Origin: a virus
Direction: 5' to 3' (one strand)
IMG/VR virus record: IMGVR_UViG_3300047476_000704
Location: 124,001-188,000 of that record
Length of the DNA: 64,000 nucleotides
In this document: positions 1 to 64,000 of the stretch, in pieces
Numbering within the stretch: the first letter of the stretch is position 1
Layout: every line of letters starts with the position of its first letter
Notes under the pieces: model-generated
Database searches by the model: none
What the model was told of the DNA's origin: nothing
What the model saw: the letters and a program-made list of their open reading frames with translations, nothing else
Position numbers and translations under genes: made by a program

Positions 1-245
1 TTATAATCGCAATATTTACCATTATACAAAATACAAACGTGAACCATTGCTTTTGTTTCAGGTTCAATTACAGCTACATATTTACCTTTATTTCCTAAAT
101 ATTTATTTAATGCATCGGCAAATGTATAACACCCACCACTCATATACCAATCTGTCCAATTGGTATCCTTTCTATATTGCTCTAAAACATCATCTAAATC
201 TGATATAGATTTTACACCCTCTACCAAATCCTTTAACTTTATCAT
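1..245 (-). CDS. Partial MIKL-type head-associated protein, possible papain/transglutaminase-like
   Basis: The 5' 81 codons of a gene that runs off the left edge. The start overlaps the stop of the next gene (TAATG), so the two are translationally coupled. The N-terminus MIKLKDLVEG belongs to the same short leader family seen on the following proteins and ends in an L-x-E motif of the type cut by T4 gp21. Downstream, a G-G-C-Y motif (Cys39), a His69 in M-V-H-V and Asp80 after Y-C have the order and spacing of a papain/NlpC or transglutaminase-like Cys-His-Asp triad. That fold assignment is inference from a partial sequence; the leader family is directly visible. Confidence 0.75.
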   Translation of the reverse strand, partial: MIKLKDLVEGVKSISDLDDVLEQYRKDTNWTDWYMSGGCYTFADALNKYLGNKGKYVAVIEPETKAMVHVCILYNGKYCDY

Positions 246-667
246 TATAGTTTCTTTAATAAACTATCCATATCAATTTCAAATGCGTAACCTGCTCCAC
301 TATGTCTCTTATCTACAATGACTTTCAATCCTAATTTCTTTTCCAAATGTTGTTTTAATAATTCTAAAAAATCAGCATCTCCACCTTTACCCATTCCCTT
401 TTTAGATAATGTATATTGAGTAGCGTTTCCACCTAACTTTTGTTTTATTAAATCAATACCATCTACATCTTTCATTGAGCTAGGAACTAAAATAATTTTA
501 CCATCTTTTGATGTTGGTGTAAATTTTACATTTCCAGACCAATGTGGGAACTCAAAGCCGGTACTTTCTTTTATTTGCGATTTGAATGCAGTATGATATG
601 GATTAGAATAAACAACTCCTTGTTCAAACTTACCATGTCCTTTGACTAAATCCGTTAATTTTATCAT
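245..667 (-). CDS. MIKL-type protein of unknown function (140 aa)
   Basis: I do not recognise the family. It starts MIKLTDLVKG, matching the leader of its neighbours, but has Lys where they have the Glu of a predicted protease site, so it may be targeted without being cut. The body is mixed alpha/beta, lysine-rich, with a Gly/Lys stretch near residues 87-94 and a basic C-terminus. TAATG overlaps at both ends couple it to the gene before and after. Its place among genes following the prohead protease suggests a head-internal protein; this is inference. Confidence 0.8.
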   Translation of the reverse strand: MIKLTDLVKGHGKFEQGVVYSNPYHTAFKSQIKESTGFEFPHWSGNVKFTPTSKDGKIILVPSSMKDVDGIDLIKQKLGGNATQYTLSKKGMGKGGDADFLELLKQHLEKKLGLKVIVDKRHSGAGYAFEIDMDSLLKKL

Positions 668-1176
668 TAGTTAATATAGCAGTTAAGTTCGTATCCGTTT
701 TTCATTCCATATACCTGAATGTGTAATTGTTTGTTTGATGGTTTTCCACCTTTGGTTAATTCAACTGAAACTTTAACAGTCTTTCCTTCCGATGGTTTAC
801 GAGGTCCCATTCCTATCTTTCTAAATGAGTCATCATCATCTACCATATACCCTTTCTTCAAAGCGTATTCTTTTGCAGTTTGTATTGCTTCCGTATATGA
901 TTTGTGATATACCTTCAAATCGTTTGCTTCGTTTACCGATTCACCTCTCAATTTTCCTAAATGATTGATAGCTTGCTTTTCGTTCTTCTTAAAGTAATCT
1001 TCAACTTCTTTTTTTGTATCAAATGATAATTGACCTTTACCCTTTGTAACATCATCTACCCAAAATGAATCAGAATCTCTATCAAATTCGTAGTATCCTA
1101 CAAGTTTGCCGTTTGATAATACCTTACCATCTTTAGCAACTACACTTTCGTTTAATAAATCGCTTAACTTTATCAT
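667..1176 (-). CDS. MIKL-type protein with predicted prohead-protease site (169 aa)
   Basis: The start at 1176 is chosen over an in-frame upstream ATG at 1215 because only the internal start gives the shared leader MIKLSDLLNE and leaves a 4-nt gap to the preceding stop. The leader ends L-N-E followed by Ser, fitting the (L/I)-x-E specificity of T4 gp21. Residues after about 80 form a compact domain (Y-T-E-A ... K-K-G-Y ... Y-E-L-N-C-Y) that I know from other T4-like phage proteins but cannot name functionally. An S-V-N-E-A stretch between the two halves could be a second processing site. Role probably internal to the head; inferred from leader and position. Confidence 0.8.
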   Translation of the reverse strand: MIKLSDLLNESVVAKDGKVLSNGKLVGYYEFDRDSDSFWVDDVTKGKGQLSFDTKKEVEDYFKKNEKQAINHLGKLRGESVNEANDLKVYHKSYTEAIQTAKEYALKKGYMVDDDDSFRKIGMGPRKPSEGKTVKVSVELTKGGKPSNKQLHIQVYGMKNGYELNCYIN

Positions 1177-1180
1177 CTTA

Positions 1181-1906
1181 TTATTTACTAATCTTAAAAA
1201 ATTTATTAAACTCATCTCGCATTACATCCGCCTGGTCTTGCTTTGTATGGTTTTGTTTTATAATAAGCTCCAAACCTTTTTTCATTTCAGGTACATTATT
1301 ACTATATTTTTGCTTTAACATTCTAAAAATGTTTTTAGCTTGAATACGAGTGTTTGCCCACTCATCATATTCGTTTATGTTTTCATCCGTTTCTTTACCT
1401 GCTCTTAAATCTGCTAAATCATCTGCTCCAATATCACCATCTTTATCAACATCCAATTTGTGTTGATTACCAACTAAATCTTCACTACGAATACCCAATC
1501 TTTGGTTTACTTCTTCTTCACTCAATTCACTAACACCATAGTATCTACCTATAATATGTCCCATATCTTCGTATAGGTTTTCCATTTGTGAATGTAATGA
1601 TTTTGCTTCGTTTGCAATCTTTTCAAATTGAGCAGATAATTTACCCAATTCATTCATATTGCGTTTTACAGTTGCTTCGTCAAAGTGATTACCAGCTTCT
1701 TTATTAGCAAACTCACTAGCTGCATCTGTAATTGCACCCAATGTTTCAGCAATTTGTGCTAAATCATTTTCATTCTTTAACTTTGGTCCAAATGAACCAT
1801 AAGTAGAAATGATTTCTAAAAAGTGTCTTCTTGCTTCGTTGCTTAAAGTTTGTTTAGGTGCCTTTTTATCTTCACCTTCTCCTAATAATTTCTTTAACTT
1901 TATCAT
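1181..1906 (-). CDS. MIKL-type helical protein with an EF-hand-like loop (241 aa)
   Basis: The start is taken at 1906, one base after the upstream stop (TAAGATG), rather than the longer in-frame start at 1921. The leader is MIKLKKLLGE then Gly, an L-x-E site for a gp21-type protease. The body is rich in Glu, Lys and Ala and looks almost entirely helical. Residues 152-163 read D-V-D-K-D-G-D-I-G-A-D-D, a canonical twelve-residue EF-hand/dockerin calcium loop. In T4 the scaffold gp22 lies between gp21 and the capsid gene; position, charge and helicity make a core-scaffold or internal-protein role plausible, but there is no direct identification. Confidence 0.8.
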   Translation of the reverse strand: MIKLKKLLGEGEDKKAPKQTLSNEARRHFLEIISTYGSFGPKLKNENDLAQIAETLGAITDAASEFANKEAGNHFDEATVKRNMNELGKLSAQFEKIANEAKSLHSQMENLYEDMGHIIGRYYGVSELSEEEVNQRLGIRSEDLVGNQHKLDVDKDGDIGADDLADLRAGKETDENINEYDEWANTRIQAKNIFRMLKQKYSNNVPEMKKGLELIIKQNHTKQDQADVMRDEFNKFFKISK

Positions 1907-1907
1907 C

Positions 1908-2132
1908 TTATTTTGCTTCAAATTGTTCTATAAGTTTGATTGCCATATCAATATGCTTTATTGCTTCTTTACTATAAGGTGCAATGTTGTGCTTAACCTC
2001 TTTCAATCTATCTAATGATTTTTCACGAGTCATTGCGTGCATTGCTGCTTCTAACAATTCTCTTCTTTGCTGTTCATCCGATTTGGCTTTAATCTTATTA
2101 GAAGCCATATATTTTGTTATATCAAATGCCAT
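1908..2132 (-). CDS. Small helical protein next to the prohead protease (74 aa)
   Basis: Unrecognised. Starts MAFDITKYMASNK and continues as a charged helical protein with a predicted amphipathic middle (R-R-E-L-L-E-A-A-M-H-A-M). It sits directly after the prohead protease and before the EF-hand protein, a place where T4 carries small prohead-core proteins (compare gp67/gp68 around gp20-gp21). A core or scaffold role is inference from position and composition only. Confidence 0.75.
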   Translation of the reverse strand: MAFDITKYMASNKIKAKSDEQQRRELLEAAMHAMTREKSLDRLKEVKHNIAPYSKEAIKHIDMAIKLIEQFEAK

Positions 2133-2139
2133 ATTTTTA

Positions 2140-2724
2140 TTAGTTTAATTCTTCTATTATTTGCATCATTAAATCTTGTGCTTTACACCACTTACCACAC
2201 TCTTCAATTTCTCTTTTAACACTTTCATTCATAGCAGTTGGAGACATAAATGCTCCATGTGTAGATGGGTTAGATACAAAATCCCAACCAATTAGTTCAA
2301 AATCTTCTTGTACCATTACAGTATTCTCTCTCATAGGTTTAACTGAACCCATGCCTCTACTGCTAATACCCAAACGGATATTGTGTTTGAATAATTCTTT
2401 TAAGATGTTACCAGATGGAGTTGAAAGAACTTCTACTGTCCCACATAAGTCTTTACCATCCCACCAAATTTCTTTGATGTTGTGTGATACATTCTTTAAG
2501 TTAATAACAGTTGAATCTGGATGGTCTAACTCACCCAATGCTCTACGCTCTTGTATTAGTGTTTCGTATTTCTTTGCTTCCCTTTGTAATATATTATAAG
2601 GATAGATACGATGATTTTGGTTAGGAGCGTCCGCGCGTTGCAATACACCTTTAACCAAAAATTTGCCATTTGCATCTTCCTGTATAGTTCCTTCAAAAAG
2701 GTTATGTTCTATTAATAATCCCAT
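2140..2724 (-). CDS. 21: Prohead core protease, T4 gp21 family
   Basis: Serine protease that matures the T4-type head by cutting scaffold, internal proteins and the capsid N-terminus after (L/I)-x-E. At 194 aa it is close to T4 gp21 (212 aa). Visible family features are the conserved N-terminal strand region, the catalytic His in G-E-L-D-H-P-D (His68), and the serine in G-I-S-S-R-G (Ser121/122), followed by a W-D-F-V-S-N-P-S motif typical of the S80/gp21 peptidases. It lies between the portal and a run of proteins with L-x-E leaders, which are its probable substrates. Identification is strong; which neighbours are really cut is inference. Confidence 0.93.
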   Translation of the reverse strand: MGLLIEHNLFEGTIQEDANGKFLVKGVLQRADAPNQNHRIYPYNILQREAKKYETLIQERRALGELDHPDSTVINLKNVSHNIKEIWWDGKDLCGTVEVLSTPSGNILKELFKHNIRLGISSRGMGSVKPMRENTVMVQEDFELIGWDFVSNPSTHGAFMSPTAMNESVKREIEECGKWCKAQDLMMQIIEELN

Positions 2725-2727
2725 ATC

Positions 2728-3603
2728 TTATGCTAATAAATGATAATACTCTCTAAAATGTTTCTGTCTGTCAGCCAAACCAATTGTACCGCCATTTACT
2801 CTTTTTGTAATCTTTGTTACTACTGCATCAGAACTACCTTCATCTGCTATTTTGTTCAATCCGTTTTTAGAGAAGAACCAAGCTGCTGATAATAATGCGT
2901 ATGCTCCAGCTACTTTATCTGGATTTGCTACCATATCTTCACCGATAGATTTACCAAATGCAGTATAGTTTTCTTTACCTGTCAATTGGATATATCCTCT
3001 ACCTCTGAATTTGTATCCCTCACGAGATGCTTCGTTTCCGTTACCCATTCTACTTGCATATACTCTACTTGCAATAAGTTCTGGCTTTCTTTCGTATTGT
3101 TGTGCTAATGCTACTGTTGGAAAGTATTTCTTAAATATACCCAACAAACCTTTTGCTGAATAGTTTAGATTTTCTTGTGTTGCTCTAAATCCACCACTTT
3201 CGTGTCCACATTGTGCTAAAAAGTGTGCTAATCTTAAAGGTGTGTTGATGTTAAACTTTGCAGCCGTATCAGGAATCATTGCTATTACATTAGCAGGAAT
3301 GTGTCCTTTTAATTTATCTAACTTTAAGCCAGGATACGATGCTAATGCCGGAGTAGGTGCTACAACAGGTGCAGGAGTTGGTGCAGGTGTTGGTTGTGCT
3401 ACTGGTTTAGGAACTACGGTAATACCCATAATCTTATTCCAAGTATTAGGTCCAACTATACCATCAGCTGCTAAACCATTTTTGGCTTGCCATGCTTTTA
3501 CTGCATCTTCTGTTTTTGGTCCAAAATTACCAACTGGGTCTAATCCCAATTTAACCTGTAATTTCTTTACATCTTCGTTATTATCACCCCTTTTTAACAA
3601 CAT
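2728..3603 (-). CDS. Endolysin: peptidoglycan-binding domain plus GH19 muramidase/chitinase-like domain
   Basis: Likely lysis enzyme. Residues 1-60 form a PG_binding_1 domain (repeats L-Q-x-x-L-G and D-G-I-V-G-P-N-T). Residues 62-88 are a Pro/Ala/Thr/Val linker. From about residue 90 follows a GH19 domain: catalytic Glu135 in C-G-H-E-S-G-G-F, the substrate-site segment around residues 140-190, and R-G-R-G-Y-I-Q-L-T-G. No signal peptide is visible, so release would need a holin or another route. The gene lies inside the head cluster, four bases after the protease stop region, which is unusual for a lysis gene and could mean it is also a virion component. Enzyme class is confident; timing of action is not. 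Confidence 0.9.
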   Translation of the reverse strand: MLLKRGDNNEDVKKLQVKLGLDPVGNFGPKTEDAVKAWQAKNGLAADGIVGPNTWNKIMGITVVPKPVAQPTPAPTPAPVVAPTPALASYPGLKLDKLKGHIPANVIAMIPDTAAKFNINTPLRLAHFLAQCGHESGGFRATQENLNYSAKGLLGIFKKYFPTVALAQQYERKPELIASRVYASRMGNGNEASREGYKFRGRGYIQLTGKENYTAFGKSIGEDMVANPDKVAGAYALLSAAWFFSKNGLNKIADEGSSDAVVTKITKRVNGGTIGLADRQKHFREYYHLLA

Positions 3604-3605
3604 AA

Positions 3606-4382
3606 TTATTTTCCCTCACTTTTAGCTTTCCAAGCTGCATCTACTTTATTAAAAAATGCTTTCTTTTCATCATCACTCATAGATGGAATAGATTTACCAG
3701 CTTTATCCAATACTTTTTGGAAAAACTTTTGGTATTCTGCTTCCTCTTGCATTACTTCTCTTACGATTGATTTTAATGCTTCTCTCTTTAATGATTTTTG
3801 CTTACCCATAGTTTGTGGTAACCCATTTGCTACATTTTCAATATCTTCGCTGATTTTATATTTCATTCCCAAATGCCCTTTACCCATATCTTTTACATTA
3901 AACTTTTGGTGAAATGTAGATTGTTGTGCTGCTTTTGGTGTAATATCTAAAATCCAATCATTACCATCTTTTGATAAATAGTATGCATTTTTATCACCAG
4001 TCAAAGTTCTTACGATTGCATCTTTTGATATACCTTCGGTTACCGCTTCTTTAATTTTTTTAGATGCTAATTTAGAGTCGTGTTTTGATTTATTAGATGT
4101 ATATGAACCATCACCCCACCATGCTACAATTGCATCAGTATCAGTAGTTGAATGAAACCCAGAACCTGCATTAAATACATCTACAAATTGTAATCCTTTT
4201 TTAGATTTGATTAGGTCTTTGGCAAATTGAATTGCTTGTTTTTCATTACTAAACTTTTTGGCAGCTCTTATACCATCTGAATAATGAACTTCGTATGCTT
4301 CTTGAACTTGTGCAGTTCTTGAACCAATTGGTCCACCTAATGCTTTAAGAGTAATGATGCCCGATTTTTGTAAATGTCTCAT
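3606..4382 (-). CDS. Conserved T4-like structural-region protein (258 aa)
   Basis: Function unknown. The N-terminal half (about residues 25-110) looks like a small alpha/beta domain; the last 60 residues are a helical tail ending A-F-F-N-K-V-D-A-A-W-K-A-K, a C-terminal signature I recognise from virion or head-region proteins of T4-like marine phages. The tail is preceded by a basic amphipathic helix (A-L-K-S-I-V-R-E-V-M-Q-E-E) resembling N-terminal helices of neighbouring proteins. Located between endolysin and portal-proximal genes and separated from the endolysin by two bases, so probably a minor head component. Confidence 0.75.
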   Translation of the reverse strand: MRHLQKSGIITLKALGGPIGSRTAQVQEAYEVHYSDGIRAAKKFSNEKQAIQFAKDLIKSKKGLQFVDVFNAGSGFHSTTDTDAIVAWWGDGSYTSNKSKHDSKLASKKIKEAVTEGISKDAIVRTLTGDKNAYYLSKDGNDWILDITPKAAQQSTFHQKFNVKDMGKGHLGMKYKISEDIENVANGLPQTMGKQKSLKREALKSIVREVMQEEAEYQKFFQKVLDKAGKSIPSMSDDEKKAFFNKVDAAWKAKSEGK

Positions 4383-4383
4383 A

Positions 4384-4815
4384 TTAAAAATCTATAATTG
4401 TTCTTGCTATTTTATTTAATCTTTCTTTTATACGAAAGATACTTGTGTTTGTTCTTTTGTAGAAATCCTCGTTCTTTACTCCGTTTTCCATTTTAAGTTT
4501 GTTGTACCAACCTAAAAACTTTTCTACTTCTGCTAATTGATTTTTGATTTCTCTAACACCTAAATTGATTTTTTGTTCCGGCGAACGAGTTTCATCTCTT
4601 TTAAGTGCCAACCAACGATTTTCAGCCAATTCATATCCAGCTCCAGATGATTTAGCTTTACGCTCTTTATCGGCTTGTGTATTTCTACCAAACGCAAATG
4701 GAGTTTGATACCCATCTACCGAAGCAGTTGTAGTTTCTTCGTTAGTTGTTGTATTTCTCTCACGAAGTTTTTTACGAACAATTTCCTTTAATCTATCTCT
4801 ACTAGATAATTCCAT
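4384..4815 (-). CDS. Conserved hypothetical head-region protein (143 aa)
   Basis: Unrecognised function. The N-terminus is a basic amphipathic helix (L-K-E-I-V-R-K-K-L-R-E-R), then a Thr-rich spacer, then a D-G-Y-Q-T-P-F-A-F-G motif, and a helical C-terminal half with R-E-I-K-N-Q-L-A-E-V-E-K-F-L-G-W-Y. I have seen this arrangement in other phages with a T4-like head block, always next to the portal. The 3' end of the preceding gene overlaps it by 14 bases, so the two are likely co-translated. Probable role in head assembly is inference from location. Confidence 0.75.
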   Translation of the reverse strand: MELSSRDRLKEIVRKKLRERNTTTNEETTTASVDGYQTPFAFGRNTQADKERKAKSSGAGYELAENRWLALKRDETRSPEQKINLGVREIKNQLAEVEKFLGWYNKLKMENGVKNEDFYKRTNTSIFRIKERLNKIARTIIDF

Positions 4816-5677
4816 TTTGAGTTCCCTTTAATACTTTCTCTAGCTCATACCCCATAATAACAGATGTAATATGTGTATCTGTAATTTTAGATGCCGTTTT
4901 GATTTTATTCAACTGATTGATTGTTTCAGCTAACTTTATTTTGGTAACTTTATCTTTGATTTCTTTACCAGTTTTAGTTAGTTCTTTTGTTAAAGTAACA
5001 ACTTCGTTTGTAATAAATGCTTTAAGATTATCCGAATTAGTAAATGAGTTGATATATTCTTTTAAAATACCCTTTTGCTTATCGTTTAAAGATTTGTATT
5101 TTTTATTAAAGTTTTCTACCAACATTTTATATGTTAGTAAACGGATTTCTTTATCTTCTTTTTTAAGAGCTTCGTTGATTTTATCTACCGATTTTGCATT
5201 TGCAACTGGTTTAGATGTAAGGTGTTCTACTATTGCGAATTTAGTATTCACAAAATCTTTTGGGTCATAAGAACTTTCAGTATTTAAATTAAATTCAAAT
5301 ATCTTATATACCGAAGCAAGAACTTTATAATTTGGAACTTGTGATTTTAAAAAATCATCTATTTGATAATTTTCTTTAATATCTTTGATAAGATTATACT
5401 TTTCTTTAAGTATTTTTTTCTCATCTAATTTTTTACGATTATCAATTACTGCATCAATAAATCTTTCAGCACGATTTTCATTGTTATATTTTTCATTTAC
5501 AATGAATTGATATAATTTTAATTCGTTTGCTAATTCCGTTTTAGAGTTGAAATACTTTTTTAATAATCCCTCTGCAATACTTTTACGATTGGAAAGGATG
5601 TCAGAAGTTACTTGACGAACCAATAGTTCGAAAAGAAAACCTGTATTTCTAAACTTTGAGTGCTTTATCTGTTTCAT
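4802..5677 (-). CDS. Conserved head-region protein, lysine-rich helical (291 aa)
   Basis: Starts K-H-S-K-F-R-N-T-G-F-L-F-E-L-L-V-R-Q-V, a motif conserved in a family found beside the portal gene in many T4-like phages; no function is known to me. The rest is lysine-rich and helical, with little hydrophobic core signal, consistent with an extended or scaffold-like protein. It overlaps the next gene by 14 bases. A late-type promoter motif lies at 5696-5704, so this gene begins a transcription unit that continues through the endolysin and protease. Assignment as an assembly or prohead-core factor is inference. Confidence 0.8.
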   Translation of the reverse strand: MKQIKHSKFRNTGFLFELLVRQVTSDILSNRKSIAEGLLKKYFNSKTELANELKLYQFIVNEKYNNENRAERFIDAVIDNRKKLDEKKILKEKYNLIKDIKENYQIDDFLKSQVPNYKVLASVYKIFEFNLNTESSYDPKDFVNTKFAIVEHLTSKPVANAKSVDKINEALKKEDKEIRLLTYKMLVENFNKKYKSLNDKQKGILKEYINSFTNSDNLKAFITNEVVTLTKELTKTGKEIKDKVTKIKLAETINQLNKIKTASKITDTHITSVIMGYELEKVLKGTQNGII

Positions 5678-5695
5678 TTATTACTTTATTCCAAA

Positions 5696-5704
5696 TATAA
5701 ATAT
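5696..5704 (-). promoter_or_regulatory. Predicted late promoter motif
   Basis: Sense ATATTTATA in the 50-base gap between the portal stop and the next gene, 18 bases before its start. Same motif as upstream of other structural genes here; resembles T4 late promoters in length and AT content but not in exact order of bases. A TATATTTG string overlaps it, without a matching -33 element. Confidence 0.5.
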
Positions 5705-5727
5705 ATAATATCTATTTAATAATAATT

Positions 5728-7563
5728 TTATTCGATTATATTTTGCTCATCCATCATACTCTTTCCTTCCAATATCACTTTTGCTCCACCGGATTTTAGA
5801 GTTTTTTTGATTGATTTGATGAAACTCTCATTACTTCTACTTAATTTCTTCAATTCTTTATCACCCAAAGCATCTCTACCATAGATGTGGTCATCTTTAC
5901 CCATACGATTTACATCACGAGGTCTACCTGCCGCTTTTGCTTCATTTGGATTTTGTCCCAATTTTGATTTTAAATCCTGTATTGTTTTTTCAACATCCAA
6001 TGGTTCTCCGGTTGGAAACTCATCTTCCGGCTGCTCTTCTGGTTGTTCTTCACCACCCATTTCAGGTTGTCCACCCAACATACCACCTTGCTCTTGCTGC
6101 CCCTCTGGCTTTCCAGTTGTTTCTAAATTATTTAATGTAAATAGATTTTTAGCATCTTTAATTAAACCTTCTTTCATTTCCGAAACATCATCATCGCTGA
6201 AATTAAATATATTCTTATATACCCAATCCTTTGAGATAAGTTTTAAATCACCCATTGTTCTAGCCAAATCTACTTTAGATGACCACAATTCAATTTTAGA
6301 TTGTTCATAGATTGTATATGGGATAGTCAATGATAGCTCAAAATCAGCTAATTGCTCATCCTCAATACCCTGCGAATATAAGTGAATAATTGCTATCTTT
6401 TCTAATTCAGATGTTACAATTCGTTGTACTCTTTCGATTGTTTTGGCAAATCTCATATCCATAGCTGCTAATGTAGCTTTTGAATTACCATCTTCCAAAA
6501 ATCCTAAATGTTGTTTTGGTATTTTTAATGCCGCAAACATTTTATCTTTTAAGTAGTTTATATCTTCAATAGGAGCATATTCCAAACCATCCAAATTAGA
6601 GATTTCAGTTCCACTATCACTACCACGAACTGGCAGATAGAAGTCTTCCATCAAATTTTGGATGTTATATTTTAAGTTGTATTCACCAGTATCCGCATTG
6701 ATAATTGGTGCTTTCTTTGATTTGTTGATAATACGCTGAATGTAGTTATCAATTTCGTTTGTAGGAATGTTACCCACATCAATTTTGTAAATACGCTTTT
6801 GTGGTGCTCTTGATATACGATGTATAATCATAGCATCTTCCATCAAAGTAATTTGCTTCCACAATCTTCTTGCACTTTCTAACATAGATTTACCATAAGG
6901 TAAAAAGTTAGTGTCTGTCAACATACGAAAGTGAGCAATCTCATAGTTTTCGTATTCTGTTTTTTGTCCAGCTACATAAAGTGATTTAGTTGCTAATGGG
7001 GTGTGTACAAATTTAACTGATTGCCAATTGTTCGGGTCATAACCCTCAACACGAGTAATCTCATAAACCGAAAGTGGTTGAATACCTACAACACCTAACT
7101 CTTCTGCAATCTCAATATGTAAAAAGTGGTCACCATATTTAACCAAACTTCTTACCCAAGGGAATAAATTAAATTCAACATTTATAATATCGTAGAATAA
7201 GTTTTCTAATATGGATTTTATTTGTTCGTTATTAGTTCTAACTTCTAATACTCTTCCGTATTCATTTTTGGATGTAGATTCTTCTGCATAAATATCCAAT
7301 GCGGCACCAATGATTGGGTCAGCATCCATAGCATCATAATCTCTAAAAAGTTCTTGTCTGATTTGTTGGTAAGCAAGATAATTCTCATAGGTATTATTCA
7401 TAGCCGATGAGTGTAATCTCATATATCTATCACGTAGATTGGTAGCAATTGCTTGCGTTTCATCGTAATCAATTACCTTTAACCTATCTCCCTGCTTTCT
7501 TACGATTACCGATGTAGAGAATAGTTTGTTTAACCTACCAAAAAATGATTTATCTGTTGCCAT
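5728..7563 (-). CDS. 20: Portal vertex protein, T4 gp20 family
   Basis: Forms the dodecameric ring at the head vertex through which DNA is packaged and to which the tail joins. Length 611 aa against 524 for T4 gp20. Family signatures are clear: D-P-I-I-G-A-A-L-D-I-Y-A-E-E near residue 83, V-K-Y-G-D-H-F-L, R-I-S-R-A-P-Q-K-R-I-Y-K-I-D-V, and P-K-Q-H-L-G-F-L-E-D-G-N-S-K. The extra length is at the C-terminus, where residues about 485-530 are a Gly/Pro/Gln/Glu-rich low-complexity segment followed by a basic tail. It follows the cysteine-rich protein and precedes the prohead genes, as in T4 gene order 17-20-21. Confidence 0.96.
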   Translation of the reverse strand: MATDKSFFGRLNKLFSTSVIVRKQGDRLKVIDYDETQAIATNLRDRYMRLHSSAMNNTYENYLAYQQIRQELFRDYDAMDADPIIGAALDIYAEESTSKNEYGRVLEVRTNNEQIKSILENLFYDIINVEFNLFPWVRSLVKYGDHFLHIEIAEELGVVGIQPLSVYEITRVEGYDPNNWQSVKFVHTPLATKSLYVAGQKTEYENYEIAHFRMLTDTNFLPYGKSMLESARRLWKQITLMEDAMIIHRISRAPQKRIYKIDVGNIPTNEIDNYIQRIINKSKKAPIINADTGEYNLKYNIQNLMEDFYLPVRGSDSGTEISNLDGLEYAPIEDINYLKDKMFAALKIPKQHLGFLEDGNSKATLAAMDMRFAKTIERVQRIVTSELEKIAIIHLYSQGIEDEQLADFELSLTIPYTIYEQSKIELWSSKVDLARTMGDLKLISKDWVYKNIFNFSDDDVSEMKEGLIKDAKNLFTLNNLETTGKPEGQQEQGGMLGGQPEMGGEEQPEEQPEDEFPTGEPLDVEKTIQDLKSKLGQNPNEAKAAGRPRDVNRMGKDDHIYGRDALGDKELKKLSRSNESFIKSIKKTLKSGGAKVILEGKSMMDEQNIIE

Positions 7564-7609
7564 TTAGCGTTCTGTTTGTTTAATTATATAACCTTTATTA
7601 TTTTTACTC

Positions 7610-8680
7610 TTACCACTTTCTACAAGACCAATATCTTGCTTTGTGTCTTGGACCAGGTTGGTCACAATTATGTCTTGCTCTAAAAGACCTTCTTGCATCT
7701 GGATTAGATTTTCTTATTCTCATTGTTTTTTCACCTTTAGATGCTGCCGATGTACCACCATGTCCAAAGTTTACTTTAACAACATTACCCGCTGGATTTT
7801 TAACATATACTTTGAATTTTTTAACATCGCCCCTCATTGGTTTACCCAATTTCACTTCTCTACCCCGATATTCAGCTTCAAATACACAATTGCAATTTGC
7901 TTCATCTAATGTATTTCTGTATGCTTTTAAGAACTGAATGAAATCTTCTATATCTTCTCTATCAACATCTAACTCATCGTAATCATCTTCCACCTCATTT
8001 ACAGGTACACAATTTGGAACTTGCTTTCCACCTTTATCTTTCATTCCAACTTGCTTATATCCAGTCCAACAATCTTCACATAATGCATTAGATTCACCTT
8101 CGTTACAAGTCTTCCAACCCCCACCCTTTGCTTTGTAGTTTTTTGCAGCCCAACCATTAGCATATGCGGATGGATAAACATCAAATTTTGATTTAGCTGC
8201 TGCTTTTGATGCAGACCATTTTGCCGGGTCAGTTGGACAATTCTTTTCTAAAAAAAGATTTAATTTTTCGTAGATATTCATAGTTTCATTCTTTTTCTTT
8301 CCTTGGCAATGTGCTCTTTGAGAGAAACCTTTTGGATTGTTACAATCTATACTATTTTTGTATTTTTGGCTCCAATCTTCATTTTTTGGCTTTGTAGAAA
8401 CATATATTGGTGTTTTTCCTTGCCCTTTACTATCCTTACCACCTCTATCTGCATCATTTTGTGCTGCTCTTTTTCTGCGAGTTGCACTTTCTTTTTCTTT
8501 TTTACTCATTCCGGCGGCTTTTGATGCTGGAACACATTTAGCGTATCCTTTATTTTCACCAGAAGTACCACATGGTGGATGTTTTCCATCAACTTTCTTG
8601 CCAATGTTCACCCACTTTTCTTTAAACCACTTGCGCAAGTCTTCTTTTACTATATTACGCAATTTAATATTACCATTCAT
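7610..8680 (-). CDS. Three-module cysteine-rich head-region protein
   Basis: Starts at ATG 8680 (MNGNIKLRNIVKED); an in-frame TTG two codons upstream is less likely. Three modules recognisable from separate phage proteins are joined. First, a Lys/Gly-rich segment (about 12-100) with K-H-P-P-C-G and G-Y-A-K-C-V-P followed by K-K-E-K-E-S-A-T-R-R-K. Second, a module with S-K-F-D-V-Y-P-S-A-Y-A-N-G-W-A (about 150-185) and C-E-D-C. Third, a basic C-terminal domain with V-K-L-G-K-P-M-R-G and S-F-R-A-R-H-N-C ending Y-W-S-C-R-K-W. A new start-like stretch (M-N-I-Y-E-K-L) precedes the second module. Cysteines may bind metal. Probably a virion or head-maturation protein; biochemical role unknown. Confidence 0.85.
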   Translation of the reverse strand: MNGNIKLRNIVKEDLRKWFKEKWVNIGKKVDGKHPPCGTSGENKGYAKCVPASKAAGMSKKEKESATRRKRAAQNDADRGGKDSKGQGKTPIYVSTKPKNEDWSQKYKNSIDCNNPKGFSQRAHCQGKKKNETMNIYEKLNLFLEKNCPTDPAKWSASKAAAKSKFDVYPSAYANGWAAKNYKAKGGGWKTCNEGESNALCEDCWTGYKQVGMKDKGGKQVPNCVPVNEVEDDYDELDVDREDIEDFIQFLKAYRNTLDEANCNCVFEAEYRGREVKLGKPMRGDVKKFKVYVKNPAGNVVKVNFGHGGTSAASKGEKTMRIRKSNPDARRSFRARHNCDQPGPRHKARYWSCRKW

Positions 8681-8688
8681 ATACAATA

Positions 8689-8697
8689 TATAAATAT
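8689..8697 (-). promoter_or_regulatory. Predicted late promoter motif, nearly leaderless
   Basis: Sense ATATTTATA ending 8 bases before the ATG at 8680. If transcription starts 6-8 bases downstream as at T4 late promoters, the mRNA would have almost no leader. Confidence 0.45.
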
Positions 8698-8715
8698 AAC
8701 AAAATTGAGTTTAAC

Positions 8716-10308
8716 CTATCGTAGTAACCATCTTAAATCTTCAAATCCATCACCAACGCCGGTTTGCATCTTATATGGGTCATCTCCATATTGACCTGGT
8801 GTGTATAAACTATCATGCGATGTTTGTACAAATCCATCCAATGAACTTCTAGTTAGATTGATACCTTCCTGTCTTAAACGCAAGGCAGTATCTCTAATCC
8901 ACAATCCCATTCCCAATGCCATCACCAAGTCATCGTTATAACCTCTTGCTGCTTCTGCTCTACCATTATTCCAAATAAATGTAAAGAACTCATCTATTGT
9001 TCTCTTACTATGGATAATAACACTCATATCTCGCATATAGTTATCTATCTTTGATATTACCAATGGACGAGTTTTAGATGATATACTAAATCCTGGCACC
9101 ATTTGTTTTTCATCTCTGTAAAACTTATTAGTAAATTGAGTATCAATATCTACATATTTAATATCTCTATTAGACCAGAATAGATTTTTGTAGTTTCTAT
9201 CTAAACATTGTTGGATTGTTGTCCAACCAATTGATGCGTTATCAATGATTAGTAAAGCATCGTTATATTCAGTTGCTAAATTGATTAGGAAATTACCAAA
9301 ATCTTTTGGTTCAATCTTACCTTTGTATTCTGCAACTTGCTCACAACTTTCTGCCTCTATAACATGAGCAGTAGAGTAGTCTTCCCCATCACCCCTTGCA
9401 ACGTCGGCAGTTACTATATAACTCTTTGTGTAATTTACATCTTCCCAAACCCATAAGTTATTATCAAACCCACGTCTATACATTGGTTCTTTAACATATG
9501 CTTCATTATATTTTGCTAATATTTCCGGTTGAACTACCGTTGCTCCGGAACTGATAAAGTCACAATCACATTCCTGCGCTGCTCCCTTTGGTCCCAATTG
9601 CTTTTCTTGCTCCTCTCTCCAACTTGCATCTCTTTCAGGGTGAACAGTCCAATGGAGTTTAATTGTATGGAATAAATTTTCTTTATTTTCTGCTTTTACC
9701 CAAGTTTTGTGAAACCAATTACCCATACCATTTGGTGTAGATAATGCGATACAGCTACCACCCGTTGATAGAGTAGATTGTGCCGATGTCCAAATTTCTT
9801 CAATATAATCAATAAATGCTGCCTCATCAAATACCAATAGGGATAGGGCTTCCGAACGTCCTGCGTCTGGTTTAGATGAAATTGCTTTGATTTGAGAACC
9901 ATTCTTTAATCGTAGAGATAGTTTGTTATCTTCAACCTCTGCAACTCTTAACCATACAGGTAAGAATTGATTCATTACTCTTACCTTTAATACCAAGTTT
10001 TTTGCAACCTCTTGTTTAGTTGCAATAACCAACACGTTATAATCTTCGTTAAAAATCATACACCACAATGCATAACCTGCAACTAATGTAGATATACCCA
10101 ATTGGCGGGATTTTAGAACAATATTAAAACGATTATCTTTGAAATCATTTAATACATCTTCCTGAAAGTTATATAAATCAAATGGTATTTTCCCACGAAC
10201 TGGGTGTTGGATTTTACAATACTTGCGCATAAAATAGACAGGGTCTTTAGCGCATTTTTTATATTGCTCTCTTACTGCATCTTGCAGTGATTTTGTTTGA
10301 TTGGCCAT
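8716..10308 (-). CDS. terL: Terminase large subunit, T4 gp17 family
   Basis: Motor ATPase and headful nuclease that fills the prohead. Length 530 aa (T4 gp17 is 610). ATPase: Walker A S-R-Q-L-G-I-S-T (67-74), Walker B L-L-V-F-D-E (Asp161, Glu162), coupling motif S-T-P-N-G (190-194). RNase H-like nuclease: Asp302 in V-T-A-D-V-A-R-G, Asp356 in I-I-D-N-A-S-I-G, and Asp459/460 in Y-N-D-D-L-V-M-A. All catalytic residues expected are present. A strong Shine-Dalgarno, AAGGGAGG, lies 4 bases before the ATG (plus-strand 10313-10320); few other genes here have one. Confidence 0.97.
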   Translation of the reverse strand: MANQTKSLQDAVREQYKKCAKDPVYFMRKYCKIQHPVRGKIPFDLYNFQEDVLNDFKDNRFNIVLKSRQLGISTLVAGYALWCMIFNEDYNVLVIATKQEVAKNLVLKVRVMNQFLPVWLRVAEVEDNKLSLRLKNGSQIKAISSKPDAGRSEALSLLVFDEAAFIDYIEEIWTSAQSTLSTGGSCIALSTPNGMGNWFHKTWVKAENKENLFHTIKLHWTVHPERDASWREEQEKQLGPKGAAQECDCDFISSGATVVQPEILAKYNEAYVKEPMYRRGFDNNLWVWEDVNYTKSYIVTADVARGDGEDYSTAHVIEAESCEQVAEYKGKIEPKDFGNFLINLATEYNDALLIIDNASIGWTTIQQCLDRNYKNLFWSNRDIKYVDIDTQFTNKFYRDEKQMVPGFSISSKTRPLVISKIDNYMRDMSVIIHSKRTIDEFFTFIWNNGRAEAARGYNDDLVMALGMGLWIRDTALRLRQEGINLTRSSLDGFVQTSHDSLYTPGQYGDDPYKMQTGVGDGFEDLRWLLR

Positions 10309-10312
10309 AATG

Positions 10313-10320
10313 CCTCCCTT
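10313..10320 (-). promoter_or_regulatory. Strong Shine-Dalgarno of the terminase gene
   Basis: Sense AAGGGAGG directly before the terminase start. It stands out because most starts in the window have only A/T-rich leaders, as is usual in Bacteroidota, so terminase may have unusually efficient or host-independent initiation. Confidence 0.6.
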
Positions 10321-10321
10321 A

Positions 10322-10981
10322 TTATTTTAACTTTATTTTCCAATAAACACCACCACCAATGTATGGAATTATTTGGTTTCCACCATTAGTTGATTGTTGA
10401 TTGGATATACCAATATTTAATTGATATATTTTATCTGTTTTAGTTTTAAGGAGTACACCACCACCAAATGAATTGCCGAAGTTTACTTTATCTAAAGCGC
10501 CATTCACACCAACATATACTTGATTTTTAGGTAGTTCTTTTACTATCTTTGTATCAGTAATTGTTCTTTCTTTAATTTGTGCGTTCCACTTTCTTCCAAT
10601 GATTTTGTTTTTAGAAATTGTATCGGTTAGTTCAATAGTTCCCAATCCATTATCTAAAACTAATTTATCTTTATATAAAACCTTTGAATGATAATCTTTT
10701 AGTATTCTTTCCGTATCTGCCTTTATATAAACAGGTACTTTAGTTTCACGTTCTTTTTCAACAATTGTTTCGTGGTATATATCCTTACCTTTTACATATT
10801 GTACTTTTGTATGCTCTACAATTACAGTATCAATTTTGTGTTTTAACAACTCATAGTTTTTACCATCTACATTTACGGTCTCACCTACTTTACCATCGCC
10901 GTTGGTACACTTATACCATACGATTCCGCAAGTTGCAAAAATCACAATCCATTTGATATTATTCTGTAAAAATGTTAGCAT
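10322..10981 (-). CDS. Membrane-anchored envelope protein, paralogue of the 57.9-kb protein (219 aa)
   Basis: Residues about 9-24 form one transmembrane segment (W-I-V-I-F-A-T-C-G-I-V-W), followed by a long extracytoplasmic charged region and a C-terminal part rich in alternating Gly/aromatic strands (Y-V-G-V-N-G ... Y-I-G-G-G-V-Y-W-K-I) like outer-membrane beta-strands. Residues about 120-170 are clearly homologous to the protein encoded at 57885-58520 (shared pattern D-x-G-x-G-x-I-x-x-T-D-T-I-S-x-N ... R-K-W-x-A-x-I-K). One paralogue has a membrane anchor, the other a cleavable signal. A spanin-like envelope-disrupting pair or a superinfection-exclusion factor are possible; neither is shown. 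Confidence 0.8.
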   Translation of the reverse strand: MLTFLQNNIKWIVIFATCGIVWYKCTNGDGKVGETVNVDGKNYELLKHKIDTVIVEHTKVQYVKGKDIYHETIVEKERETKVPVYIKADTERILKDYHSKVLYKDKLVLDNGLGTIELTDTISKNKIIGRKWNAQIKERTITDTKIVKELPKNQVYVGVNGALDKVNFGNSFGGGVLLKTKTDKIYQLNIGISNQQSTNGGNQIIPYIGGGVYWKIKLK

Positions 10982-11597
10982 AATCTTCTTTTATTATTTC
11001 CCAACTATCATCTTTTATTTTTTGATAGCCAAGTATGTTTTCTTCTGCTTCGGCTATATCTTTTCTGATGTTAGATTTTAATTCCTCAACATCACCATCA
11101 TATACCCATTTTTCAATCTTACCTTCGGCAGTTACAAATTCGTGTTCTTTATCTGCTTCTACCAATGCATCTTTGAATTTTTTAATCAAATCCGTTAGGA
11201 ACTCAATTTCATACCCGGCAATCTTCCACTTTTCATATTCGTTCCAATTTCCGTTTACTCTAAACTTTTGTTCCTTTTCAGCTAAACAATCAATACAATA
11301 CCCAGTCTTACGAATAAATTGTAAGTGTTTTTCGGTTTTTTTAATTGTTTTACACCCTTTGTTTTTACAAGTTGATAAAGATTGAATATATTGCCTTACA
11401 TCATCAAATTTAGATTTAACAATTTTAAATCCTTTTTGTTGTACCCAAGTTACACCATCACTATCTGTCCATTCATCCCCAACTTGTCTATCTTGCTTTT
11501 CAGCCCGCCAACCATGTGTATTTGTACCACCATTATCATTACCAAAAGCTACATCCAAAATCTTTTTTCTGGATGGGTGCATATACTTTTTACTCAT
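10959..11597 (-). CDS. Zinc-finger-like protein upstream of terminase (212 aa)
   Basis: Unrecognised by name. Four cysteines, C77-x4-C82 and C101-x2-C104, form a probable zinc site; the C-terminal 80 residues are a charged coiled-coil-like helix pair. It overlaps the next gene by 23 bases and lies two genes upstream of the terminase, where T4 has the small terminase gp16. A DNA-binding or packaging-initiation role (small terminase analogue) is a reasonable guess, but T4 gp16 is a helical protein without zinc, so this is weak inference. Confidence 0.8.
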   Translation of the reverse strand: MSKKYMHPSRKKILDVAFGNDNGGTNTHGWRAEKQDRQVGDEWTDSDGVTWVQQKGFKIVKSKFDDVRQYIQSLSTCKNKGCKTIKKTEKHLQFIRKTGYCIDCLAEKEQKFRVNGNWNEYEKWKIAGYEIEFLTDLIKKFKDALVEADKEHEFVTAEGKIEKWVYDGDVEELKSNIRKDIAEAEENILGYQKIKDDSWEIIKEDYANIFTE

Positions 11598-11622
11598 ATA
11601 ACTTATTGTTTTGTTTTGTATA

Positions 11623-11631
11623 TATAAATAT
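11623..11631 (-). promoter_or_regulatory. Predicted late promoter inside a palindrome
   Basis: Sense ATATTTATA centred in the perfect palindrome-like arms GTATATA/TATATAC (plus 11618-11635), 25 bases before the ATG at 11597. Would drive the zinc-finger protein, the membrane protein and terminase. Confidence 0.5.
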
Positions 11632-11645
11632 ATACTTTTTTAATT

Positions 11646-14600
11646 TTAGTAAAATATACCCAGCAACTGATTCAATGATGCAAATGCTCCAGTCATCTTA
11701 AATACATTACCTTTGTATGTAAATATAATTCCTTCATTTGGAACTATCTTATCAAATCCACCAATTGAATTTAATCTTTCTAATTCCAATTTCATTTTTT
11801 CAATTTGAGCAGGAGTGCCTTCTGCTTTTATTTTATCTATCGTTGCATCTAATCTTTTACGGATTGCTTGTAGAGCTTCGTTTGGAGATGCGGTCAATAC
11901 TGATTGCATAAATTGTAAAACTTCTGCACCCACACCTAAAAAGATTTCTTCAAATTTCATTAGGTTTTCTTTTGCAATTTTATCTTTACTTTGCTTCTCA
12001 ATACCATCAGCCCATACTCTTGCCTTCTCATCACCTATCAAATTGATACGGAATGATTTATCACCAAATGCCCATCTTTTCGTTAAACCTTCAATTTCCA
12101 ATGGTGTTAAACCTTTAGAACCTTTTTGTATAAAACTTTTCCACCAAGCCTGATGATAATCAGCTACACCAGCGTTATCTGGTAAACTAAACTCACCTTG
12201 TAATTTGGAAATCTTTGCAAGGTACTTACCTTTTTGTGAACTTAAATTTTCACTCTTTGGTAATTTTACAATAGGAGGTCCTTGTATTACATATTTAGAT
12301 TGAACGTGAGCGTTTACTTGCTTAATCATTCCTGCTAATATACTTTCAGCTCCTTTAATTTGTCCTACTGCATTTCCAGCTTCATTGTATTCAACACAAT
12401 TGTGGAATACCAATAGAGCCTGTCCATATGGAATAACATTTACGGATGTTGGATAGATAACCTCTAAATTCATAAATGCTTTACCATTCATAAATATCTT
12501 ATCCTTTTGCGCTTGAGATAATCCTCTAATAGCACTTTCCAAATCTTTCATAGCAAAGTTGTAAGCATCACTTAATGCTCCTCTACCAGCGAATTTTGCA
12601 GCCATACCAGATGCGTCCAAAGCACCTGCTCCCGCATTTGCTAAATGCCCTTTGTTTCTTGCTGCAATCAATCTACCATTCTTCCAACTTATTGCCAATG
12701 CTTGTCCATCGGTTTTTTCTCTAACAACACCCAATGAACCATCTAATGCTTTAGTAACTATATTTTTTAAATCTTTAAATGTAAGATTTATATCAGTATC
12801 AAATGGATGATGCATATGTCCATAAGCACCACCTTCGGTTAGTAAATCTTCGTTTACTTTTTTATATGGCTCGTATCCTCTTTTTTCTTTATCTTTTGTA
12901 TCAGTTTGATGACCTGGTTGTTTTTTTCGTGTGTCATCAAAATCAATCGTGTCTAATTCGGGCTCATATCCGTAATCTGGCGCATATGTTGATGTTTTGT
13001 GATGGTGATTAAAGTTATGGTCAGCCGTTCCAACTGGTTCATGGTTTTTTGTATTTATAGCTTCAAACGCACTTTTCTTTACTTTGTACCAACCACCTCC
13101 TGGTGCTCTAAATATTCTCGCCGGTATTCTAAATGTAGAACCAATTGGTAATTTACTGAAATACTTACTATCTATGTGTACTACCTTTGTAATAAACTCT
13201 TTTGTTTTATTATCAGCACCAACCAATTCAACTTCAATTTTTACCGGTTGTCCACCAATTTTGATTGTACCACCAAATATACCCTTTGTTATTTCGTTTA
13301 ATTTACCTTCTACTTGATATACAGGTGTTGATGATTTGAAATCATCTTTTCTCATTATAGTTTTAGCAATCAATTTATTTGCTTTAACCATAAATGGGAT
13401 GTTGATACCCGTTCTCTTATCTTTTACTACAAACTCGTTGTATTGTTTGATAAACTCTAAAAACTTTTTCTTATTTTTTGCTAATCTCTTAAAGAAACCA
13501 GTTAACTCTGCTGGTGATATTTCTTTGCCATTACGAGGGTCATTTAATCTTTGAAAAAAATGGTCAGTTTCTTTTCCCAAATCAACATCTTCAGGAGATA
13601 ATTGAGAGTCTGCGTATTTCTCAACCTTATCCATATCAACCTTTGCCATTTCTTTTAGCTCATTTGGAGCTTCCCAATCTTTTTCACTAATTTTACCTTC
13701 TTCTTTGTCTTTATTATATGAATCTACTGTTTTTGCCCAAACCATAGCTGGTATTGCTCCGTTCATCATATTATCGGCAAGTTGTAATGTAAACCATTCT
13801 ATATAAGTTTCATCCGTAATATTTTCTGTACCTGCGTTTATTGCTGCTTTTATAGCTCCACCAAGTATGACCTCACTTGCCATATGTTCTGCTAAATGTA
13901 CACTTAAATTACCCATCAAACCACCAACACCATGTCCTATTACTGCACCAACGCCACCCGTTACAACCATACTAGCAACCGTCAATCCAACCGTTTTACC
14001 AATTGCTATCATAGCTTTCTTTTGATTTTCATCTGGCTTTTGACCTGAAAATACTGCCTTAAATCCAGCACCAGCTACATCTAACTCATGTCCCAAATGT
14101 TTAGCTTCTCTAACTACACCCTTTACAATACCCTTTGCCTTATCACCAATCCATTTTCCAAAACTACGTCTTTCTTTTGATTGTGCTTTGTGTGCTCCTC
14201 TAAAAAATTCTTTTTCTTTAGTACTCCACTTTGATATTTTTTGATTTATATAGTTTCGTAATACTTCTGGTTTATTTACCAATGTTGAAGCAACTTTCCC
14301 AACACTAGCTTTTGCTTGTGTATTTAATCCAGTATCTTTTGGTTTTTGTGCTTTTTGCTTAACTTTTTGTAATTTTTCTTTATCAGAACCACCAGCCTTT
14401 GCAACCAACATCATTGCTGCTTTGTATGCTGGATGGTCTCTCTTATAGTTTAATGCTGAACTTACTTTAATATCTTCACCCGTCTTTGGGTTCTTTACCA
14501 ATTGGTTTAGGATTTGTGGTGAATAACCACTACCTTTTACCGATGCTTCTTTTACGATACCCTCGCCATAACCAGTATATAATCCTAAATTAACTTGATT

Positions 14601-15641
14601 TACTTTATCACTTTTTGGAGATTGTTGTCCTTTCTCTATGTTACCAGGTACTTGTCTTTTATCCATTAAAGCATGGACGTGAAGAACTCTCATTGCTTCT
14701 TGTCTTGCAAACTCCGTTCTATCTAATTGTAGAGCATCTTTAATACGATATTTCTTACCAGTTGCTGGGTCTGCGATTTCCATATTCATTATGTTATCCC
14801 AATCTACCGAATCTGGTTCGTAGTTTATATCTCCCTCAATTGTTACCAACTTATCGTAGTATTTAGGGTCTTCAAATATATGGTCTTTTGCAATCTCTGA
14901 TGCTATTCGTATATCTGTGGTGTGTTCCATTTCTACATTCACACCTTTCTTAAACTCTTTCTTTATAGTATCCAAATCCACTTTATGTTTATCAGCTATT
15001 TGTGCCAATGTCATTCCTTTAGATAATCCACCTGGTATAAACTCTTTGGTTTCGTTTAATCCTTTATTCAACATTTGGAATACATCTTTATTGTATTTAC
15101 CAAAAAACTTTTGGAATTGCTTTTCTTTTTCATCTGCTGATAAATTACTACGGAACATATTTCTCACATCGGTTGCACCAAATGAATTTGATGGAGTTTT
15201 AGAATATACATAACCCTTCGTTGAATAACCTTCCATATCCTTACCATTAGTGTATGGTTTAAAATATTGTCCACCCAATCTCATAGCATCTTTTTCTCCC
15301 AATGCTACAACTAATGCAGTATTGGTTGAGTCAAAATCACGTAGGATTTCTACGGGTTGGTATGGTGATTTTACTTGAATGAACTTTGATGGTGGGATAC
15401 CAAACACTTTAACTGCAATATCACGTTTCTGATTAAAAGAAAGTGGTGATTTACCAGAGTCTTGTACATTTGATGTTGCGATATAAACATTCTTCGCTCC
15501 AAATACGGAACATAGATGTTTGTATGTCTTATAGTGTCCTGCGTGGAATGGTTGAAATCTTCCACCATAAACTACTACCGTTTGCTTTACAGCTTCGGTT
15601 AGTAAAAAAGTTTCCACTAAATAGTTTGATAATTCATTCAT
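11646..15641 (-). CDS. Giant polyprotein: HxGH nucleotidyltransferase, middle domains, ligase-like KxDG domain
   Basis: 1331 aa. Residues 20-190 are a cytidylyl/adenylyltransferase-type domain: G-G-R-F-Q-P-F-H-A-G-H (His33, His36) and G-A-T-D-V-R-N. Around 205-260 is an M-E-H-T ... A-K-D-H domain seen in other phage proteins. A glycine-rich hydrophobic stretch (about 550-600) could insert into membrane. The C-terminal 400 residues look like a covalent nucleotidyltransferase (DNA/RNA ligase superfamily): motif I E-K-T-D-G with Lys976, motif III-like Glu1060, motif IV N-E-G-I-I-F (Glu1303), motif V F-K-M-T (Lys1315). Identical L-L-T-E sites occur at residues 13-16 and 933-936, just before each enzymatic domain, suggesting maturation by the gp21-type protease. 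Domain calls are from motifs; the processing is inference. Confidence 0.85.
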   Translation of the reverse strand: MNELSNYLVETFLLTEAVKQTVVVYGGRFQPFHAGHYKTYKHLCSVFGAKNVYIATSNVQDSGKSPLSFNQKRDIAVKVFGIPPSKFIQVKSPYQPVEILRDFDSTNTALVVALGEKDAMRLGGQYFKPYTNGKDMEGYSTKGYVYSKTPSNSFGATDVRNMFRSNLSADEKEKQFQKFFGKYNKDVFQMLNKGLNETKEFIPGGLSKGMTLAQIADKHKVDLDTIKKEFKKGVNVEMEHTTDIRIASEIAKDHIFEDPKYYDKLVTIEGDINYEPDSVDWDNIMNMEIADPATGKKYRIKDALQLDRTEFARQEAMRVLHVHALMDKRQVPGNIEKGQQSPKSDKVNQVNLGLYTGYGEGIVKEASVKGSGYSPQILNQLVKNPKTGEDIKVSSALNYKRDHPAYKAAMMLVAKAGGSDKEKLQKVKQKAQKPKDTGLNTQAKASVGKVASTLVNKPEVLRNYINQKISKWSTKEKEFFRGAHKAQSKERRSFGKWIGDKAKGIVKGVVREAKHLGHELDVAGAGFKAVFSGQKPDENQKKAMIAIGKTVGLTVASMVVTGGVGAVIGHGVGGLMGNLSVHLAEHMASEVILGGAIKAAINAGTENITDETYIEWFTLQLADNMMNGAIPAMVWAKTVDSYNKDKEEGKISEKDWEAPNELKEMAKVDMDKVEKYADSQLSPEDVDLGKETDHFFQRLNDPRNGKEISPAELTGFFKRLAKNKKKFLEFIKQYNEFVVKDKRTGINIPFMVKANKLIAKTIMRKDDFKSSTPVYQVEGKLNEITKGIFGGTIKIGGQPVKIEVELVGADNKTKEFITKVVHIDSKYFSKLPIGSTFRIPARIFRAPGGGWYKVKKSAFEAINTKNHEPVGTADHNFNHHHKTSTYAPDYGYEPELDTIDFDDTRKKQPGHQTDTKDKEKRGYEPYKKVNEDLLTEGGAYGHMHHPFDTDINLTFKDLKNIVTKALDGSLGVVREKTDGQALAISWKNGRLIAARNKGHLANAGAGALDASGMAAKFAGRGALSDAYNFAMKDLESAIRGLSQAQKDKIFMNGKAFMNLEVIYPTSVNVIPYGQALLVFHNCVEYNEAGNAVGQIKGAESILAGMIKQVNAHVQSKYVIQGPPIVKLPKSENLSSQKGKYLAKISKLQGEFSLPDNAGVADYHQAWWKSFIQKGSKGLTPLEIEGLTKRWAFGDKSFRINLIGDEKARVWADGIEKQSKDKIAKENLMKFEEIFLGVGAEVLQFMQSVLTASPNEALQAIRKRLDATIDKIKAEGTPAQIEKMKLELERLNSIGGFDKIVPNEGIIFTYKGNVFKMTGAFASLNQLLGIFY

Positions 15642-15645
15642 ATAC

Positions 15646-15654
15646 TATAAATAT
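15646..15654 (-). promoter_or_regulatory. Predicted late promoter motif, adjacent to start
   Basis: Sense ATATTTATA only 4 bases before the ATG at 15641 of the polyprotein gene. Either the message is leaderless or translation starts at the second in-frame or a nearby start. Confidence 0.4.
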
Positions 15655-15659
15655 ATATT

Positions 15660-18600
15660 TTATAGAGAACCACTAATTTTTGCCTCTAATTCTTCTACTC
15701 TTTTATTTAAATCTTGTACAACCTTTATCATAGATGAAAATATGGATTGATAATATACACCATCTACACTTCCAGAATTATCATAAATTACCCAATCTTT
15801 ATAATTCAAATCATCAACTTCTTCTGCTATAAGTCCTGCGTGTAATACATCCGAAACCTCTGTATCTTTATCTTTGAAAGATACGATGTTCAAATTTAAA
15901 ATTCTTTTTGCGGATGTTAGTGATAAAGAATTTATTTCTTTTTTATATTTTCTAGATGATGAAACCTTTTTTACATTACCACTCCCATCAACGCCCAAAG
16001 TAGTTAAACCGGATGCCGAATATAAAAAATCAAATTGTAAAGAATTATCATGTCCACCTTGATTTTGAACATTTTGATATAATCTCAATCTTTGTGTAAA
16101 CATTGAGTAATCTTGAACTTCGGAATTAAAATTATAACTTACATAACTAATACCACCACTACTTAATCTAAAATTACCAAATGTTACACCACCACTACTA
16201 ATGGTTACATCTCCAAATGTTCCACTTGCACCGGATATTGAACCGGCAAATGTTCCAGTTGCTCCGGTTATGTTTGCGCCACTTAAATTTCCACTAAAAG
16301 TACCACTAGCTCCGGTTATATCACCCTTAAAAGATGCATTTCCAGATGTATCTATATAAAATTTTTGAGAAGAAATGTAACCACTAGAACCCAATCTTAT
16401 ACCTTGAGAAGTATATGAGCCATTACCACCTCCAGATGGTGAACCACCTTGAATTTCACTTGAATTGATTACCCAACCACCAACACTACCTGCTGTTTTT
16501 GCATCACCATTGGCTTGATACCCAGCGTTATTAGTTAAACTTGTAATATTGTTGCCACTTACAATTATACTACCAGCACTAATAACCCCACTAACATCTA
16601 TTCTATTTGCAGAAACAGTACCAGTAGTAATAGCATTTCCGCTAATGGATGTAACATATCCATTTACATCTCCACCACCAATTTTAGAATTTATTGTGTC
16701 ATATGTAGTACCACTTGTAATTGTAACATTACCACTTATAGTTGCAGATGCCGCGTATAATGAACCATCAAGATATACTCTAAATGGTGCTGAATTAAAT
16801 GATGCATTACCTAAATAAATACCGTTACTATCTGCTTTAAAAATACTATTACCACTACCAATTGAAATCGTACCACCACTCAAAGCACCAGTAAATGTAC
16901 CGCTTGCCGCACTTAAAGCTCCACTAAATGTTCCACCAGCTGCTGATAAGTTACCACTAAAAGTACCACTACCATTTATGGATAAATTAGTACCATCAAA
17001 AGTAAGTTTATCCGTTAATGAAAATTTACCATCACTATCTAAATAAACTTTAGTGTTACTATTATTGTATGTACCAGTACCAATGTATATTCTACGAGTA
17101 GATGTAGTTGCATCTAATACAATTGAGTTGGGTGGCGCACCAACAGTAAACTTACCACTTATATATCCGGCTTGTCCACCAATTACAGGTGAAAATACAG
17201 TTGTATTATCTATAAATGTACCACTAAATCCACCATTAGCTAATGTTTGTAAATTAAAAAAGGATTGTGAATAAGTAGTTGCAACACTTCTACTTACACT
17301 TTGAGATAATTGTGATACGGAACTTGATATACTACTTGTTAAACTACCACTTAAACTATTACTACCACTAAATATATCTTCAAAATACGAACTTGAAAAA
17401 TTTGTTATACTACCACTAACAGCAGATACGCTACTTGCTATCGTTGTTAAATTATCATTACCACCCGTAAATGTTTGAGATGCCGTTACTGCTACTGGAA
17501 TGTAATTATTATTTACATCAAAAAACTCAAATTTAAAGTTAAAAGTTTCGTTTGATATATTTGTTGGCATTGATACAATGAACGATACCTCATTTGGTGA
17601 AAATACAGTTTCTGATGATGCTCTTAAACTAATATCTTTTAAAAACCAATTACCTTGCGTTTGCTTAAAATATAATGAAGCAGTTGATTCTGAATTTGGT
17701 AAAGAAAATTGAGATACATAATTTGTTAAATTACGAGTTGGAAATAATCCATTGATTGTATCAATTTTTCTATTACCATTTTGAGAACCACTAATGTATA
17801 TTTCCAAATTACTTTGAGATGAACCTGTGTAAAATCCATCAAATGCCAATTCATATACAGTTATATCACTCAAATCCAATTTGGGTATGTATGTAAAATT
17901 ACCATTACCATTAAGTTTAACCGAAGTTGAACCTGAAAATTGGTTTGTATCCAATGTTGCCGTTAAAGAACCACTATTCCAAAATTTAGAAAGAACTTCC
18001 GAATTAAAAAATCCAGTATCAGTTACTACACTTCCAGTTGCCTCAAAAGATTGTAATAATTCCTTTGCTTCAATTTGTATATCTTGTATTAACTCAAAAT
18101 CACTAACAGTACCTTCCGATGTACGATATACCTTTACTCTCTTTACATCACCAGCAAATGTTTCTAAACGAGATAATTTAATGTTAGCGTATGATGCAGT
18201 AATTGCAGAAGCAGATACCGATGAACCAGATACATTGTAAATTGGTTTTAATAATTCGGTAATAGTTGCTTTTGGTCTATAAAAGAAACGAACACGTGTT
18301 GTGTTTGCAAGATTTGGATTTATATTAGCTTGTCCAATGTAACGAACATTGTATTTACCTTTCCATATTTCAGGTACTTCCGTTTTACTACCATTATTAT
18401 CGTAAAACTTTAACTCACCTAAAATTGTAATAGTACAAGGACCAAATGCAGTTGAATCTTTAGCTTGAGCTACACTATCATTTGGATAAACATAAACAGC
18501 TACTACTTTTGATATACCCTCATAGTATTCAGGAGAACCATCGGATGTTTCTGTATAAACTACTCTACCATTTGCATCTCTAATCTGAACAATTACTTCG

Positions 18601-18773
18601 GTATTTGGTTCTAAATATTCCGTACCTGCAATTAAGAAAGCATTTTTACCACCTGTAAATGTGTCAGGTAGTTCTGTTAGATTAAAATATTGTGATGTTA
18701 CACGTCTATCTTCAAGGAATACTGATGTGTATTCTAACCTCTCGTCAGGCGCAACTTTAACTTCTACTGCCAT
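15660..18773 (-). CDS. Tail fibre/spike protein with C-terminal S74 self-cleaving chaperone
   Basis: 1037 aa. N-terminal ~180 residues form the probable virion-attachment part with beta-rich domains. The middle is Ser/Gly/Thr-rich with heptad-like serine helices (about 450-500) and tandem hexa/octapeptide repeats of the type G-T-F-S-G-x-L-S-x-A (about 590-650 and 805-860), consistent with a trimeric beta-helical shaft. From residue 939, S-S-R-K-Y-K-K-E-I begins an Intramolecular Chaperone Auto-processing (Peptidase S74) domain with the Ser/Lys pair and G-L-I-A-E-E-V; it should trimerise, fold the shaft and cut itself off. A terminal coiled coil (V-Q-D-L-N-K-R-V-E-E-L) closes it. Likely receptor-binding fibre. 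Confidence 0.9.
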   Translation of the reverse strand: MAVEVKVAPDERLEYTSVFLEDRRVTSQYFNLTELPDTFTGGKNAFLIAGTEYLEPNTEVIVQIRDANGRVVYTETSDGSPEYYEGISKVVAVYVYPNDSVAQAKDSTAFGPCTITILGELKFYDNNGSKTEVPEIWKGKYNVRYIGQANINPNLANTTRVRFFYRPKATITELLKPIYNVSGSSVSASAITASYANIKLSRLETFAGDVKRVKVYRTSEGTVSDFELIQDIQIEAKELLQSFEATGSVVTDTGFFNSEVLSKFWNSGSLTATLDTNQFSGSTSVKLNGNGNFTYIPKLDLSDITVYELAFDGFYTGSSQSNLEIYISGSQNGNRKIDTINGLFPTRNLTNYVSQFSLPNSESTASLYFKQTQGNWFLKDISLRASSETVFSPNEVSFIVSMPTNISNETFNFKFEFFDVNNNYIPVAVTASQTFTGGNDNLTTIASSVSAVSGSITNFSSSYFEDIFSGSNSLSGSLTSSISSSVSQLSQSVSRSVATTYSQSFFNLQTLANGGFSGTFIDNTTVFSPVIGGQAGYISGKFTVGAPPNSIVLDATTSTRRIYIGTGTYNNSNTKVYLDSDGKFSLTDKLTFDGTNLSINGSGTFSGNLSAAGGTFSGALSAASGTFTGALSGGTISIGSGNSIFKADSNGIYLGNASFNSAPFRVYLDGSLYAASATISGNVTITSGTTYDTINSKIGGGDVNGYVTSISGNAITTGTVSANRIDVSGVISAGSIIVSGNNITSLTNNAGYQANGDAKTAGSVGGWVINSSEIQGGSPSGGGNGSYTSQGIRLGSSGYISSQKFYIDTSGNASFKGDITGASGTFSGNLSGANITGATGTFAGSISGASGTFGDVTISSGGVTFGNFRLSSGGISYVSYNFNSEVQDYSMFTQRLRLYQNVQNQGGHDNSLQFDFLYSASGLTTLGVDGSGNVKKVSSSRKYKKEINSLSLTSAKRILNLNIVSFKDKDTEVSDVLHAGLIAEEVDDLNYKDWVIYDNSGSVDGVYYQSIFSSMIKVVQDLNKRVEELEAKISGSL
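16205..16325 (-). repeat. Coding repeats in the fibre shaft (distal block)
   Basis: Tandem degenerate units encoding G-A-S/T-G-T-F-x-G-x-x-S within the tail fibre. A second block of the same unit lies near 16865-16985. Such repeats allow shaft-length change by recombination. Confidence 0.7.
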
Positions 18774-18777
18774 AAAT

Positions 18778-18807
18778 GTAGGATATTCTTTTATATAAAT
18801 ATCCTAC
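18778..18807 (-). promoter_or_regulatory. Hairpin overlapping late promoter before the fibre gene
   Basis: Perfect 10-bp inverted repeat (plus arms 18778-18787 and 18798-18807, 10-base loop) ending 4 bases before the fibre ATG. The late-promoter motif (sense ATATTTATA, 18794-18802) lies in the 5' arm and loop, so mRNA started there would lack the 5' arm, while read-through mRNA from upstream would fold a hairpin next to the start codon. No U-run follows, so it is not a standard terminator. Confidence 0.6.
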
Positions 18808-18820
18808 TTATGGTTTTTTG

Positions 18821-21800
18821 TTATTTGTGTGAGATTTTTGAATATCCGTTTTCCTTTTTGATTTCAACCAACGAATCTACTACATCACGAATTTGGTCCA
18901 AATGAGAAATGATAGTTACAAAATCAAATTGTGTTTTAAGATACTGAAACAATAAGAATGTAGATTGTAAGTTTTCACCATCCAATGTTCCAAATCCTTC
19001 ATCCAATACCAAAAAATTAGGACGAGGTAAATTACATACATTGATTAGTGCAACTCTAATTGCCAATCCACTAATGAACTTCTCCATACCACTACACATC
19101 TCCAATCCCCACTCTTGGTCTTCATATACTATGTTGGCATTTACATTCTTACCATCCATCGTAAGAGTGATACCAAAGTCTACAATTTGAGATAGAATAT
19201 TGTTTACTTCACCTTCAATTACAGGTAAGGATTTTGCAATCAAATCATAAGATACACCATCTCTTTTAACCGCATCTAAATAGTACTCATATGTAGAATA
19301 TCTTTCCTCTAATTCTTTGGCTTCCTCAATCTTTTCGTTAATACTAGCAATCTTTTCTTGTAATCTTGATATTGAACCAGTTAATGACAACATTTCTTTT
19401 TGTATGGAGGAAATATTTGTATCAACATTTTCAATATTACTTTTAGCAATATTGATGTCTTTTTGAAGAACTTTATTGTTTTGGATTGTTGCTTCGTTTT
19501 CATGATACTTCTGGATTAAAGTTTGGATATTTTGTAACTCCAATTCAGCTGCTTGCTTTTTACTTTCGTATGATTTAATATCAACTACTAACTTTTCAGC
19601 ACTCAACTTACCCTTATCAAACTTTTGTTTAAATGATTTGTACTCATTATAATTATCAACTACACCATTTAATTTTTCTAATTTGTATAGAGTTTTAGAA
19701 TAATTTTTTTCCAACTCTTCCAATACAATCTTTTGAGAATCAACTTCTTCTTGTGTTTTTTGCGCATCCTTTACGAATACATTGTTCATACAAAAATTAC
19801 AATTAGGGTCATACTCATGCTCCGCCAAATGTACCAACTTTTCTTCATTCTTTTCCAATGAAATCTTACACTTTTCAATTGAGTGTAAAGAAGATGTTTG
19901 TAAGTTAGATAATCGTAGATATTCAGTATGTGCAGTTTCAATATCCAATTCCCCAAATGTTGCTAACTCATTTACACTTTGTGAGATTTGAATTAACGCA
20001 TCTTTGAATTGCTCTAATTGGTCTAACTTTTTAGCTTCATCATCTTTTAGTTGTTGGATTTTATCTTCCTGCTCTTTTTTCTTTTTTTCCAACCCATCAA
20101 TATCAGCAATACCAGCATCCACTGGAACTAATTGTTGTGTAAGTTCCAATAGTGTATTGTTGTAGTTTGAACGATTATCTATTAGTTCCTTATGCTTTCC
20201 TTCTTCAACGGAATAACTATCGCTTAAAGCAACTACTTTTAACTCATCATTGGCCAATTCGGTAGTGAAATCATTTGATTTAAATTTCTTTAATAAGACC
20301 TGAACCTCCTTAATATCTTCCAAAGCATATGCGTACAATTTATCAAATACATTGATACCCATAAATTGTGCTAACAAATCCTTTCGTTCCGATTGGGATT
20401 TATCAATAAACAAAGCATTATTACCTTGTAACGATAATGCGGTTAATACAAAATCTTCATAAGTTCCCAAATATTGAGAGATGTTTTTATTTGTATCTCT
20501 ACGCTCTGTACCATTTAATAAGATTTGCTGTCCATCAACTTCTTTCCAGAACTGAACATCTACCTTTACATTTGTTCCTTTTGAGTTTTGCTGTGCAGTT
20601 CTTTCAATGTAAAAATCTTCATCGTTTATTTGGAAATGTAATTTACACTTAAAGTTTGTTTTACGATTGTTTAATATCGCTGATGCTCTAAATGCTCTAC
20701 TACATTTATCAAATGCACAAAATGATACTGCATCAAAGATTGATGATTTACCACTTGCGTTTGGAGCAAATAATCCAATGATACCATTTAACTTTGTGAA
20801 ATCAATAACATTATCTTCTCCGTATGAGAACATATTTGAAAACTCAAATTTAATAGGTTTCCATATAATGTTTTTAGCCAAATCTTCATCTGTCAGTTTT
20901 TTGTTTAATTCCGTATTTAATGATTTTACATTTGCAAGAGATTGCGCATCAATTGAAAAAGAACGAACTAAATAATCTTCAATCAATCCATTTTGGTAAT
21001 CTACATCGTTAATATCGCCAATGTTAATTTTACCATCTCTAACGCCGTTACGGAGTTTAGATAAACTATCTGTTTTAGTAATCGTAAATTCATCAACATT
21101 ATATCTTTTTTTAATTTCAGTAGTAACTCTCTTCATATCACCAACATCCGTATTGGATACATAGACACGAAGACGTGGTTTTTTTGGCATATCCGTAACG
21201 GATGGAACTATACCATTATCAACATGCAATGTATAGTAACCATATTCGTTTGGAATATCAACATAGGTAGGAGTCAAAGTATCAACATCCCAAATAGCAT
21301 ATCCGTGATTTTCTAATGCCTCACCATGCGATTGCTGAATAAGTGAACCCGGATAAACTACGATTGGGTTTTTATCTTTAACAGTTTGTCTTTTATGAAT
21401 ATCACCTAATAGTGCAGCATCATATCCATCAAAAATATCAGTTGTAAAATTACGGGAACTTACCACATAACCAATATCGGTTTGTGATTTATCAATAGGC
21501 CCGTGAAAAAGTGCTATCTTAACATCACCCTGAATATCGGCTCCTTTTGGCCAATTCTCCTTCTTATCAAAGATGCTGAATACACCAAATGTAATATTGT
21601 GAACCTTAACTACATCGGTATCTCTTAAATAATATAAGTTAGGTAAATTAAGTCCATCAACAATAGGAGTCAATGCATCTAATCTGTGGATATTATTTAG
21701 ATTACAATCGTGGTTACCCGCAATTAAAAATGTAGGACACAACTCCGAGCATTCTCTTAAAAAATCTGAAATCTCCTTTACCAACTCTGGCGATAATTCC

Positions 21801-21988
21801 AATTTAGCATGTGCAATATCTCCAGCTAAATAAATAATAGCGTCATCAGTACCACGTTGCTTAATATCTGAATATAATTTACTAAATACTTCTCTGTATT
21901 CATTGTGTCTCTTCAAATTGCGAATGTGGACATCTGCAATATGATAAATGGTCTTAATTTTCTTAAAACCTAAATCTATATTTCTCAT
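18821..21988 (-). CDS. Fused SbcD-SbcC (T4 gp47-gp46; Mre11-Rad50 type) nuclease/ATPase
   Basis: In T4 and bacteria the exonuclease (gp47/SbcD) and the ATPase (gp46/SbcC) are separate proteins; here they form one chain of 1055 aa. Residues 1-330: calcineurin-like nuclease with D19-x-H21, G-D57, G-N-H-D (Asn92, His93), H162-G and G-D-I-H198. Residues 375-1055: Rad50-type ATPase with Walker A A-P-N-A-S-G-K-S-S (408-416), two coiled-coil arms joined by a zinc hook C730-N-F-C733, signature C-S-G-M-E-K-F near 965, Walker B L-V-L-D-E (Asp996, Glu997) and switch His1029. It should process DNA ends for recombination-dependent replication. Overlaps the primase stop by 4 bases (ATGA). No stop or frameshift is seen at the junction. 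Confidence 0.95.
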   Translation of the reverse strand: MRNIDLGFKKIKTIYHIADVHIRNLKRHNEYREVFSKLYSDIKQRGTDDAIIYLAGDIAHAKLELSPELVKEISDFLRECSELCPTFLIAGNHDCNLNNIHRLDALTPIVDGLNLPNLYYLRDTDVVKVHNITFGVFSIFDKKENWPKGADIQGDVKIALFHGPIDKSQTDIGYVVSSRNFTTDIFDGYDAALLGDIHKRQTVKDKNPIVVYPGSLIQQSHGEALENHGYAIWDVDTLTPTYVDIPNEYGYYTLHVDNGIVPSVTDMPKKPRLRVYVSNTDVGDMKRVTTEIKKRYNVDEFTITKTDSLSKLRNGVRDGKINIGDINDVDYQNGLIEDYLVRSFSIDAQSLANVKSLNTELNKKLTDEDLAKNIIWKPIKFEFSNMFSYGEDNVIDFTKLNGIIGLFAPNASGKSSIFDAVSFCAFDKCSRAFRASAILNNRKTNFKCKLHFQINDEDFYIERTAQQNSKGTNVKVDVQFWKEVDGQQILLNGTERRDTNKNISQYLGTYEDFVLTALSLQGNNALFIDKSQSERKDLLAQFMGINVFDKLYAYALEDIKEVQVLLKKFKSNDFTTELANDELKVVALSDSYSVEEGKHKELIDNRSNYNNTLLELTQQLVPVDAGIADIDGLEKKKKEQEDKIQQLKDDEAKKLDQLEQFKDALIQISQSVNELATFGELDIETAHTEYLRLSNLQTSSLHSIEKCKISLEKNEEKLVHLAEHEYDPNCNFCMNNVFVKDAQKTQEEVDSQKIVLEELEKNYSKTLYKLEKLNGVVDNYNEYKSFKQKFDKGKLSAEKLVVDIKSYESKKQAAELELQNIQTLIQKYHENEATIQNNKVLQKDINIAKSNIENVDTNISSIQKEMLSLTGSISRLQEKIASINEKIEEAKELEERYSTYEYYLDAVKRDGVSYDLIAKSLPVIEGEVNNILSQIVDFGITLTMDGKNVNANIVYEDQEWGLEMCSGMEKFISGLAIRVALINVCNLPRPNFLVLDEGFGTLDGENLQSTFLLFQYLKTQFDFVTIISHLDQIRDVVDSLVEIKKENGYSKISHK

Positions 21989-22974
21989 TTAATAAAAGAT
22001 AGTTTCTGTTTGATTAAACTTTCAAAACTCAAAGTTACGGAATTTTTCTGATATATCAAAATATCTTTGAACTTTAATTCTCCAGCATCCTTTTCCTGAA
22101 AATCTATTAACTTTATTGTTGGTATTATTGTATTATATTTTTCGTAAATCTTTAACGAATCTTGTTTAGCATCGTTATCCAGTGCAATTACTATTTCTTT
22201 AACTTCACCATCAGCTACTCTTTTTCTAATTTCAGTATCCAACTTTCTTGGTACAAATTTACCAAACAAAGGAATAGCATTTCTCTTTAAAGCAATTGCA
22301 TCAAAAGCACCTTCGCATAATGTAATTGGTTCAGTCCAATCTATTTGATTTTCAAAAGCAATTATATTTTTACTTACAGGTGGATTCTTATATTTGTATT
22401 TACTTTGTGGGTCAATATGTCTTGCAATAAAATAGTTCAACATACCATCTTTATCATATGATGGAATAATTACTCTATCCTTATACATACCCTCCGATGT
22501 AAACCCAATGTTATATTTAATTATTTCTTTCTTACTTAAACCTCTATTTTTTAGATATTGGATAGCATGTCCCTCAATTGGATTGGTAACATTTGGTTTT
22601 AGTTCTAATGCTGATTTGAATCCTGGAGGTAGCGATAAGTACACATGGTTTTCAGCATCTTCTTCCTCATACTTTTCCCACATATCTAAAAACTGCTCAT
22701 TAAGAGTTTTGTTAGAACTCATAGCAGTTTTTAATTTAGTATTAGATTCGCCAAAGATAATTTGTAAATCATCGGTGTTCATACCAATTCGCTTTGCCAA
22801 ATATGTTATACTACCACCTGAATTACATACCCAACAATGGAACTTATTGGTTCGTGTATTGACTTGTAGCTTTGGTTTGTGGTGATGACAAAATGGACAA
22901 TGAAAAGCATGCTCATCTTTTTTGAGAGTGAGTGAACTTCCTAAATACTTTTGAAAAAGACTTATTACTTGCAT
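21985..22974 (-). CDS. DNA primase, DnaG/T4 gp61 type
   Basis: Makes RNA primers for lagging-strand synthesis. 329 aa, near T4 gp61 (342 aa). N-terminal zinc site C26-x2-C29 ... C47-x2-C50 in a CHC2-type finger (H-C-P-F-C-H, F-H-C-W-V-C). TOPRIM core: I-T-L-C-E-G-A-F-D-A for the catalytic Glu, and V-I-A-L-D-N-D-A-K-Q-D for the metal-binding acidic pair. No helicase domain is attached. First gene after a host-type promoter and overlapping the SbcD-SbcC fusion, forming a replication/recombination operon. Confidence 0.92.
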   Translation of the reverse strand: MQVISLFQKYLGSSLTLKKDEHAFHCPFCHHHKPKLQVNTRTNKFHCWVCNSGGSITYLAKRIGMNTDDLQIIFGESNTKLKTAMSSNKTLNEQFLDMWEKYEEEDAENHVYLSLPPGFKSALELKPNVTNPIEGHAIQYLKNRGLSKKEIIKYNIGFTSEGMYKDRVIIPSYDKDGMLNYFIARHIDPQSKYKYKNPPVSKNIIAFENQIDWTEPITLCEGAFDAIALKRNAIPLFGKFVPRKLDTEIRKRVADGEVKEIVIALDNDAKQDSLKIYEKYNTIIPTIKLIDFQEKDAGELKFKDILIYQKNSVTLSFESLIKQKLSFIK

Positions 22975-22978
22975 ACAT

Positions 22979-23010
22979 CAAATATACAAAAAATAATTCA
23001 CATTTCCAAA
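22979..23010 (-). promoter_or_regulatory. Host-type promoter for primase operon
   Basis: Sense TTTG, 20 bases, TATATTTG: matches the Bacteroidota sigma-A consensus at both boxes. Ends 4 bases before the primase start, so the leader would be very short or the real start is slightly internal. Confidence 0.65.
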
Positions 23011-23017
23011 TTATTTA

Positions 23018-23425
23018 TTACTCATTTATCCACTCTTCTGGAATTGTTTTATCTGCGAACTTAAAGCCATTCTTATTACACCAATCGGCATATGTAGTTT
23101 TAGATGCTTTACTGATTTTGTTTTTGGATGATGTAAATACAAAACGAATATCCAAATTAGGATGTTGTTGTTTAATTAGTAGATGTTTTTTTCTATCGGA
23201 CAAAACAAATCTACCTTTGGTTTCTACTATGATACCATTTGGTAATTTGAAATCAGGAAGATATTTGTGATTTGTAGCAGGAACAATATAATTTACTACA
23301 TTATCCTTACTTTCGTATTCAAACTTGATTTTTTTAGAAGTGAGTTGATTAGATACTACCTCTTCCAACCCACTTCTAAATCCGTTTGCTATTGCTGTAC
23401 TTTTATAACTTCTTTTTTTAGCCAA
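23018..23425 (-). CDS. Endonuclease I-type (T7 gp3-like) resolvase
   Basis: Structure-specific nuclease of the T7 endonuclease I family, resolving branched DNA before packaging. 135 aa (T7 gp3 is 149). The family residues are present: Glu in S-G-L-E-E (21/22), Asp58 in L-P-D-F, Glu68 and Lys70 in V-E-T-K-G-R-F, then D-R-K-K-H and the C-terminal K-T-T-Y-A-D-W-C. Only a TTG start fits (no ATG before the conserved N-terminus). It follows a probable structural gene with a 4-base gap but lies next to the replication genes it serves; T4 itself uses an unrelated resolvase (gp49). Confidence 0.88.
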   Translation of the reverse strand: MAKKRSYKSTAIANGFRSGLEEVVSNQLTSKKIKFEYESKDNVVNYIVPATNHKYLPDFKLPNGIIVETKGRFVLSDRKKHLLIKQQHPNLDIRFVFTSSKNKISKASKTTYADWCNKNGFKFADKTIPEEWINE

Positions 23426-23429
23426 AATT

Positions 23430-23777
23430 TTATTTTGTTTTAGGGTCTATTGTTTTTAAGTATGATTTTTCACTATTAAATGGTGAAATACCACTTTCAT
23501 TAAACCATTTAAATCCTGTATTTGTTGATAATTTATCAAATGGTTTATTTGTTTTTTCCGTTTTCATATTTACCATTTTGAAATCGGTTTCTCTCCAACC
23601 TTTAGCTGGTATATTTGTTCTAAATCCATCAACAGATTCTATACCTTCATATGGTTGTTTTAAAAAATCTACACCCAGTGCCTTATCTACACCCTTTGAA
23701 TCTCTATTTTCTCCTGCAAATTTATCATTACCATTGTAAGTATCTAATATACTACCTTTCCAAATTGCCTTTGCCAT
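23430..23777 (-). CDS. Hypothetical protein at start of tail cluster (115 aa)
   Basis: Not recognised. Starts A-K-A-I-W-K-G-S-I-L-D-T-Y-N-G-N-D-K-F and is rich in Lys, Asn and Gly with scattered aromatics; no membrane segment or catalytic motif. It has a good leader: a late-type motif at 23802-23810 and sense AAAAGGAG 11 bases before the ATG. Those late signals suggest a virion or assembly protein. Confidence 0.7.
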   Translation of the reverse strand: MAKAIWKGSILDTYNGNDKFAGENRDSKGVDKALGVDFLKQPYEGIESVDGFRTNIPAKGWRETDFKMVNMKTEKTNKPFDKLSTNTGFKWFNESGISPFNSEKSYLKTIDPKTK

Positions 23778-23801
23778 TTTTAATTTTCTCCTTTTATATA
23801 A

Positions 23802-23810
23802 TATAAATAT
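23802..23810 (-). promoter_or_regulatory. Predicted late promoter motif
   Basis: Sense ATATTTATA 24 bases before the ATG at 23777, followed by an AGGAG ribosome-binding site. Confidence 0.5.
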
Positions 23811-23823
23811 ATAGTATTATTTT

Positions 23824-25071
23824 TTAAGTATCTATTCTAACAATAAAGTTTACTGGGAAATCTGGTAGTGATTTTATTGGCTTACCCAATTTAGCCACCG
23901 CAACCATTGTCATTGAATCATCGTATAGACCAATTGTGGTTATGTATGGTGCAAGATACGAACCAGTCGGGTCTATTGAAGAAGATACTTCGTAATCGCC
24001 AAATCCACCCTTTGTTACACCATTATGTAGAGATGTTATATTGTAATCTATTACATTACCATCTGATAGTGTACTTTTCTTTCTAATGTATTTTACACCA
24101 TCTACATGGTAATAATATGGATATGTCTTTGTATCATGTGAATCTTTACTAAAATCCCACAATGATGAAGATGCAATATACCCACCAACCTCAACTATTG
24201 CAGTTGGATTTGTAGATACATTAAATTCATCTTCTCCAACTATAATATAATATTCATTTTCATATATTGTATTTGTACCCTTATATTCTATTTTAAAATT
24301 TGTAATTTCGGTATCAAAGTTTGTACTTTTTGTTAATGTAATAATACCATGTTCATAGCTAACATTACCAACTACATTTTTTGCATATTTAAATTGTGTT
24401 ATATTAGATTCGGTTTCAACTTGACCTATATTGTATGCTTCTGAATCACTACCATCACCTTCGCCAGATGATAATTTAAATACTATAAACCCACTATCAC
24501 CTAAATCGGTTTGAACTACCAATATTTGAGTTTCAGCATCAAACGATACAATAGTTAAATCTATTATATTACCCACACCATCTCTAATTTGAAAAACGGA
24601 TGTTTGTAGATTTAACGCTAATACATCAAATATTTCTTTATTACTTAAAAGATTACCATACCCATCATCTATGATTAACTTTGGTGCTTCCGTTTCTAAA
24701 CTATCAATATCGGTTAATGTTATTGATTTCGGTTTTATTTCTTCACCATAATGATTTTGTGGTATAGTAAATACAACGCACTTATTACCCAATACACGCT
24801 TACCATATGTGGCTGTATCGGTTACATAATCGGGTATTTCTCTACTATATGTTCTTAATGGATTGTATATTTCATCATAATACATTCTGTGGACTTGGTG
24901 CCATAATGAATGTAAAAATAATTCATTAGAAGTTAAAGTATGCTCTGGTGCATATTTGTTTTCTGCTAAATATCTATAATAACCACTACCACTATCTGCA
25001 TTTGTTGCAGTATATGATTTGTAGACCTTAAATGGTCTTATACTAATATCACTTTTAGGTATTTTCTTCAT
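23824..25071 (-). CDS. Virion structural protein, paralogue of the next gene (415 aa)
   Basis: Function not known precisely. Beta-rich and Ser/Thr/Tyr/Asp-rich. Its last ~80 residues match the neighbour at 25141-26370: E-F-N-x-S-x-N-P-T, then T-T-I-G-L-Y-x-D ... V-A-V-A-K-x-x-K-P-I and a terminal V-x-I/L-D strand. This C-terminal pattern recurs in tail proteins of Bacteroidota phages I know. Probably a tail or baseplate subunit arising by duplication. A late-type motif precedes it by 4-5 bases. Confidence 0.8.
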   Translation of the reverse strand: MKKIPKSDISIRPFKVYKSYTATNADSGSGYYRYLAENKYAPEHTLTSNELFLHSLWHQVHRMYYDEIYNPLRTYSREIPDYVTDTATYGKRVLGNKCVVFTIPQNHYGEEIKPKSITLTDIDSLETEAPKLIIDDGYGNLLSNKEIFDVLALNLQTSVFQIRDGVGNIIDLTIVSFDAETQILVVQTDLGDSGFIVFKLSSGEGDGSDSEAYNIGQVETESNITQFKYAKNVVGNVSYEHGIITLTKSTNFDTEITNFKIEYKGTNTIYENEYYIIVGEDEFNVSTNPTAIVEVGGYIASSSLWDFSKDSHDTKTYPYYYHVDGVKYIRKKSTLSDGNVIDYNITSLHNGVTKGGFGDYEVSSSIDPTGSYLAPYITTIGLYDDSMTMVAVAKLGKPIKSLPDFPVNFIVRIDT

Positions 25072-25075
25072 CTAT

Positions 25076-25084
25076 AATAAATAT
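25076..25084 (-). promoter_or_regulatory. Predicted late promoter motif (variant)
   Basis: Sense ATATTTATT within TTATATTTATTATAG, 4 bases before the ATG at 25071 and just after the terminator of the preceding gene. Confidence 0.4.
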
Positions 25085-25094
25085 AATAAAAAGA

Positions 25095-25121
25095 AAAACC
25101 CATCTTTTTGGGATGGGTTTT
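25095..25121 (-). terminator. Rho-independent terminator
   Basis: Perfect 10-bp stem (25095-25104 with 25112-25121, sense AAAACCCATC/GATGGGTTTT), 7-base loop, followed on the minus strand by TCTTTTTATT. Ends the transcript of the 409-aa structural gene. Confidence 0.88.
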
Positions 25122-25140
25122 CAATTTGAGTTATTGTTTA

Positions 25141-26370
25141 TTAGAAATCCAATTTAACTTTTAATACCAATTCTTTTGAGAATGATTTTTCAATTGGTTT
25201 AGAAGTTTTTGCTACTGCTAATAATTCGTTTGCATCGTTATATAGACCTATTGTTGTAATATATGCCTTTGGGTCTGTTTTAAATGTATCTTGATAGAAT
25301 GTTCCTTGTGAACCGCTTGTGTAAGTTGGGTTATTTGAGTAGTTAAATTCTCTATTGAATACTCTTACAAAGTAATGTGATGTAGAAACATTTTCAGTTC
25401 TTCTTGCTTCAAAATCCGCACCACCTTTGATTGCGTTAAACAATCTTCTATGATTAAATTCATAAGAAACATAAGAACCAGATGGAGTCAATTCAGCTCC
25501 AACTACTGTTGCTAATGCAGTAGGGTTCAATAATATAATACCTTGTTCTGGGTAAAACTTACCATAACCATATCCACCAGTTGCCGTACTTCTACTTACA
25601 ATAGTTGCTGCGTTGTTAGTTCCCAAATTCAATGAACCAGAAACCATATTAAATTCTCTTACACCATAGTTTGTTTGATAATCAAATTTCTGTCCACTAT
25701 CATCAATCAAAGTAATTGTACCTGCTGAACCCGATAATGTCAATGAGATATTTCCAGCATCCATTCTTTCTCTGTATCTTGCACGAGAAACATTTACGAT
25801 ATAAACATCATCACTTTCATAACCATCTGCTGTACTACCTGTATAAAAAGTAAATTTAGGTTTTGCTGCATCTAACAATAAAGAACGATATTGTACATAT
25901 GTTGCTTTTGTTGGTAGAGTAGATATATCATTTGCTGCTAAATTAGGAGCCCCAGCACCACTAATGTGCCCATAAGATACAGCAAACTCAACTTCTGCAC
26001 TTGCGGTTGTTTCTGATGCGTAAATATTGTAGTAGTATTCATCGGTTGCTGAACCACTTTGACCCGCAACTGCTGATGTAGAACCGGTAAAGAATGTAGT
26101 TAAACTACCATCTCCACTACTCCACAAACCAGTTGTTACGATTTCATTCTTTGCAGTTACAATATCAGTTGTATTGAATTGCTTGTAGATTGAGTTTGTA
26201 ACAACACCAGTTTCAGTTACTAATTGTTCACCAGTTGTTAAATATCTGTTAATGATTCCAGCCAATTGGGTTGTATCTAATGCGCCATTAGCTGCTTGCT
26301 TTTGCCCATTTAGATACTGTGCTAAATCGTTAATAAGTTGGGTACCTGTATTTTGTCCTAAAGTTGCCAT
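25141..26370 (-). CDS. Virion structural protein (409 aa) with own terminator
   Basis: Ser/Thr/Gly/Ala-rich, beta-rich protein. The N-terminus (T-Q-L-I-N-D-L-A-Q-Y-L-N-G) is helical, the C-terminus carries the T-T-I-G-L-Y-N-D-A-N-E-L-L-A-V-A-K module shared with its upstream paralogue. It follows the gene at 26393 by 22 bases and is the last gene before a strong terminator, a set-up typical for an abundant product. Tail tube, sheath-associated or connector roles are possible; I cannot decide from sequence. Confidence 0.82.
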   Translation of the reverse strand: MATLGQNTGTQLINDLAQYLNGQKQAANGALDTTQLAGIINRYLTTGEQLVTETGVVTNSIYKQFNTTDIVTAKNEIVTTGLWSSGDGSLTTFFTGSTSAVAGQSGSATDEYYYNIYASETTASAEVEFAVSYGHISGAGAPNLAANDISTLPTKATYVQYRSLLLDAAKPKFTFYTGSTADGYESDDVYIVNVSRARYRERMDAGNISLTLSGSAGTITLIDDSGQKFDYQTNYGVREFNMVSGSLNLGTNNAATIVSRSTATGGYGYGKFYPEQGIILLNPTALATVVGAELTPSGSYVSYEFNHRRLFNAIKGGADFEARRTENVSTSHYFVRVFNREFNYSNNPTYTSGSQGTFYQDTFKTDPKAYITTIGLYNDANELLAVAKTSKPIEKSFSKELVLKVKLDF

Positions 26371-26392
26371 ATTTTTTTGTTATCCAATTTTA

Positions 26393-27022
26393 TTATTCAG
26401 GTGTTACATAGGTTACTGTAACTGGAATTGTTACCGAACCACCTGTCTCATTTCCAAATATTGTTATTGTTGTTGAGATTGTAGATGTCAATGAGCTATT
26501 TGGTATGAAAGAAAAAGTTAAACCTTTAGCAACTTCAGCGGTTGTTGTTATATTAGAACCCAAGAAAGTTGTTGTAGTTGTATTTGCACTTGTCAAACCT
26601 TCACCAATAATAGAACCTGCGTTTTTGTTTGCCAAAATTGCCGTATAACCAGCGTTTTTGTTTCCAGCAGGAGATGTAGTTGGTGTGATTGGGAATTGTC
26701 CCGATGTTGTTTTAGCAGCTACCGTAGTAACATTCAATGAAACTTGTGGGATTTTTGTAGTATTCTTTGGTAATGTAACCAATTTATACTTCAATACTTG
26801 AGTTTCATCTGGAGATGCTTCTAAAATTGGAGTAGCTTTGATTGATGCATCATAATAAGCAGAACCCTTTGGGTGAGCCGCATCATATAATGCGTAATCA
26901 ATTTCATCATCACCCAAAGCAAATTGTGTAATGTTTAATGATTGTCCCGATGCTAATTTTTCTCTTCCTTTTTTTGTAAGAATAGCATCAACAGTAATTG
27001 TAGTATTATCTAAATATCCCAT
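26393..27022 (-). CDS. Phage structural protein of the A-L-G-D-D-E-I-D-Y family (209 aa)
   Basis: The N-terminal 75 residues carry a widespread phage structural motif: I-L-T-K-K-G-R-E-K-L-A ... I-T-Q-F-A-L-G-D-D-E-I-D-Y-A-L-Y. The remainder is Thr/Ser-rich and beta-like (possible Ig-like or strand-repeat domain, about 115-209). The family is found in tail/baseplate gene blocks of T4-like phages; the exact place in the particle is not known to me. First gene of the unit with the 409-aa protein; late-type motif 20 bases upstream. Confidence 0.85.
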   Translation of the reverse strand: MGYLDNTTITVDAILTKKGREKLASGQSLNITQFALGDDEIDYALYDAAHPKGSAYYDASIKATPILEASPDETQVLKYKLVTLPKNTTKIPQVSLNVTTVAAKTTSGQFPITPTTSPAGNKNAGYTAILANKNAGSIIGEGLTSANTTTTTFLGSNITTTAEVAKGLTFSFIPNSSLTSTISTTITIFGNETGGSVTIPVTVTYVTPE

Positions 27023-27040
27023 ATTTGTATTTTATATCAT

Positions 27041-27050
27041 TAATAAATAT
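27041..27050 (-). promoter_or_regulatory. Predicted late promoter motif (variant)
   Basis: Sense ATATTTATTA, about 19 bases before the ATG at 27022, in a 63-base intergenic gap. Confidence 0.45.
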
Positions 27051-27085
27051 ATAATATATAATTTTTTAATTTTTTTTCAACTTTA

Positions 27086-30000
27086 TTAATCAACAACCAA
27101 TATCGGTTCATTGTTAGGTCTTCCATTTTCATTAACACGTAGGATAGTAGGATTAGATACGAACTCCTCAACTGCCTCTCTACCATCAATAGTAGTTGCG
27201 GTTGTTTGTTTAGAACCTTTGAAGAATGTGTTTTCCAAACCTATACTTCTATCTTTATTATATATATAGTGAGATTTTAAATATCCACTCGCGGTTGTGA
27301 TAGAAACTATATTTAAATCACTAGCCAATGAGGAAGTTTGTGAACTCTCTTGCAATATTAGTTCTTGCTTATAAACATCGGTTAGTATATCTTCATAGAT
27401 TGAACCCGAAATTCCACTCACATTCATAGGTATTATCAAATCACTTCTGCGAGTAACAATAAATCCTCTGACTTTTTTTGATTTATATGTTCCATCATAA
27501 TCTTCGTAATTCAATCTAGCCCACCCATTATCAAAATAAGTATTGTAGCCAACATCACTATATAATTCACCAACATTTACAACTGTGCTACCGAATAAGT
27601 CAAATTCGGCCGTTAAACTAGCAGAAATTATTCTGGTATCAATTGATGCGGTTTGATTGGTTTCTAAAAAATTATCAGTAGATACTAATTCGTTTACATC
27701 AAAATCTACAATTGTACCTTCATAACTATTATTTTCAACTAACAATTCGTTTGATGTTTCTAAATTAACAGATGCAGTATAGTTGTTAAACTCACCAACC
27801 AATATAGTAGATGATGTCAAGTTTAACTGTGTATCATATATACTAACATCACCCCCTATCAAAGTAGTATCCATTGTATTTACAGATACATCACTTAAAG
27901 TAACATCTTCTGCGATTGGTTTATGTACTTTATGCTTACTTCTTTCTAATAAGTGAGGTGCTATTAATAAACCAGTTGTTGCTTTAACCCTTGCAGGTAA
28001 CATTTCTTTAAGGTTTGCAAATAACGATTTATCGTAAAGACGAATTAAGTTTATAAATTGATAAATATCTCTTTCACCAATTCTTTCAAAATAGTAGTTT
28101 CTTAAATTTGTTAAATCTTTATAAGTATCTTGATACTGGTCATCGTATGCACCAATATACTCATCTATACCAACTCCACCAAACGATTTTGCTATATCTA
28201 AATCTAAATCTTTATTTGGAGAAAAGAATAATCCTAATCTATTACTATCACGTTTTGAGGTTTCGTAAGCCTTTTTAGTTGAACGAGATTTGTAAGATAA
28301 ATCGCTTATTAAAGTTTGGTCTTCAAATCTTACCTTATTAGAACTATAACGAGATGCACCTGAATTTGGAACTTGTAAACTAACTGTCCTATCTATAATT
28401 TCATATTGATACGGATATGATGTTGTATTTATAAATCCGCTTGCACTCACATATGTTTGATATGTATTATTTGGAGCCACATTCTTAACAGACGCAGTTG
28501 TATATAAATTTTTAGGATATTCAAAATCTAAACGAACTTGTAAATCTTTTGTGGATGATGATATGTGATTACCATTTATAGCTTCAGGATGTAAAACATG
28601 CAAATCAAACGCACTTTCACTCAATGCGGTATTCCACATACGGAACTCATCTATTTCACCAACATAAGTTCCACCAATTTGAATGGTTGAACCAGTATTC
28701 CAAATTGCATTATCTACAATATGGTTAAAAGAACCTTGCTTTATAATTCTATCTTTTTCACCATTTTTAAAATAGAATGTAAATGTAGATGATGTACCTT
28801 GTGTTTCATTATTCAATAATATACTATGATAATTTCCATCATAGAATTGATATTGATTGGTTACAATTGTTTCCAATCCACTAGATGATGATACAGCTAA
28901 TTCTAAACTACCAGATGTTTGAGATGCGTGATTACCTGGCACCAATGATAATGTAAATGAATTAGCTTTAAGTAAAGTCATTCCACTACCAGAGTACGCT
29001 GGTTTGATTCTTAACTCGATTGCATTCGAACCACTCCACTTTGAAGTTAAATAAGAACCACTTGTAAAATTTAAATTTGATGTTTGCGTATCATAAATAT
29101 ATTTAGTGGATTCCAACGCATCATCCATATCGGGTCCACCAAATTCTACAACCGATAGATTTGAATTTGGAATACCATAACAATTTAATAATGCCGATAT
29201 ACCACGCCTAGTACCTTTATGTTTTAATAAATAAGGTAAGTTGTTAGCTATTCTTCTCCAAACTGATTTTGTTCTTTGTTGTGGTGTTAATTCCTGTTGC
29301 GAATTACCATCTGCATCTGTACCAAATAAGTAACTCCAAAGTTGCGTATTTGAATTTAGATTTTTAGCATTCCACCCAAATGATTTTAGATAATCATATA
29401 AGAAATCATCGTGAATACCATAATCATTTCTTTCCGTAATGTTTTTTGTATCTACAATTCCTTTAATATACGCCCATATTATGTCAAAATGATGACCAAT
29501 CATATCCAAAAATAAAGGATATTCTGTGGTTGTGCAATTAACATCATCTAAAATGTATAATGGTATATTGTTTTTTAATGCATTACGATTAGATGCGTCA
29601 TATTGTTGAGCAATTACTAGTTCGGAATTAAACCAAGTTGTTGTACTACCAGAACCAGTTGCAGCATATTGAAAATTATAATTACCATTTGAATCAAACG
29701 AACCAGTTGTGAATCTTCGTGCAAATCCATTTACATCTTTTGGAAAAGTAGATTTTGATGATGATACTAAATAATTTTCCCATGCATCAAGTGCATTTAA
29801 TAAATTTACCTTTTTAGTTTCAGTTGAAGTTATTTCATTAATAGCATTAACCGAACCCGTTAGTGGAAGTAATTGTAAAATTTTATCATCATAAAATTCC
29901 AATAATTCTTTTTTATACTTAAAGTTAGCTAATCTTTCAACTGCTGAGCTATATTTTATAAAGTTGGAATAGTTGGAATAATCTATATTTACTTTATCTA

Positions 30001-32287
30001 CTTCTAGGAAATTATCATATAAATATTTATCTACAATTTGCTGCGAAGTAACCGAACCCGTTAGTATTAAGTTATCCAATGATTCAAATGATGTAGATTG
30101 TTCTTTTACAAAATCAACATCAATATCAAAATTAGGCCCACGTAAATAAGTAAGAGGTTGCGAACTTTCGCCTGTTAGGGTTATTGTTCTTACAATAGGT
30201 AAGGACATAATCTCACTAATCCAAAGCGTATCATTTTTATTGATATTTGTTGGTAGTGGTTCATATAGTTTTAAAACTATACTTCTATTTATATTAATTG
30301 GTATTTGATTACCTAATTCATCTATTCTAAAATTTGTGAATGTAGCTTCATCTGTTTCCCAATTTGATATTACAATTTGTTTATCATTTTTATCAAATTC
30401 AGAAATATGATTTAAGTACCTAGGTCTATCTTGTAAATTAAAATCTATATTTTCTGCTATTGCATTAAATAAATCTTCTTTTAATTTATCTGTTGAAATA
30501 TATAAAGCGGGCTCTGTTACTGATATTGTAATTTTAGTTTCATCACCACGAATAGCTTCCATTACGGATTGACCATTCACATTACTTTCATCATACGGAA
30601 CAAATATAAAATCCATCTTTGATGATGAATTTAACGCTCCCTTTCTTTTTAAATCATTAAAGTTAAAGTTTAAAGTATCAGCTTTACTATATTTACCAAT
30701 TATATTTTTATCTTCTTCCGATGTATGATATACAATTACATAATCCGCCGTATCTGAACGATACGATACTCTGAATGGATATTCACCCAAAGTATAGGTT
30801 GGTATCGTTATAGAATCTGGAAAATCTATTTCATTTATTAAAGGTACATCATACCCTTCACTTAAATTTATAGTAGTATAGCCAGGATTTGGTGTATCAC
30901 CGAATGCACCATTAGTTGATACAAATACAACTTTAAACGAACCAATGTTATTTTGGAAATCGGCTTTTAAGTCTAATGTAATTACTTTATTTTCGTATGT
31001 AGTACCAGCGGTAGCACCAACTACCCTTTGCCCAAATGGCGTTTTAACAATAACACCTTCTGCATTTCTTATAGCAATTGGTACTTGTATTTCTTGCGTT
31101 TTATATTTAGAACGCAATGCTGTTCCCGAAATTTTATAATTATGTACACTATCAATTTGAACACCAGCTATTTTATTTTGGCTTGGTTTTAAATCAACAA
31201 ATACATCTATATTACGAATTAGTTTGTTAGTTGGAATAGTCAATTTACCATCACGAAAACCTTCGTTAGTGTAAGTGTTATCACCTGAATAACTCCACCG
31301 TAATTCCACCAAATCATAATTACCTGTATTTGATACGGAAATAATTACATCACGCAACGCTCGGTTATCACTTGTAATAACGGCTGCATCTGTCGGTTTA
31401 ATCATCATTGTAGATGGTAAATCCGGACTTTGAACCATTATATTAAATGGTGATTGCGCATAATTCGTTAAAAATCCAATTTCTTGCCTTACAGTATATG
31501 TAGTACCACCTACGATAGTTCTTTCTAATGTTTTTGTACTTGGTTTGCTATTAGATACATTTAATGCTTCATATCTATAATTTAAAGTAAGAGTCGCTGG
31601 TGTTTTATCAAAAAATATTGGTTCTTTCGGTGTACTACCTTCGATTTCACTTAAAACCAAACCATCACCATTTTTACCAATTATAAATCTATTTAAAACG
31701 GTGTATTTATTTGTATCATAATTTGGATAAATTATTGTAGTATCATTAAATTTATTCAAATCAAATTGAGTGGTACTACCTTCATCTACTTTTTGACCAT
31801 TTATAGTATAATTTGTAGTTCCCTTTGATACTGAATTATTTATTACTTTTACATTGATGGTTTTAACTGGTGCAATGATTGGATTATTTACAGTTTTACC
31901 AGTGTTGTTGTCTAAATATTCTATATTAGTAACATCACGCATTAAATTATCAATAGCTTTTTGCGATGATAAATCTTGCGTAGGATTAGTTGTTGATATA
32001 ACTGTTTGAGAACCATCATCTTTTGTTAGAGTGATACCACCTTGTATTGGTCCTATTGTATCGCTACCTAACATAGTTAGTGGATTTATATTACCAATGT
32101 TTGCAGCTATTCCAGCTTGTAAAGCAGCTTGTCCTTCTGCTGTATTTATACCACCAGGCGCATTGAATGATGTAATTGCCGCATTTAGTGCGTTTATATC
32201 AATTGTAATACCCTGTAATGCCTCAAATGTATCGTAGGGTATTCCTAATCTATCTGCTTCCGCTTTTTGCTCTGGTGTTAAAGGCAT
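27086..32287 (-). CDS. Giant tail/baseplate protein with LamG-type domain (1733 aa)
   Basis: Largest protein of the window. The first 350 residues are strand-rich repeats like Ig/Big domains; residues about 690-830 are charged and helical. A conserved core (W-N-A-K-N-L-N ... N-L-P-Y-L-L-K-H-K-G-T-R-R-G-I-S-A-L-L-N-C-Y-G-I) around 965-1045 is known to me from large baseplate proteins of T4-like environmental phages. Residues about 1075-1235 form a concanavalin/LamG fold (E-L-R-I-K-P, W-N-T-G-S-T-I-Q-I-G-G, I-D-E-F-R-M-W-N-T-A-L-S), a sugar- or polymer-binding domain. Probably a peripheral baseplate wedge or fibre-anchoring protein touching the host surface; inference from domain and gene order before gp6 and gp25. 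Confidence 0.85.
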   Translation of the reverse strand: MPLTPEQKAEADRLGIPYDTFEALQGITIDINALNAAITSFNAPGGINTAEGQAALQAGIAANIGNINPLTMLGSDTIGPIQGGITLTKDDGSQTVISTTNPTQDLSSQKAIDNLMRDVTNIEYLDNNTGKTVNNPIIAPVKTINVKVINNSVSKGTTNYTINGQKVDEGSTTQFDLNKFNDTTIIYPNYDTNKYTVLNRFIIGKNGDGLVLSEIEGSTPKEPIFFDKTPATLTLNYRYEALNVSNSKPSTKTLERTIVGGTTYTVRQEIGFLTNYAQSPFNIMVQSPDLPSTMMIKPTDAAVITSDNRALRDVIISVSNTGNYDLVELRWSYSGDNTYTNEGFRDGKLTIPTNKLIRNIDVFVDLKPSQNKIAGVQIDSVHNYKISGTALRSKYKTQEIQVPIAIRNAEGVIVKTPFGQRVVGATAGTTYENKVITLDLKADFQNNIGSFKVVFVSTNGAFGDTPNPGYTTINLSEGYDVPLINEIDFPDSITIPTYTLGEYPFRVSYRSDTADYVIVYHTSEEDKNIIGKYSKADTLNFNFNDLKRKGALNSSSKMDFIFVPYDESNVNGQSVMEAIRGDETKITISVTEPALYISTDKLKEDLFNAIAENIDFNLQDRPRYLNHISEFDKNDKQIVISNWETDEATFTNFRIDELGNQIPININRSIVLKLYEPLPTNINKNDTLWISEIMSLPIVRTITLTGESSQPLTYLRGPNFDIDVDFVKEQSTSFESLDNLILTGSVTSQQIVDKYLYDNFLEVDKVNIDYSNYSNFIKYSSAVERLANFKYKKELLEFYDDKILQLLPLTGSVNAINEITSTETKKVNLLNALDAWENYLVSSSKSTFPKDVNGFARRFTTGSFDSNGNYNFQYAATGSGSTTTWFNSELVIAQQYDASNRNALKNNIPLYILDDVNCTTTEYPLFLDMIGHHFDIIWAYIKGIVDTKNITERNDYGIHDDFLYDYLKSFGWNAKNLNSNTQLWSYLFGTDADGNSQQELTPQQRTKSVWRRIANNLPYLLKHKGTRRGISALLNCYGIPNSNLSVVEFGGPDMDDALESTKYIYDTQTSNLNFTSGSYLTSKWSGSNAIELRIKPAYSGSGMTLLKANSFTLSLVPGNHASQTSGSLELAVSSSSGLETIVTNQYQFYDGNYHSILLNNETQGTSSTFTFYFKNGEKDRIIKQGSFNHIVDNAIWNTGSTIQIGGTYVGEIDEFRMWNTALSESAFDLHVLHPEAINGNHISSSTKDLQVRLDFEYPKNLYTTASVKNVAPNNTYQTYVSASGFINTTSYPYQYEIIDRTVSLQVPNSGASRYSSNKVRFEDQTLISDLSYKSRSTKKAYETSKRDSNRLGLFFSPNKDLDLDIAKSFGGVGIDEYIGAYDDQYQDTYKDLTNLRNYYFERIGERDIYQFINLIRLYDKSLFANLKEMLPARVKATTGLLIAPHLLERSKHKVHKPIAEDVTLSDVSVNTMDTTLIGGDVSIYDTQLNLTSSTILVGEFNNYTASVNLETSNELLVENNSYEGTIVDFDVNELVSTDNFLETNQTASIDTRIISASLTAEFDLFGSTVVNVGELYSDVGYNTYFDNGWARLNYEDYDGTYKSKKVRGFIVTRRSDLIIPMNVSGISGSIYEDILTDVYKQELILQESSQTSSLASDLNIVSITTASGYLKSHYIYNKDRSIGLENTFFKGSKQTTATTIDGREAVEEFVSNPTILRVNENGRPNNEPILVVD

Positions 32288-32341
32288 TTTATATTATTTC
32301 TTTACTATAATTATTACTTTTTAGGATTTTGAGTTTATATC

Positions 32342-33961
32342 CTATACGAAGCTATCTACCGATGTATCGGATAAATTATTTGTTCTACCACCTTCACCGC
32401 CACCACCACCGGCTCCACCACCACCAGTAGTGGTTGTACTATTATTTGGAGCCGCTGCTCTTGTAGGTACGGTTATTACTTCTCCACCACCACATCCGGC
32501 TCTTTTAATCTTTGTAACATTACCAATTGCAGTACCTTCGTTTGCACAAACAATTCTGTTTGCCCTAGCAGGAACTACAATAGTCAATCTTGTTGCATTA
32601 GGACCAACATTATATGATACGGTTTGTTCGGAATCTGTTTCGTTATCCAATGTATAATAGAATTGTAATGGTGATATAGAGGTAGATGTACCCTGTGGTA
32701 TTACAGGTTCTAATGGAATAATTGGAGGACCAATTGGTACACCAGGAGTAAATCCATAGTTGCTTGTTTCAAATCCAGCAGATGGTTTAGCTGCTGCCCC
32801 TGGAATCACATCAGAAACCTTAACAGTACCAGCCGGCTCTTGATATGTGATGGGTGGCGTATATGGTTGCTGTGGCGGCAGTTTAATCTCTTCATAAATA
32901 ACTCTATCTTTCTGCGTTGTTGTAGTTTTATTTGTTTGGTTAGGATTTACGCCAGTTACATCTTGAATAGATTGTAATTTAGTGACCGAATTATATCCAG
33001 TATCTAATAAAGATTTTAAAATAGCAGATGGTTGGTACTGTCCGGCTACTGCTTTAAATGCCAATGAGTATTCTCTTTTTGGTAAATTTTGAATACTAAA
33101 TTCAACACATTCTCTTAATCTATTGATAAGAACAGTTGTAAATTCCGCATTTGATATAAATTCATCAAAATCAAATGGTGCCCTAACTACTTGTCCATAA
33201 TTTGGAGCACCCAATTTAAACTCTCTTCCATTTATTTCGTGCATTACAGATTCTCTAAAATTTCTATATGCCTTATTTTTAAATGCAATGTATCCGTCTT
33301 CGCCACCAAATAAAAAATCTTTATTTATAACTTTAATGTATTCTTCGCCAAATGATTTAACAAAGTAATCATCAATAGTTGTGGATATGGTTAATTCTGC
33401 CTTATCTAAAAATTTTTCTATTTTCTTATATGAATATCTAAATTCGGATACATTATCTATAAATGAATCGTATCTATCTTGTAATTTGGCATTTACTGCT
33501 AAATCAGTACCCAATAATGGTAAAACACGAATTTCAGTACGGGATGGTGATACCTCATGAATCCAAACTCTGTGTTGTTTATTTTCATTTCCTACATAAT
33601 TTTTAAGAAAACTAAAACTTACCCTAAACTCACCATTTGCATAACCAGCTTCAAACACTAATTTTTCAACATCAATTTCAAATATTTTTTCACCAGTTGT
33701 AGTATCTAGTGAATTTTTTAAGTAATTCGATAACTCATCTTTATGTATATATCTAACTTTGATACCATTAGACTGTTCTAATAAATTATTAGATATATCA
33801 TATAAACGAAACTCTATGACATCATTTTTGGATAGTCCAAAATCTTCTACATTTTTAGCAGATGTTTTGAATATATTTAAATCAGTTGGATTAATTAGTT
33901 GTGCAGTTTGCTCTAATTCCTGATTTATTTTTTCAATATTTTTAAAATCGTTTATAGCCAT
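32342..33961 (-). CDS. Baseplate-region structural protein (539 aa)
   Basis: Not named. Residues 1-330 are a mixed alpha/beta body (K-N-D-V-I-E-F-R-L-Y-D, W-I-H-E-V-S-P-S-R-T-E-I-R-V-L-P-L). Residues about 360-430 are Pro-rich spacers, followed by a small beta domain with two cysteines, and a Gly-rich tail (nine of ten consecutive residues Gly/Ala near 515-527). Overlaps the next gene by one base (TAATG) and belongs to a run of five coupled baseplate genes ending with gp25. Confidence 0.8.
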   Translation of the reverse strand: MAINDFKNIEKINQELEQTAQLINPTDLNIFKTSAKNVEDFGLSKNDVIEFRLYDISNNLLEQSNGIKVRYIHKDELSNYLKNSLDTTTGEKIFEIDVEKLVFEAGYANGEFRVSFSFLKNYVGNENKQHRVWIHEVSPSRTEIRVLPLLGTDLAVNAKLQDRYDSFIDNVSEFRYSYKKIEKFLDKAELTISTTIDDYFVKSFGEEYIKVINKDFLFGGEDGYIAFKNKAYRNFRESVMHEINGREFKLGAPNYGQVVRAPFDFDEFISNAEFTTVLINRLRECVEFSIQNLPKREYSLAFKAVAGQYQPSAILKSLLDTGYNSVTKLQSIQDVTGVNPNQTNKTTTTQKDRVIYEEIKLPPQQPYTPPITYQEPAGTVKVSDVIPGAAAKPSAGFETSNYGFTPGVPIGPPIIPLEPVIPQGTSTSISPLQFYYTLDNETDSEQTVSYNVGPNATRLTIVVPARANRIVCANEGTAIGNVTKIKRAGCGGGEVITVPTRAAAPNNSTTTTGGGGAGGGGGEGGRTNNLSDTSVDSFV

Positions 33962-34986
33962 TATCTGTTGTTCATTCTACTATCAAATGTTGTTTCTTGT
34001 ACTGTACCATCCGATGCGGTTGCTTTCATTCTTATTTTGAAATCATACTTTGTTGCCGCTGTTTTTGCACCACCTAATCCACCTTCGTATCCACCATTAC
34101 CACTACTTCTTACAGCTGGATTTCTTAAATTTATCGTTTTAACTTGATTTGCTTTTAATACAACGGGATTTTCTGTCCATTGATATAAATTAGGACCTTC
34201 AAAGTTACCATCATCACTAATTTGAATTGTAACATCCTTCGCTCCTGCTGATATTTTTAATTCACCGGTTCCAAACGCTATGTTTGTTGAATAACTATTA
34301 CCACTACCCTTAACTCTATTTATTTCTACCAAACCAAATCCACCTGATTTTGAATTTTGTGGAGCAACTACTGCTAAATTACCTAAAAGTTTAGCACCTG
34401 CCTCCGACTTTATTTGGTTTAAGTTAGAAGTTGCTTCTTGTGTTTTAGCTACTGATTGTTGTGCAGCTGCAACTAAATTATTTAAAGTATCAATTTGCTT
34501 TAATAATGCTGTTTTTTGAGCAATCAAACCAGCATTCTCTGCTTCTAATCCGGTTCTTTCTGCATTTTCAGAAATTGCCTTTTGTAGTGCAGTAGATACA
34601 TTAGTTCTCAATTCACTTACGATTGTATTGTTTGCTTCTAATTTATTTTCTAAATTTGCGTTTTGTAATTTAAGAAAATCATTTGAAATATACAAAGAAC
34701 CACTATCAGCTGTTTTTTGTTGTAATTGGTCTGATAAGTCTGCTATTTGAGTATTTAATTCTAAAATTTGAGCATTTAATTCGGCATTTAAATCTACCTC
34801 CGCTTGATATATTGGACGAGGTACTAAATCTAAATTTGGAGTTGGTAGGGGTTTTATTAACTCCGTAACTCTTGTATCAATAGATTTTTCAACCTGCCCA
34901 GCATTCAATGTATCACTATATAATTTAGTAGATATTGTCTCTGACAGGTTATTCGTATAATTTATATTTTCTCTTTCTATTGCCAT
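33961..34986 (-). CDS. Coiled-coil baseplate-region protein (341 aa)
   Basis: Residues about 60-200 are an uninterrupted helical heptad region (L-N-A-Q-I-L-E-L-N-T-Q-I-A-D-L, then S-E-N-A-E-R-T-G-L-E-A-E-N). The C-terminal 130 residues are a beta domain with G-S-G-N-S-Y-S-T-N-I-A-F-G-T-G. Looks like a trimeric or dimeric fibrous connector with a globular tip. TAATG overlaps on both sides. Position next to gp6 supports a baseplate or fibre-attachment role; family unknown to me. Confidence 0.8.
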   Translation of the reverse strand: MAIERENINYTNNLSETISTKLYSDTLNAGQVEKSIDTRVTELIKPLPTPNLDLVPRPIYQAEVDLNAELNAQILELNTQIADLSDQLQQKTADSGSLYISNDFLKLQNANLENKLEANNTIVSELRTNVSTALQKAISENAERTGLEAENAGLIAQKTALLKQIDTLNNLVAAAQQSVAKTQEATSNLNQIKSEAGAKLLGNLAVVAPQNSKSGGFGLVEINRVKGSGNSYSTNIAFGTGELKISAGAKDVTIQISDDGNFEGPNLYQWTENPVVLKANQVKTINLRNPAVRSSGNGGYEGGLGGAKTAATKYDFKIRMKATASDGTVQETTFDSRMNNR

Positions 34987-36095
34987 TATTTGATTATTTC
35001 AAAATCACCTAATTCAAATTCTTCTTCGTTGTAATCTTCAATTGTTTTTACTACCAATGTATAAACTCTACCATACGCAAAGTTTGTAAAGTTCAATCTA
35101 ATTAAATTACTATCAGTTCCCATAATTACTTTTGAATTTACATCATAAGGAACAATAGTTTCTTTTGTAATTGTATCTTTAATTGTGTAATAGCTTTCCG
35201 TTGGTAATTTATATCCAGTTTGATATTCAAATGTTGGATAAACATTTCCAGATGTTATTGGGTTAAATTGTTTAACTGGATATAATTCTCTTGCTAATAA
35301 CTTAATGGTTACTTTTTGATTTACTTTATATTGGTTCTTCAAATTAGATGAATATACTCTATATTGTCTATTACCAACTGCCGCTAAACTACCAGTAGAT
35401 ATGTTACTTTCTTGCCAACTAATTCTTAACTTTGGTTGGTATATAGTGTTGGTTTCTTTTGAAAAAAACTTAACACTACCATAATCAACTCTATCTTCTT
35501 CTGCTTCTGAATTATATTTAATAATTAACCCATTATTATCATAACTACCACTTAACCAAGTATGTATTTGGTTTGTTAAATCAAAAGTTACATCATCTAA
35601 AACATATGAGTATGTGTTTGAATCAATAGAAGATGTGTACCAAGTACCACCATATCCAGTCCAAGAACCAGTGGTACCTGCGCTGAATGATGCGGTGATA
35701 CCAACAATATCATCGTTCCATATAGAGGTTGTATCATCTCCATTACGATAAATCCAAGTTACACCATTTGTAGATATTTTATCAAAACGAGTACCAGTTC
35801 CATTCTCCCAACTTTGTGATATTGGATATGCTTCTAATGTTATAGTTGCAGGTATCTCATTTGCTTCTGCTAACTTCAATTCTAACGATGCGGTAAAAGA
35901 GCCGGATGGTATCTCACCACTTGCTATACTACGAGATATAGCAGTCAAATCGAATTTGATTAGAGTACGAGCAACATCCTTTGTATCACCATAATATTGT
36001 TTTGATACTTCTAATATCTCATCAATACCGGTGTTTTGATACGGTTGTTGTAAATAAATACTTGCATCAAATGATGCGGTGTAAAATAAGTTCAT
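34986..36095 (-). CDS. Baseplate-region protein with CBM96/DNRLRE-like jelly roll (369 aa)
   Basis: Residues about 1-230 have the pattern of the DNRLRE/CBM96 jelly-roll family: A-S-I-Y-L near the start, T-L-I-K-F-D-L-T-A-I, A-Y-P-I-S-Q-S-W-E-N-G, W-L-S-G-S-Y-D-N-N-G-L-I-I-K, and V-K-F-F-S-K-E-T with P-K-L-R-I-S-W. That fold binds polysaccharides in cell-surface and secreted proteins. The remaining 140 residues are beta-rich. TAATG-coupled between gp6 and the coiled-coil protein. A role in contacting host surface glycans is inference; the fold call is from motif order. Confidence 0.78.
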   Translation of the reverse strand: MNLFYTASFDASIYLQQPYQNTGIDEILEVSKQYYGDTKDVARTLIKFDLTAISRSIASGEIPSGSFTASLELKLAEANEIPATITLEAYPISQSWENGTGTRFDKISTNGVTWIYRNGDDTTSIWNDDIVGITASFSAGTTGSWTGYGGTWYTSSIDSNTYSYVLDDVTFDLTNQIHTWLSGSYDNNGLIIKYNSEAEEDRVDYGSVKFFSKETNTIYQPKLRISWQESNISTGSLAAVGNRQYRVYSSNLKNQYKVNQKVTIKLLARELYPVKQFNPITSGNVYPTFEYQTGYKLPTESYYTIKDTITKETIVPYDVNSKVIMGTDSNLIRLNFTNFAYGRVYTLVVKTIEDYNEEEFELGDFEIIK

Positions 36096-38110
36096 TATAG
36101 TGCTCTTCCTTTAATATCTTGCGTTGGGTATTTAACTTCAAAAACAGCTGGGTCTAATGATGGGTATATTATTTTGTTTCTAGTTGCCTCTTTAATATTA
36201 TATGCATATGTAGAGTAATTACTACCTTGCAAATTTATAACATCAACATTTTGTACAGATGAAACACCCTCTATATTTGCTATTTCTAATTCAATTTCAC
36301 TTAAATTTATAGGTTCGTTAATCTTCCATTTGGTAATATCAAAATAATTAATCAGTGCTTGATTTGCTTTTAGTAAAACTTCACGTTTATTGTAGTTAGC
36401 AAATACTGTTATTTCATAATTTACACCAATGTTAATAACAAATCCATCTAACATATTAACCGCATCTGTCAACATTCGGTATTCTTCTAAATATGTTTTA
36501 AGATTTTGCTTAACCGCATCATTTAACACTGTTAAATTACCATTTGAATTATATCCTAATAGATACATATTAATTGCAAATGGATTATTAAATTCGGCAT
36601 TTATAGATTTTTGTTGTAAAATATACCTTTCAATTTGGTCACCAATTTCGGTATCACTTTTACCAACAGAAGATTTTACTAAATTTAAAAATTGTTGTTT
36701 AGCGGTATCATCTCTTAAAACAGCTTGAACTTTTGTATCATCCAATGCAGTATCTTGTGCTACAAATACCTTCGCTATACTACCAAATTGAGAATCCATT
36801 GCTAGAGCTCTAATTTCATAATCTCTGCTAGTTACTGCTCTATTTTGAGAAGCGTAATTAGCAATAGCATTTTCTCTAATCTCATCAATGGTTTCTCCTC
36901 CACCCCCACCAACTGCCGGCTCCAAATTGGTAACCGCAACAGATGCTTTAGATTGATTATAAACAGGATATGTTATTGGCGTATATTGTAATAAGTTTTC
37001 ATCAAATTCAATCAAACTAATTTTTGTTAAATCGTTTGTTTGAACATTTGATGCAACACCCCCACCAGACAAATAACTAACTATTATCGTTGTATTAGCT
37101 GGAGCTATACCATATGTAGATGTTTTTAAGAAATTTGATGGGTCAAATGTTTCTCCTAACTTATCTATCGAATTGTTCAAACCCAATCCAACATTTTTAG
37201 TAGATGGTATTAAAATTTCATCACTTGTATCTCCACTACCGCCGCCAAATCGCAATTCAACTTCACCTGTGTTTAATATTTTTGTTGTAAATCTTCTTGG
37301 TGTACGAATTAATTTTAACAAATATGGTGTAGTTTCTCTATATTGAGCTAATGTAGGGTCATTTGATTCTACATTTGGTGTTTTTGTGTATATCATATCT
37401 TGAGCCAAATATGGAACTTCATAATATACTTTATTATCAATATCAACCACCTTTGTTACTGTAATAAATTTATCATCGCTGATTGTTATAGTTGGATTTT
37501 TTATAAAACTACCAAAAGTACTTGTTATAGTTTTAGTTTCGGCACTTATTGCTTTTACTTTTTTTGCTAAAAGATATAAAGATGTTTCCGCTCCATTTGT
37601 TTGAAATACACTAACTTCTCTACCATTTGGGTCATTGAAATCAACATCATCGGTTGTAGTAAAAATCAAAGTATCATTCAATGTCGATTTAACCTGCATA
37701 CCTTGTTTAATTTTCAATGCATAATTAAAATCCGGTTTGTTATTAACACCAATACCAACATTTGGAACTGTTTGATATACAGTTAATGTTGTAGTTGCTG
37801 GTTTTGATATTTTTGGTTTGTATCCTAAATTTTGAGCTTGAGTTAAAACATTGTTATAATTTCCAGCTAAATTAATAAATGATTCTTTTAATTGAGCATC
37901 CGTATAATAAGATAAAACATCACCAACAAAAGCAGCTTGTTCTAAAAACATCATACCGGGAGATGCGGTATTAAAATCATTAAATGTATCAGAATAGTAT
38001 GTTTTAGTAAACTCTACTAAAGCCGCTCGAAGTGAGGCAAAATCTCTATTTAGATATTTTACATCTCTATTATTTTTACCCCAGTTTTTTTCGGTAGGAA
38101 GAAGTGCCAT
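36095..38110 (-). CDS. 6: Baseplate wedge protein, T4 gp6 family
   Basis: Main wedge subunit of contractile-tail baseplates (baseplate J family). 671 aa, T4 gp6 660. Family signature at the N-terminus (D-V-K-Y-L-N-R-D-F-A-S-L-R, then A-S-P-G-M-M-F-L-E-Q-A-A-F-V-G-D-V-L-S-Y-Y), the core R-A-V-T-S-R-D-Y-E (about 418-430) and a C-terminal E-I-E-L-A-N-I-E-G-V-S-S-V. TAATG with the gene below; one base from gp25. Confidence 0.95.
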   Translation of the reverse strand: MALLPTEKNWGKNNRDVKYLNRDFASLRAALVEFTKTYYSDTFNDFNTASPGMMFLEQAAFVGDVLSYYTDAQLKESFINLAGNYNNVLTQAQNLGYKPKISKPATTTLTVYQTVPNVGIGVNNKPDFNYALKIKQGMQVKSTLNDTLIFTTTDDVDFNDPNGREVSVFQTNGAETSLYLLAKKVKAISAETKTITSTFGSFIKNPTITISDDKFITVTKVVDIDNKVYYEVPYLAQDMIYTKTPNVESNDPTLAQYRETTPYLLKLIRTPRRFTTKILNTGEVELRFGGGSGDTSDEILIPSTKNVGLGLNNSIDKLGETFDPSNFLKTSTYGIAPANTTIIVSYLSGGGVASNVQTNDLTKISLIEFDENLLQYTPITYPVYNQSKASVAVTNLEPAVGGGGGETIDEIRENAIANYASQNRAVTSRDYEIRALAMDSQFGSIAKVFVAQDTALDDTKVQAVLRDDTAKQQFLNLVKSSVGKSDTEIGDQIERYILQQKSINAEFNNPFAINMYLLGYNSNGNLTVLNDAVKQNLKTYLEEYRMLTDAVNMLDGFVINIGVNYEITVFANYNKREVLLKANQALINYFDITKWKINEPINLSEIELEIANIEGVSSVQNVDVINLQGSNYSTYAYNIKEATRNKIIYPSLDPAVFEVKYPTQDIKGRAL

Positions 38111-38111
38111 A

Positions 38112-38534
38112 TTATACTCTTATATTTATTGAATCTCTTGAAATATCACCAGCAAATGTGGTTGTATAATTTAATTGAACATCTATTCTATTATTATCTC
38201 TCGATTCGTTATCGGATATTATATCAATGCTATTTACTGTAATGAATGGTAACCAAGTAGAAATTGAATTTTGTATTTCATTTTGAATGTATGCATATGC
38301 ATCGGGCCCATCTTGTTCAAATATAACTCGTCTCAAATCACATCCAAAATCAGGTACCCCCAACCTTTCTCCTCTATTTGTTAAAATTAAATTCCTTAAA
38401 TCCGATTTTATTTGTTCTTTTGTTGTATAATTTACAGCAAAATACCCATTATTACCTCTGGTCATACAATCGGATACCCCAATACTTTTGTCTTGGGTAT
38501 CTATAATCAATTTTTTGGTTACACGATATGCCAT
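38112..38534 (-). CDS. 25: Baseplate wedge protein, T4 gp25 (GPW/gp25) family
   Basis: Small wedge/sheath-initiator protein, homologous to P2 gpW-type baseplate proteins. 140 aa (T4 gp25 132 aa). Shows the family motif L-I-L-T-N-R-G-E-R-L-G-V-P-D-F-G-C-D-L with the E-R-x-G core and a following helix N-E-I-Q-N-S-I. Two bases before gp6 and coupled to the upstream gene by a one-base overlap. Confidence 0.93.
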   Translation of the reverse strand: MAYRVTKKLIIDTQDKSIGVSDCMTRGNNGYFAVNYTTKEQIKSDLRNLILTNRGERLGVPDFGCDLRRVIFEQDGPDAYAYIQNEIQNSISTWLPFITVNSIDIISDNESRDNNRIDVQLNYTTTFAGDISRDSINIRV

Positions 38535-38965
38535 TATTTTTTAAACTTCTTAACTAATTGTGAGTAATCTCTGGTCATTGCTTTCATTAATACATCAACT
38601 CCCTCTGGATTTTTATGTGCCATCATTCTTGCTTGCTCTAATACAGATGGTCCACCGGCCGAAGCACCAAATTGGTCTGCCATATTTGATTCTTCACCAA
38701 ATGAGTTATCTCCGTATCCTAACATATCCGGTGTAATTCTTGGTGTATGTGGATTTGCATGTCTCTTATCAAATCTCATTTCACCCCAGCTACCATCTGT
38801 TTTGGATACTGATTGGTAATTTTCTTTTATTTGTGGTTTAGATGGTGCTTCTAATTCTTCATTTAACACCTCACGTACCGCTTTGCGTATTTCTTCTTTA
38901 AGAGTTTTTTTCATATCTTCTCTTAAAACTTTTACTAAACCTTTAATTAGTTCTGTTTGATTCAT
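38534..38965 (-). CDS. Conserved baseplate-block protein (143 aa)
   Basis: Function unknown. The first 45 residues are a strongly charged amphipathic helix (K-K-T-L-K-E-E-I-R-K-A-V-R-E-V-L-N-E-E) ending in an L-N-E motif; the rest is Asp/Gly/Met-rich with H-A-N-P-H-T-P-R-I-T-P-D-M-L-G. Start of the baseplate operon gp25-gp6, behind a late-type promoter. Compare the amphipathic N-termini of head-region proteins at 4384 and 3606. Confidence 0.78.
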   Translation of the reverse strand: MNQTELIKGLVKVLREDMKKTLKEEIRKAVREVLNEELEAPSKPQIKENYQSVSKTDGSWGEMRFDKRHANPHTPRITPDMLGYGDNSFGEESNMADQFGASAGGPSVLEQARMMAHKNPEGVDVLMKAMTRDYSQLVKKFKK

Positions 38966-38986
38966 AATAAATTGTAGTTTATCTTA

Positions 38987-38995
38987 TATAAATAT
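38987..38995 (-). promoter_or_regulatory. Predicted late promoter motif of the baseplate operon
   Basis: Sense ATATTTATA 21 bases before the ATG at 38965, in the 69-base gap between two structural genes. Confidence 0.55.
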
Positions 38996-39034
38996 ATGTT
39001 TAGGGGATTTTGAGTTTTATATGAAATATATCTC

Positions 39035-40456
39035 CTATTCTCCAATTGATATGTGCATTGGGTCATTATTACTTAACCAAGTACATCCATTTTTCACAAA
39101 AATATCAACAACTTTTTTAAAACCTATATCGTTGGCATTCAAATCTCTTATTTTTCTATTTCCCATATAAATACCACTATTTGTATATCTACTACCAAAC
39201 GGATATGATGCATAATCTGCTATATCCATTGCTAACCCCCACGCGTGATTTGAAAGTCTAGTACCATTTGTAACACTTCTTACAACCAACCCACCTTGTG
39301 GATTTATAATATATTTTTCCAATCCTTTTTGTTTTATTTCAGAAATTGAACGATTTACAATTGATGCAAAATCTTTATGAAGTATGACATTCAATGGACC
39401 TGTTGAAGTTGGTATTTTAACTTTTACACAGTTTTTATTAATATATTTTTGATTTACTTCATACCAAATTTGATTACGTGTTTTACTTGAAATAATAAAA
39501 TTTGGATAATTACCTTTCGCAGGCCATTCACCATTTCCATATTCATCATATAATACTCTATCTTTATCAGAACCACTACTTGCGGATATTTTTTGTTTTT
39601 TACTATTTGTAGCAGATGCATCAAAGTTTGTACCAATGTATACTTGATTTGGATATGATTTTTCGTAAATCTCTATTGCTTTTTTAGATGCAATAGAATC
39701 TGCTAATTTTTGTTCAAAAGCAGCAATTTCACTTTGTATTTCTTGAAGCTCTTTATCAATATCAGGATTTGGATTTGTATATAGTTCTTCATCAATTGCC
39801 GCTCTTCTTTTAAGTAATTCTTCATATCTTGCTTGCTTTTCGGCAGAAATATTATTTGGGTTAGATGCCGAAAGTGATGATGATTCTGTTTTTGCTGGGT
39901 CAACTGTAAATCCAGTCCAAAGTAATACGGCTGGTCCTGGTGAAGCAGGTGGTGGATATTGTGAAATAGTATTACAAATACCGCTTATGGTTTGTAAATG
40001 TAGTGTACCTAATAATATAAACCCATCTATAAATGGGTCTGTTGAATTACTAGGTAATAATGGTAGTGGTGTTGCCGGCCATACTCCAGGATTTGTTACT
40101 GTATTTGAAACTACTGATAAATTTAATACTGTACCTGGTGCTGGAACTATTGGTGGATTTTTACTTAATTCTGCGCCTGTCCAATATGCAACCGCACCCT
40201 TTCCCAATAAACCAAATGATTTACTATAAAATAATTCAGTTTTACTCTGATTACCGGTTGTTAATGCTATTATTATAGTAGAACGCATTAAATCGGTATT
40301 ACCTTTTATAACTGTATTCTGTGTGATATTATCAATACCACGCTTCATACATTCATCATATTTTTTTGTAAAGAAATCGGCAAAATCGGATACATCATTC
40401 CACTTTGGGTTTGACATACTCAATTGTAATTCTTCCTTAAAAATACTCCAAGACAT
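39035..40456 (-). CDS. Baseplate-associated protein with C-terminal M15 peptidase
   Basis: 473 aa. The N-terminal third (W-S-I-F-K-E-E-L, D-F-A-D-F-F-T-K-K-Y-D) is a family seen next to spike genes in phages of this type; a Glu-rich coiled coil spans about 200-255. The last 130 residues are a D-Ala-D-Ala/L-Ala-D-Glu peptidase of family M15: zinc ligands His404 and Asp411 in S-N-H-A-W-G-L-A-M-D and His468, catalytic Asp465, in D-P-M-H-I. Such an enzyme on the tail would cut peptidoglycan cross-bridges during DNA injection. It could replace the lysozyme that T4 carries in gp5. One-base overlap with the spike gene. Catalytic residues are seen; virion location is inferred. Confidence 0.87.
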   Translation of the reverse strand: MSWSIFKEELQLSMSNPKWNDVSDFADFFTKKYDECMKRGIDNITQNTVIKGNTDLMRSTIIIALTTGNQSKTELFYSKSFGLLGKGAVAYWTGAELSKNPPIVPAPGTVLNLSVVSNTVTNPGVWPATPLPLLPSNSTDPFIDGFILLGTLHLQTISGICNTISQYPPPASPGPAVLLWTGFTVDPAKTESSSLSASNPNNISAEKQARYEELLKRRAAIDEELYTNPNPDIDKELQEIQSEIAAFEQKLADSIASKKAIEIYEKSYPNQVYIGTNFDASATNSKKQKISASSGSDKDRVLYDEYGNGEWPAKGNYPNFIISSKTRNQIWYEVNQKYINKNCVKVKIPTSTGPLNVILHKDFASIVNRSISEIKQKGLEKYIINPQGGLVVRSVTNGTRLSNHAWGLAMDIADYASYPFGSRYTNSGIYMGNRKIRDLNANDIGFKKVVDIFVKNGCTWLSNNDPMHISIGE

Positions 40457-41742
40457 TATATTAAGTAATTAGTTTTGGATAAACACTCTTTTAACTTGTT
40501 TCCAATTTCATTAAATGGTGCTGGGTTTATTGGACCAGGTGCAGATGGCCCCGATGGTGTTGCTATTTGCATTTGAGTTATAGCATCCAAAAGTTTTGCC
40601 ATTAGATTTACCAATTTGTTTCCTAAAATCATTTGTTGGTCTACCGTACCACTTCCTAAAAATATTTTTCCGTTTTCAACTTCAAAAACAATATCTTTAG
40701 CATTTTTTGCATTAAAAAATATATCACCAGTATGTGTAGTAAAATCAATAGTGCCAGTATCTATACTAACTATATTATTAGAAAATAGAGATATATTTTT
40801 ATTTGAATACAAATACATACTATCAGCTTTACTTGATAATGTCAATCTATCACTATTGATTACAATTTGGTCACCTTGTGCCGATGCTGGAAATTTATAA
40901 GAACTTTTTGCAAAATTTACAACTGGTTTATAACTTGTTATATACTTTCCGCTTGTTATGTGTATGGATGAACCATCATTATTTATATCTTCATCGACAA
41001 TATCATATACTTTTTTAAGTCTATTATCAATTGATTCACCATTTCTTATTGTTATTGATGGGAAAAAATCACCATTTGTTCTACTATCATGCAAATAACC
41101 ACTTAAACGAATTGAATTACCAAATCTTCCCTGTATTATATTATCACCTTCTTTTAATGATAACTGATGTATTCTAACATCTCTTTTAAAATAATCACCT
41201 TGAAACCCCTTTTTTACAGTTTTTTTAGTTGCACCATTTGATTCTGTTGAATTTGCAATACCACTAGCTGCAACTTCATTTATTTGAGAAGAGTTTGTTT
41301 GCGAAATATCGCTTTCGTTTGATGTTTTTTTTGTTAAGGCTACTAATGTTTGATTGGTATTAAAATTTGGTGTATTACTATAATTAGTTAATGTATAATA
41401 AAATAAACCAGATATTTTTTGAACAAATACCATTTCACCAACCACCGGGACCATTTGGTTAGTTTTACTTAATGGATAAGCAATTGGTAGTTTATTTTCA
41501 TTTATCTCTACGGCAGATGGAAACCTAAAACGAATAGCGCCATATATATTTCCATTTTTTGTGATATATTCATTTGTTGGATATTCTTCGTATAGTTTAT
41601 CAATTGGATTTAATGTATTTTCTATAATATCATCAAATGATGTAATTACACTATGGACGATAGCAGCAGTTTCGGATTGCTTTGTTCCATATGATGTTAG
41701 AGATGATGTAGAGGTATGTCCTCTATTATATTCAAAAGCCAT
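40456..41742 (-). CDS. gp5-like baseplate spike protein (no lysozyme domain)
   Basis: 428 aa. After a ~55-residue N-terminal part, residues about 60-130 look like the OB-fold that opens gp5/VgrG-type spikes (G-N-I-Y-G-A-I-R-F-R-F-P, M-V-P-V-V-G-E-M-V-F-V). The middle and C-terminal parts have the short-strand repeats of a beta-helix spike (Y-S-N-K-N-I-S-L-F-S-N-N, then I-D-F-T-T-H-T-G-D-I-F-F-N-A). A Pro-rich segment and helix close it. T4 gp5 carries a lysozyme domain between these parts; none is seen here. Followed by the M15 peptidase gene. Confidence 0.82.
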   Translation of the reverse strand: MAFEYNRGHTSTSSLTSYGTKQSETAAIVHSVITSFDDIIENTLNPIDKLYEEYPTNEYITKNGNIYGAIRFRFPSAVEINENKLPIAYPLSKTNQMVPVVGEMVFVQKISGLFYYTLTNYSNTPNFNTNQTLVALTKKTSNESDISQTNSSQINEVAASGIANSTESNGATKKTVKKGFQGDYFKRDVRIHQLSLKEGDNIIQGRFGNSIRLSGYLHDSRTNGDFFPSITIRNGESIDNRLKKVYDIVDEDINNDGSSIHITSGKYITSYKPVVNFAKSSYKFPASAQGDQIVINSDRLTLSSKADSMYLYSNKNISLFSNNIVSIDTGTIDFTTHTGDIFFNAKNAKDIVFEVENGKIFLGSGTVDQQMILGNKLVNLMAKLLDAITQMQIATPSGPSAPGPINPAPFNEIGNKLKECLSKTNYLI

Positions 41743-41743
41743 T

Positions 41744-42160
41744 TTACTTTATCCCTCTTCTTAAATTTTCTAATTCTTCTTCTATTTCCTCTAACTTTTC
41801 ATCAGTCTTTTGCTCAATCTTCAACGCAGTATCTTCAACTTCTGCCATCAACTCTTTTCTTTCTTCTTCACTCATAAATCCAACTTCACCAGCGCTTTTA
41901 CCTTCCGCAAGAATCAATCGTTGAGCAATAGTTGCCATCTTAACTAAATGGTCATCATTACTAATTGATGAATTGATTAACGCTGTAATCATTGGTGTCA
42001 ATTGTATAGCATCTTGTGGATTACGAATCAATTTCCGTAGTTCCTCAATAAGACCTGAAATGTTTTTCTTTTTACCTTGCTGGTTTTCGTATATATCTTT
42101 TAATAGGGAAGAAAATGATTTTCCCTTAAAGATTTCAAAATCCATATCAATATTACCCAT
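41744..42160 (-). CDS. Conserved structural-block protein with C-terminal coiled coil (138 aa)
   Basis: Start taken at ATG 42160 (MGNIDMDFEIFKGK); a longer in-frame reading to 42217 would run through a promoter motif and the terminator region. Residues 8-40 (F-E-I-F-K-G-K-S-F-S-S-L-L-K-D-I-Y-E-N-Q) are a conserved phage motif; the last 45 residues are a glutamate-rich coiled coil. First gene of the spike operon, two bases before the next start. Could be a tail-completion or chaperone factor; unknown. Confidence 0.78.
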   Translation of the reverse strand: MGNIDMDFEIFKGKSFSSLLKDIYENQQGKKKNISGLIEELRKLIRNPQDAIQLTPMITALINSSISNDDHLVKMATIAQRLILAEGKSAGEVGFMSEEERKELMAEVEDTALKIEQKTDEKLEEIEEELENLRRGIK

Positions 42161-42177
42161 AATAACTCTTTGTTTAG

Positions 42178-42186
42178 TATAAATAT
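42178..42186 (-). promoter_or_regulatory. Predicted late promoter of the spike operon
   Basis: Sense CTAATATTTATA, 17 bases before the ATG at 42160 and directly after the terminator of the sigma-factor gene. Nearly the same 12 bases precede the plus-strand gene at 55995. Confidence 0.58.
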
Positions 42187-42199
42187 TAGACATAGAAAA

Positions 42200-42220
42200 A
42201 AGGTGGTATAAGACCACCTT
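42200..42220 (-). terminator. Rho-independent terminator after the sigma-factor gene
   Basis: Stem AAGGTGGT/ACCACCTT (plus 42200-42207 and 42213-42220), 5-base loop, followed on the minus strand by TTTTTC. Ends the deformylase-sigma operon immediately before the late spike operon. Confidence 0.88.
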
Positions 42221-42224
42221 CTAA

Positions 42225-42953
42225 CTATCGCTTAATTGTTTTTGCCCAAAATGGGTCTCTTTCATCGTCCATTATATCACCTTCATCCAAAAATTGGTCA
42301 TATAATCTAACTTGCGTTTCTTTCATTTTGGCCACAACCTTTGTAATGTAATGCGTTTTGTGACCAGTCATTTCCCTAACTAAAAGATATAATGATTTTT
42401 TATTGAAACTTTCAATATATTCTGCTCTACGAAATAACTCTAAAATAGAATCTGCAATTTGAATATCTCTTTTCTTTGTAAAAATACGATTTAAATTCTC
42501 ATCCCAATATTCGAGCATTCTATCGTTAAAGATTTTGAACTCTTCATTGTGAGTTGTTTCTTTGAAATCATTTTCAGGATTCCAATTCTCTGGCATCTCT
42601 GAAATCTTTGATGTACTTTTGTATCTTTTGTAATTAGAATTGTTATTTAAGATTAAATAGTTTCTAACTGCAATTGTAAAGTATGAGAATGCTTTTCCTT
42701 TATCTTGTTGGTATTTGTGAATTTTTTCCAATAAGAAAGAAATGACTTCTTGTTTCGTATCTTCTTTATCATCATCAAAGTAAGTAAACTTCCAAGTGTT
42801 TAAAACATTCTCCGCTAACTTATAAAAAGAATAGTAGATGTGGTCTCTAAACAATCGGTTTCGTTCTCTTTCATCCGTTGAGTTATTATAAGCAATGATG
42901 GCTGCTTCCGTTTCTTCCGTAAAGTAACGGGTATCTTTTTTCTTCCTTCCCAC
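42225..42953 (-). CDS. 55: Late-transcription sigma factor, T4 gp55-like
   Basis: 242 aa (T4 gp55 185 aa). It has the region-2-like segment of the family: L-F-R-D-H-I-Y-Y-S-F-Y-K-L-A-E-N, then D-D-K-E-D-T-K-Q-E-V-I-S-F-L-L-E-K-I and A-F-S-Y-F-T-I-A-V-R-N-Y-L-I-L, which corresponds to core binding and -10 recognition. The C-terminal half is helical with a region (Y-L-L-V-R-E-M-T-G-H-K-T-H-Y-I-T-K-V) that may be a DNA-binding helix. It should direct host polymerase to late promoters, probably the ATATTTATA motif here. It is itself behind host-type transcription. Confidence 0.88.
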   Translation of the reverse strand: MGRKKKDTRYFTEETEAAIIAYNNSTDERERNRLFRDHIYYSFYKLAENVLNTWKFTYFDDDKEDTKQEVISFLLEKIHKYQQDKGKAFSYFTIAVRNYLILNNNSNYKRYKSTSKISEMPENWNPENDFKETTHNEEFKIFNDRMLEYWDENLNRIFTKKRDIQIADSILELFRRAEYIESFNKKSLYLLVREMTGHKTHYITKVVAKMKETQVRLYDQFLDEGDIMDDERDPFWAKTIKR

Positions 42954-43225
42954 TATTCCTCCTCTTTTTTACCAAACTCCGAATTTAATAGTTGTTCGTT
43001 TCTCTCTACTATTTCTTTCAAATCTGCAAATACAGAACCTACTTCATCATCGGATTCAAATGCTCCTGTGGAATCTATCTCTTTCATAGTAGTATAAATT
43101 CCTCTGAATATGTTTAAATTGCTTTCAATCTCATCTTCCAAAACTTCCAACTTACGAAATAAGTTATAGTTCACATATATAGAACAAATTAGAAGCGAAG
43201 ATATTATAAATGTAGTTACTATCAT
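42953..43225 (-). CDS. Small membrane-anchored protein (90 aa)
   Basis: One N-terminal transmembrane segment (about 3-20, T-T-F-I-I-S-S-L-L-I-C-S-I) followed by a charged helical cytoplasmic or periplasmic part with F-E-S-D-D-E-V-G-S-V-F-A-D-L, a motif I recognise from T4-like phage membrane proteins next to gp55. Function unknown. One-base overlap with the sigma gene and two bases after deformylase. Confidence 0.8.
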   Translation of the reverse strand: MIVTTFIISSLLICSIYVNYNLFRKLEVLEDEIESNLNIFRGIYTTMKEIDSTGAFESDDEVGSVFADLKEIVERNEQLLNSEFGKKEEE

Positions 43226-43227
43226 AA

Positions 43228-43845
43228 TTAAATTACTTCATATCCCATTTGTAGGTACTCTTGAACTTTCTTTTTCTTAACCATTTCCGTTTTACCTTGT
43301 GGGGATTTTAACATTAACTTTTCATTTCTACCCAAAGTTTCGTAAGCAGTTTTGTGAACAGTTGTTGTATATTGTCTATCACGAATAGTTAAACCATTTA
43401 AATGGTCAATCTCATGCTGAACACAAATTGCTTCTAACAAATCAACATCATCCATTAACTCATAACCATCTTTGTATTCTCTACGATGTGTACCAAAGTG
43501 TAACTCTTCCGAATAGTTATCAGCTTTAATAGTAACCTCATAGTTACGAATTGTTTTTAATGGTTTTTCTAATGTTTTTGGAATAGATAAACAACCTTCT
43601 AAATAGATTACAGTATCCTCACTACTTTTAACAATAGTTGGATTAACCAAAATCATAGGTTCTTCTCTTACATTGATTACACAAATTCTTTTATTTAATC
43701 CAATTTGGTTAGCACTCATACCTAAACACTTATGTTCTGCGATAGCAGTTAAAAGTGCAGCAGATGCTAACTCTTGTTCAATCTTACTAAATTTAGTATT
43801 AGCGATTGGTTGTTTTAACGCATGAATATCTGTTACTAATTTCAT
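43228..43845 (-). CDS. def: Peptide deformylase
   Basis: Removes the formyl group from nascent N-terminal methionine. 205 aa. All three family motifs are present: G-M-S-A-N-Q-I-G (42-49), E-G-C-L-S (metal ligand Cys85), Q-H-E-I-D-H-L (His144, Glu145, His148). A ~15-residue insertion before the H-E-x-x-H helix and a basic C-terminal tail (about 180-205) exceed the minimal phage enzyme. Known in marine cyanophages, where it is thought to keep co-translational maturation going; no partner is visible here except the downstream sigma operon. Confidence 0.95.
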   Translation of the reverse strand: MKLVTDIHALKQPIANTKFSKIEQELASAALLTAIAEHKCLGMSANQIGLNKRICVINVREEPMILVNPTIVKSSEDTVIYLEGCLSIPKTLEKPLKTIRNYEVTIKADNYSEELHFGTHRREYKDGYELMDDVDLLEAICVQHEIDHLNGLTIRDRQYTTTVHKTAYETLGRNEKLMLKSPQGKTEMVKKKKVQEYLQMGYEVI

Positions 43846-43870
43846 TTCTTTTATTTTTTATTTACTTTTA

Positions 43871-43902
43871 CAAATATACAACTTTTAATTGGGTTTACCA
43901 AA
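43871..43902 (-). promoter_or_regulatory. Host-type promoter for deformylase-sigma operon
   Basis: Sense TTTG, 20 bases, TATATTTG, ending 26 bases before the deformylase ATG. Full match to the Bacteroidota sigma-A consensus. Confidence 0.7.
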
Positions 43903-43916
43903 TAATTGTTAGGTTT

Positions 43917-44567
43917 TTAATAATCATAGTGAGAGTGTCTATCTCTGAACAATGCAAAATCAATCATTCTTTCTCGTTTTATTTTATCTTGCAAACCTTT
44001 TTCGTTTATATGTTCCCAAAAGTTTTGCTCACTCCTATCTATAAATTGAGAATGTAAATGTTTGTTGTAGTAATTTGTAAACAAATCAGAATAAACCTTT
44101 ACATAGTTTTCATAACTACTTATTCCCCAACTATCATCCCACATATGTGAACCAGCCCAAGCTGCTTCTGATACATAAATGAAATCTTTATCTAATTGTG
44201 TAAAATCTATTTTGTGTCTGAAAAATATATCGTATCTAGTTCTAATAACAAAATCATAGTGTGTATTAGTTTCATCTACATATTCTTTTAGAACATCACA
44301 TCCACCTTGCGTTGAATACCACATTGGTGCATTGTTTTGGAATTTAGGTAAACCCGTTTTGCCAATGTAATAATCTTCAAAGTTGTTTTGTGGTTCAACT
44401 TTTACTCTCTTAAAATCATAACAATCAAAACACTCTGTTATTACACCACTATGCCAAATATGCCCAAATACATCAACATCGTTTCCATCCAATATATTTT
44501 GTTGGAATGAATTAAAGTTTTCTTTTACATGCCGAGGTTGGCCATAAAATACTAATGCTATTTTCAT
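43917..44567 (-). CDS. Predicted glycosyltransferase-like protein (216 aa)
   Basis: Begins M-K-I-A-L-V-F-Y-G-Q-P-R-H-V, a nucleotide-sugar-binding start seen in a family of uncharacterised GT-A-like proteins, and contains F-V-I-R-T-R-Y-D-I-F-F (about 105-116), whose R-x-R-Y-D motif stands where the D-x-D metal motif of GT-A enzymes occurs. No membrane segment. Last gene of the sugar cassette; overlaps the previous gene by 4 bases (ATGA). Acceptor unknown: phage DNA, virion protein or host surface glycan are all possible. Confidence 0.75.
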   Translation of the reverse strand: MKIALVFYGQPRHVKENFNSFQQNILDGNDVDVFGHIWHSGVITECFDCYDFKRVKVEPQNNFEDYYIGKTGLPKFQNNAPMWYSTQGGCDVLKEYVDETNTHYDFVIRTRYDIFFRHKIDFTQLDKDFIYVSEAAWAGSHMWDDSWGISSYENYVKVYSDLFTNYYNKHLHSQFIDRSEQNFWEHINEKGLQDKIKRERMIDFALFRDRHSHYDY

Positions 44568-44998
44568 TTGTAATTATTTATATAATCTGAACATACACCT
44601 ATACACTCCGAAATACTTTCGTTATGGATTTCAGGCATTACTGCAATACTACCAACTATTGGTTGTTTACCCGAATGAACCCACATATAGTTTTTTGATG
44701 TTAAAACCATAGTATCGTTTTCATGCCAAAAGTAATTAAATAACCCCATCATATTAAACCACTCTATTGCTTCAACATTTTTACAATGTATCCACAATTT
44801 TTCATAACGAGTGCTTAACCAATTCCATATAACTTTATATTGGGGTTCATCGTGACCTAAATAAAATTCATTATCAATCATCCACACATCAATTTCCACA
44901 TCGAATCCAGCGTTAATTGCTTCATCAATGTAATCTGGATGATTTTCGTTGTTGGGTATTCTACCAGTTAGATTTCCTCTATGAGATATGAGTATCAT
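44564..44998 (-). CDS. Glycerophosphodiester phosphodiesterase-like protein (144 aa, short)
   Basis: N-terminus I-S-H-R-G-N (His6, Arg7) and V-E-I-D-V-W (Glu/Asp about 35-37) followed by L-G-H-D-E-P match the active-site pattern of GDPD TIM-barrel enzymes. At 144 aa it is about half the usual length, so part of the barrel is missing; such short GDPD-like proteins also occur in sugar clusters of bacteria. May cut a phosphodiester in a glycan precursor. Overlaps the cupin gene by 20 bases. Fold is likely, activity uncertain. Confidence 0.78.
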   Translation of the reverse strand: MILISHRGNLTGRIPNNENHPDYIDEAINAGFDVEIDVWMIDNEFYLGHDEPQYKVIWNWLSTRYEKLWIHCKNVEAIEWFNMMGLFNYFWHENDTMVLTSKNYMWVHSGKQPIVGSIAVMPEIHNESISECIGVCSDYINNYK

Positions 44999-45311
44999 AA
45001 TGTTTATCGTTTTTAGTTGCTGGGTCTTTGATTACTAATAAGATTGTATCCTCCGAATAAGTTACATAGCTCTTATCACCTCTCTCATACACAAATATAT
45101 CGCCACTAACCAATTCCTTTCCATCTACAACTGCTTTACCTGATAAAACTATATTGTATTCGGTATGGTTTAGGTGATAGTGCCCATCACCTCCCTCGCC
45201 TGCTTTTAGAAACAAAACACCAACATCGTTGGTTTCGGTTTGAAACAAAGAAGGTTGGAAATTACCAACCAACCAACCTCCCTTAAAGTTTTTTATATTA
45301 TCAATTTTCAT
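44979..45311 (-). CDS. Small cupin-fold protein (110 aa)
   Basis: Single double-stranded beta-helix: H-Y-H-L-N-H-T-E-Y-N-I-V-L-S-G-K (about 43-58; metal ligands H43, H45 and E50) and G-D-I-F-V-Y-E-R-G-D (about 69-78). Cupins of this size act as sugar epimerases/isomerases or as binding proteins. In this cassette a sugar-modifying or regulatory role is plausible. Overlaps both neighbours (11 and 20 bases), so co-translated. Confidence 0.82.
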   Translation of the reverse strand: MKIDNIKNFKGGWLVGNFQPSLFQTETNDVGVLFLKAGEGGDGHYHLNHTEYNIVLSGKAVVDGKELVSGDIFVYERGDKSYVTYSEDTILLVIKDPATKNDKHYDTHIS

Positions 45312-46458
45312 TTAATCTCTGAACTCTGTTTATATGTCTACCACCATCAAATGTATTATTTTGTATTTTATCAATACACTTTTCCATTAAATCTTTATCT
45401 ATATTCTTTTCGGAAAATGCAAATACATTTGAACATCCGTGTCTAACTGCCATCTCTGCCGTCCACTCATCTGAAATTAGGGATGAACGAATACCTTTTT
45501 GTTTATTTGCTGCCATATTAACACCCTGTCCACTTCTGCAAAATACAAATCCAAAATCACAATATTTGTCTTGAATAAATTGAGTAACTGATTTTACATA
45601 ATCGTTGTAATCACAATCTTTCTTTACATAAGTTCCAAAGTCAATATACTTCAATCCTTTCTCATCTAATATTTGTTTTGTAATTTCTTTTAACTCAAAG
45701 CCAGAATGGTCTGAACATAAACCGATTGGCTTTTCACCAAACTTTTTGTTTACATGATTTTTGAAAAAGTTTAGTTCATTTGGTGTACCCATTAGATACA
45801 TCTTTTCAACTTGCTTTGTTCTAACCTTTAATCCATCTTCAATCATTAAGTTATACAAAGGGCAAACATAGAACTCATTATTAGTTCGTAAGTTTTTATC
45901 AATCATTTTCTCCGCATACTTTACAAATATACTACCCTCTTTGAAATAGTAAATACCAACTGCTGCGTTTTCACTTATCACTTCCTTTTCAGCAGTTCTC
46001 AACACCAATCCGTTATCATCCAACTCTGCGTATGAATATGCTGGATTGTTTGCCTTAAATGTTAAAATAAATCCATCAGAGTCTTTATCAACATCATTTA
46101 TACTAAATTTGTTTTGAAAATGAACATCCAATGTGTAGATAACCAATTCTTGTTCGTTATTGATAAAATCTTTTGCCAATAAGCAAGATGCTACTGTACC
46201 ACTTGTTATTTTATCCGTTTCAACTATTTTAATATCCTCACCAAATTTATTTCTTAAAATGGTATCCATTCCAAAGTTGTAAACATGCTCCTTACGAACA
46301 ACAAATACCATATCGTATTCATCTTTGTTGATTGATAAAAAAGACCAATCAATAATGTGTTTATCGTCCACCATAATAAGTGGCTTTGGCATGTGGAAAC
46401 CATCATCCACAAATCTCTGTCCTTTTCCTGCAATTGGTACTAATAATATTGGTTTCAT
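45301..46458 (-). CDS. Sugar nucleotidyltransferase fused to RpiB-type isomerase
   Basis: 385 aa with two enzymes. Residues 1-235: NTP-transferase fold, starting P-I-L-L-V-P-I-A-G-K-G-Q-R-F with P-K-P-L-I; T-L-D-V-H-F has the usual metal Asp. Residues 243-385: ribose-5-phosphate isomerase B/LacAB family, with S-D-H-S-G-F (Asp250, His251), acid/base Cys307 in F-C-R-S-G-Q-G, A-A-N-K-Q-K-G-I-R, His340 and G-G-R-H-I-N-R. The usual C-G-T-G-x-G loop has become C-R-S-G-Q-G, so specificity may differ. The pair would convert a sugar phosphate and activate it to an NDP-sugar together with the kinase and phosphatase next door. I do not know another natural fusion of these two. Confidence 0.9.
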   Translation of the reverse strand: MKPILLVPIAGKGQRFVDDGFHMPKPLIMVDDKHIIDWSFLSINKDEYDMVFVVRKEHVYNFGMDTILRNKFGEDIKIVETDKITSGTVASCLLAKDFINNEQELVIYTLDVHFQNKFSINDVDKDSDGFILTFKANNPAYSYAELDDNGLVLRTAEKEVISENAAVGIYYFKEGSIFVKYAEKMIDKNLRTNNEFYVCPLYNLMIEDGLKVRTKQVEKMYLMGTPNELNFFKNHVNKKFGEKPIGLCSDHSGFELKEITKQILDEKGLKYIDFGTYVKKDCDYNDYVKSVTQFIQDKYCDFGFVFCRSGQGVNMAANKQKGIRSSLISDEWTAEMAVRHGCSNVFAFSEKNIDKDLMEKCIDKIQNNTFDGGRHINRVQRLNEN

Positions 46459-47117
46459 ATTTTGTCTTTCAAAAAACTAATTGTTTCGTTATGTGCTATT
46501 TTAATTGATACTTCTATATCATTTGTTTGTAACATAAAATTGATGAATGCTGATGCAAAGTAATCACCTGCACCTAACACATTTACTCCATCTATTGTTT
46601 TGTGGTTTGTTATGATTGTAGTACCATCCTTTTTGTAAATCGTACTACCCGAATTACTATGTAATATAACGCAACCTTTTATTTTATCCAATAGAACATC
46701 CAAGTCAATAATATCTTCATCTGAAATGAATAGATAATCTATATAAGTAAGTATATCCAAATCAAATTTTCCTTTACCAGCAACATCGGCTGATATGATT
46801 GAATTTTGTATAGATTTTACAAACTCTAAATCTTTAATGTGATTTAAGTATAGAATATGACTCCACTTTGCGTCTACTATTTTTGGTTGATTTACTTTTA
46901 GATATAAATTGGGTTTAGATACACGTGTATTGTTATCAGTATCCACATAGATTAAAGCAGTACCAATTGTTGTTGGTTCAATGTGTATTGCTAATTTTTG
47001 ATTGAGTTTAACTAACGCATCCCATACATTTCCGATTGAACCTATGGATGTAGTTTGCTCAAACCCATTAAAGATTATATCTTTGGTAAGATTACCATAT
47101 AATGCTACATCTACCAT
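46455..47117 (-). CDS. PfkB-family sugar kinase (short)
   Basis: 220 aa, about 80-100 shorter than typical ribokinase-family members. The diagnostic C-terminal motif D-G-V-N-V-L-G-A-G-D-Y-F-A-S-A-F is complete, with the catalytic Asp in G-A-G-D; the N-terminal substrate-binding G-N-x-T-x-D start is also visible, but the lid is reduced. Overlaps the nucleotidyltransferase-isomerase gene by 4 bases. By analogy with HldE in heptose synthesis it could phosphorylate C1 of the sugar phosphate. Substrate unknown. Confidence 0.85.
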   Translation of the reverse strand: MVDVALYGNLTKDIIFNGFEQTTSIGSIGNVWDALVKLNQKLAIHIEPTTIGTALIYVDTDNNTRVSKPNLYLKVNQPKIVDAKWSHILYLNHIKDLEFVKSIQNSIISADVAGKGKFDLDILTYIDYLFISDEDIIDLDVLLDKIKGCVILHSNSGSTIYKKDGTTIITNHKTIDGVNVLGAGDYFASAFINFMLQTNDIEVSIKIAHNETISFLKDKI

Positions 47118-47118
47118 A

Positions 47119-47646
47119 TTAAAAAACTTCTTTTTTATCTAATTCGTTTATTTTCTCCATTATTTCATCAAATTCCACAATTTCAACAATTTTATGTTGT
47201 TCGCAAAACTCAAATAAGGATAAAATTACATTTTCTCCACCATTTTTGGGTAAAGTTATACATTCATCTTTAACCATCAAAGGAGCATCTTTTGTACAAA
47301 ACGCATAACCAACTTTACGCATTATACCCAAATCAAACAAATCATCACCCACATAAATCATATCATCAGCAGTACAATTGTATGTTTTTTCTAATTCTGG
47401 GATAAAATCTGCTTTTTCTTTACCTCTACTTAAATAAGTTGGAATATTTCGGTTTTTACCAATTGCTTCGTTTATATTTGCATCACCCGTTAAGAATATA
47501 ACTGGAATACCCAATGCTTTGAATCGTTTTATAGATGTCCAATCTTTATCTGCAAATGTTTTGGCAAATGGCATACCATCTATACCATAGTATTTCTTAC
47601 CATCGGTCATTACACCATCAACATCTAATACAACTAACTTTATCAT
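47119..47646 (-). CDS. KdsC-like HAD phosphatase
   Basis: 175 aa, the size of KDO-8-phosphate phosphatase and related cap-less HADs. Motif I L-D-V-D-G-V-M-T-D-G (nucleophile Asp8, Asp10), motif II L-T-G-D, motif III Lys in R-G-K-E-K-A-D-F, motif IV V-G-D-D-L-F-D-L. Such enzymes remove a phosphate from 8- or 9-carbon sugar acids or, as GmhB analogues, from heptose bisphosphate. One base from the kinase gene. Shows that the cassette contains isomerase, kinase, phosphatase and nucleotidyltransferase in a row. Confidence 0.92.
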   Translation of the reverse strand: MIKLVVLDVDGVMTDGKKYYGIDGMPFAKTFADKDWTSIKRFKALGIPVIFLTGDANINEAIGKNRNIPTYLSRGKEKADFIPELEKTYNCTADDMIYVGDDLFDLGIMRKVGYAFCTKDAPLMVKDECITLPKNGGENVILSLFEFCEQHKIVEIVEFDEIMEKINELDKKEVF

Positions 47647-47648
47647 AC

Positions 47649-48287
47649 TTAAAATAATCTATAAATTTCTTTTAACTCTAAATCTCTTTTTAATATTGCT
47701 TCAATTTCTTCATTTTTTGATAATTCGGTAGTTGTTGCTGAAATATAACCATTTACCTTAAAATTTGAAATCATAAGATTTTGTTTTCCTAAATTTCTAT
47801 TCTTTACAAACAACCAATCATCACCACAATAAATTTTCATAGTATCCGGTATTGGAATCCAATTTGATTTATGAATAAAGAACGCAGTTCCAAATCCACC
47901 AACTCTACCTTCTATTGGAATTAGTTGTAAATTTGTTTGTTTATCTTCTATTGTATAATTTGCTTCACACATACCAATACATGCATACTCTTCTGTAACA
48001 AATTGAGATAGTGGAGTCATAACACCCCAATCAAACCAAGTATCATCGTTTAGAACTAATATTTTATCATATTTAGATAAACTCACACCTTTATTCCACG
48101 CTGGGTTTACAAAGGTGTTTTCTTCTTCTAAAATATAATTTAATTTTTCTAAATTTGGTAAATCGTGCTTAACGCCACTATTATCAATCAGAATTATTTC
48201 ACCAATGATTGGATTATTGTTTAATTCAATTAAAGTTTCCTCTAATCTATCACATTTCCACAATGTGGGTATAATAACTGAATACAT
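47649..48287 (-). CDS. Family 2-like glycosyltransferase
   Basis: 212 aa GT-A enzyme: V-I-I-P-T-L-W at the start, I-L-I-D-N-S-G (first Asp), and L-V-L-N-D-D-T-W with the D-D metal motif (about 78-85). G-G-F-G-T-A-F-F and G-D-D-W-L-F correspond to acceptor-site and catalytic segments. No membrane anchor. Lies in the sugar cassette two bases from the phosphatase gene; likely transfers the activated sugar made by its neighbours. Confidence 0.88.
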   Translation of the reverse strand: MYSVIIPTLWKCDRLEETLIELNNNPIIGEIILIDNSGVKHDLPNLEKLNYILEEENTFVNPAWNKGVSLSKYDKILVLNDDTWFDWGVMTPLSQFVTEEYACIGMCEANYTIEDKQTNLQLIPIEGRVGGFGTAFFIHKSNWIPIPDTMKIYCGDDWLFVKNRNLGKQNLMISNFKVNGYISATTTELSKNEEIEAILKRDLELKEIYRLF

Positions 48288-48289
48288 AT

Positions 48290-48805
48290 CTATTTCTTAA
48301 AGTAATCTTTTAATGGTTGAATATCCGTTGAGCAAAGTAATGGTGCGATTTCATTTATAACATTTGTATCTAAATCCCACCACTTTAATTCCAATAGAAA
48401 ATCAACATCTTCTTTACTAAATCTCATTTTTCTAACTCTACCTGGATTTCCAGCAAATATACTATATGGTGGTACATCTTTTGTTACAACACTATGTGCT
48501 CCAATTACTGAACCATCCCCAATCGTAACTCCACTCATAATAACAGCAGATGTTCCAATGTAAACATCATTACCAATTATAATATCACCCTTTGTTGATG
48601 GGTGACCTTTACCATTAAATGTATGAAATTTATCTTTGTGTATGTGACCAAACGGATAGGTTGTAATCCAATCTGTTCTATGATTTCTACCCAAATATAC
48701 TTTTATATCTGCTGCTATTGAACAAAATTTACCGATTTTAACATCAGCACCGTCCAATACGGCATGTATATTTTTTTCACCATATGTAAAATCACCTACT
48801 TCCAC
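48290..48805 (-). CDS. Hexapeptide-repeat acetyltransferase (CatB/XAT type)
   Basis: Left-handed beta-helix acyltransferase: repeats I-G-K-F-C-S-I, I-I-I-G-N-D-V-Y-I-G-T-S-A-V-I, V-T-I-G-D-G-S-V-I-G-A and the family end G-N-P-G-R-V-R-K-M-R-F. H-R-T-D-W near residue 40 holds the usual catalytic-type His. Start set at GTG 48805, which overlaps the TAG of the methyltransferase gene (TAGTG) and gives 171 aa; a TTG 20 codons earlier would overlap the previous gene by 61 bases. Probably O-acetylates the sugar or glycan of this cassette. Confidence 0.9.
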   Translation of the reverse strand: MEVGDFTYGEKNIHAVLDGADVKIGKFCSIAADIKVYLGRNHRTDWITTYPFGHIHKDKFHTFNGKGHPSTKGDIIIGNDVYIGTSAVIMSGVTIGDGSVIGAHSVVTKDVPPYSIFAGNPGRVRKMRFSKEDVDFLLELKWWDLDTNVINEIAPLLCSTDIQPLKDYFKK

Positions 48806-49365
48806 TATTTTCTTTTTAGGATAGTTAAACCATTGTTGTTTGTAAATCGTTCTGCTATTTCCCAATCTGGATTTACTTCCAAAAACTCTTCAATTGCTTT
48901 CCATAATCCTTTACCCTCTTCAAACCAATCATCACCTGATGTATATCGTTCACCGATAAACTCGTAGGATGTTGTATCATGAAATCCTAAATACTTACGA
49001 GCTTTGTTTCCGTGTATTTCTAACTCAATCTTTAATTGGTCATAATGATGTAATGTATCAATGAATAAAAAATCAGTTTCTTCAATTTCCAAATCACGAG
49101 TATCCGCTTGCTGAAAGGAATAGTTGATATTATTTTCATTTGCCAATTCTACAAATGTACCTAAACTTGGACATGGGTTGTAATCGTATGAAATTAAAGT
49201 TTCCGGCTTACCCATTAAAAATGCGTAAGTAGATGTACCATATCGTACACCCATTTCGGTAATATGTTTACATTCTTCCGAGTATCTTTTTAATGTAGGT
49301 AAATGCTCGTTTATATCAGATGGTATTGAGCATTTTTGCTCGTAAATCGCTTGTAGTGCTGACAT
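48805..49365 (-). CDS. Class I methyltransferase-like protein (186 aa)
   Basis: Contains I-T-E-M-G-V-R-Y-G-T-S-T-Y-A-F-L (SAM-binding motif I, about 35-50), S-Y-D-Y-N-P (motif II) and D-F-L-F-I-D-T-L-H-H-Y (about 102-112), the pattern of the Methyltransf_24/cephalosporin-hydroxylase-like group often found in glycan clusters. It ends in a mixed strand region with N-N-G-L-T-I-L. Overlaps the UV endonuclease gene by 50 bases. Acts probably on a sugar or lipid-linked intermediate; substrate unknown. Confidence 0.8.
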   Translation of the reverse strand: MSALQAIYEQKCSIPSDINEHLPTLKRYSEECKHITEMGVRYGTSTYAFLMGKPETLISYDYNPCPSLGTFVELANENNINYSFQQADTRDLEIEETDFLFIDTLHHYDQLKIELEIHGNKARKYLGFHDTTSYEFIGERYTSGDDWFEEGKGLWKAIEEFLEVNPDWEIAERFTNNNGLTILKRK

Positions 49366-50281
49366 TTTTAATTGTTAATTCGTTAATAAAAGGTAAAATT
49401 GCCAACTCTTTGGCTTTTGCTTCAACCATAACATCTACATCAATGTTGTAGGTATCGGGTAGATTTGTAATATAATCACTATGTGCTTGTGGTTTTAGTT
49501 TTGCATCATTTTCGTGCAATGATTTACTTTCTGAATAGTGCACAACCGGCTTAACACCTGATTTATTCCAAGTAGATACAGCAAGAATAAGAGCTTGTTG
49601 TTCGGATAAATCGCCTGTACAAAACTGATGGTGATGGTAATCAAATACAATTGGAATACCGATACGATTATGAATATACATTAAATCTTTTACAGAGTAC
49701 ATACTAGCTTTATCGTCATTCTCCACAGTCAATCGTTTCTTTACCGAATCCGAGAGTTTCTCGAAGTTCTCACAGAATCTATCCATAGCAGATTGTTTAT
49801 CTCCGTAGACACCATTACAATGAATATTAATCTTATTGTATGGAGATAATTCTAAACCCATTAAATCAAACACTTTACCATGTAGTTCTAAATCTACAAT
49901 TGTGTTTTGAACTACTTTTGGGTTTGGTGAAACTAATACATTGAATGGACCTGGGTGAGATGTAATACGCAAACCATTTTCTTTAGCATAAGTACCACAT
50001 CCTTTGAGTACATTTGCAATTTTTGTATAATCTGGTAAATCTTCTAAATTATATTCACTACCCCAAGGAAATACATCGGATGAAATACGAAATATTTTAA
50101 TTCCATTCTTTACATTCCATTTGATAATCTCAAATAGGTCACGCGCATTCTGCAATCCTAATTCGGAAGCATAAGCAATACCACGTTCGTTAAATGTTTT
50201 TTTGACCATACTACGATTGGTAGTAATACGAGGAGTTTGAGCTCCTAATGTCATATTGATACAAGCGTAACCTAAATTCAT
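49316..50281 (-). CDS. uvsE: UV damage endonuclease, UvdE/UvsE family
   Basis: TIM-barrel nuclease that nicks DNA 5' to UV photoproducts. 321 aa. Conserved parts: L-G-Y-A-C-I-N at the start, F-R-I-S-S-D-V-F-P-W-G, I-T-S-H-P-G-P-F, I-H-C-N-G-V-Y-G-D-K, L-T-V-E-N-D-D, F-D-Y-H-H-H-Q-F and V-H-Y-S-E-S, which carry the metal-binding His/Glu/Asp residues. First gene after a host-type promoter and upstream of the sugar cassette. T4 uses an unrelated pyrimidine-dimer glycosylase (DenV); this is the functional substitute. Confidence 0.95.
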   Translation of the reverse strand: MNLGYACINMTLGAQTPRITTNRSMVKKTFNERGIAYASELGLQNARDLFEIIKWNVKNGIKIFRISSDVFPWGSEYNLEDLPDYTKIANVLKGCGTYAKENGLRITSHPGPFNVLVSPNPKVVQNTIVDLELHGKVFDLMGLELSPYNKINIHCNGVYGDKQSAMDRFCENFEKLSDSVKKRLTVENDDKASMYSVKDLMYIHNRIGIPIVFDYHHHQFCTGDLSEQQALILAVSTWNKSGVKPVVHYSESKSLHENDAKLKPQAHSDYITNLPDTYNIDVDVMVEAKAKELAILPFINELTIKNVSTTSDLRAKMLNTI

Positions 50282-50310
50282 ATTTTATAGTTTATAGTTT
50301 AACTGAAAAC

Positions 50311-50342
50311 CAAATATACAAATAATTTTTGAGAAATCCTAA
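50311..50342 (-). promoter_or_regulatory. Host-type promoter for the uvsE-sugar operon
   Basis: Sense TTAG, 20 bases, TATATTTG, 30 bases before the uvsE start. The -33 box deviates by one base from TTTG. The same TTAG variant occurs at 63540-63543. Confidence 0.6.
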
Positions 50343-50582
50343 TTAAATTTCCCATTTATTTTCAGGACAAGCTGTTTTTTCTGGTACGAATACTTTTGCT
50401 TTTAAAACACAACCGCATTGTCCACATATTTTAATTTTTCCAAAAATATCACCCGATTCGGTTATAAAAGGACAAGTATTACAAGTTTCCAAACGCTTGG
50501 CTGCAATGGCTGATTGTTCGGTTGTTGGGTCTACCATAACCCTATACGCATTAAATATTTCCTTTATTTTAGATAAGTTCAT
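50343..50582 (-). CDS. Small zinc-ribbon protein (79 aa)
   Basis: Cysteine pairs C34-x2-C37 and C53-x2-C56 (with C58 and C72 nearby) form a probable zinc ribbon; the N-terminal helix and the R-L-E-T-C-N-T-C-P-F motif match a small phage family of unknown function that I recognise from other large phages. Located one base after the membrane protein gene. Confidence 0.8.
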   Translation of the reverse strand: MNLSKIKEIFNAYRVMVDPTTEQSAIAAKRLETCNTCPFITESGDIFGKIKICGQCGCVLKAKVFVPEKTACPENKWEI

Positions 50583-50583
50583 A

Positions 50584-51630
50584 TTAATAATTTTTTGATG
50601 TAAAGTCTTCGTTTTCTTTTAATTTATCCAATTCTTTTTGATTTCCATTATAAGTACGCATCCAATACTTTATAGCATGTCTATCATTAATCCATAATGA
50701 TTTATTATCCCAATCAAAATCAGGCAAAGTATAATATGGCGCCTTTGGTGTAATTGAGACGGTTTCTTCTGAAATTGGCACTTCTTCTTCAATTTGAGTT
50801 TCTACAACTTCCTCATCTCCGTAAATTTCATAGTTTTTATCAGCTAGGTCGGTAGCTAGGTCGTTTGATGGTTCTTCAACAATTTTTTTAGGTTTTTTCT
50901 TTGCATCTTGCTCTAATGCGGTGTTAAATGCAATCAAAAGCGTTACCGCCATCGGGTCAAACACAAAAATTAGTAAAAATATGAAGAATTTTACAACTGA
51001 ATTGATTGGTAAATCAAATGCTTCGGCAATAAATTTAAATCCGCCGATTTCTCTTTCCAAATCTAGGTTATTATTCTTAATTTCGTTGATTTTTATGTTC
51101 CAAACTGCTATTGAGTCATTCAAAACACCAATTTTAGTAGATAATTTGTTAATTTGCTTATCTCTGTTATCAATTGAACGGATTAATCGGTTATTTACCT
51201 TACCACTACCCAATAAAGTACCTGAATTTTGTTGTAGATTACCCATTTGTGAGTTAAGTTGGGTAATTTGTTGCTCATTTTGAGTAATTTTACTCTGAAA
51301 TACACCAATTTCTCTAGTAACCACATCACTTTTTAAGGATGTTGATTGATATGCGTTTGATAAGAACCCAAAAATACCCGCAGATGTGATTATAACCAAT
51401 ATAAGAACACCCAAAAGTAGGTATGTTCTCAATAATTTGTTAGTTTCTTTCCAAAATCGGTGCAAATAAGACGCAGCTATAAGTTTAGCAATCTCCAATG
51501 ATGTTCCCATCACCCCAACTGCTAAACTTGCGCCACTAAATAATAATGCTAAACCTGTTACTGAAAAGAATGCTGCACATCCGGCAACTGCGAGTGCCGC
51601 TAATCCAACTAATAAAGTAAATGGTTTCAT
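50584..51630 (-). CDS. Inner-membrane protein with coiled coil (348 aa)
   Basis: Predicted four membrane helices: two near 5-45 (G-L-A-A-L-A-V-A-G-C-A-A-F-F), one near 70-90 (V-L-I-L-V-I-I-T-S-A-G-I-F-G) and one near 210-230 (F-F-I-F-L-L-I-F-V-F-D-P-M-A-V). Between the third and fourth lies a ~100-residue coiled coil (Q-N-E-Q-Q-I-T-Q-L-N-S-Q-M). The C-terminus is acidic, ending in a conserved N-D-R-H-A-I-K-Y-W-M. A family present in many T4-like phages; no known role. It may remodel the host membrane or tether phage complexes. Confidence 0.8.
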   Translation of the reverse strand: MKPFTLLVGLAALAVAGCAAFFSVTGLALLFSGASLAVGVMGTSLEIAKLIAASYLHRFWKETNKLLRTYLLLGVLILVIITSAGIFGFLSNAYQSTSLKSDVVTREIGVFQSKITQNEQQITQLNSQMGNLQQNSGTLLGSGKVNNRLIRSIDNRDKQINKLSTKIGVLNDSIAVWNIKINEIKNNNLDLEREIGGFKFIAEAFDLPINSVVKFFIFLLIFVFDPMAVTLLIAFNTALEQDAKKKPKKIVEEPSNDLATDLADKNYEIYGDEEVVETQIEEEVPISEETVSITPKAPYYTLPDFDWDNKSLWINDRHAIKYWMRTYNGNQKELDKLKENEDFTSKNY

Positions 51631-51636
51631 TTGTGT

Positions 51637-51828
51637 TTAGTATGGTCCTTCGTTATTCTCTAAATCAACTAGCTCTCTAATCTTTTGAGAGGTATAGCCA
51701 ATTTCTTCAATTAACTTAATTGCATCTGCTTGGGTTGCTTGCGTTTCACCTTTAGCTATTTTCATTAAGTAATCTTTACGAACGTCCACTCTTGATAATA
51801 ATTCTCTAACTTGGTCTCTGTATTTCAT
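51637..51828 (-). CDS. Small helical protein (63 aa)
   Basis: Unrecognised. Charged, three-helix-like sequence (V-R-E-L-L-S-R-V-D-V-R-K-D-Y). No metal site. Six bases before the membrane-protein start, so probably coupled. Transcription may come from a host-type promoter at 51892-51923. Confidence 0.65.
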   Translation of the reverse strand: MKYRDQVRELLSRVDVRKDYLMKIAKGETQATQADAIKLIEEIGYTSQKIRELVDLENNEGPY

Positions 51829-51859
51829 AAAACATTTCTTTATTATAAGTATTATAAAA

Positions 51860-51890
51860 AATAAAAGGGTAGAAAATCCACCCTCTTATT
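51860..51890 (-). terminator. Terminator after the Hsp20 gene
   Basis: 11-base inverted repeat with one mismatch (AATAAAAGGGT and ACCCTCTTATT), 9-base loop, followed on the minus strand by TTTTTTATAAT. Lies 20 bases after the Hsp20 stop. Confidence 0.78.
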
Positions 51891-51891
51891 A

Positions 51892-51923
51892 CAAATATAC
51901 GAAACAAATTTTACTTTAACAAC
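51892..51923 (-). promoter_or_regulatory. Possible host-type promoter overlapping Hsp20 stop
   Basis: Sense GTTG, 20 bases, TATATTTG. The predicted start of transcription falls inside the terminator hairpin, so its role is unclear. Confidence 0.35.
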
Positions 51924-52294
51924 TTTATTGGTAGTTTTTTTGCTAATGTATCCTCTTTCTTTGGAATAACGATTAAAAGGATACCATTTTTGATTGAGCA
52001 CTCTGCCTTTTCTAAATCGTAATCTTTGTTGATTGTAATTGTATCATCAATTTCTTTGATTAAATTGGATTGGATACTCTCAACATCTTCTTTTTTAGCC
52101 TTTACCTTTAAAACATTGTTGTTGGCTTCTACTGTAACATCTTGTTGTCCATATCCCAGCACAGAATAGGCAATTTCTAATTGTACATCATCTTTTGATT
52201 GATATACCGCGTTGTGTGATAAACGAACTACCGAAGATTTTTCGGTTGTTGGTGTGTTTTGTAATCTACTCATTTCTTGTAATAATTCAAACAT
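51911..52294 (-). CDS. Small heat-shock protein (Hsp20/alpha-crystallin)
   Basis: 127 aa. The alpha-crystallin domain is complete: L-E-I-A-Y-S-V-L-G-Y-G-Q-Q-D-V-T-V-E, N-N-V-L-K-V-K-A-K, I-N-K-D-Y-D-L-E-K-A-E-C-S-I-K-N-G-I-L-L-I-V-I-P. The C-terminus P-I-K-L has a reduced I-x-I/V-type motif. Holdase for unfolding proteins; hsp20 genes are known in cyanomyoviruses, where they are thought to help tail or capsid assembly. Own leader with an inverted repeat, own terminator: a one-gene unit. Confidence 0.9.
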   Translation of the reverse strand: MFELLQEMSRLQNTPTTEKSSVVRLSHNAVYQSKDDVQLEIAYSVLGYGQQDVTVEANNNVLKVKAKKEDVESIQSNLIKEIDDTITINKDYDLEKAECSIKNGILLIVIPKKEDTLAKKLPIKLLK

Positions 52295-52368
52295 AGTATT
52301 TTTATTTTTAGGTTAAACAATTAAATTATACCAACATAATATCAATTGTTGTACCAATTATAAAACCC

Positions 52369-52381
52369 TGACAATTTGTCA
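52369..52381. repeat. Short inverted repeat upstream of Hsp20
   Basis: TGACAA-T-TTGTCA, 6-base arms, in the 90-base leader of the heat-shock gene, 75 bases before its start. Could be an operator; also possible by chance in AT-rich DNA. Confidence 0.3.
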
Positions 52382-52384
52382 TAA

Positions 52385-53029
52385 TTATTCATTAGTTTGT
52401 GACTCAATTACAGTGCTCATGTGGTCAGCCCAATGCATAATGTAAGGAATTTTATATTTCATTCGCTTGGTAGTATCAAATACTTTCAAATACTTAACAT
52501 TATCTTCGTCATACATACCATCTGTAAGTTTCATCCCAAAGTATTCAGCTTCTGAAACTTCAATACCATATTGTTGTAATAAAAACATAGTTCTATCCGT
52601 ATGAGTCATATGAGATAACTCTGGATTAGGGATATAAACTTTACCTTGATTCTTTACATGCCATTCGGATTGATTTACAACATAGTATGGTTTTCCTTTT
52701 GTACCCAATTTACCCAAGTCGTGATGTAATGCACAAAAGATTAGTTCTTCATCGGTAAAGTCAGTGTCACCACCCATAGATACAAATAGTTCCTTTACTT
52801 TTAAAGCATTCTTACATACATTAAAAATATGGTCAATGTATCCACCTTCATAGCAATTATGGTATCCCTTATTTCCGCTTGCAGGTGAAAGAGCTAAACT
52901 AATTCCCAATTCTTCTTCGGAATACATTCGTAATAGTTTTTCTAATCTATCACCAGTAAAATATTTGTTGATGATACCAATAAATCTTTCGTAATTTTTT
53001 TGTAATTGCTCGTCTGTGTATTTTTTCAT
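52385..53029 (-). CDS. HD-domain phosphohydrolase (214 aa)
   Basis: Metal-dependent phosphohydrolase fold. H67 in D-H-I-F-N, H102-H103-D104 in A-L-H-H-D-L-G-K, and a late H-W-A-D (about 203-206) give the H...HD...D metal set. The sequence between has V-P/Y-I-P-N-P-E-L-S-H-M-T-H-T-D. This type in phages may hydrolyse nucleotides or cyclic-nucleotide signals; substrate unknown. Two bases after the upstream gene, so in the same transcript. Confidence 0.85.
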   Translation of the reverse strand: MKKYTDEQLQKNYERFIGIINKYFTGDRLEKLLRMYSEEELGISLALSPASGNKGYHNCYEGGYIDHIFNVCKNALKVKELFVSMGGDTDFTDEELIFCALHHDLGKLGTKGKPYYVVNQSEWHVKNQGKVYIPNPELSHMTHTDRTMFLLQQYGIEVSEAEYFGMKLTDGMYDEDNVKYLKVFDTTKRMKYKIPYIMHWADHMSTVIESQTNE

Positions 53030-53031
53030 AA

Positions 53032-53358
53032 CTATTTTTTCTTTTGTACTAAATCTTCTTGTGTAATTATCTTATAAAGTAACTCTACATCTTCTTCGGT
53101 TTCCAACAAAGGTAGTTCGCCATAATCAAATACGGAAATTTTATATTCACCTTTTTTTACACCAATAATGTTACATTCATCGGATGCAGTTGATAATAGA
53201 GCTGGTCTAGCACTCATATCTCCTTCCCAATTATTGGGTAATGGCAAAATATAGTAGTGATAAACTTCACCAGTTTCCTCACTTTCTTCTTCGTGTTTGA
53301 TAGCATTCCATTTTTTAAAGGAAGCATCTGTAATAGGTGTTTTTGGAAATGTTAGCAT
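53032..53358 (-). CDS. Hypothetical protein (108 aa)
   Basis: Unrecognised acidic protein with a compact beta-rich middle (G-E-V-Y-H-Y-Y-I-L-P-L-P-N-N-W-E-G-D). No catalytic motif or membrane segment. It is the first gene after a full host-type promoter and is followed by the HD hydrolase. Confidence 0.7.
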   Translation of the reverse strand: MLTFPKTPITDASFKKWNAIKHEEESEETGEVYHYYILPLPNNWEGDMSARPALLSTASDECNIIGVKKGEYKISVFDYGELPLLETEEDVELLYKIITQEDLVQKKK

Positions 53359-53385
53359 GAAATAATTGACATCTTTAATTTGAAC

Positions 53386-53417
53386 TCAAAGTTACAAAAT
53401 TTTGAGCACATTGTCAA
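53386..53417 (-). promoter_or_regulatory. Host-type promoter
   Basis: Sense TTTG, 20 bases, TAACTTTG, 28 bases before the start of the 108-aa gene. Matches the Bacteroidota sigma-A consensus. Confidence 0.65.
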
Positions 53418-53431
53418 ATAATTTCAGACAT

Positions 53432-53845
53432 TTATTTTTGAGTTGTTACCAATGTAGGTTCAGTTTGTTTTTTAGCTCTTTTTCTTTTTGGTTTTACAGC
53501 TATTAACTCTTTAACTTTAAGGTCAGCAATAAGGTCTCTGATTTCAGCGCATATTTCATACTCTTCCGTTTTTTCATAGTATTTAATTATTTGAGCTAAA
53601 AACAAAGTATAATCCTTTGATTTGATAGTTGCATAGATTTTTGTTTCTTGAAATCGTAGGATAGCAACCTCATCCAGCTTATGTTCAAGTGAATACTTTA
53701 TAGTATCGTAAAGATGTGGGAATATAGTATCTTTATTATCGGAAATATATTTCTTAACGGATTCCGAAGCATCCTCTCCAAAATAATCTTTCCAGTCAAC
53801 TTTAGCGTACATATCCGTAATTTTTAATAACTTTCGTACATCCAT
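53432..53845 (-). CDS. Conserved hypothetical protein (137 aa)
   Basis: Helical, with E-H-K-L-D-E-V-A-I-L-R-F ... Y-A-T-I-K-S-K-D-Y and Y-Y-E-K-T-E-E-Y-E-I-C-A-E-I-R-D-L, the latter similar to the short UvrB/UvrC-type protein-interaction helix hairpin. C-terminus is a Lys/Arg run (P-K-R-K-R-A-K-K). Conserved in related phages but of unknown role. A late-type motif lies 9 bases before its start. Confidence 0.75.
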   Translation of the reverse strand: MDVRKLLKITDMYAKVDWKDYFGEDASESVKKYISDNKDTIFPHLYDTIKYSLEHKLDEVAILRFQETKIYATIKSKDYTLFLAQIIKYYEKTEEYEICAEIRDLIADLKVKELIAVKPKRKRAKKQTEPTLVTTQK

Positions 53846-53854
53846 ATTCTTTCA

Positions 53855-53862
53855 ATAAATAT
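53855..53862 (-). promoter_or_regulatory. Predicted late promoter motif (variant)
   Basis: Sense ATATTTATT, 9 bases before the ATG at 53845, in the short gap after the 531-aa gene. Confidence 0.35.
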
Positions 53863-53873
53863 AAAGCGTTTGA

Positions 53874-55469
53874 TTAAAACTTTAAGAAATCTGAATTTGC
53901 GGATTTTAAAGTATCTACTGTTTGGGTTGCTGCGTTTTTAATCATATTTAATCCTTCACCTATACTAACATTTCCTATTGTTGAAATTGTTGATTTACCA
54001 AATTCTGCTACATTACTTACTTTATTAGATATACCTTTTGCCTGTGATGCTAATGATACAACATTTGATTGTGCTTGCGATGCTAATGATGTAGCTTTAT
54101 TAGCTATATTTTTTGCTTGTGATTGGGCTTGTGATGCCAAAGTTGTAACTTTTCCAATTGCGTTTTGCGCATTATTGGCAGCATCTTGAACTTTATCCAA
54201 AGCGTTTCCAGCTGAATCTATTGTTTCACCTAATGCTTTCAGTTTAATAAGATTTCTTTTTGGTATAACAATCGCTTTAGCTGGATTTTTTATTTCAATT
54301 TTTGGTATTACTGGCTTTTTAAATATACTAATTACATTACTAACGGCTCCGGTTGCAGTATCCTTTGCATTAGATAATCCACCTTGAATACCTGCAGAAA
54401 GTGCCGCAGCTCCGGCTTGTGCTTGGGCTTGCGCATTTGCACCGGCAATAAGTGCCATATTTTTAAATTCTTCGGCTTGCTTTAATGCTTTTTGTGCTTT
54501 TAATTGTGCAACTTTATCTACACCAGCACTAATACCACCTACTAAAGCCGCTCCTGCGGCTAATCCACCAGTAAACGATGATAATCCAGCCAAATTTCTA
54601 CTTACACCATTTATTAAATTCGTATCTACCCCAAGTCCATCAATAATTTTACCTACCGATTGTAATAAATTTGTATTTGGTGCGCCTTTTGTATCGGATG
54701 TTATATTTTTTGAATAAACTGAATTTACTTCTTGTAAACTTTTACCTGCGAAATCTTTTATAAAATCATTTAATTGGCTAACTGCACCAAATGTATTAGA
54801 TTCTAATGATATGTTTGATGTACTATTTAATAAACCTTCCTTAAATTTACCAGCCGAATCAAAATATTCTGTTTCATATAAATAAGACCCTTTGATTCTA
54901 CTACTGGAGTAATTCCGCGCGTTTACAATATTTTCGGTAACTAATTCTACATTTTTTTCTACAAATATAACCTCATCTTGCTCATCAAATAAAAATAAAA
55001 TTTGTTTTATTATTGACTCATCATCCGGTTGTCCCGATTCCTTAAACCCAGCGTAATTGGTAATTGATGTTACGCCAGCATCTTCCAATTTAGATAAAAT
55101 AGCAGAACCTTTTGGTTTTTCAAATTTATCTTTTAAATATTTTATTAAAGAGCTACCGGTACTTGTAAAATCTAATTTAATTACAGTAATTTGGTCAATT
55201 GTATAATATGGATTATTTTCATTATATGCGATTTGTAAATCCTTATAGATGTGTTGTGGTATATATATATTTTGAGGAAAATCTCCACCAACTATTTGAA
55301 TACCAAAGTTTACATTTTTTTTTGGAGATACAAACACTTTATAATTGAGTTGTGCATCCGGATTTTTTGTTGGTAATACAATATTGTTTACTTCAAAATC
55401 ACCCTGCAACTCAATACTTTCTCTATCTCCTGGAAGATAAAACCCATATGTGTTTGTTACATTCTTCAC
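53874..55469 (-). CDS. Ala/Gln/Ser-rich structural-type protein (531 aa)
   Basis: Start is GTG at 55469, two bases after the stop of the small basic gene; no ATG is available nearby. The first ~200 residues are a folded beta-rich part. Residues about 285-400 are hydrophobic, Gly/Ala-rich (F-T-G-G-L-A-A-G-A-A-L-V-G-G-I-S-A-G-V) followed by a coiled coil and A-Q-A-Q-A-Q-A-G. Residues about 405-525 contain repeated A-S-Q-A-Q-S and A-x-N-A-x-N units. This resembles tail tape-measure-like or injected proteins, but length and position are not typical. Function unknown. Confidence 0.75.
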   Translation of the reverse strand: MKNVTNTYGFYLPGDRESIELQGDFEVNNIVLPTKNPDAQLNYKVFVSPKKNVNFGIQIVGGDFPQNIYIPQHIYKDLQIAYNENNPYYTIDQITVIKLDFTSTGSSLIKYLKDKFEKPKGSAILSKLEDAGVTSITNYAGFKESGQPDDESIIKQILFLFDEQDEVIFVEKNVELVTENIVNARNYSSSRIKGSYLYETEYFDSAGKFKEGLLNSTSNISLESNTFGAVSQLNDFIKDFAGKSLQEVNSVYSKNITSDTKGAPNTNLLQSVGKIIDGLGVDTNLINGVSRNLAGLSSFTGGLAAGAALVGGISAGVDKVAQLKAQKALKQAEEFKNMALIAGANAQAQAQAGAAALSAGIQGGLSNAKDTATGAVSNVISIFKKPVIPKIEIKNPAKAIVIPKRNLIKLKALGETIDSAGNALDKVQDAANNAQNAIGKVTTLASQAQSQAKNIANKATSLASQAQSNVVSLASQAKGISNKVSNVAEFGKSTISTIGNVSIGEGLNMIKNAATQTVDTLKSANSDFLKF

Positions 55470-55471
55470 TA

Positions 55472-55606
55472 TTATCTACCTTGTCCTCTATACTTCTTTG
55501 GTTTTTCTTCGTATTTACCATACGATTTCTTTGCCTTACCTTTACCTCTCTTACCGAAAGTTACTTTTTTGTTGCTAGAACCAACACTTACTTTAGCTTT
55601 TGCCAT
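55472..55606 (-). CDS. Very small basic protein (44 aa)
   Basis: MAKAKVSVGSSNKKVTFGKR, then G-K-G-K-A-K-K-S-Y-G-K-Y ... K-K-Y-R-G-Q-G-R and stop. About one third Lys/Arg, with Gly and Tyr, no hydrophobic core: a nucleic-acid-binding or ribosome-like peptide. The C-terminal K-Y-R-G-Q-G-R is conserved in small proteins of related phages. Late-type promoter and hairpin upstream, GTG gene two bases downstream. A DNA-condensing or structural role is inference. Confidence 0.75.
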   Translation of the reverse strand: MAKAKVSVGSSNKKVTFGKRGKGKAKKSYGKYEEKPKKYRGQGR

Positions 55607-55617
55607 AGTCTTAATTA

Positions 55618-55642
55618 TTATAGGTTTATTTCCTATAAATAT
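55618..55642 (-). promoter_or_regulatory. Late promoter motif overlapping a hairpin
   Basis: Sense ATATTTATA (55634-55642) whose end forms the 5' arm of TTATAGG-7-base loop-CCTATAA (arms 55618-55624, 55632-55638), 12-27 bases before the start of the 44-aa gene. Same layout as before the tail fibre gene. Confidence 0.5.
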
Positions 55643-55652
55643 CGCAGACACA

Positions 55653-55685
55653 AAAAAAGTAGTAGATAAAATCCACTACTTTTTT
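55653..55685. terminator. Bidirectional terminator
   Basis: Perfect 11-bp stem AAAAAAGTAGT/ACTACTTTTTT (55653-55663 and 55675-55685), 11-base loop, with T-runs on both sides. It closes the structured RNA region transcribed on the minus strand. Confidence 0.85.
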
Positions 55686-55815
55686 ATAATCGAGTTAAAC
55701 ATAAAATCTTTTGTACGGGAGGTTGGTGGGGGTTCGGCTTTGTTTCTTTGGGAGTAACTATGGACCAAATTGTTGTCCCCACCAACATCGTACTTTATCG
55801 TAACCTTAATTTGTA
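55653..55815 (-). ncRNA. Candidate structured small RNA (about 163 nt)
   Basis: A perfect host-type promoter (55821-55852) is followed by a ~163-base transcript that ends in the terminator at 55653-55685, before any long gene. It holds a 5-bp outer stem (GTACG/CGTAC, 55713-55717 and 55789-55793), an internal loop, and a perfect 10-bp G/C-rich stem (55722-55731 with 55777-55786), enclosing 45 bases. A 34-codon reading frame (55684-55788, M-L-V-G-T-T-I-W) also lies inside and stops within the terminator stem, so a small peptide is an alternative. I do not recognise a known RNA family. Confidence 0.55.
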
Positions 55816-55820
55816 TAGTT

Positions 55821-55852
55821 CAAAGATACGAAATATTTTCCAACAATCAAAA
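55821..55852 (-). promoter_or_regulatory. Host-type promoter for the structured RNA
   Basis: Sense TTTTG, 19 bases, TATCTTTG. One of the best matches in the window to the Bacteroidota sigma-A consensus and the only one not facing a normal gene. Confidence 0.72.
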
Positions 55853-55947
55853 TGTTTTAAGGTTTTTTTTAAAATTGTACTATATAAAGAACCTTTTTTA
55901 ACTTATTGGGAAAATCCTATTTTTTTGATGTTTTTAGTATTTTTCTA

Positions 55948-55956
55948 ATATTTATA
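55948..55956 (+). promoter_or_regulatory. Late promoter motif on the plus strand
   Basis: CTAATATTTATATAC reading left to right, 38 bases before the only plus-strand gene; nearly the same 12 bases precede the spike operon on the minus strand. Orientation change with the gene supports that the motif is directional. Confidence 0.5.
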
Positions 55957-55994
55957 TACAAATAATTATATTTAAATAGATAAAATACAAAACA

Positions 55995-56132
55995 ATGCAA
56001 TTACTTTTAATTCTTACTTTATGTGCTAGTTTAGTTAGCGGTATATTAGTTAAATTCAATACGGATTCTAAACCAGCTAAACATCGTTCTCACTTAAAAA
56101 ATTTGGATACGAATAAATTGTGGCCTAACTAA
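55995..56132 (+). CDS. Small single-span membrane or secreted protein (45 aa), only plus-strand gene
   Basis: M-Q-L-L-L-I-L-T-L-C-A-S-L-V-S-G-I-L-V hydrophobic segment (1-20) followed by a polar tail ending N-K-L-W-P-N. It ends 4 bases inside the end of the convergent minus-strand gene. Supported by a late-type promoter motif in the same direction; no family known. Holin-like or envelope peptide roles are possible guesses. Confidence 0.5.
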   Translation: MQLLLILTLCASLVSGILVKFNTDSKPAKHRSHLKNLDTNKLWPN

Positions 56133-56293
56133 AAGAAAAAAGCCACAAATAAAATTATTCCACCCAACCAAGCAGTTTCTCTACGGAATTGAGAAGTTCT
56201 GAAAAAGAATAAACCATTCTCTTCCAAACTATACATTAGGTTTATAGCCCAATATACGATAAGAAATCCAATAGCGGTACTTACATTTATCAT
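56129..56293 (-). CDS. Small two-span membrane protein (54 aa)
   Basis: Hydrophobic segments at about 5-20 (T-A-I-G-F-L-I-V-Y-W-A-I-N) and 42-54 (L-G-G-I-I-L-F-V-A-F-F-F) around a polar loop with R-T-S-Q-F-R-R-E-T. Start overlaps the stop of the 35-aa gene (ATGA). Family unknown; size and topology are like small phage holins or membrane accessory peptides. Confidence 0.65.
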   Translation of the reverse strand: MINVSTAIGFLIVYWAINLMYSLEENGLFFFRTSQFRRETAWLGGIILFVAFFF

Positions 56294-56397
56294 TTCTTAA
56301 GTCCGTTTAATTTCTTTTTATCTGCTCGTAATTGCTTTGCAATATATTTTACCCATTGATTATAGGTTAATCCAAATTCGTTTCTTTGTACTGCCAT
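56290..56397 (-). CDS. Small basic protein (35 aa)
   Basis: M-A-V-Q-R-N-E-F-G-L-T-Y-N-Q-W-V ending in a Lys-rich helix (R-A-D-K-K-K-L-N-G-L-K-K). TAATG overlap with the upstream gene and ATGA overlap with the downstream gene show it is translated as part of a coupled string. Function unknown. Confidence 0.65.
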   Translation of the reverse strand: MAVQRNEFGLTYNQWVKYIAKQLRADKKKLNGLKK

Positions 56398-56642
56398 TAT
56401 TTTATGTATTGAGATAGTAAACGATATGAGTATTGTAACATATACTCTTGAAAATCTTTTTGGTTTGTAAAATCAACCGATTCAGTTTTTATATAATCAG
56501 TACAGAAGGAAGCCAGTTGTTCCGGCTCCTCATCTATATCTGACCTTAAGTCCATTATCGCCTCTTTATATCCAGTTTGATAACCGGAATCGTAAAGCTC
56601 AAGCAAATCAGAGACTTGTGTGGTTGAGTTTTGTAAATTCAT
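56397..56642 (-). CDS. Hypothetical acidic protein (81 aa)
   Basis: Start taken at ATG 56642 (MNLQNSTTQVSD); a longer frame reaching 56735 would overlap the KTSC gene by 128 bases. Acidic and helical (D-L-R-S-D-I-D-E-E-P-E-Q-L). Overlaps the KTSC gene by 35 bases and the next by one. Confidence 0.68.
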   Translation of the reverse strand: MNLQNSTTQVSDLLELYDSGYQTGYKEAIMDLRSDIDEEPEQLASFCTDYIKTESVDFTNQKDFQEYMLQYSYRLLSQYIK

Positions 56643-56850
56643 ATTTGTTGTAGAAAAGTTCAGCAAATACTCTACCTTTTGATTCAGCAGATGCAAATTC
56701 TTCAAATACTTCGGTTGGTACATTTTTATACACATAAGTAATCGCAGTATGGCTACTCTTAAAATGTAATACCATATCTAATGTTTCATCATTGTGTGAT
56801 GCTGAATGTACTGTACTACTATCAGCTTCTGAATTAAATTCTCTAATCAT
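56608..56850 (-). CDS. KTSC-domain protein (80 aa)
   Basis: Carries the KTSC fold pattern: L-D-M-V-L-H-F-K-S, I-T-Y-V-Y-K-N-V-P-T-E-V-F-E-E-F, A-E-S-K-G-R-V-F-A-E. This small domain is found in phages and bacteria, sometimes fused to lysyl-tRNA synthetase; its job is unclear. Overlaps both neighbours. Confidence 0.85.
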   Translation of the reverse strand: MIREFNSEADSSTVHSASHNDETLDMVLHFKSSHTAITYVYKNVPTEVFEEFASAESKGRVFAELFYNKYEFTKLNHTSL

Positions 56851-57052
56851 TTTTATTTTGTTTTGGTTCTGTAATTGATAATATAAATATAACTAATGTA
56901 GCTACGATAATAGGTACATATATAGGGGCAAATACTATCCAATATGGAATATCTATATACCACTCCCATTTTATGAGTAACATACTCAATGTTAAAAATA
57001 TTGTAGTTGCCATAAAGGCATCCCCTAATGAATTGAACTTTCTATCATTCAT
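56843..57052 (-). CDS. Small two-span membrane protein (69 aa)
   Basis: Two hydrophobic segments (about 14-28, A-T-T-I-F-L-T-L-S-M-L-L, and 38-58, I-V-F-A-P-I-Y-V-P-I-I-V-A-T-L-V) with a polar C-terminus. Overlaps the KTSC gene by 8 bases. Unknown role. Confidence 0.75.
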   Translation of the reverse strand: MNDRKFNSLGDAFMATTIFLTLSMLLIKWEWYIDIPYWIVFAPIYVPIIVATLVIFILSITEPKQNKND

Positions 57053-57054
57053 AA

Positions 57055-57303
57055 TTATTCATTTATAAAGTTCTCACCAAACTCTGCTTTCAGGTCACGT
57101 GTAATACCATTTGGTTTTCCACTACGAAGCGATTTATCGGCTTGTAATTCTAAAAACAATTGAGTAGCGTAACGCTGGGCGTTCTCTGGTGTAATAAATG
57201 TCTTTAATTTATCACCAGCTTTGTTGAATACATTATATACAACACCCAATGAAGATGATTGACTTTCTTTAATAATAAACGGATTCTTTTTCAATTGTGC
57301 CAT
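57055..57303 (-). CDS. Hypothetical protein (82 aa)
   Basis: Basic N-terminus and a small alpha/beta body (Y-N-V-F-N-K-A-G-D-K-L-K-T-F-I) with a helix R-Y-A-T-Q-L-F-L-E-L. Two bases from the next gene. No identified function. Confidence 0.7.
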   Translation of the reverse strand: MAQLKKNPFIIKESQSSSLGVVYNVFNKAGDKLKTFITPENAQRYATQLFLELQADKSLRSGKPNGITRDLKAEFGENFINE

Positions 57304-57329
57304 TTTAGTATTTGTTTAAGATTTAAGAA

Positions 57330-57512
57330 TTAGTGATTACGGCGTCCTCCGCCTCCTTGTGAAAAAAGGGATTGTGAACTTGCATTTCCCAATGGATTCC
57401 ATTCCCTACTAACGGTAACACGACCTTTCTCAACATATCGTTGACCATTTAAACTAGCAGCTTCTGCTCTCAAAGCAGCGATTCTTTTTTCAATTGAAGT
57501 TTGATTACTCAT
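57330..57512 (-). CDS. Short Gly/Arg-tailed protein (60 aa)
   Basis: N-terminal helix (S-I-E-K-R-I-A-A-L-R-A-E-A-A-S-L) then a flexible tail ending G-G-G-G-R-R-N-H. Possibly an RNA- or protein-binding adaptor; unrecognised. Follows the promoter at 57549-57580. Confidence 0.65.
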   Translation of the reverse strand: MSNQTSIEKRIAALRAEAASLNGQRYVEKGRVTVSREWNPLGNASSQSLFSQGGGGRRNH

Positions 57513-57548
57513 AGATTTATTGTTTTATGTTGAACTCTTATTACCTTA

Positions 57549-57580
57549 TAAAGATAAGTAAAAAAAATGGGAAAGTCAAG
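57549..57580 (-). promoter_or_regulatory. Host-type promoter (variant) overlapping a terminator
   Basis: Sense CTTG, 20 bases, TATCTTTA; shares TTTTTTTACTTA-C/T-CTTT with the promoters at 59193 and 63512. Its -33 part lies inside the hairpin that ends the lipoprotein transcript. Confidence 0.5.
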
Positions 57581-57589
57581 TCTTTCCCA
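57568..57589 (-). terminator. Rho-independent terminator
   Basis: Stem TGGGAAAG/CTTTCCCA (8 bp), 6-base loop, followed on the minus strand by TTTTTTTT. Ends the transcript of the lipoprotein gene. Confidence 0.85.
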
Positions 57590-57602
57590 AAATATTTTTT
57601 AA

Positions 57603-57875
57603 TTATTTTACATAAATAAATTTACGATTTCGATTTTCTTTTGCAATCTCCTCTTCCTTTTTCCATTCGTTAATTTGATTTAGTGCATCTTGTTGTTTAT
57701 TAAATGAATAATAATGCTCAACCCAAATGGGAAATGGGTACGATGCTGGAATAATGCGTCTAGATGCCACAAAGTATTCAGCAGTTTCCGTTTTGTGGAT
57801 TTCAATACGATAAGAACTACAACTTGCTACCAATACTCCCACTAATAGCAACACTCCCAATTTTAGTTTTAACAT
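57603..57875 (-). CDS. Small lipoprotein (90 aa)
   Basis: Signal peptide with lipobox L-V-A-S-C (Cys19), so predicted to be lipid-anchored, probably in the outer membrane. The mature part is short and basic with Y-F-V-A-S-R-R and a C-terminal helix N-Q-I-N-E-W-K-K-E-E-E-I. Directly follows the exported paralogue at 57885, nine bases apart. In tailed phages a small lipoprotein next to an exported partner often is the outer-membrane spanin; here that is inference. Confidence 0.8.
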   Translation of the reverse strand: MLKLKLGVLLLVGVLVASCSSYRIEIHKTETAEYFVASRRIIPASYPFPIWVEHYYSFNKQQDALNQINEWKKEEEIAKENRNRKFIYVK

Positions 57876-57884
57876 TATTTTTTA

Positions 57885-58520
57885 TTAGTTTAATTTTAAT
57901 AATCCACCAATTCCAAAATATGCATTTGGCCGCATTGTACCTTCATGCACATTACCCCCAACTTGGAACTGAATTAAATTATCATTTAAGGATTTACGAA
58001 CAATTGATAATCCAAATGATTGTAATGGTTGTGTAAAGTTTGTAGTAATATGTGGTCCCATATACCATTGTACTGTTTTAGGGCGATAAATTTCTACAAT
58101 CTTTTCTTTAATTTGTGGTTTAATATCAGCTAACCACTTTCTACTTACCAAACGATTATGTGAAATGGTATCGGTAATTTGAATATTACCCACACCATCT
58201 TCTAATGTAATTGTTTCTTTGTGTACATTTGTTGGATAGTATTGTTGTAAGATTGCCACCGTATCTAATGCAGTTACTGGTGTTTGTACATTTACAATTT
58301 TATATTCCGGTACTTTTACAATTTCCTTTTTAACAACAACTTTTGTTTTTGTCTTTGGTACAATTTTAGTTTGGGTTACATTGATTGGTTGGATTATATT
58401 GTAAGTCTTTGTACCTATAATTTTTCCATCTTTGTATGTTTTAACACGCAATACTTTTGGTGTTTGTCCAAATGCTAACACTCCCGATAGCATGAGTAAT
58501 CCTAATAATACTTTTTTCAT
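57885..58520 (-). CDS. Exported protein, paralogue of the 10.3-kb membrane protein (211 aa)
   Basis: Cleavable signal peptide (K-K-V-L-L-G-L-L-M-L-S-G-V-L-A-F-G, then Gln). Residues about 25-75 are Lys/Val-rich strands. Residues about 105-150 share D-G-V-G-N-I-Q-I-T-D-T-I-S with R-K-W-L-A-D-I-K, matching the protein at 10322-10981; the C-terminus is strand-rich with G-I-G-G-L-L-K-L-N. Different N-termini (anchor versus cleaved signal) mean the two would sit in different envelope positions. One-base overlap with the phosphoesterase gene upstream. Confidence 0.82.
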   Translation of the reverse strand: MKKVLLGLLMLSGVLAFGQTPKVLRVKTYKDGKIIGTKTYNIIQPINVTQTKIVPKTKTKVVVKKEIVKVPEYKIVNVQTPVTALDTVAILQQYYPTNVHKETITLEDGVGNIQITDTISHNRLVSRKWLADIKPQIKEKIVEIYRPKTVQWYMGPHITTNFTQPLQSFGLSIVRKSLNDNLIQFQVGGNVHEGTMRPNAYFGIGGLLKLN

Positions 58521-59188
58521 TATCTATAATTTTCTACTATTTCATGATGGTCATTAAACATCATACTTTTAATTGGTTGGTTTTTCATAATAGATAAAAC
58601 CTCTTTCATTTCAATTGGAAATAAATTATTACCTTCCACACCAACATCCATCATCTTTCCAGGTCCAACTCTACGATTTGGTGGTAAGTGAACGTGGCCA
58701 TGCAAATGTATAAATCCTCTTGCTAAATTATCCCAGCTTGCAATTGGAAAGTGCATGAGTATAAACTTTGCCTCATCTTGCATTGGTGTACCAACATTCC
58801 ACTTTACAACCAAATCTAAAATATTATTTACAGAAGAAAATAACTCTTGTATGTTTTCTTTGTTTTTGGCTATATGCTGGTCGTGGTTTCCTAAAATAAG
58901 ATGAATGTTTTTACATACCAATCTATCTCTAAACTGACGGATACTATCAAATCCACCAAAACTCCAATCACCCAAATGGAACAAAATATCATCTTGCCCA
59001 ACTACCTCGTTTATACCCTCTACCAATCTATCGTTCATAGCTTCCAAAGATTTGAACTCTCTGAAATTAGAACCAACCGGTCCGTTATCCCTATTCCAAG
59101 TTGTGGTAGCAGAGCAGATGTTAGCATGGTTAAAGTGAGTATCACTTGTAAACCATAATTTCTGTCCTTTGTTTAGTGTAATTTTCAT
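58520..59188 (-). CDS. Calcineurin-like metallophosphoesterase (222 aa)
   Basis: Complete motif set: S-D-T-H-F-N-H (Asp16, His18), H-L-G-D-W-S, G-N-H-D, H-F-P, and H-G-H-V-H. This is the stand-alone small phosphoesterase type found in many phages, different from the SbcD part of the fusion at 18821. Substrate unknown: nucleotide or RNA end phosphates fit the nearby RNA-repair genes. A host-type promoter ends 5 bases before its start. Confidence 0.9.
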   Translation of the reverse strand: MKITLNKGQKLWFTSDTHFNHANICSATTTWNRDNGPVGSNFREFKSLEAMNDRLVEGINEVVGQDDILFHLGDWSFGGFDSIRQFRDRLVCKNIHLILGNHDQHIAKNKENIQELFSSVNNILDLVVKWNVGTPMQDEAKFILMHFPIASWDNLARGFIHLHGHVHLPPNRRVGPGKMMDVGVEGNNLFPIEMKEVLSIMKNQPIKSMMFNDHHEIVENYR

Positions 59189-59192
59189 ATAT

Positions 59193-59221
59193 CAAAGGTA
59201 AGTAAAAAAATCCACAAATCC
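59193..59221 (-). repeat. 29-bp direct repeat copy 1
   Basis: Identical to 63512-63540; contains the -7 box and spacer of a host-type promoter. Probably a duplicated promoter cassette. Confidence 0.7.
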
Positions 59222-59224
59222 AAA
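59193..59224 (-). promoter_or_regulatory. Host-type promoter, part of a 29-bp repeat
   Basis: Sense TTTG, 20 bases, TACCTTTG. Positions 59193-59221 are identical to 63512-63540. Confidence 0.65.
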
Positions 59225-59227
59225 TGT

Positions 59228-59668
59228 TTAATCGAAAAATTCTACAATAATTCCAGCTTCTTTAAACATTTGATTTGAGCGTTCTGCCGATTCTTGCCAC
59301 TTTGGGCTCATAGCACCTTTACCACTTCGTAGTACAATCTTCTTTACACCTGCTGATATAATTGCTCTTGCACAATCTGCACAACTAATACCACAAGTCA
59401 TATACATAGTAGTACCTAATGTAGATACACCTATACGAGCTGCGTTGTAAATACAATTCCGTTCCGCGTGTTCAAACCAAAAGTATTTCTCTGGCTTTTC
59501 TTGTCTTTCTACAACATCATCGTTGATACCACGAGGAAATGAGTTATAGCCGGTAGATACAATCTCATTGTTCTCACCAACTAATACAACACCAATTTTT
59601 GTATTATTATCTTTTGATTTCAACTTCACCTGTTCGGCAATGTTGATAAAATATTCATCCCAATTCAT
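59228..59668 (-). CDS. Deoxycytidylate deaminase
   Basis: Zinc deaminase converting dCMP to dUMP for thymidylate synthesis, as T4 Cd. 146 aa. Zinc set: His67 in E-H-A-E-R with catalytic Glu69, and C96-A-D-C99 in G-I-S-C-A-D-C. N-S-F-P-R-G-I-N-D marks the nucleotide-binding part. Coupled by one base to the next gene. T4 Cd is allosteric and has an extra zinc site; that segment is not obvious here. Confidence 0.92.
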   Translation of the reverse strand: MNWDEYFINIAEQVKLKSKDNNTKIGVVLVGENNEIVSTGYNSFPRGINDDVVERQEKPEKYFWFEHAERNCIYNAARIGVSTLGTTMYMTCGISCADCARAIISAGVKKIVLRSGKGAMSPKWQESAERSNQMFKEAGIIVEFFD

Positions 59669-60042
59669 TATCCTATAACTTCTCTTATGTAACTTCTTAT
59701 AAATAAATAAAGTAATTCGTATTGTTTGATTACTACTAATGGTATTACAGTATCTTTGTCAATAGTGGCTAATGGTGTTCCACCTTCCCATAGAGTAGTG
59801 TGCAATCTACAAATATCAGTATCCTTACCTCTCTCATCTATCCAGTTTTGGATTTTTCGTTCTAATATAAAATAACCTGAATATTTTGTACCTTTTACAT
59901 TATTCGTATAACTAAATGAAAATGAATATTTTTCATCAGCCGTTGCCATTGCATCTATACTAAACTCAAACAACTCACTATTACTACCTTGTTGTTTTTT
60001 ACCGATTAGTAAATCTATATTTTCTATGTTTATCTTCTTCAT
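59668..60042 (-). CDS. Hypothetical protein (124 aa)
   Basis: Unrecognised. Small beta-rich protein (Y-S-F-S-F-S-Y-T-N-N-V-K-G-T-K-Y-S-G-Y-F) with a helical C-terminus. One-base overlap with dCMP deaminase; host-type promoter 20 bases upstream. Confidence 0.72.
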   Translation of the reverse strand: MKKINIENIDLLIGKKQQGSNSELFEFSIDAMATADEKYSFSFSYTNNVKGTKYSGYFILERKIQNWIDERGKDTDICRLHTTLWEGGTPLATIDKDTVIPLVVIKQYELLYLFIRSYIREVIG

Positions 60043-60061
60043 ATGTTTAACTGATTAAAGT

Positions 60062-60093
60062 GCAATATAGGTATAATAATTTACTTTTCCAAA
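60062..60093 (-). promoter_or_regulatory. Host-type promoter (variant)
   Basis: Sense TTTG, 20 bases, TATATTGC; last two bases of the -7 box deviate. Lies 20 bases before the 124-aa gene, in a 38-base gap. Confidence 0.45.
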
Positions 60094-60296
60094 TTTTTAA
60101 CACCATATTTTATGTATTTGTACCAAAATCTTTCGTGAAGAAAATAGATGAATGGTTTTAAGAATAACTCACCCAAGCCAAAGGCGGCTCCAATACGAAC
60201 ATCACCACTCAAATACCACATTGTTAAGAAACCAACGGTGGTACTGATTATTCTATAACTAATTGTTTTTAGTATGTGTCGTTTTACGTCTACCAT
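60081..60296 (-). CDS. DUF2061-type small membrane protein (71 aa)
   Basis: K-T-I-S-Y-R-I-I-S-T-T-V-G-F-L and G-E-L-F-L-K-P-F-I-Y-F-L-H-E-R-F-W are the family marks; two membrane segments. Found in bacteria and phages; in bacteria often fused to adenylylsulfate kinase, otherwise unknown. Overlaps the oxygenase gene by 38 bases. Confidence 0.88.
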   Translation of the reverse strand: MVDVKRHILKTISYRIISTTVGFLTMWYLSGDVRIGAAFGLGELFLKPFIYFLHERFWYKYIKYGVKNLEK

Positions 60297-60852
60297 TTTT
60301 TGTAACTACATAATCTATAATAAAGTGTACCCTATCCTCATCGCTTAAATTTTCAACAGAGTGTCCTTTTGAATTATCAATTTCCCAAATCTCACCCTCC
60401 TTCATATTTTTTTCTTCCATTTCAGGATAACCTACTATAAAAAATACTTCTGGATTTGTTATTAAAGCAATATGTGTTCTGCGTGGAATCACCAATCCTC
60501 TACCCGTATCCGCATGTGGGGTTATATCGTGATTTGCCAATAGCTTAACTAATATAACTCTGTTAAAATAACCATCACCATATTTTTGTCTATATAATGG
60601 TTCAATCTTGTCTAAAAACTTTTGGATTTCCAATTCATAAAATAAAGGATGTTTTTCTGATACTTCTAATGTATCAACATTTTCTATATCCCACATCAAT
60701 GGTAAAGATTCTGTATATCTATGTGCATCATACATCTCTTGTCGTTTTGTATATGCTTTCCAATACGATTCATCCAACGATTTAACTTTATGTTTTAAAT
60801 CGGATACATCAACAATACCAACATAATTATAGTTTACATAATCAACTGCCAT
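60259..60852 (-). CDS. AspH/2OG-dioxygenase-like beta-hydroxylase (197 aa)
   Basis: Fe(II)/2-oxoglutarate oxygenase fold of the Asp/Asn beta-hydroxylase group: I-T-P-H-A-D-T-G-R with the H-x-D iron ligands, R-T-H-I-A-L, W-E-I-D-N-S-K-G-H-S-V-E with the distal His, and R-V-H-F-I-I-D-Y-V. Could hydroxylate a peptide or nucleobase. No partner gene is obvious. Confidence 0.83.
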   Translation of the reverse strand: MAVDYVNYNYVGIVDVSDLKHKVKSLDESYWKAYTKRQEMYDAHRYTESLPLMWDIENVDTLEVSEKHPLFYELEIQKFLDKIEPLYRQKYGDGYFNRVILVKLLANHDITPHADTGRGLVIPRRTHIALITNPEVFFIVGYPEMEEKNMKEGEIWEIDNSKGHSVENLSDEDRVHFIIDYVVTKNGRRKTTHTKNN

Positions 60853-60863
60853 AATATATTATA

Positions 60864-62015
60864 TTAATTATCTTCATTTTTAAAAGGTTTTTCATACTTG
60901 GGTTTAATCATACTCCAAATTAAATGGTCGTATGGTTTTTTATCCCACATCTTAAACATCACCGCAGATAATTCTTTTGGGAATTGTTTAGTATATTCAG
61001 CAAACTCTTTTTTAGTTGGTTCTACTTCCTTATCATTATACTTACCATAACGGAATCCATCATGCAACTTACCTGCTCTTTCATCTATTGAGTAGAAACT
61101 ATATCGCAAGTTCATAACCACTGCTTTCACCCATTTATCAAACTCATCGGGTACTCTCTCCAAAAATGGTTCTAATGGTTCACCATTCTTCAATAGTTCC
61201 CAAATATCTTTGGTAGAAAAATTAGTAAGGATTCTATGTAATCTCACATACTCATCACCTTTAATCTTCATTCGCATACCACCTGAAAAACGAATTACAT
61301 ATCCTTCGGAATCATTTGAAATCATTTTTTTCAATTTGGTATAATCATTCACACCATCGTATCTATTAACAATATCCCATCCCTCATTCACCATCTCATC
61401 AACCTCAACCTCTTTACCGGTTTCGTTATTGTAAGCACCTAACACAACCAATTTTTCCTCATCACCATAATCTACAACGATTCGATTTTCAGGATAAATG
61501 ATTTCAACTAAATAAGTGTAGCCAGGTATTAAAGCAGTTTTGCTTAATTTATCTAATAACTCCTTACCTTTGATAGCTTGTTCGGATGTAAATGAACCAC
61601 GAGTTGCCATATGCCACTCACCTTCGTAGTGGAATATAATACCCAACGAACCATCCATCTTTTCAAATACTTCAAAGGGCTCATTTGGAATGACACTACG
61701 CATTTCCCAACCACCGCATTCTTCAGGGTGAGCACAGTTAATCATACCTGATTTTCTACACCCTTCACAATGTGCATACTTATCATCTTTAATTTCTTCG
61801 TAGTTAAAGAACTTTGGGAATGGTTTGGCAATAACATTACCTTCGTTATCCAATACTAAACCTCTACAAGCCAATGTATATCTATCCCAATTACCATCGT
61901 ATTGTGTGGTGCGGGAATAGTTGTATATAGACAACGGAAGTGTAGGGTGATTTTGTTTAATCACCTTACCCGTATCAATATAATGTTTATGTAAAAGTTC
62001 TAAATTGTATTTCAT
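60864..62015 (-). CDS. rnlA: RNA ligase, T4 Rnl1 family, with Cys-rich insertion
   Basis: ATP-dependent RNA ligase that seals cleaved RNA, typically tRNA cut by host defence nucleases. 383 aa (T4 Rnl1 374). Motif Ia C-R-G-L-V (Arg51), motif I E-K-M-D-G-S (adenylated Lys119), motif III Y-L-V-E-I-I (Glu171), motif IV S-E-G-Y-V-I-R-F (Glu237), motif V M-K-I-K-G (Lys250, Lys252); a helical C-terminal domain follows. A segment with C83-x2-C86, C94 and C100 just before motif I may hold zinc and is absent from T4 Rnl1. A kinase-like gene lies one gene upstream. Confidence 0.95.
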   Translation of the reverse strand: MKYNLELLHKHYIDTGKVIKQNHPTLPLSIYNYSRTTQYDGNWDRYTLACRGLVLDNEGNVIAKPFPKFFNYEEIKDDKYAHCEGCRKSGMINCAHPEECGGWEMRSVIPNEPFEVFEKMDGSLGIIFHYEGEWHMATRGSFTSEQAIKGKELLDKLSKTALIPGYTYLVEIIYPENRIVVDYGDEEKLVVLGAYNNETGKEVEVDEMVNEGWDIVNRYDGVNDYTKLKKMISNDSEGYVIRFSGGMRMKIKGDEYVRLHRILTNFSTKDIWELLKNGEPLEPFLERVPDEFDKWVKAVVMNLRYSFYSIDERAGKLHDGFRYGKYNDKEVEPTKKEFAEYTKQFPKELSAVMFKMWDKKPYDHLIWSMIKPKYEKPFKNEDN

Positions 62016-62018
62016 AAC

Positions 62019-62279
62019 TTATTTTTTAATAAACTCAAAAATGTGCCAAACAAATTGACCATCCTGAATTGTGTTGATATATGTAAAATTATCTGCTTCT
62101 GGAAAGTCATGTCCAGTACCAACTATTGTAAAATATCTAAAATCACATTCTGCATCAGTATCTACCAATGCCCATATATAAGGTAGACCATTTTGTGTTT
62201 GGATTGTTAGTACCTTTGCTCCAATTGGCATTTCAATACCTCTACCATCTTTAAGTTCGTATTTGTAAATCCGTTTCAT
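62019..62279 (-). CDS. DUF7352-like small phage protein (86 aa)
   Basis: Pattern Y-K-Y-E-L, I-E-M-P-I-G-A-K-V-L, I-W-A-L-V-D, Y-F-T-I-V-G-T-G-H is that of a widespread phage family of unknown function. Three bases after the kinase-like gene and before RNA ligase. Confidence 0.8.
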   Translation of the reverse strand: MKRIYKYELKDGRGIEMPIGAKVLTIQTQNGLPYIWALVDTDAECDFRYFTIVGTGHDFPEADNFTYINTIQDGQFVWHIFEFIKK

Positions 62280-62282
62280 AAT

Positions 62283-62666
62283 TTATAATTTTACTTCAAA
62301 ACGATTTCTCATATTACCCAAAGATGCATCGGGTACATTGTGGATACTCTTACCTTCGTGTCGGTTCTCTACGATTACTGATGTTACTTTGTACCCGTAG
62401 GTTTTAGCCAACTCATAGTAATCTTCCATCTCCCACTCTTGCGTAAATGTGTTTGATACTATTACCTTTGGCTTCTCTCTAACCATAAAAGATTCGCATT
62501 GTTCTTTACACCAACGATGTGCTTCTTTGATTTTATTAAAATCAAACTTATACTCACCATCTACCATAAAGTACATATCTGCCTCACAACGGAAACCACC
62601 AATCAATTCAGCGAATGTTGATTTTCCACTACCCGGCAATCCTCTCAATAAGATTAACTCTTTCAT
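62283..62666 (-). CDS. Polynucleotide-kinase-like P-loop protein (127 aa)
   Basis: P-loop G-L-P-G-S-G-K-S (9-16), then a long basic helix and E-N-R-H-E-G-K-S-I-H-N-V-P as in the AAA_33/PNK kinase family. Only the 5'-kinase part of T4 Pnkp is present (T4 Pnkp 301 aa also has a 3'-phosphatase). A stand-alone phosphoesterase occurs at 58520. With RNA ligase it could make an RNA-repair pathway. Overlaps the next gene by 4 bases. Confidence 0.83.
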   Translation of the reverse strand: MKELILLRGLPGSGKSTFAELIGGFRCEADMYFMVDGEYKFDFNKIKEAHRWCKEQCESFMVREKPKVIVSNTFTQEWEMEDYYELAKTYGYKVTSVIVENRHEGKSIHNVPDASLGNMRNRFEVKL

Positions 62667-63019
62667 TTTTTTTCTTCGTATACTTTAACCGATGGTAAAC
62701 CACTATACTCACAATATAATTCTTCTTTCTGCTTTCGCATTAATTCTTTGATACTCTCATCAAAATATACACCATCCGATTCCATATCAGCGATGTTCCG
62801 TTGCATTGCATTATACACAATCTGCTTTTCTTTTTTTGTTAATGATTGGTTACTTGCCAAATTACCAACAAAGTTTACTAAACCGGCACGGGGACCTGAT
62901 TCTTTGGTATGTTTGTATTCCGTACTTTCCATAACATTGAACTCTCTATACACTGCGATTCCAAATACAACGAATAAAGTAGCCACTATGGATGTAAGTA
63001 TTATAACTTCAATATCCAT
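62663..63019 (-). CDS. Membrane-anchored hypothetical protein (118 aa)
   Basis: One N-terminal transmembrane segment (about 4-22, V-I-I-L-T-S-I-V-A-T-L-F-V-V-F-G-I-A-V). The rest is soluble and basic with a conserved-looking helical end. 1-4-base overlaps on both sides show coupling. Unknown role. Confidence 0.75.
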   Translation of the reverse strand: MDIEVIILTSIVATLFVVFGIAVYREFNVMESTEYKHTKESGPRAGLVNFVGNLASNQSLTKKEKQIVYNAMQRNIADMESDGVYFDESIKELMRKQKEELYCEYSGLPSVKVYEEKK

Positions 63020-63198
63020 TATTTTTTTGTTTTAGAGTTTATATAATTTAATAATCCCAAAATGGTTGGTGGCCACAATCCAATAAAGATTGCCTTATTC
63101 ACATCATTCTCAACTATGTAGTGATATTCACTAACAAAAATTACAATAATTGTGATAACCAAAATCAGTATTTCTGATGTCTTAAAATTCTTAAACAT
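63019..63198 (-). CDS. Small two-span membrane protein (59 aa)
   Basis: Start at ATG 63198; a longer frame to 63228 lacks support. Hydrophobic about 10-25 (L-I-L-V-I-T-I-I-V-I-F) and 37-52 (A-I-F-I-G-L-W-P-P-T-I-L-G). One-base overlap with the next gene. Confidence 0.7.
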   Translation of the reverse strand: MFKNFKTSEILILVITIIVIFVSEYHYIVENDVNKAIFIGLWPPTILGLLNYINSKTKK

Positions 63199-63214
63199 AT
63201 TTGTTTGTTTTTGA

Positions 63215-63298
63215 TTACATAGTTCCACACTTCAATACCAACAGGCATAAAGCGAAACCAATGATAAAAAGTAGTAATGGTGTTTTAATCTCTTGCAT
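63215..63298 (-). CDS. Very small single-span peptide (27 aa)
   Basis: MQEIKTPLLLFIIGFALCLL then V-L-K-C-G-T-M: one membrane span. Start overlaps the upstream stop (TAATG), and 16 bases separate it from the next start, so it sits in a coupled string. Too short to classify; a small membrane toxin, holin-like or regulatory peptide is possible. Confidence 0.55.
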   Translation of the reverse strand: MQEIKTPLLLFIIGFALCLLVLKCGTM

Positions 63299-63489
63299 TA
63301 TGATTCCTTTTTAATTTGTTTTTTGTGTTTAAGGATAGCTTCACTTAATTCATTGTACTCCATTTCCAAATAGTTTGGAATACCTTTCTTCTTTGCAATA
63401 AATCTTAACTCATGTAAAAACAATTTGCCTGATTGGATGAATTGTTTAGCAGGGGCTGCATCGTATTGAAATTCATTTGGGTGTGTCAT
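63298..63489 (-). CDS. Hypothetical protein (63 aa)
   Basis: Start at ATG 63489, just after the promoter at 63512-63543; an upstream in-frame GTG would run through the promoter. Basic, helical (K-Q-F-I-Q-S-G-K-L-F-L-H-E-L-R-F-I-A-K-K). No function. Confidence 0.68.
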   Translation of the reverse strand: MTHPNEFQYDAAPAKQFIQSGKLFLHELRFIAKKKGIPNYLEMEYNELSEAILKHKKQIKKES

Positions 63490-63511
63490 ATATCTTTCTT
63501 TTAGTGAATAA

Positions 63512-63540
63512 CAAAGGTAAGTAAAAAAATCCACAAATCC
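63512..63540 (-). repeat. 29-bp direct repeat copy 2
   Basis: Identical to 59193-59221; same orientation relative to its gene. Confidence 0.7.
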
Positions 63541-63543
63541 TAA
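63512..63543 (-). promoter_or_regulatory. Host-type promoter, second copy of the 29-bp repeat
   Basis: Sense TTAG, 20 bases, TACCTTTG, 23 bases before the 63-aa gene. Positions 63512-63540 equal 59193-59221. Confidence 0.6.
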
Positions 63544-63559
63544 TTATTTTTACATTATT

Positions 63560-63937
63560 TTAAAACGGAAGTGGTCCAAGTCCAAAACGAGGATGATTCA
63601 CTACATACTGATTGATAATTTGACCTAACCGCATCATAAGATTGTTTGGTGGTTTCCTTAACCAATTCAAAGTACAAAAGTGTTCATATACTGCAGTTCC
63701 ATTTTCAAAATCAATAAACACTATCTTATAGACTTTTTCTTTATCTGCACTCACTTCCATTTCCACATTTCTATGTAATCTAATTATTACAAATTTATTA
63801 TCAGCATCATACCTGCTACCCATTTTAAATTCGTAATACTCTTCGGTTGGTTTGTACATCAACAACGTCCAACCATCAAAGGTATTTAGGATTCTATAAT
63901 CCTTTAATCTTTCTTCAAAGTTTTGTATTGTTAGCAT
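63560..63937 (-). CDS. Hypothetical protein (125 aa)
   Basis: Unrecognised. Mixed alpha/beta: Y-R-I-L-N-T-F-D-G-W-T-L-L-M-Y at the start, E-F-K-M-G-S-R-Y-D-A-D, V-Y-K-I-V-F-I-D-F, and a Pro-rich end. No catalytic motif. TAATG overlap with the upstream partial gene. Confidence 0.72.
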   Translation of the reverse strand: MLTIQNFEERLKDYRILNTFDGWTLLMYKPTEEYYEFKMGSRYDADNKFVIIRLHRNVEMEVSADKEKVYKIVFIDFENGTAVYEHFCTLNWLRKPPNNLMMRLGQIINQYVVNHPRFGLGPLPF

Positions 63938-64000
63938 TATAGTAATTGGATTTCGGTTATCAATTGTGTTACACCTTCTTCAGTTAAGAACCCAATCACA
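63937..64000 (-). CDS. C-terminal end of a gene cut by the right edge
   Basis: The last 20 residues (V-I-G-F-L-T-E-E-G-V-T-Q-L ... I-Q-L-L) and stop are visible, overlapping the next start by one base. Too little to identify. Confidence 0.6.
   Translation of the reverse strand, partial: VIGFLTEEGVTQLITEIQLL

Follow-up and report, generated by a model that had tools for sequence, protein, structure and literature searches.

The polyprotein gene and its end domains

The analysed window is a stretch of 64,000 nt corresponding to positions 124001-188000 of a viral record of 194,856 bp, and an ORF on its minus strand (11646..15641) encodes a polyprotein of 1331 aa. The phage is of the T4-like type, judged from the Portal_T4 portal, the terminase and the S77 prohead protease, and a PADLOC run returned no matches. 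A sequence-only reading had described an enzyme at each end of the product, and both were recovered, with the cited residues (H33-A-G-H36, EKTDG with K976, EGIIF with E1303, and K1315) at the expected places and the tetrapeptide LLTE ahead of both enzyme domains at residues 13-16 and 933-936. The strand and the middle modules (DUF5661 and phrog_14518-like) had been missed in that description.

The N-terminal (NT) domain, residues 17-206 with HAGH at 33-36 (15024..15593, minus strand), was assigned as an NMNAT-like HxGH nucleotidyltransferase by Pfam, phrog, profile and fold searches. Residues from about 17 to 206 matched CTP_transf_like and phrog_395, and a profile of 20 relatives matched NadM-type and archaeal NMN adenylyltransferases (2qjt, E 3.5e-6; 1f9a, E 5.6e-6). 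The AlphaFold2 model (pLDDT 85) had E. coli NadD as its best fold match (E 1.3e-5), and both the HxGH motif and the Rossmann-type HIGH fold of NMN/NaMN adenylyltransferases were found, so that the modelled fold is of the NMN/NaMN-adenylyltransferase type. The scores were below the curated NMNAT family cut-offs, and "NMNAT-like" is therefore the safe name. The GRFQPFHxGH motif and the fold are common to NadD/NadM and to the cyanophage cytidyltransferase (phrog_395), with which the domain is homologous (hhalign E 5.7e-11), but unlike these proteins the domain has no Nudix or kinase partner here. At the position of SGTDVR in relatives, the window copy has GATDVR.

The C-terminal domain, residues 937-1331 (11649..12833, minus strand), is assigned from its model, fold search and conservation as a ligase-like covalent nucleotidyltransferase (K976, R995, E1060, E1303 and K1315). 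A Pfam scan of residues 930-1331 found no family match, and sequence profile searches of the PDB with this domain gave only chance-like matches such as ribosomal eS6. The model (pLDDT 88, pTM 0.85), predicted from an alignment of the window and viral-contig rows only, leaves the first 12 residues, the LLTE segment, disordered and shows motifs III and IV separated by a large helical insertion. Ligases took all of the first 14 places in the PDB fold search, and RNA ligases (archaeal Rnl, T4 Rnl2 and T4 Rnl1) took 12 of these; the matches are weak (best E 0.09, none at or below 0.001), and 3qwu, which is labelled a DNA ligase, and capping enzymes also appeared among the fold matches. With weak fold E-values and silent sequence searches, the modelled fold seems closest to RNA ligases, a weak but consistent signal. 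The earlier proposal of a nucleotidyltransferase at each end thus agrees with the predicted folds, NadD-like at the N-terminus and, in the weak but consistent manner just described, RNA-ligase-like at the C-terminus.

Among about 130 relatives, E975, D978, G979, R995, E1060, E1303, G1304 and K1315 show no or almost no variation, and motifs I (KxDG), III, IV (EG) and V (K) together with an arginine at Lys+19 remain invariant down to 28% identity. K976 is absent in only two of these rows, in both of which the motif is interrupted by an intein: in L043 the intein is inserted precisely behind the catalytic lysine and ahead of TDG; L040 carries intein halves at this position, separated by a different reading frame. 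Inteins prefer the active sites of important enzymes, and their position at the catalytic lysine therefore supports the function of the domain. With T4 Rnl1, Rnl2 and archaeal Rnl the domain has in common the order of the predicted fold and motifs I, III, IV and V, and its Lys-Arg spacing of 19 compares with 20 in T4 Rnl2 (K35, R55). In contrast to the known ATP-dependent RNA ligases, the domain has no significant sequence match to them, contains the large helical insertion and is obligately paired with an NMNAT-like domain. The family is abundant in viruses, with at least 582 confirmed members of at least 599 pattern matches, and cellular genomes are nearly devoid of it (8 loci among 84,980 species, all on MAG contigs that are probably viral). 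These proteins, found on hundreds of viral contigs, would form an uncharacterised family of covalent nucleotidyltransferases that is restricted almost entirely to viruses.

The two domains are closely linked. With the ligase as query, the NT domain was also present in 72 of 83 closed ORFs; with the NT domain alone as query, the ligase was found in the same ORF at 77 of 80 loci and in another ORF of the locus at 1, the remaining 2 loci being truncated. Microcystis phage Mel-JY01 has a protein of 639 aa in which one domain follows the other directly, and in one relative (L165) their order is reversed. Conservation is higher in the ligase-like domain than in the NT domain, and stand-alone ligases also exist. 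An origin of the fusion by misassembly or frameshift was ruled out as virtually impossible, because independent contigs carry the same fusion, among them the 72 closed ORFs on many contigs and the sequenced Mel-JY01.

A similar pairing was observed for DUF6267 (PF19782), whose KxDG, EG and K motifs follow one another as in the C-terminal domain and which is paired with or fused to the same NT family. The cytidyltransferase gene of several cyanophages is directly preceded by one for a DUF6267 protein with these motifs, and phrog_455 spans both parts. Unlike the polyprotein, DUF6267 is encoded in the replication region, and the example that was looked at starts without an LxE leader. Membership of the C-terminal domain in DUF6267 was considered but not supported: there was no Pfam match between the two and none of three profile-profile comparisons was significant, for which reason the families were not merged, and the agreement is confined to motif order and gene pairing. 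Full-text literature searches for DUF6267 found no paper. A BFVD match of the C-terminal model to an S-PM2 cytidyltransferase-like protein is noted as a lead only.

Leader, internal site and prohead protease

Residues 1-16 (MNELSNYLVETFLLTE; 15594..15641, minus strand) form a predicted capsid-targeting leader cut after E16, as judged from [LI]-x-E in relatives and from a weight matrix, and a second predicted site, VNEDLLTE|GG (residues 929-936; 12834..12857, minus strand), cut after E936, is marked by linker conservation. The motif [LI]-x-E sits exactly at positions -3 to -1 relative to the ligase core in 44 of 47 linkers, which share less than 50% identity, whereas elsewhere in the linker it occurs at about 1% per position. 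No position of the linkers, which otherwise defy alignment, is better conserved than the P1 glutamate; the fuller junction consensus is [IVL]-x-E-[SG]-[LI]-[LI]-x-E. A weight matrix trained on the ligase junction only (threshold 0.1 hits per 1000 shuffled residues) independently detected the N-terminal site, which in many relatives reads VETFLLTE|A or LVESILxE|A, and in some it picked up additional sites close to the borders of modules. [LI]-x-E was present in all 22 non-redundant N-terminal leaders. Stand-alone ligases also begin with such a leader, and a stand-alone relative at 28% identity has AINE|GG. The junction glutamate is missing in some relatives, being replaced by Cys in L043 and L048 and by Met in L164 and L167, and L058 has no site. 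The matching LLTE segments, read earlier as (L/I)-x-E cleavage sites, are thus conserved far beyond chance, as seen in linkers, leaders and the cross-prediction by the matrix.

For T4, the L/I-X-E rule and the targeting function are established (PMC9026906), and the sites in the T4 record have the same form as those here (IpII/IpIII MKTYQEFIAE|A, gp23 FLTE|A and gp24 ELLRE|S). The polyprotein shares with the T4 internal head proteins (IPI-III and Alt) a short N-terminal leader ending in [L/I]-x-E, a gp21-type protease in the genome and a head-gene neighbourhood. In T4, however, the IPs and Alt are encoded by separate genes, whereas here several enzymes lie on one chain with an extra internal site before the last. 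The predicted cutting enzyme is a prohead protease of the Peptidase_S77 family, a homologue of T4 gp21 (2140..2724, minus strand; Pfam E 2.3e-26; blastp with T4 gp21 E 3.5e-26). The domains, their linkage, the conserved sites and the protease gene are what the sequence itself provides, and from it cutting after E16 and E936 is strongly predicted.

Other proteins of the phage carry similar leaders, all on the minus strand: MIKLSDLLNE (667..1176) and MIKLKKLLGE (1181..1906), both on separate proteins that may be capsid-targeted, and MNGNIKLRNIVKE on a separate protein (7610..8680), part of which recurs in the middle of the polyprotein of one relative (L015). The genome-wide count of N-terminal leaders gave a weak enrichment (10.9% vs 4.6%) and is therefore not taken as main evidence. 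In the major capsid protein, LLDE62|T is a plausible candidate cleavage site, which remains a prediction because the alignment to gp23 is loose there.

Among cyanophages, S-CREM2 (3 peptides, 11.2% coverage; PMC10665884) and S-SCSM1 (PMC9602691) have been reported to contain NMNAT-like proteins in their virions; the authors do not exclude carry-over (PMC10665884, PMC9602691), and the reports concern homologues of the NT domain rather than the fused form. The leaders of these genes, MKNFSSFLTE|A and MKSFLQFLKE|A, respectively, follow a T4-like pattern, MKxFxxFLxE|A, and are strikingly similar to MKTYQEFIAE|A of T4 IpIII. The same pattern was observed in several further cyanophages and is lacking in the short forms of P-HM2 and S-RIM32.

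Middle modules and RNA genes of the phage

Among relatives the polyprotein, measured from stop to stop, is between 644 and 1918 residues long, and its middle is variable. In the window copy the middle contains a DUF5661 module (residues 214-269; 14835..15002, minus strand; Pfam E 1.2e-13), for which full-text literature searches combined with phage found no paper, and a conserved phrog_14518-like module matched at about residues 652-786 (13284..13688, minus strand), which other phages encode on its own. Five proteins that this phage encodes individually, some of which have [LI]-x-E leaders, contain regions that recur in the polyprotein middles of relatives; modules therefore move between separate genes and the polyprotein. 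Middles of relatives also include a CCA-adding enzyme (L127, L133-L135, L048 and L228, with a fragment recognised by eye in L163), an HD module in some, a polynucleotide-kinase-like ATPase in L048 and a GNAT module in L116. The CCA-adding, HD and kinase modules point to RNA repair in the few loci that carry them; such RNA-end enzyme modules occur in a minority of loci.

With at least two effector-like domains per chain and varying content, the protein resembles the polyvalent proteins of Iyer et al. 2017 (PMC5512222), which likewise have many effector-like domains, variable content and a late-gene context. Those proteins were described with an embedded releasing peptidase (PMC5512222), a feature that is common in them but not universal, whereas a Pfam scan of the polyprotein found no embedded peptidase domain and its sites fit the prohead protease of the phage. 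The terms NMNAT and cytidylyltransferase are absent from the text of that paper (PMC5512222).

The same record encodes a T4 Rnl1-type ligase, a polynucleotide-kinase-like protein, about 25 tRNA genes and one tmRNA, indicating that supply and repair of RNA are functions in which the phage invests. With a packaged ligase, the time before these genes are expressed could be bridged.

Proposed mechanism and alternative readings

The data strongly predict a polyvalent cargo protein that is processed in the prohead and holds two tightly paired nucleotidyltransferases, and the best explanation, to which we assign a probability of about 0.62, is a T4-type cargo protein of this kind with both enzymes delivered into the cell. 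The leader (residues 1-16) would direct the chain to the prohead core, where the gp21-type S77 protease would cleave after E16 and E936 during head maturation, releasing the NMNAT-type adenylyltransferase with the middle modules and the C-terminal enzyme with its RNA-ligase-like fold. The released parts would remain in the capsid and enter the cell together with the DNA, a step suggested by the leader, and the two nucleotidyltransferases would act jointly before phage transcription. The likeliest task for them would be to mend RNA cut by the host without delay, combined with NAD+ or another adenylyl chemistry, by which tRNA-cutting or NAD-depleting defences may be countered. RNA ligase activity and an RNA-repair/NAD role of the polyprotein are plausible and unproven; packaging, cutting and injection of the 1331-aa protein, its substrates and its role are what we infer.

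Three other readings were weighed against this one. The protein may be packaged and cut while its C-terminal domain is not an RNA ligase, sealing instead DNA nicks in the injected genome, adenylylating or capping RNA or protein, or using the product of the NMNAT-like enzyme. The weak RNA ligase fold matches with 3qwu and capping enzymes beside them, the helical insertion in a domain lacking any Pfam match, and a close obligate pairing with an adenylyltransferase that is atypical of known RNA ligases all favour this, but with RNA ligases as 12 of the 14 best folds and CCA-adding, HD and kinase partners in some relatives we regard it as rather unlikely. A packaged NAD+-restoring protein, in which the NMNAT-like domain would be the cargo that acts against NAD-depleting defences, with a secondary part for the ligase-like domain (for example as NAD consumer or binding domain), would agree with the NadD/NadM-like fold and motifs, with the NMNAT-like proteins of cyanophage virions and with the proposal of phage NAD+ synthesis as counter-defence (PMC9503650, PMC7824862). 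It is an unlikely account, since no NAPRTase was found in the record, the NT scores fall under the curated NMNAT cut-offs, and it is the ligase-like domain that is better conserved and also occurs alone.

It is more improbable still that the polyprotein works uncut as a single multidomain enzyme, with the LLxE segments serving only targeting or fold stability. The P1 glutamate as the most conserved position of an unalignable linker, the disorder of the LLTE segment in the model and the use of the same segment as the leader of stand-alone ligases all argue against it, although cutting of the 1331-aa protein is a prediction, a few relatives are without the junction glutamate, and the N4 virion RNA polymerase is a large packaged protein that stays whole (PMC5512222).

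For the prohead-processed cargo protein, a wider proposal, which we hold tentatively and with more doubt than assurance, is that a widespread class of T4-like phages has a capsid-borne, prohead-protease-processed kit for RNA repair and NAD, consisting of an NMNAT-type enzyme, a new RNA ligase family and exchangeable cargo (CCA-adding, HD, kinase and GNAT modules), that acts before phage gene expression. If the cargo reading is true, repair or counter-defence enzymes would arrive before any phage gene is switched on, and the packaged-effector system of T4 would extend beyond single proteins with a leader tag to exchangeable precursors of several enzymes with built-in cut sites. It would also offer a mechanism for the NMNAT-like proteins in cyanophage proteomes that have no known role, and the pattern of leader and junction gives a simple sequence rule to predict what such phages may inject.

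Inserts and repeats in relatives of the polyprotein gene

At two loci of relatives, L040 (about 3180-4320) and L043 (about 4700-5170), an intein was found in the ligase-like domain at the catalytic lysine. The L043 intein is continuous. The L040 intein is divided into two halves, each in its own ORF, and a further reading frame lies between them; this arrangement may represent a split intein accompanied by a homing endonuclease. In a further relative (L048:3400-4320), the CCA-adding module is broken up by an insert, possibly an intron, that when translated resembles a GIY-YIG endonuclease. A repeated module was also observed at this locus (L048:4317-9203, residues about 630-1200), with copies starting near VINELAW and VLNELAW, and each copy has a site resembling the [LI]xE pattern of predicted prohead-protease sites.

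DUF6267 genes in cyanophages

In six cyanophage loci (L144, L145, L147, L148, L151, and L152), the gene encoding DUF6267 immediately precedes the cytidyltransferase gene, and the DUF6267 protein carries the ligase-like motifs. A tblastn search matched DUF6267 in 466 phage records; a full-text literature search found no paper naming it.

Possible sugar-type genes, and tRNA and RNA-repair genes

Within the late region, a cassette (43917-50281) of glycosyltransferase-, sugar nucleotidyltransferase-, and acetyltransferase-like genes was noted by eye, and by the same judgement it looks like sugar or surface-polysaccharide genes.

Outside the window, the same record encodes about 25 tRNA genes and a tmRNA (L140:1651-7275 and L140:9281-9670; record 41651-47275 and 49281-49670), the phage-encoded tmRNA matching Rfam RF00023 (E 1.1e-32). 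Within the window, the gene for a T4 Rnl1-type RNA ligase (60864-62015; PF09511, E 9.5e-19) lies near one encoding a polynucleotide-kinase-like AAA_33 protein (62283-62666), and together the two products make up the classic tRNA-repair pair.
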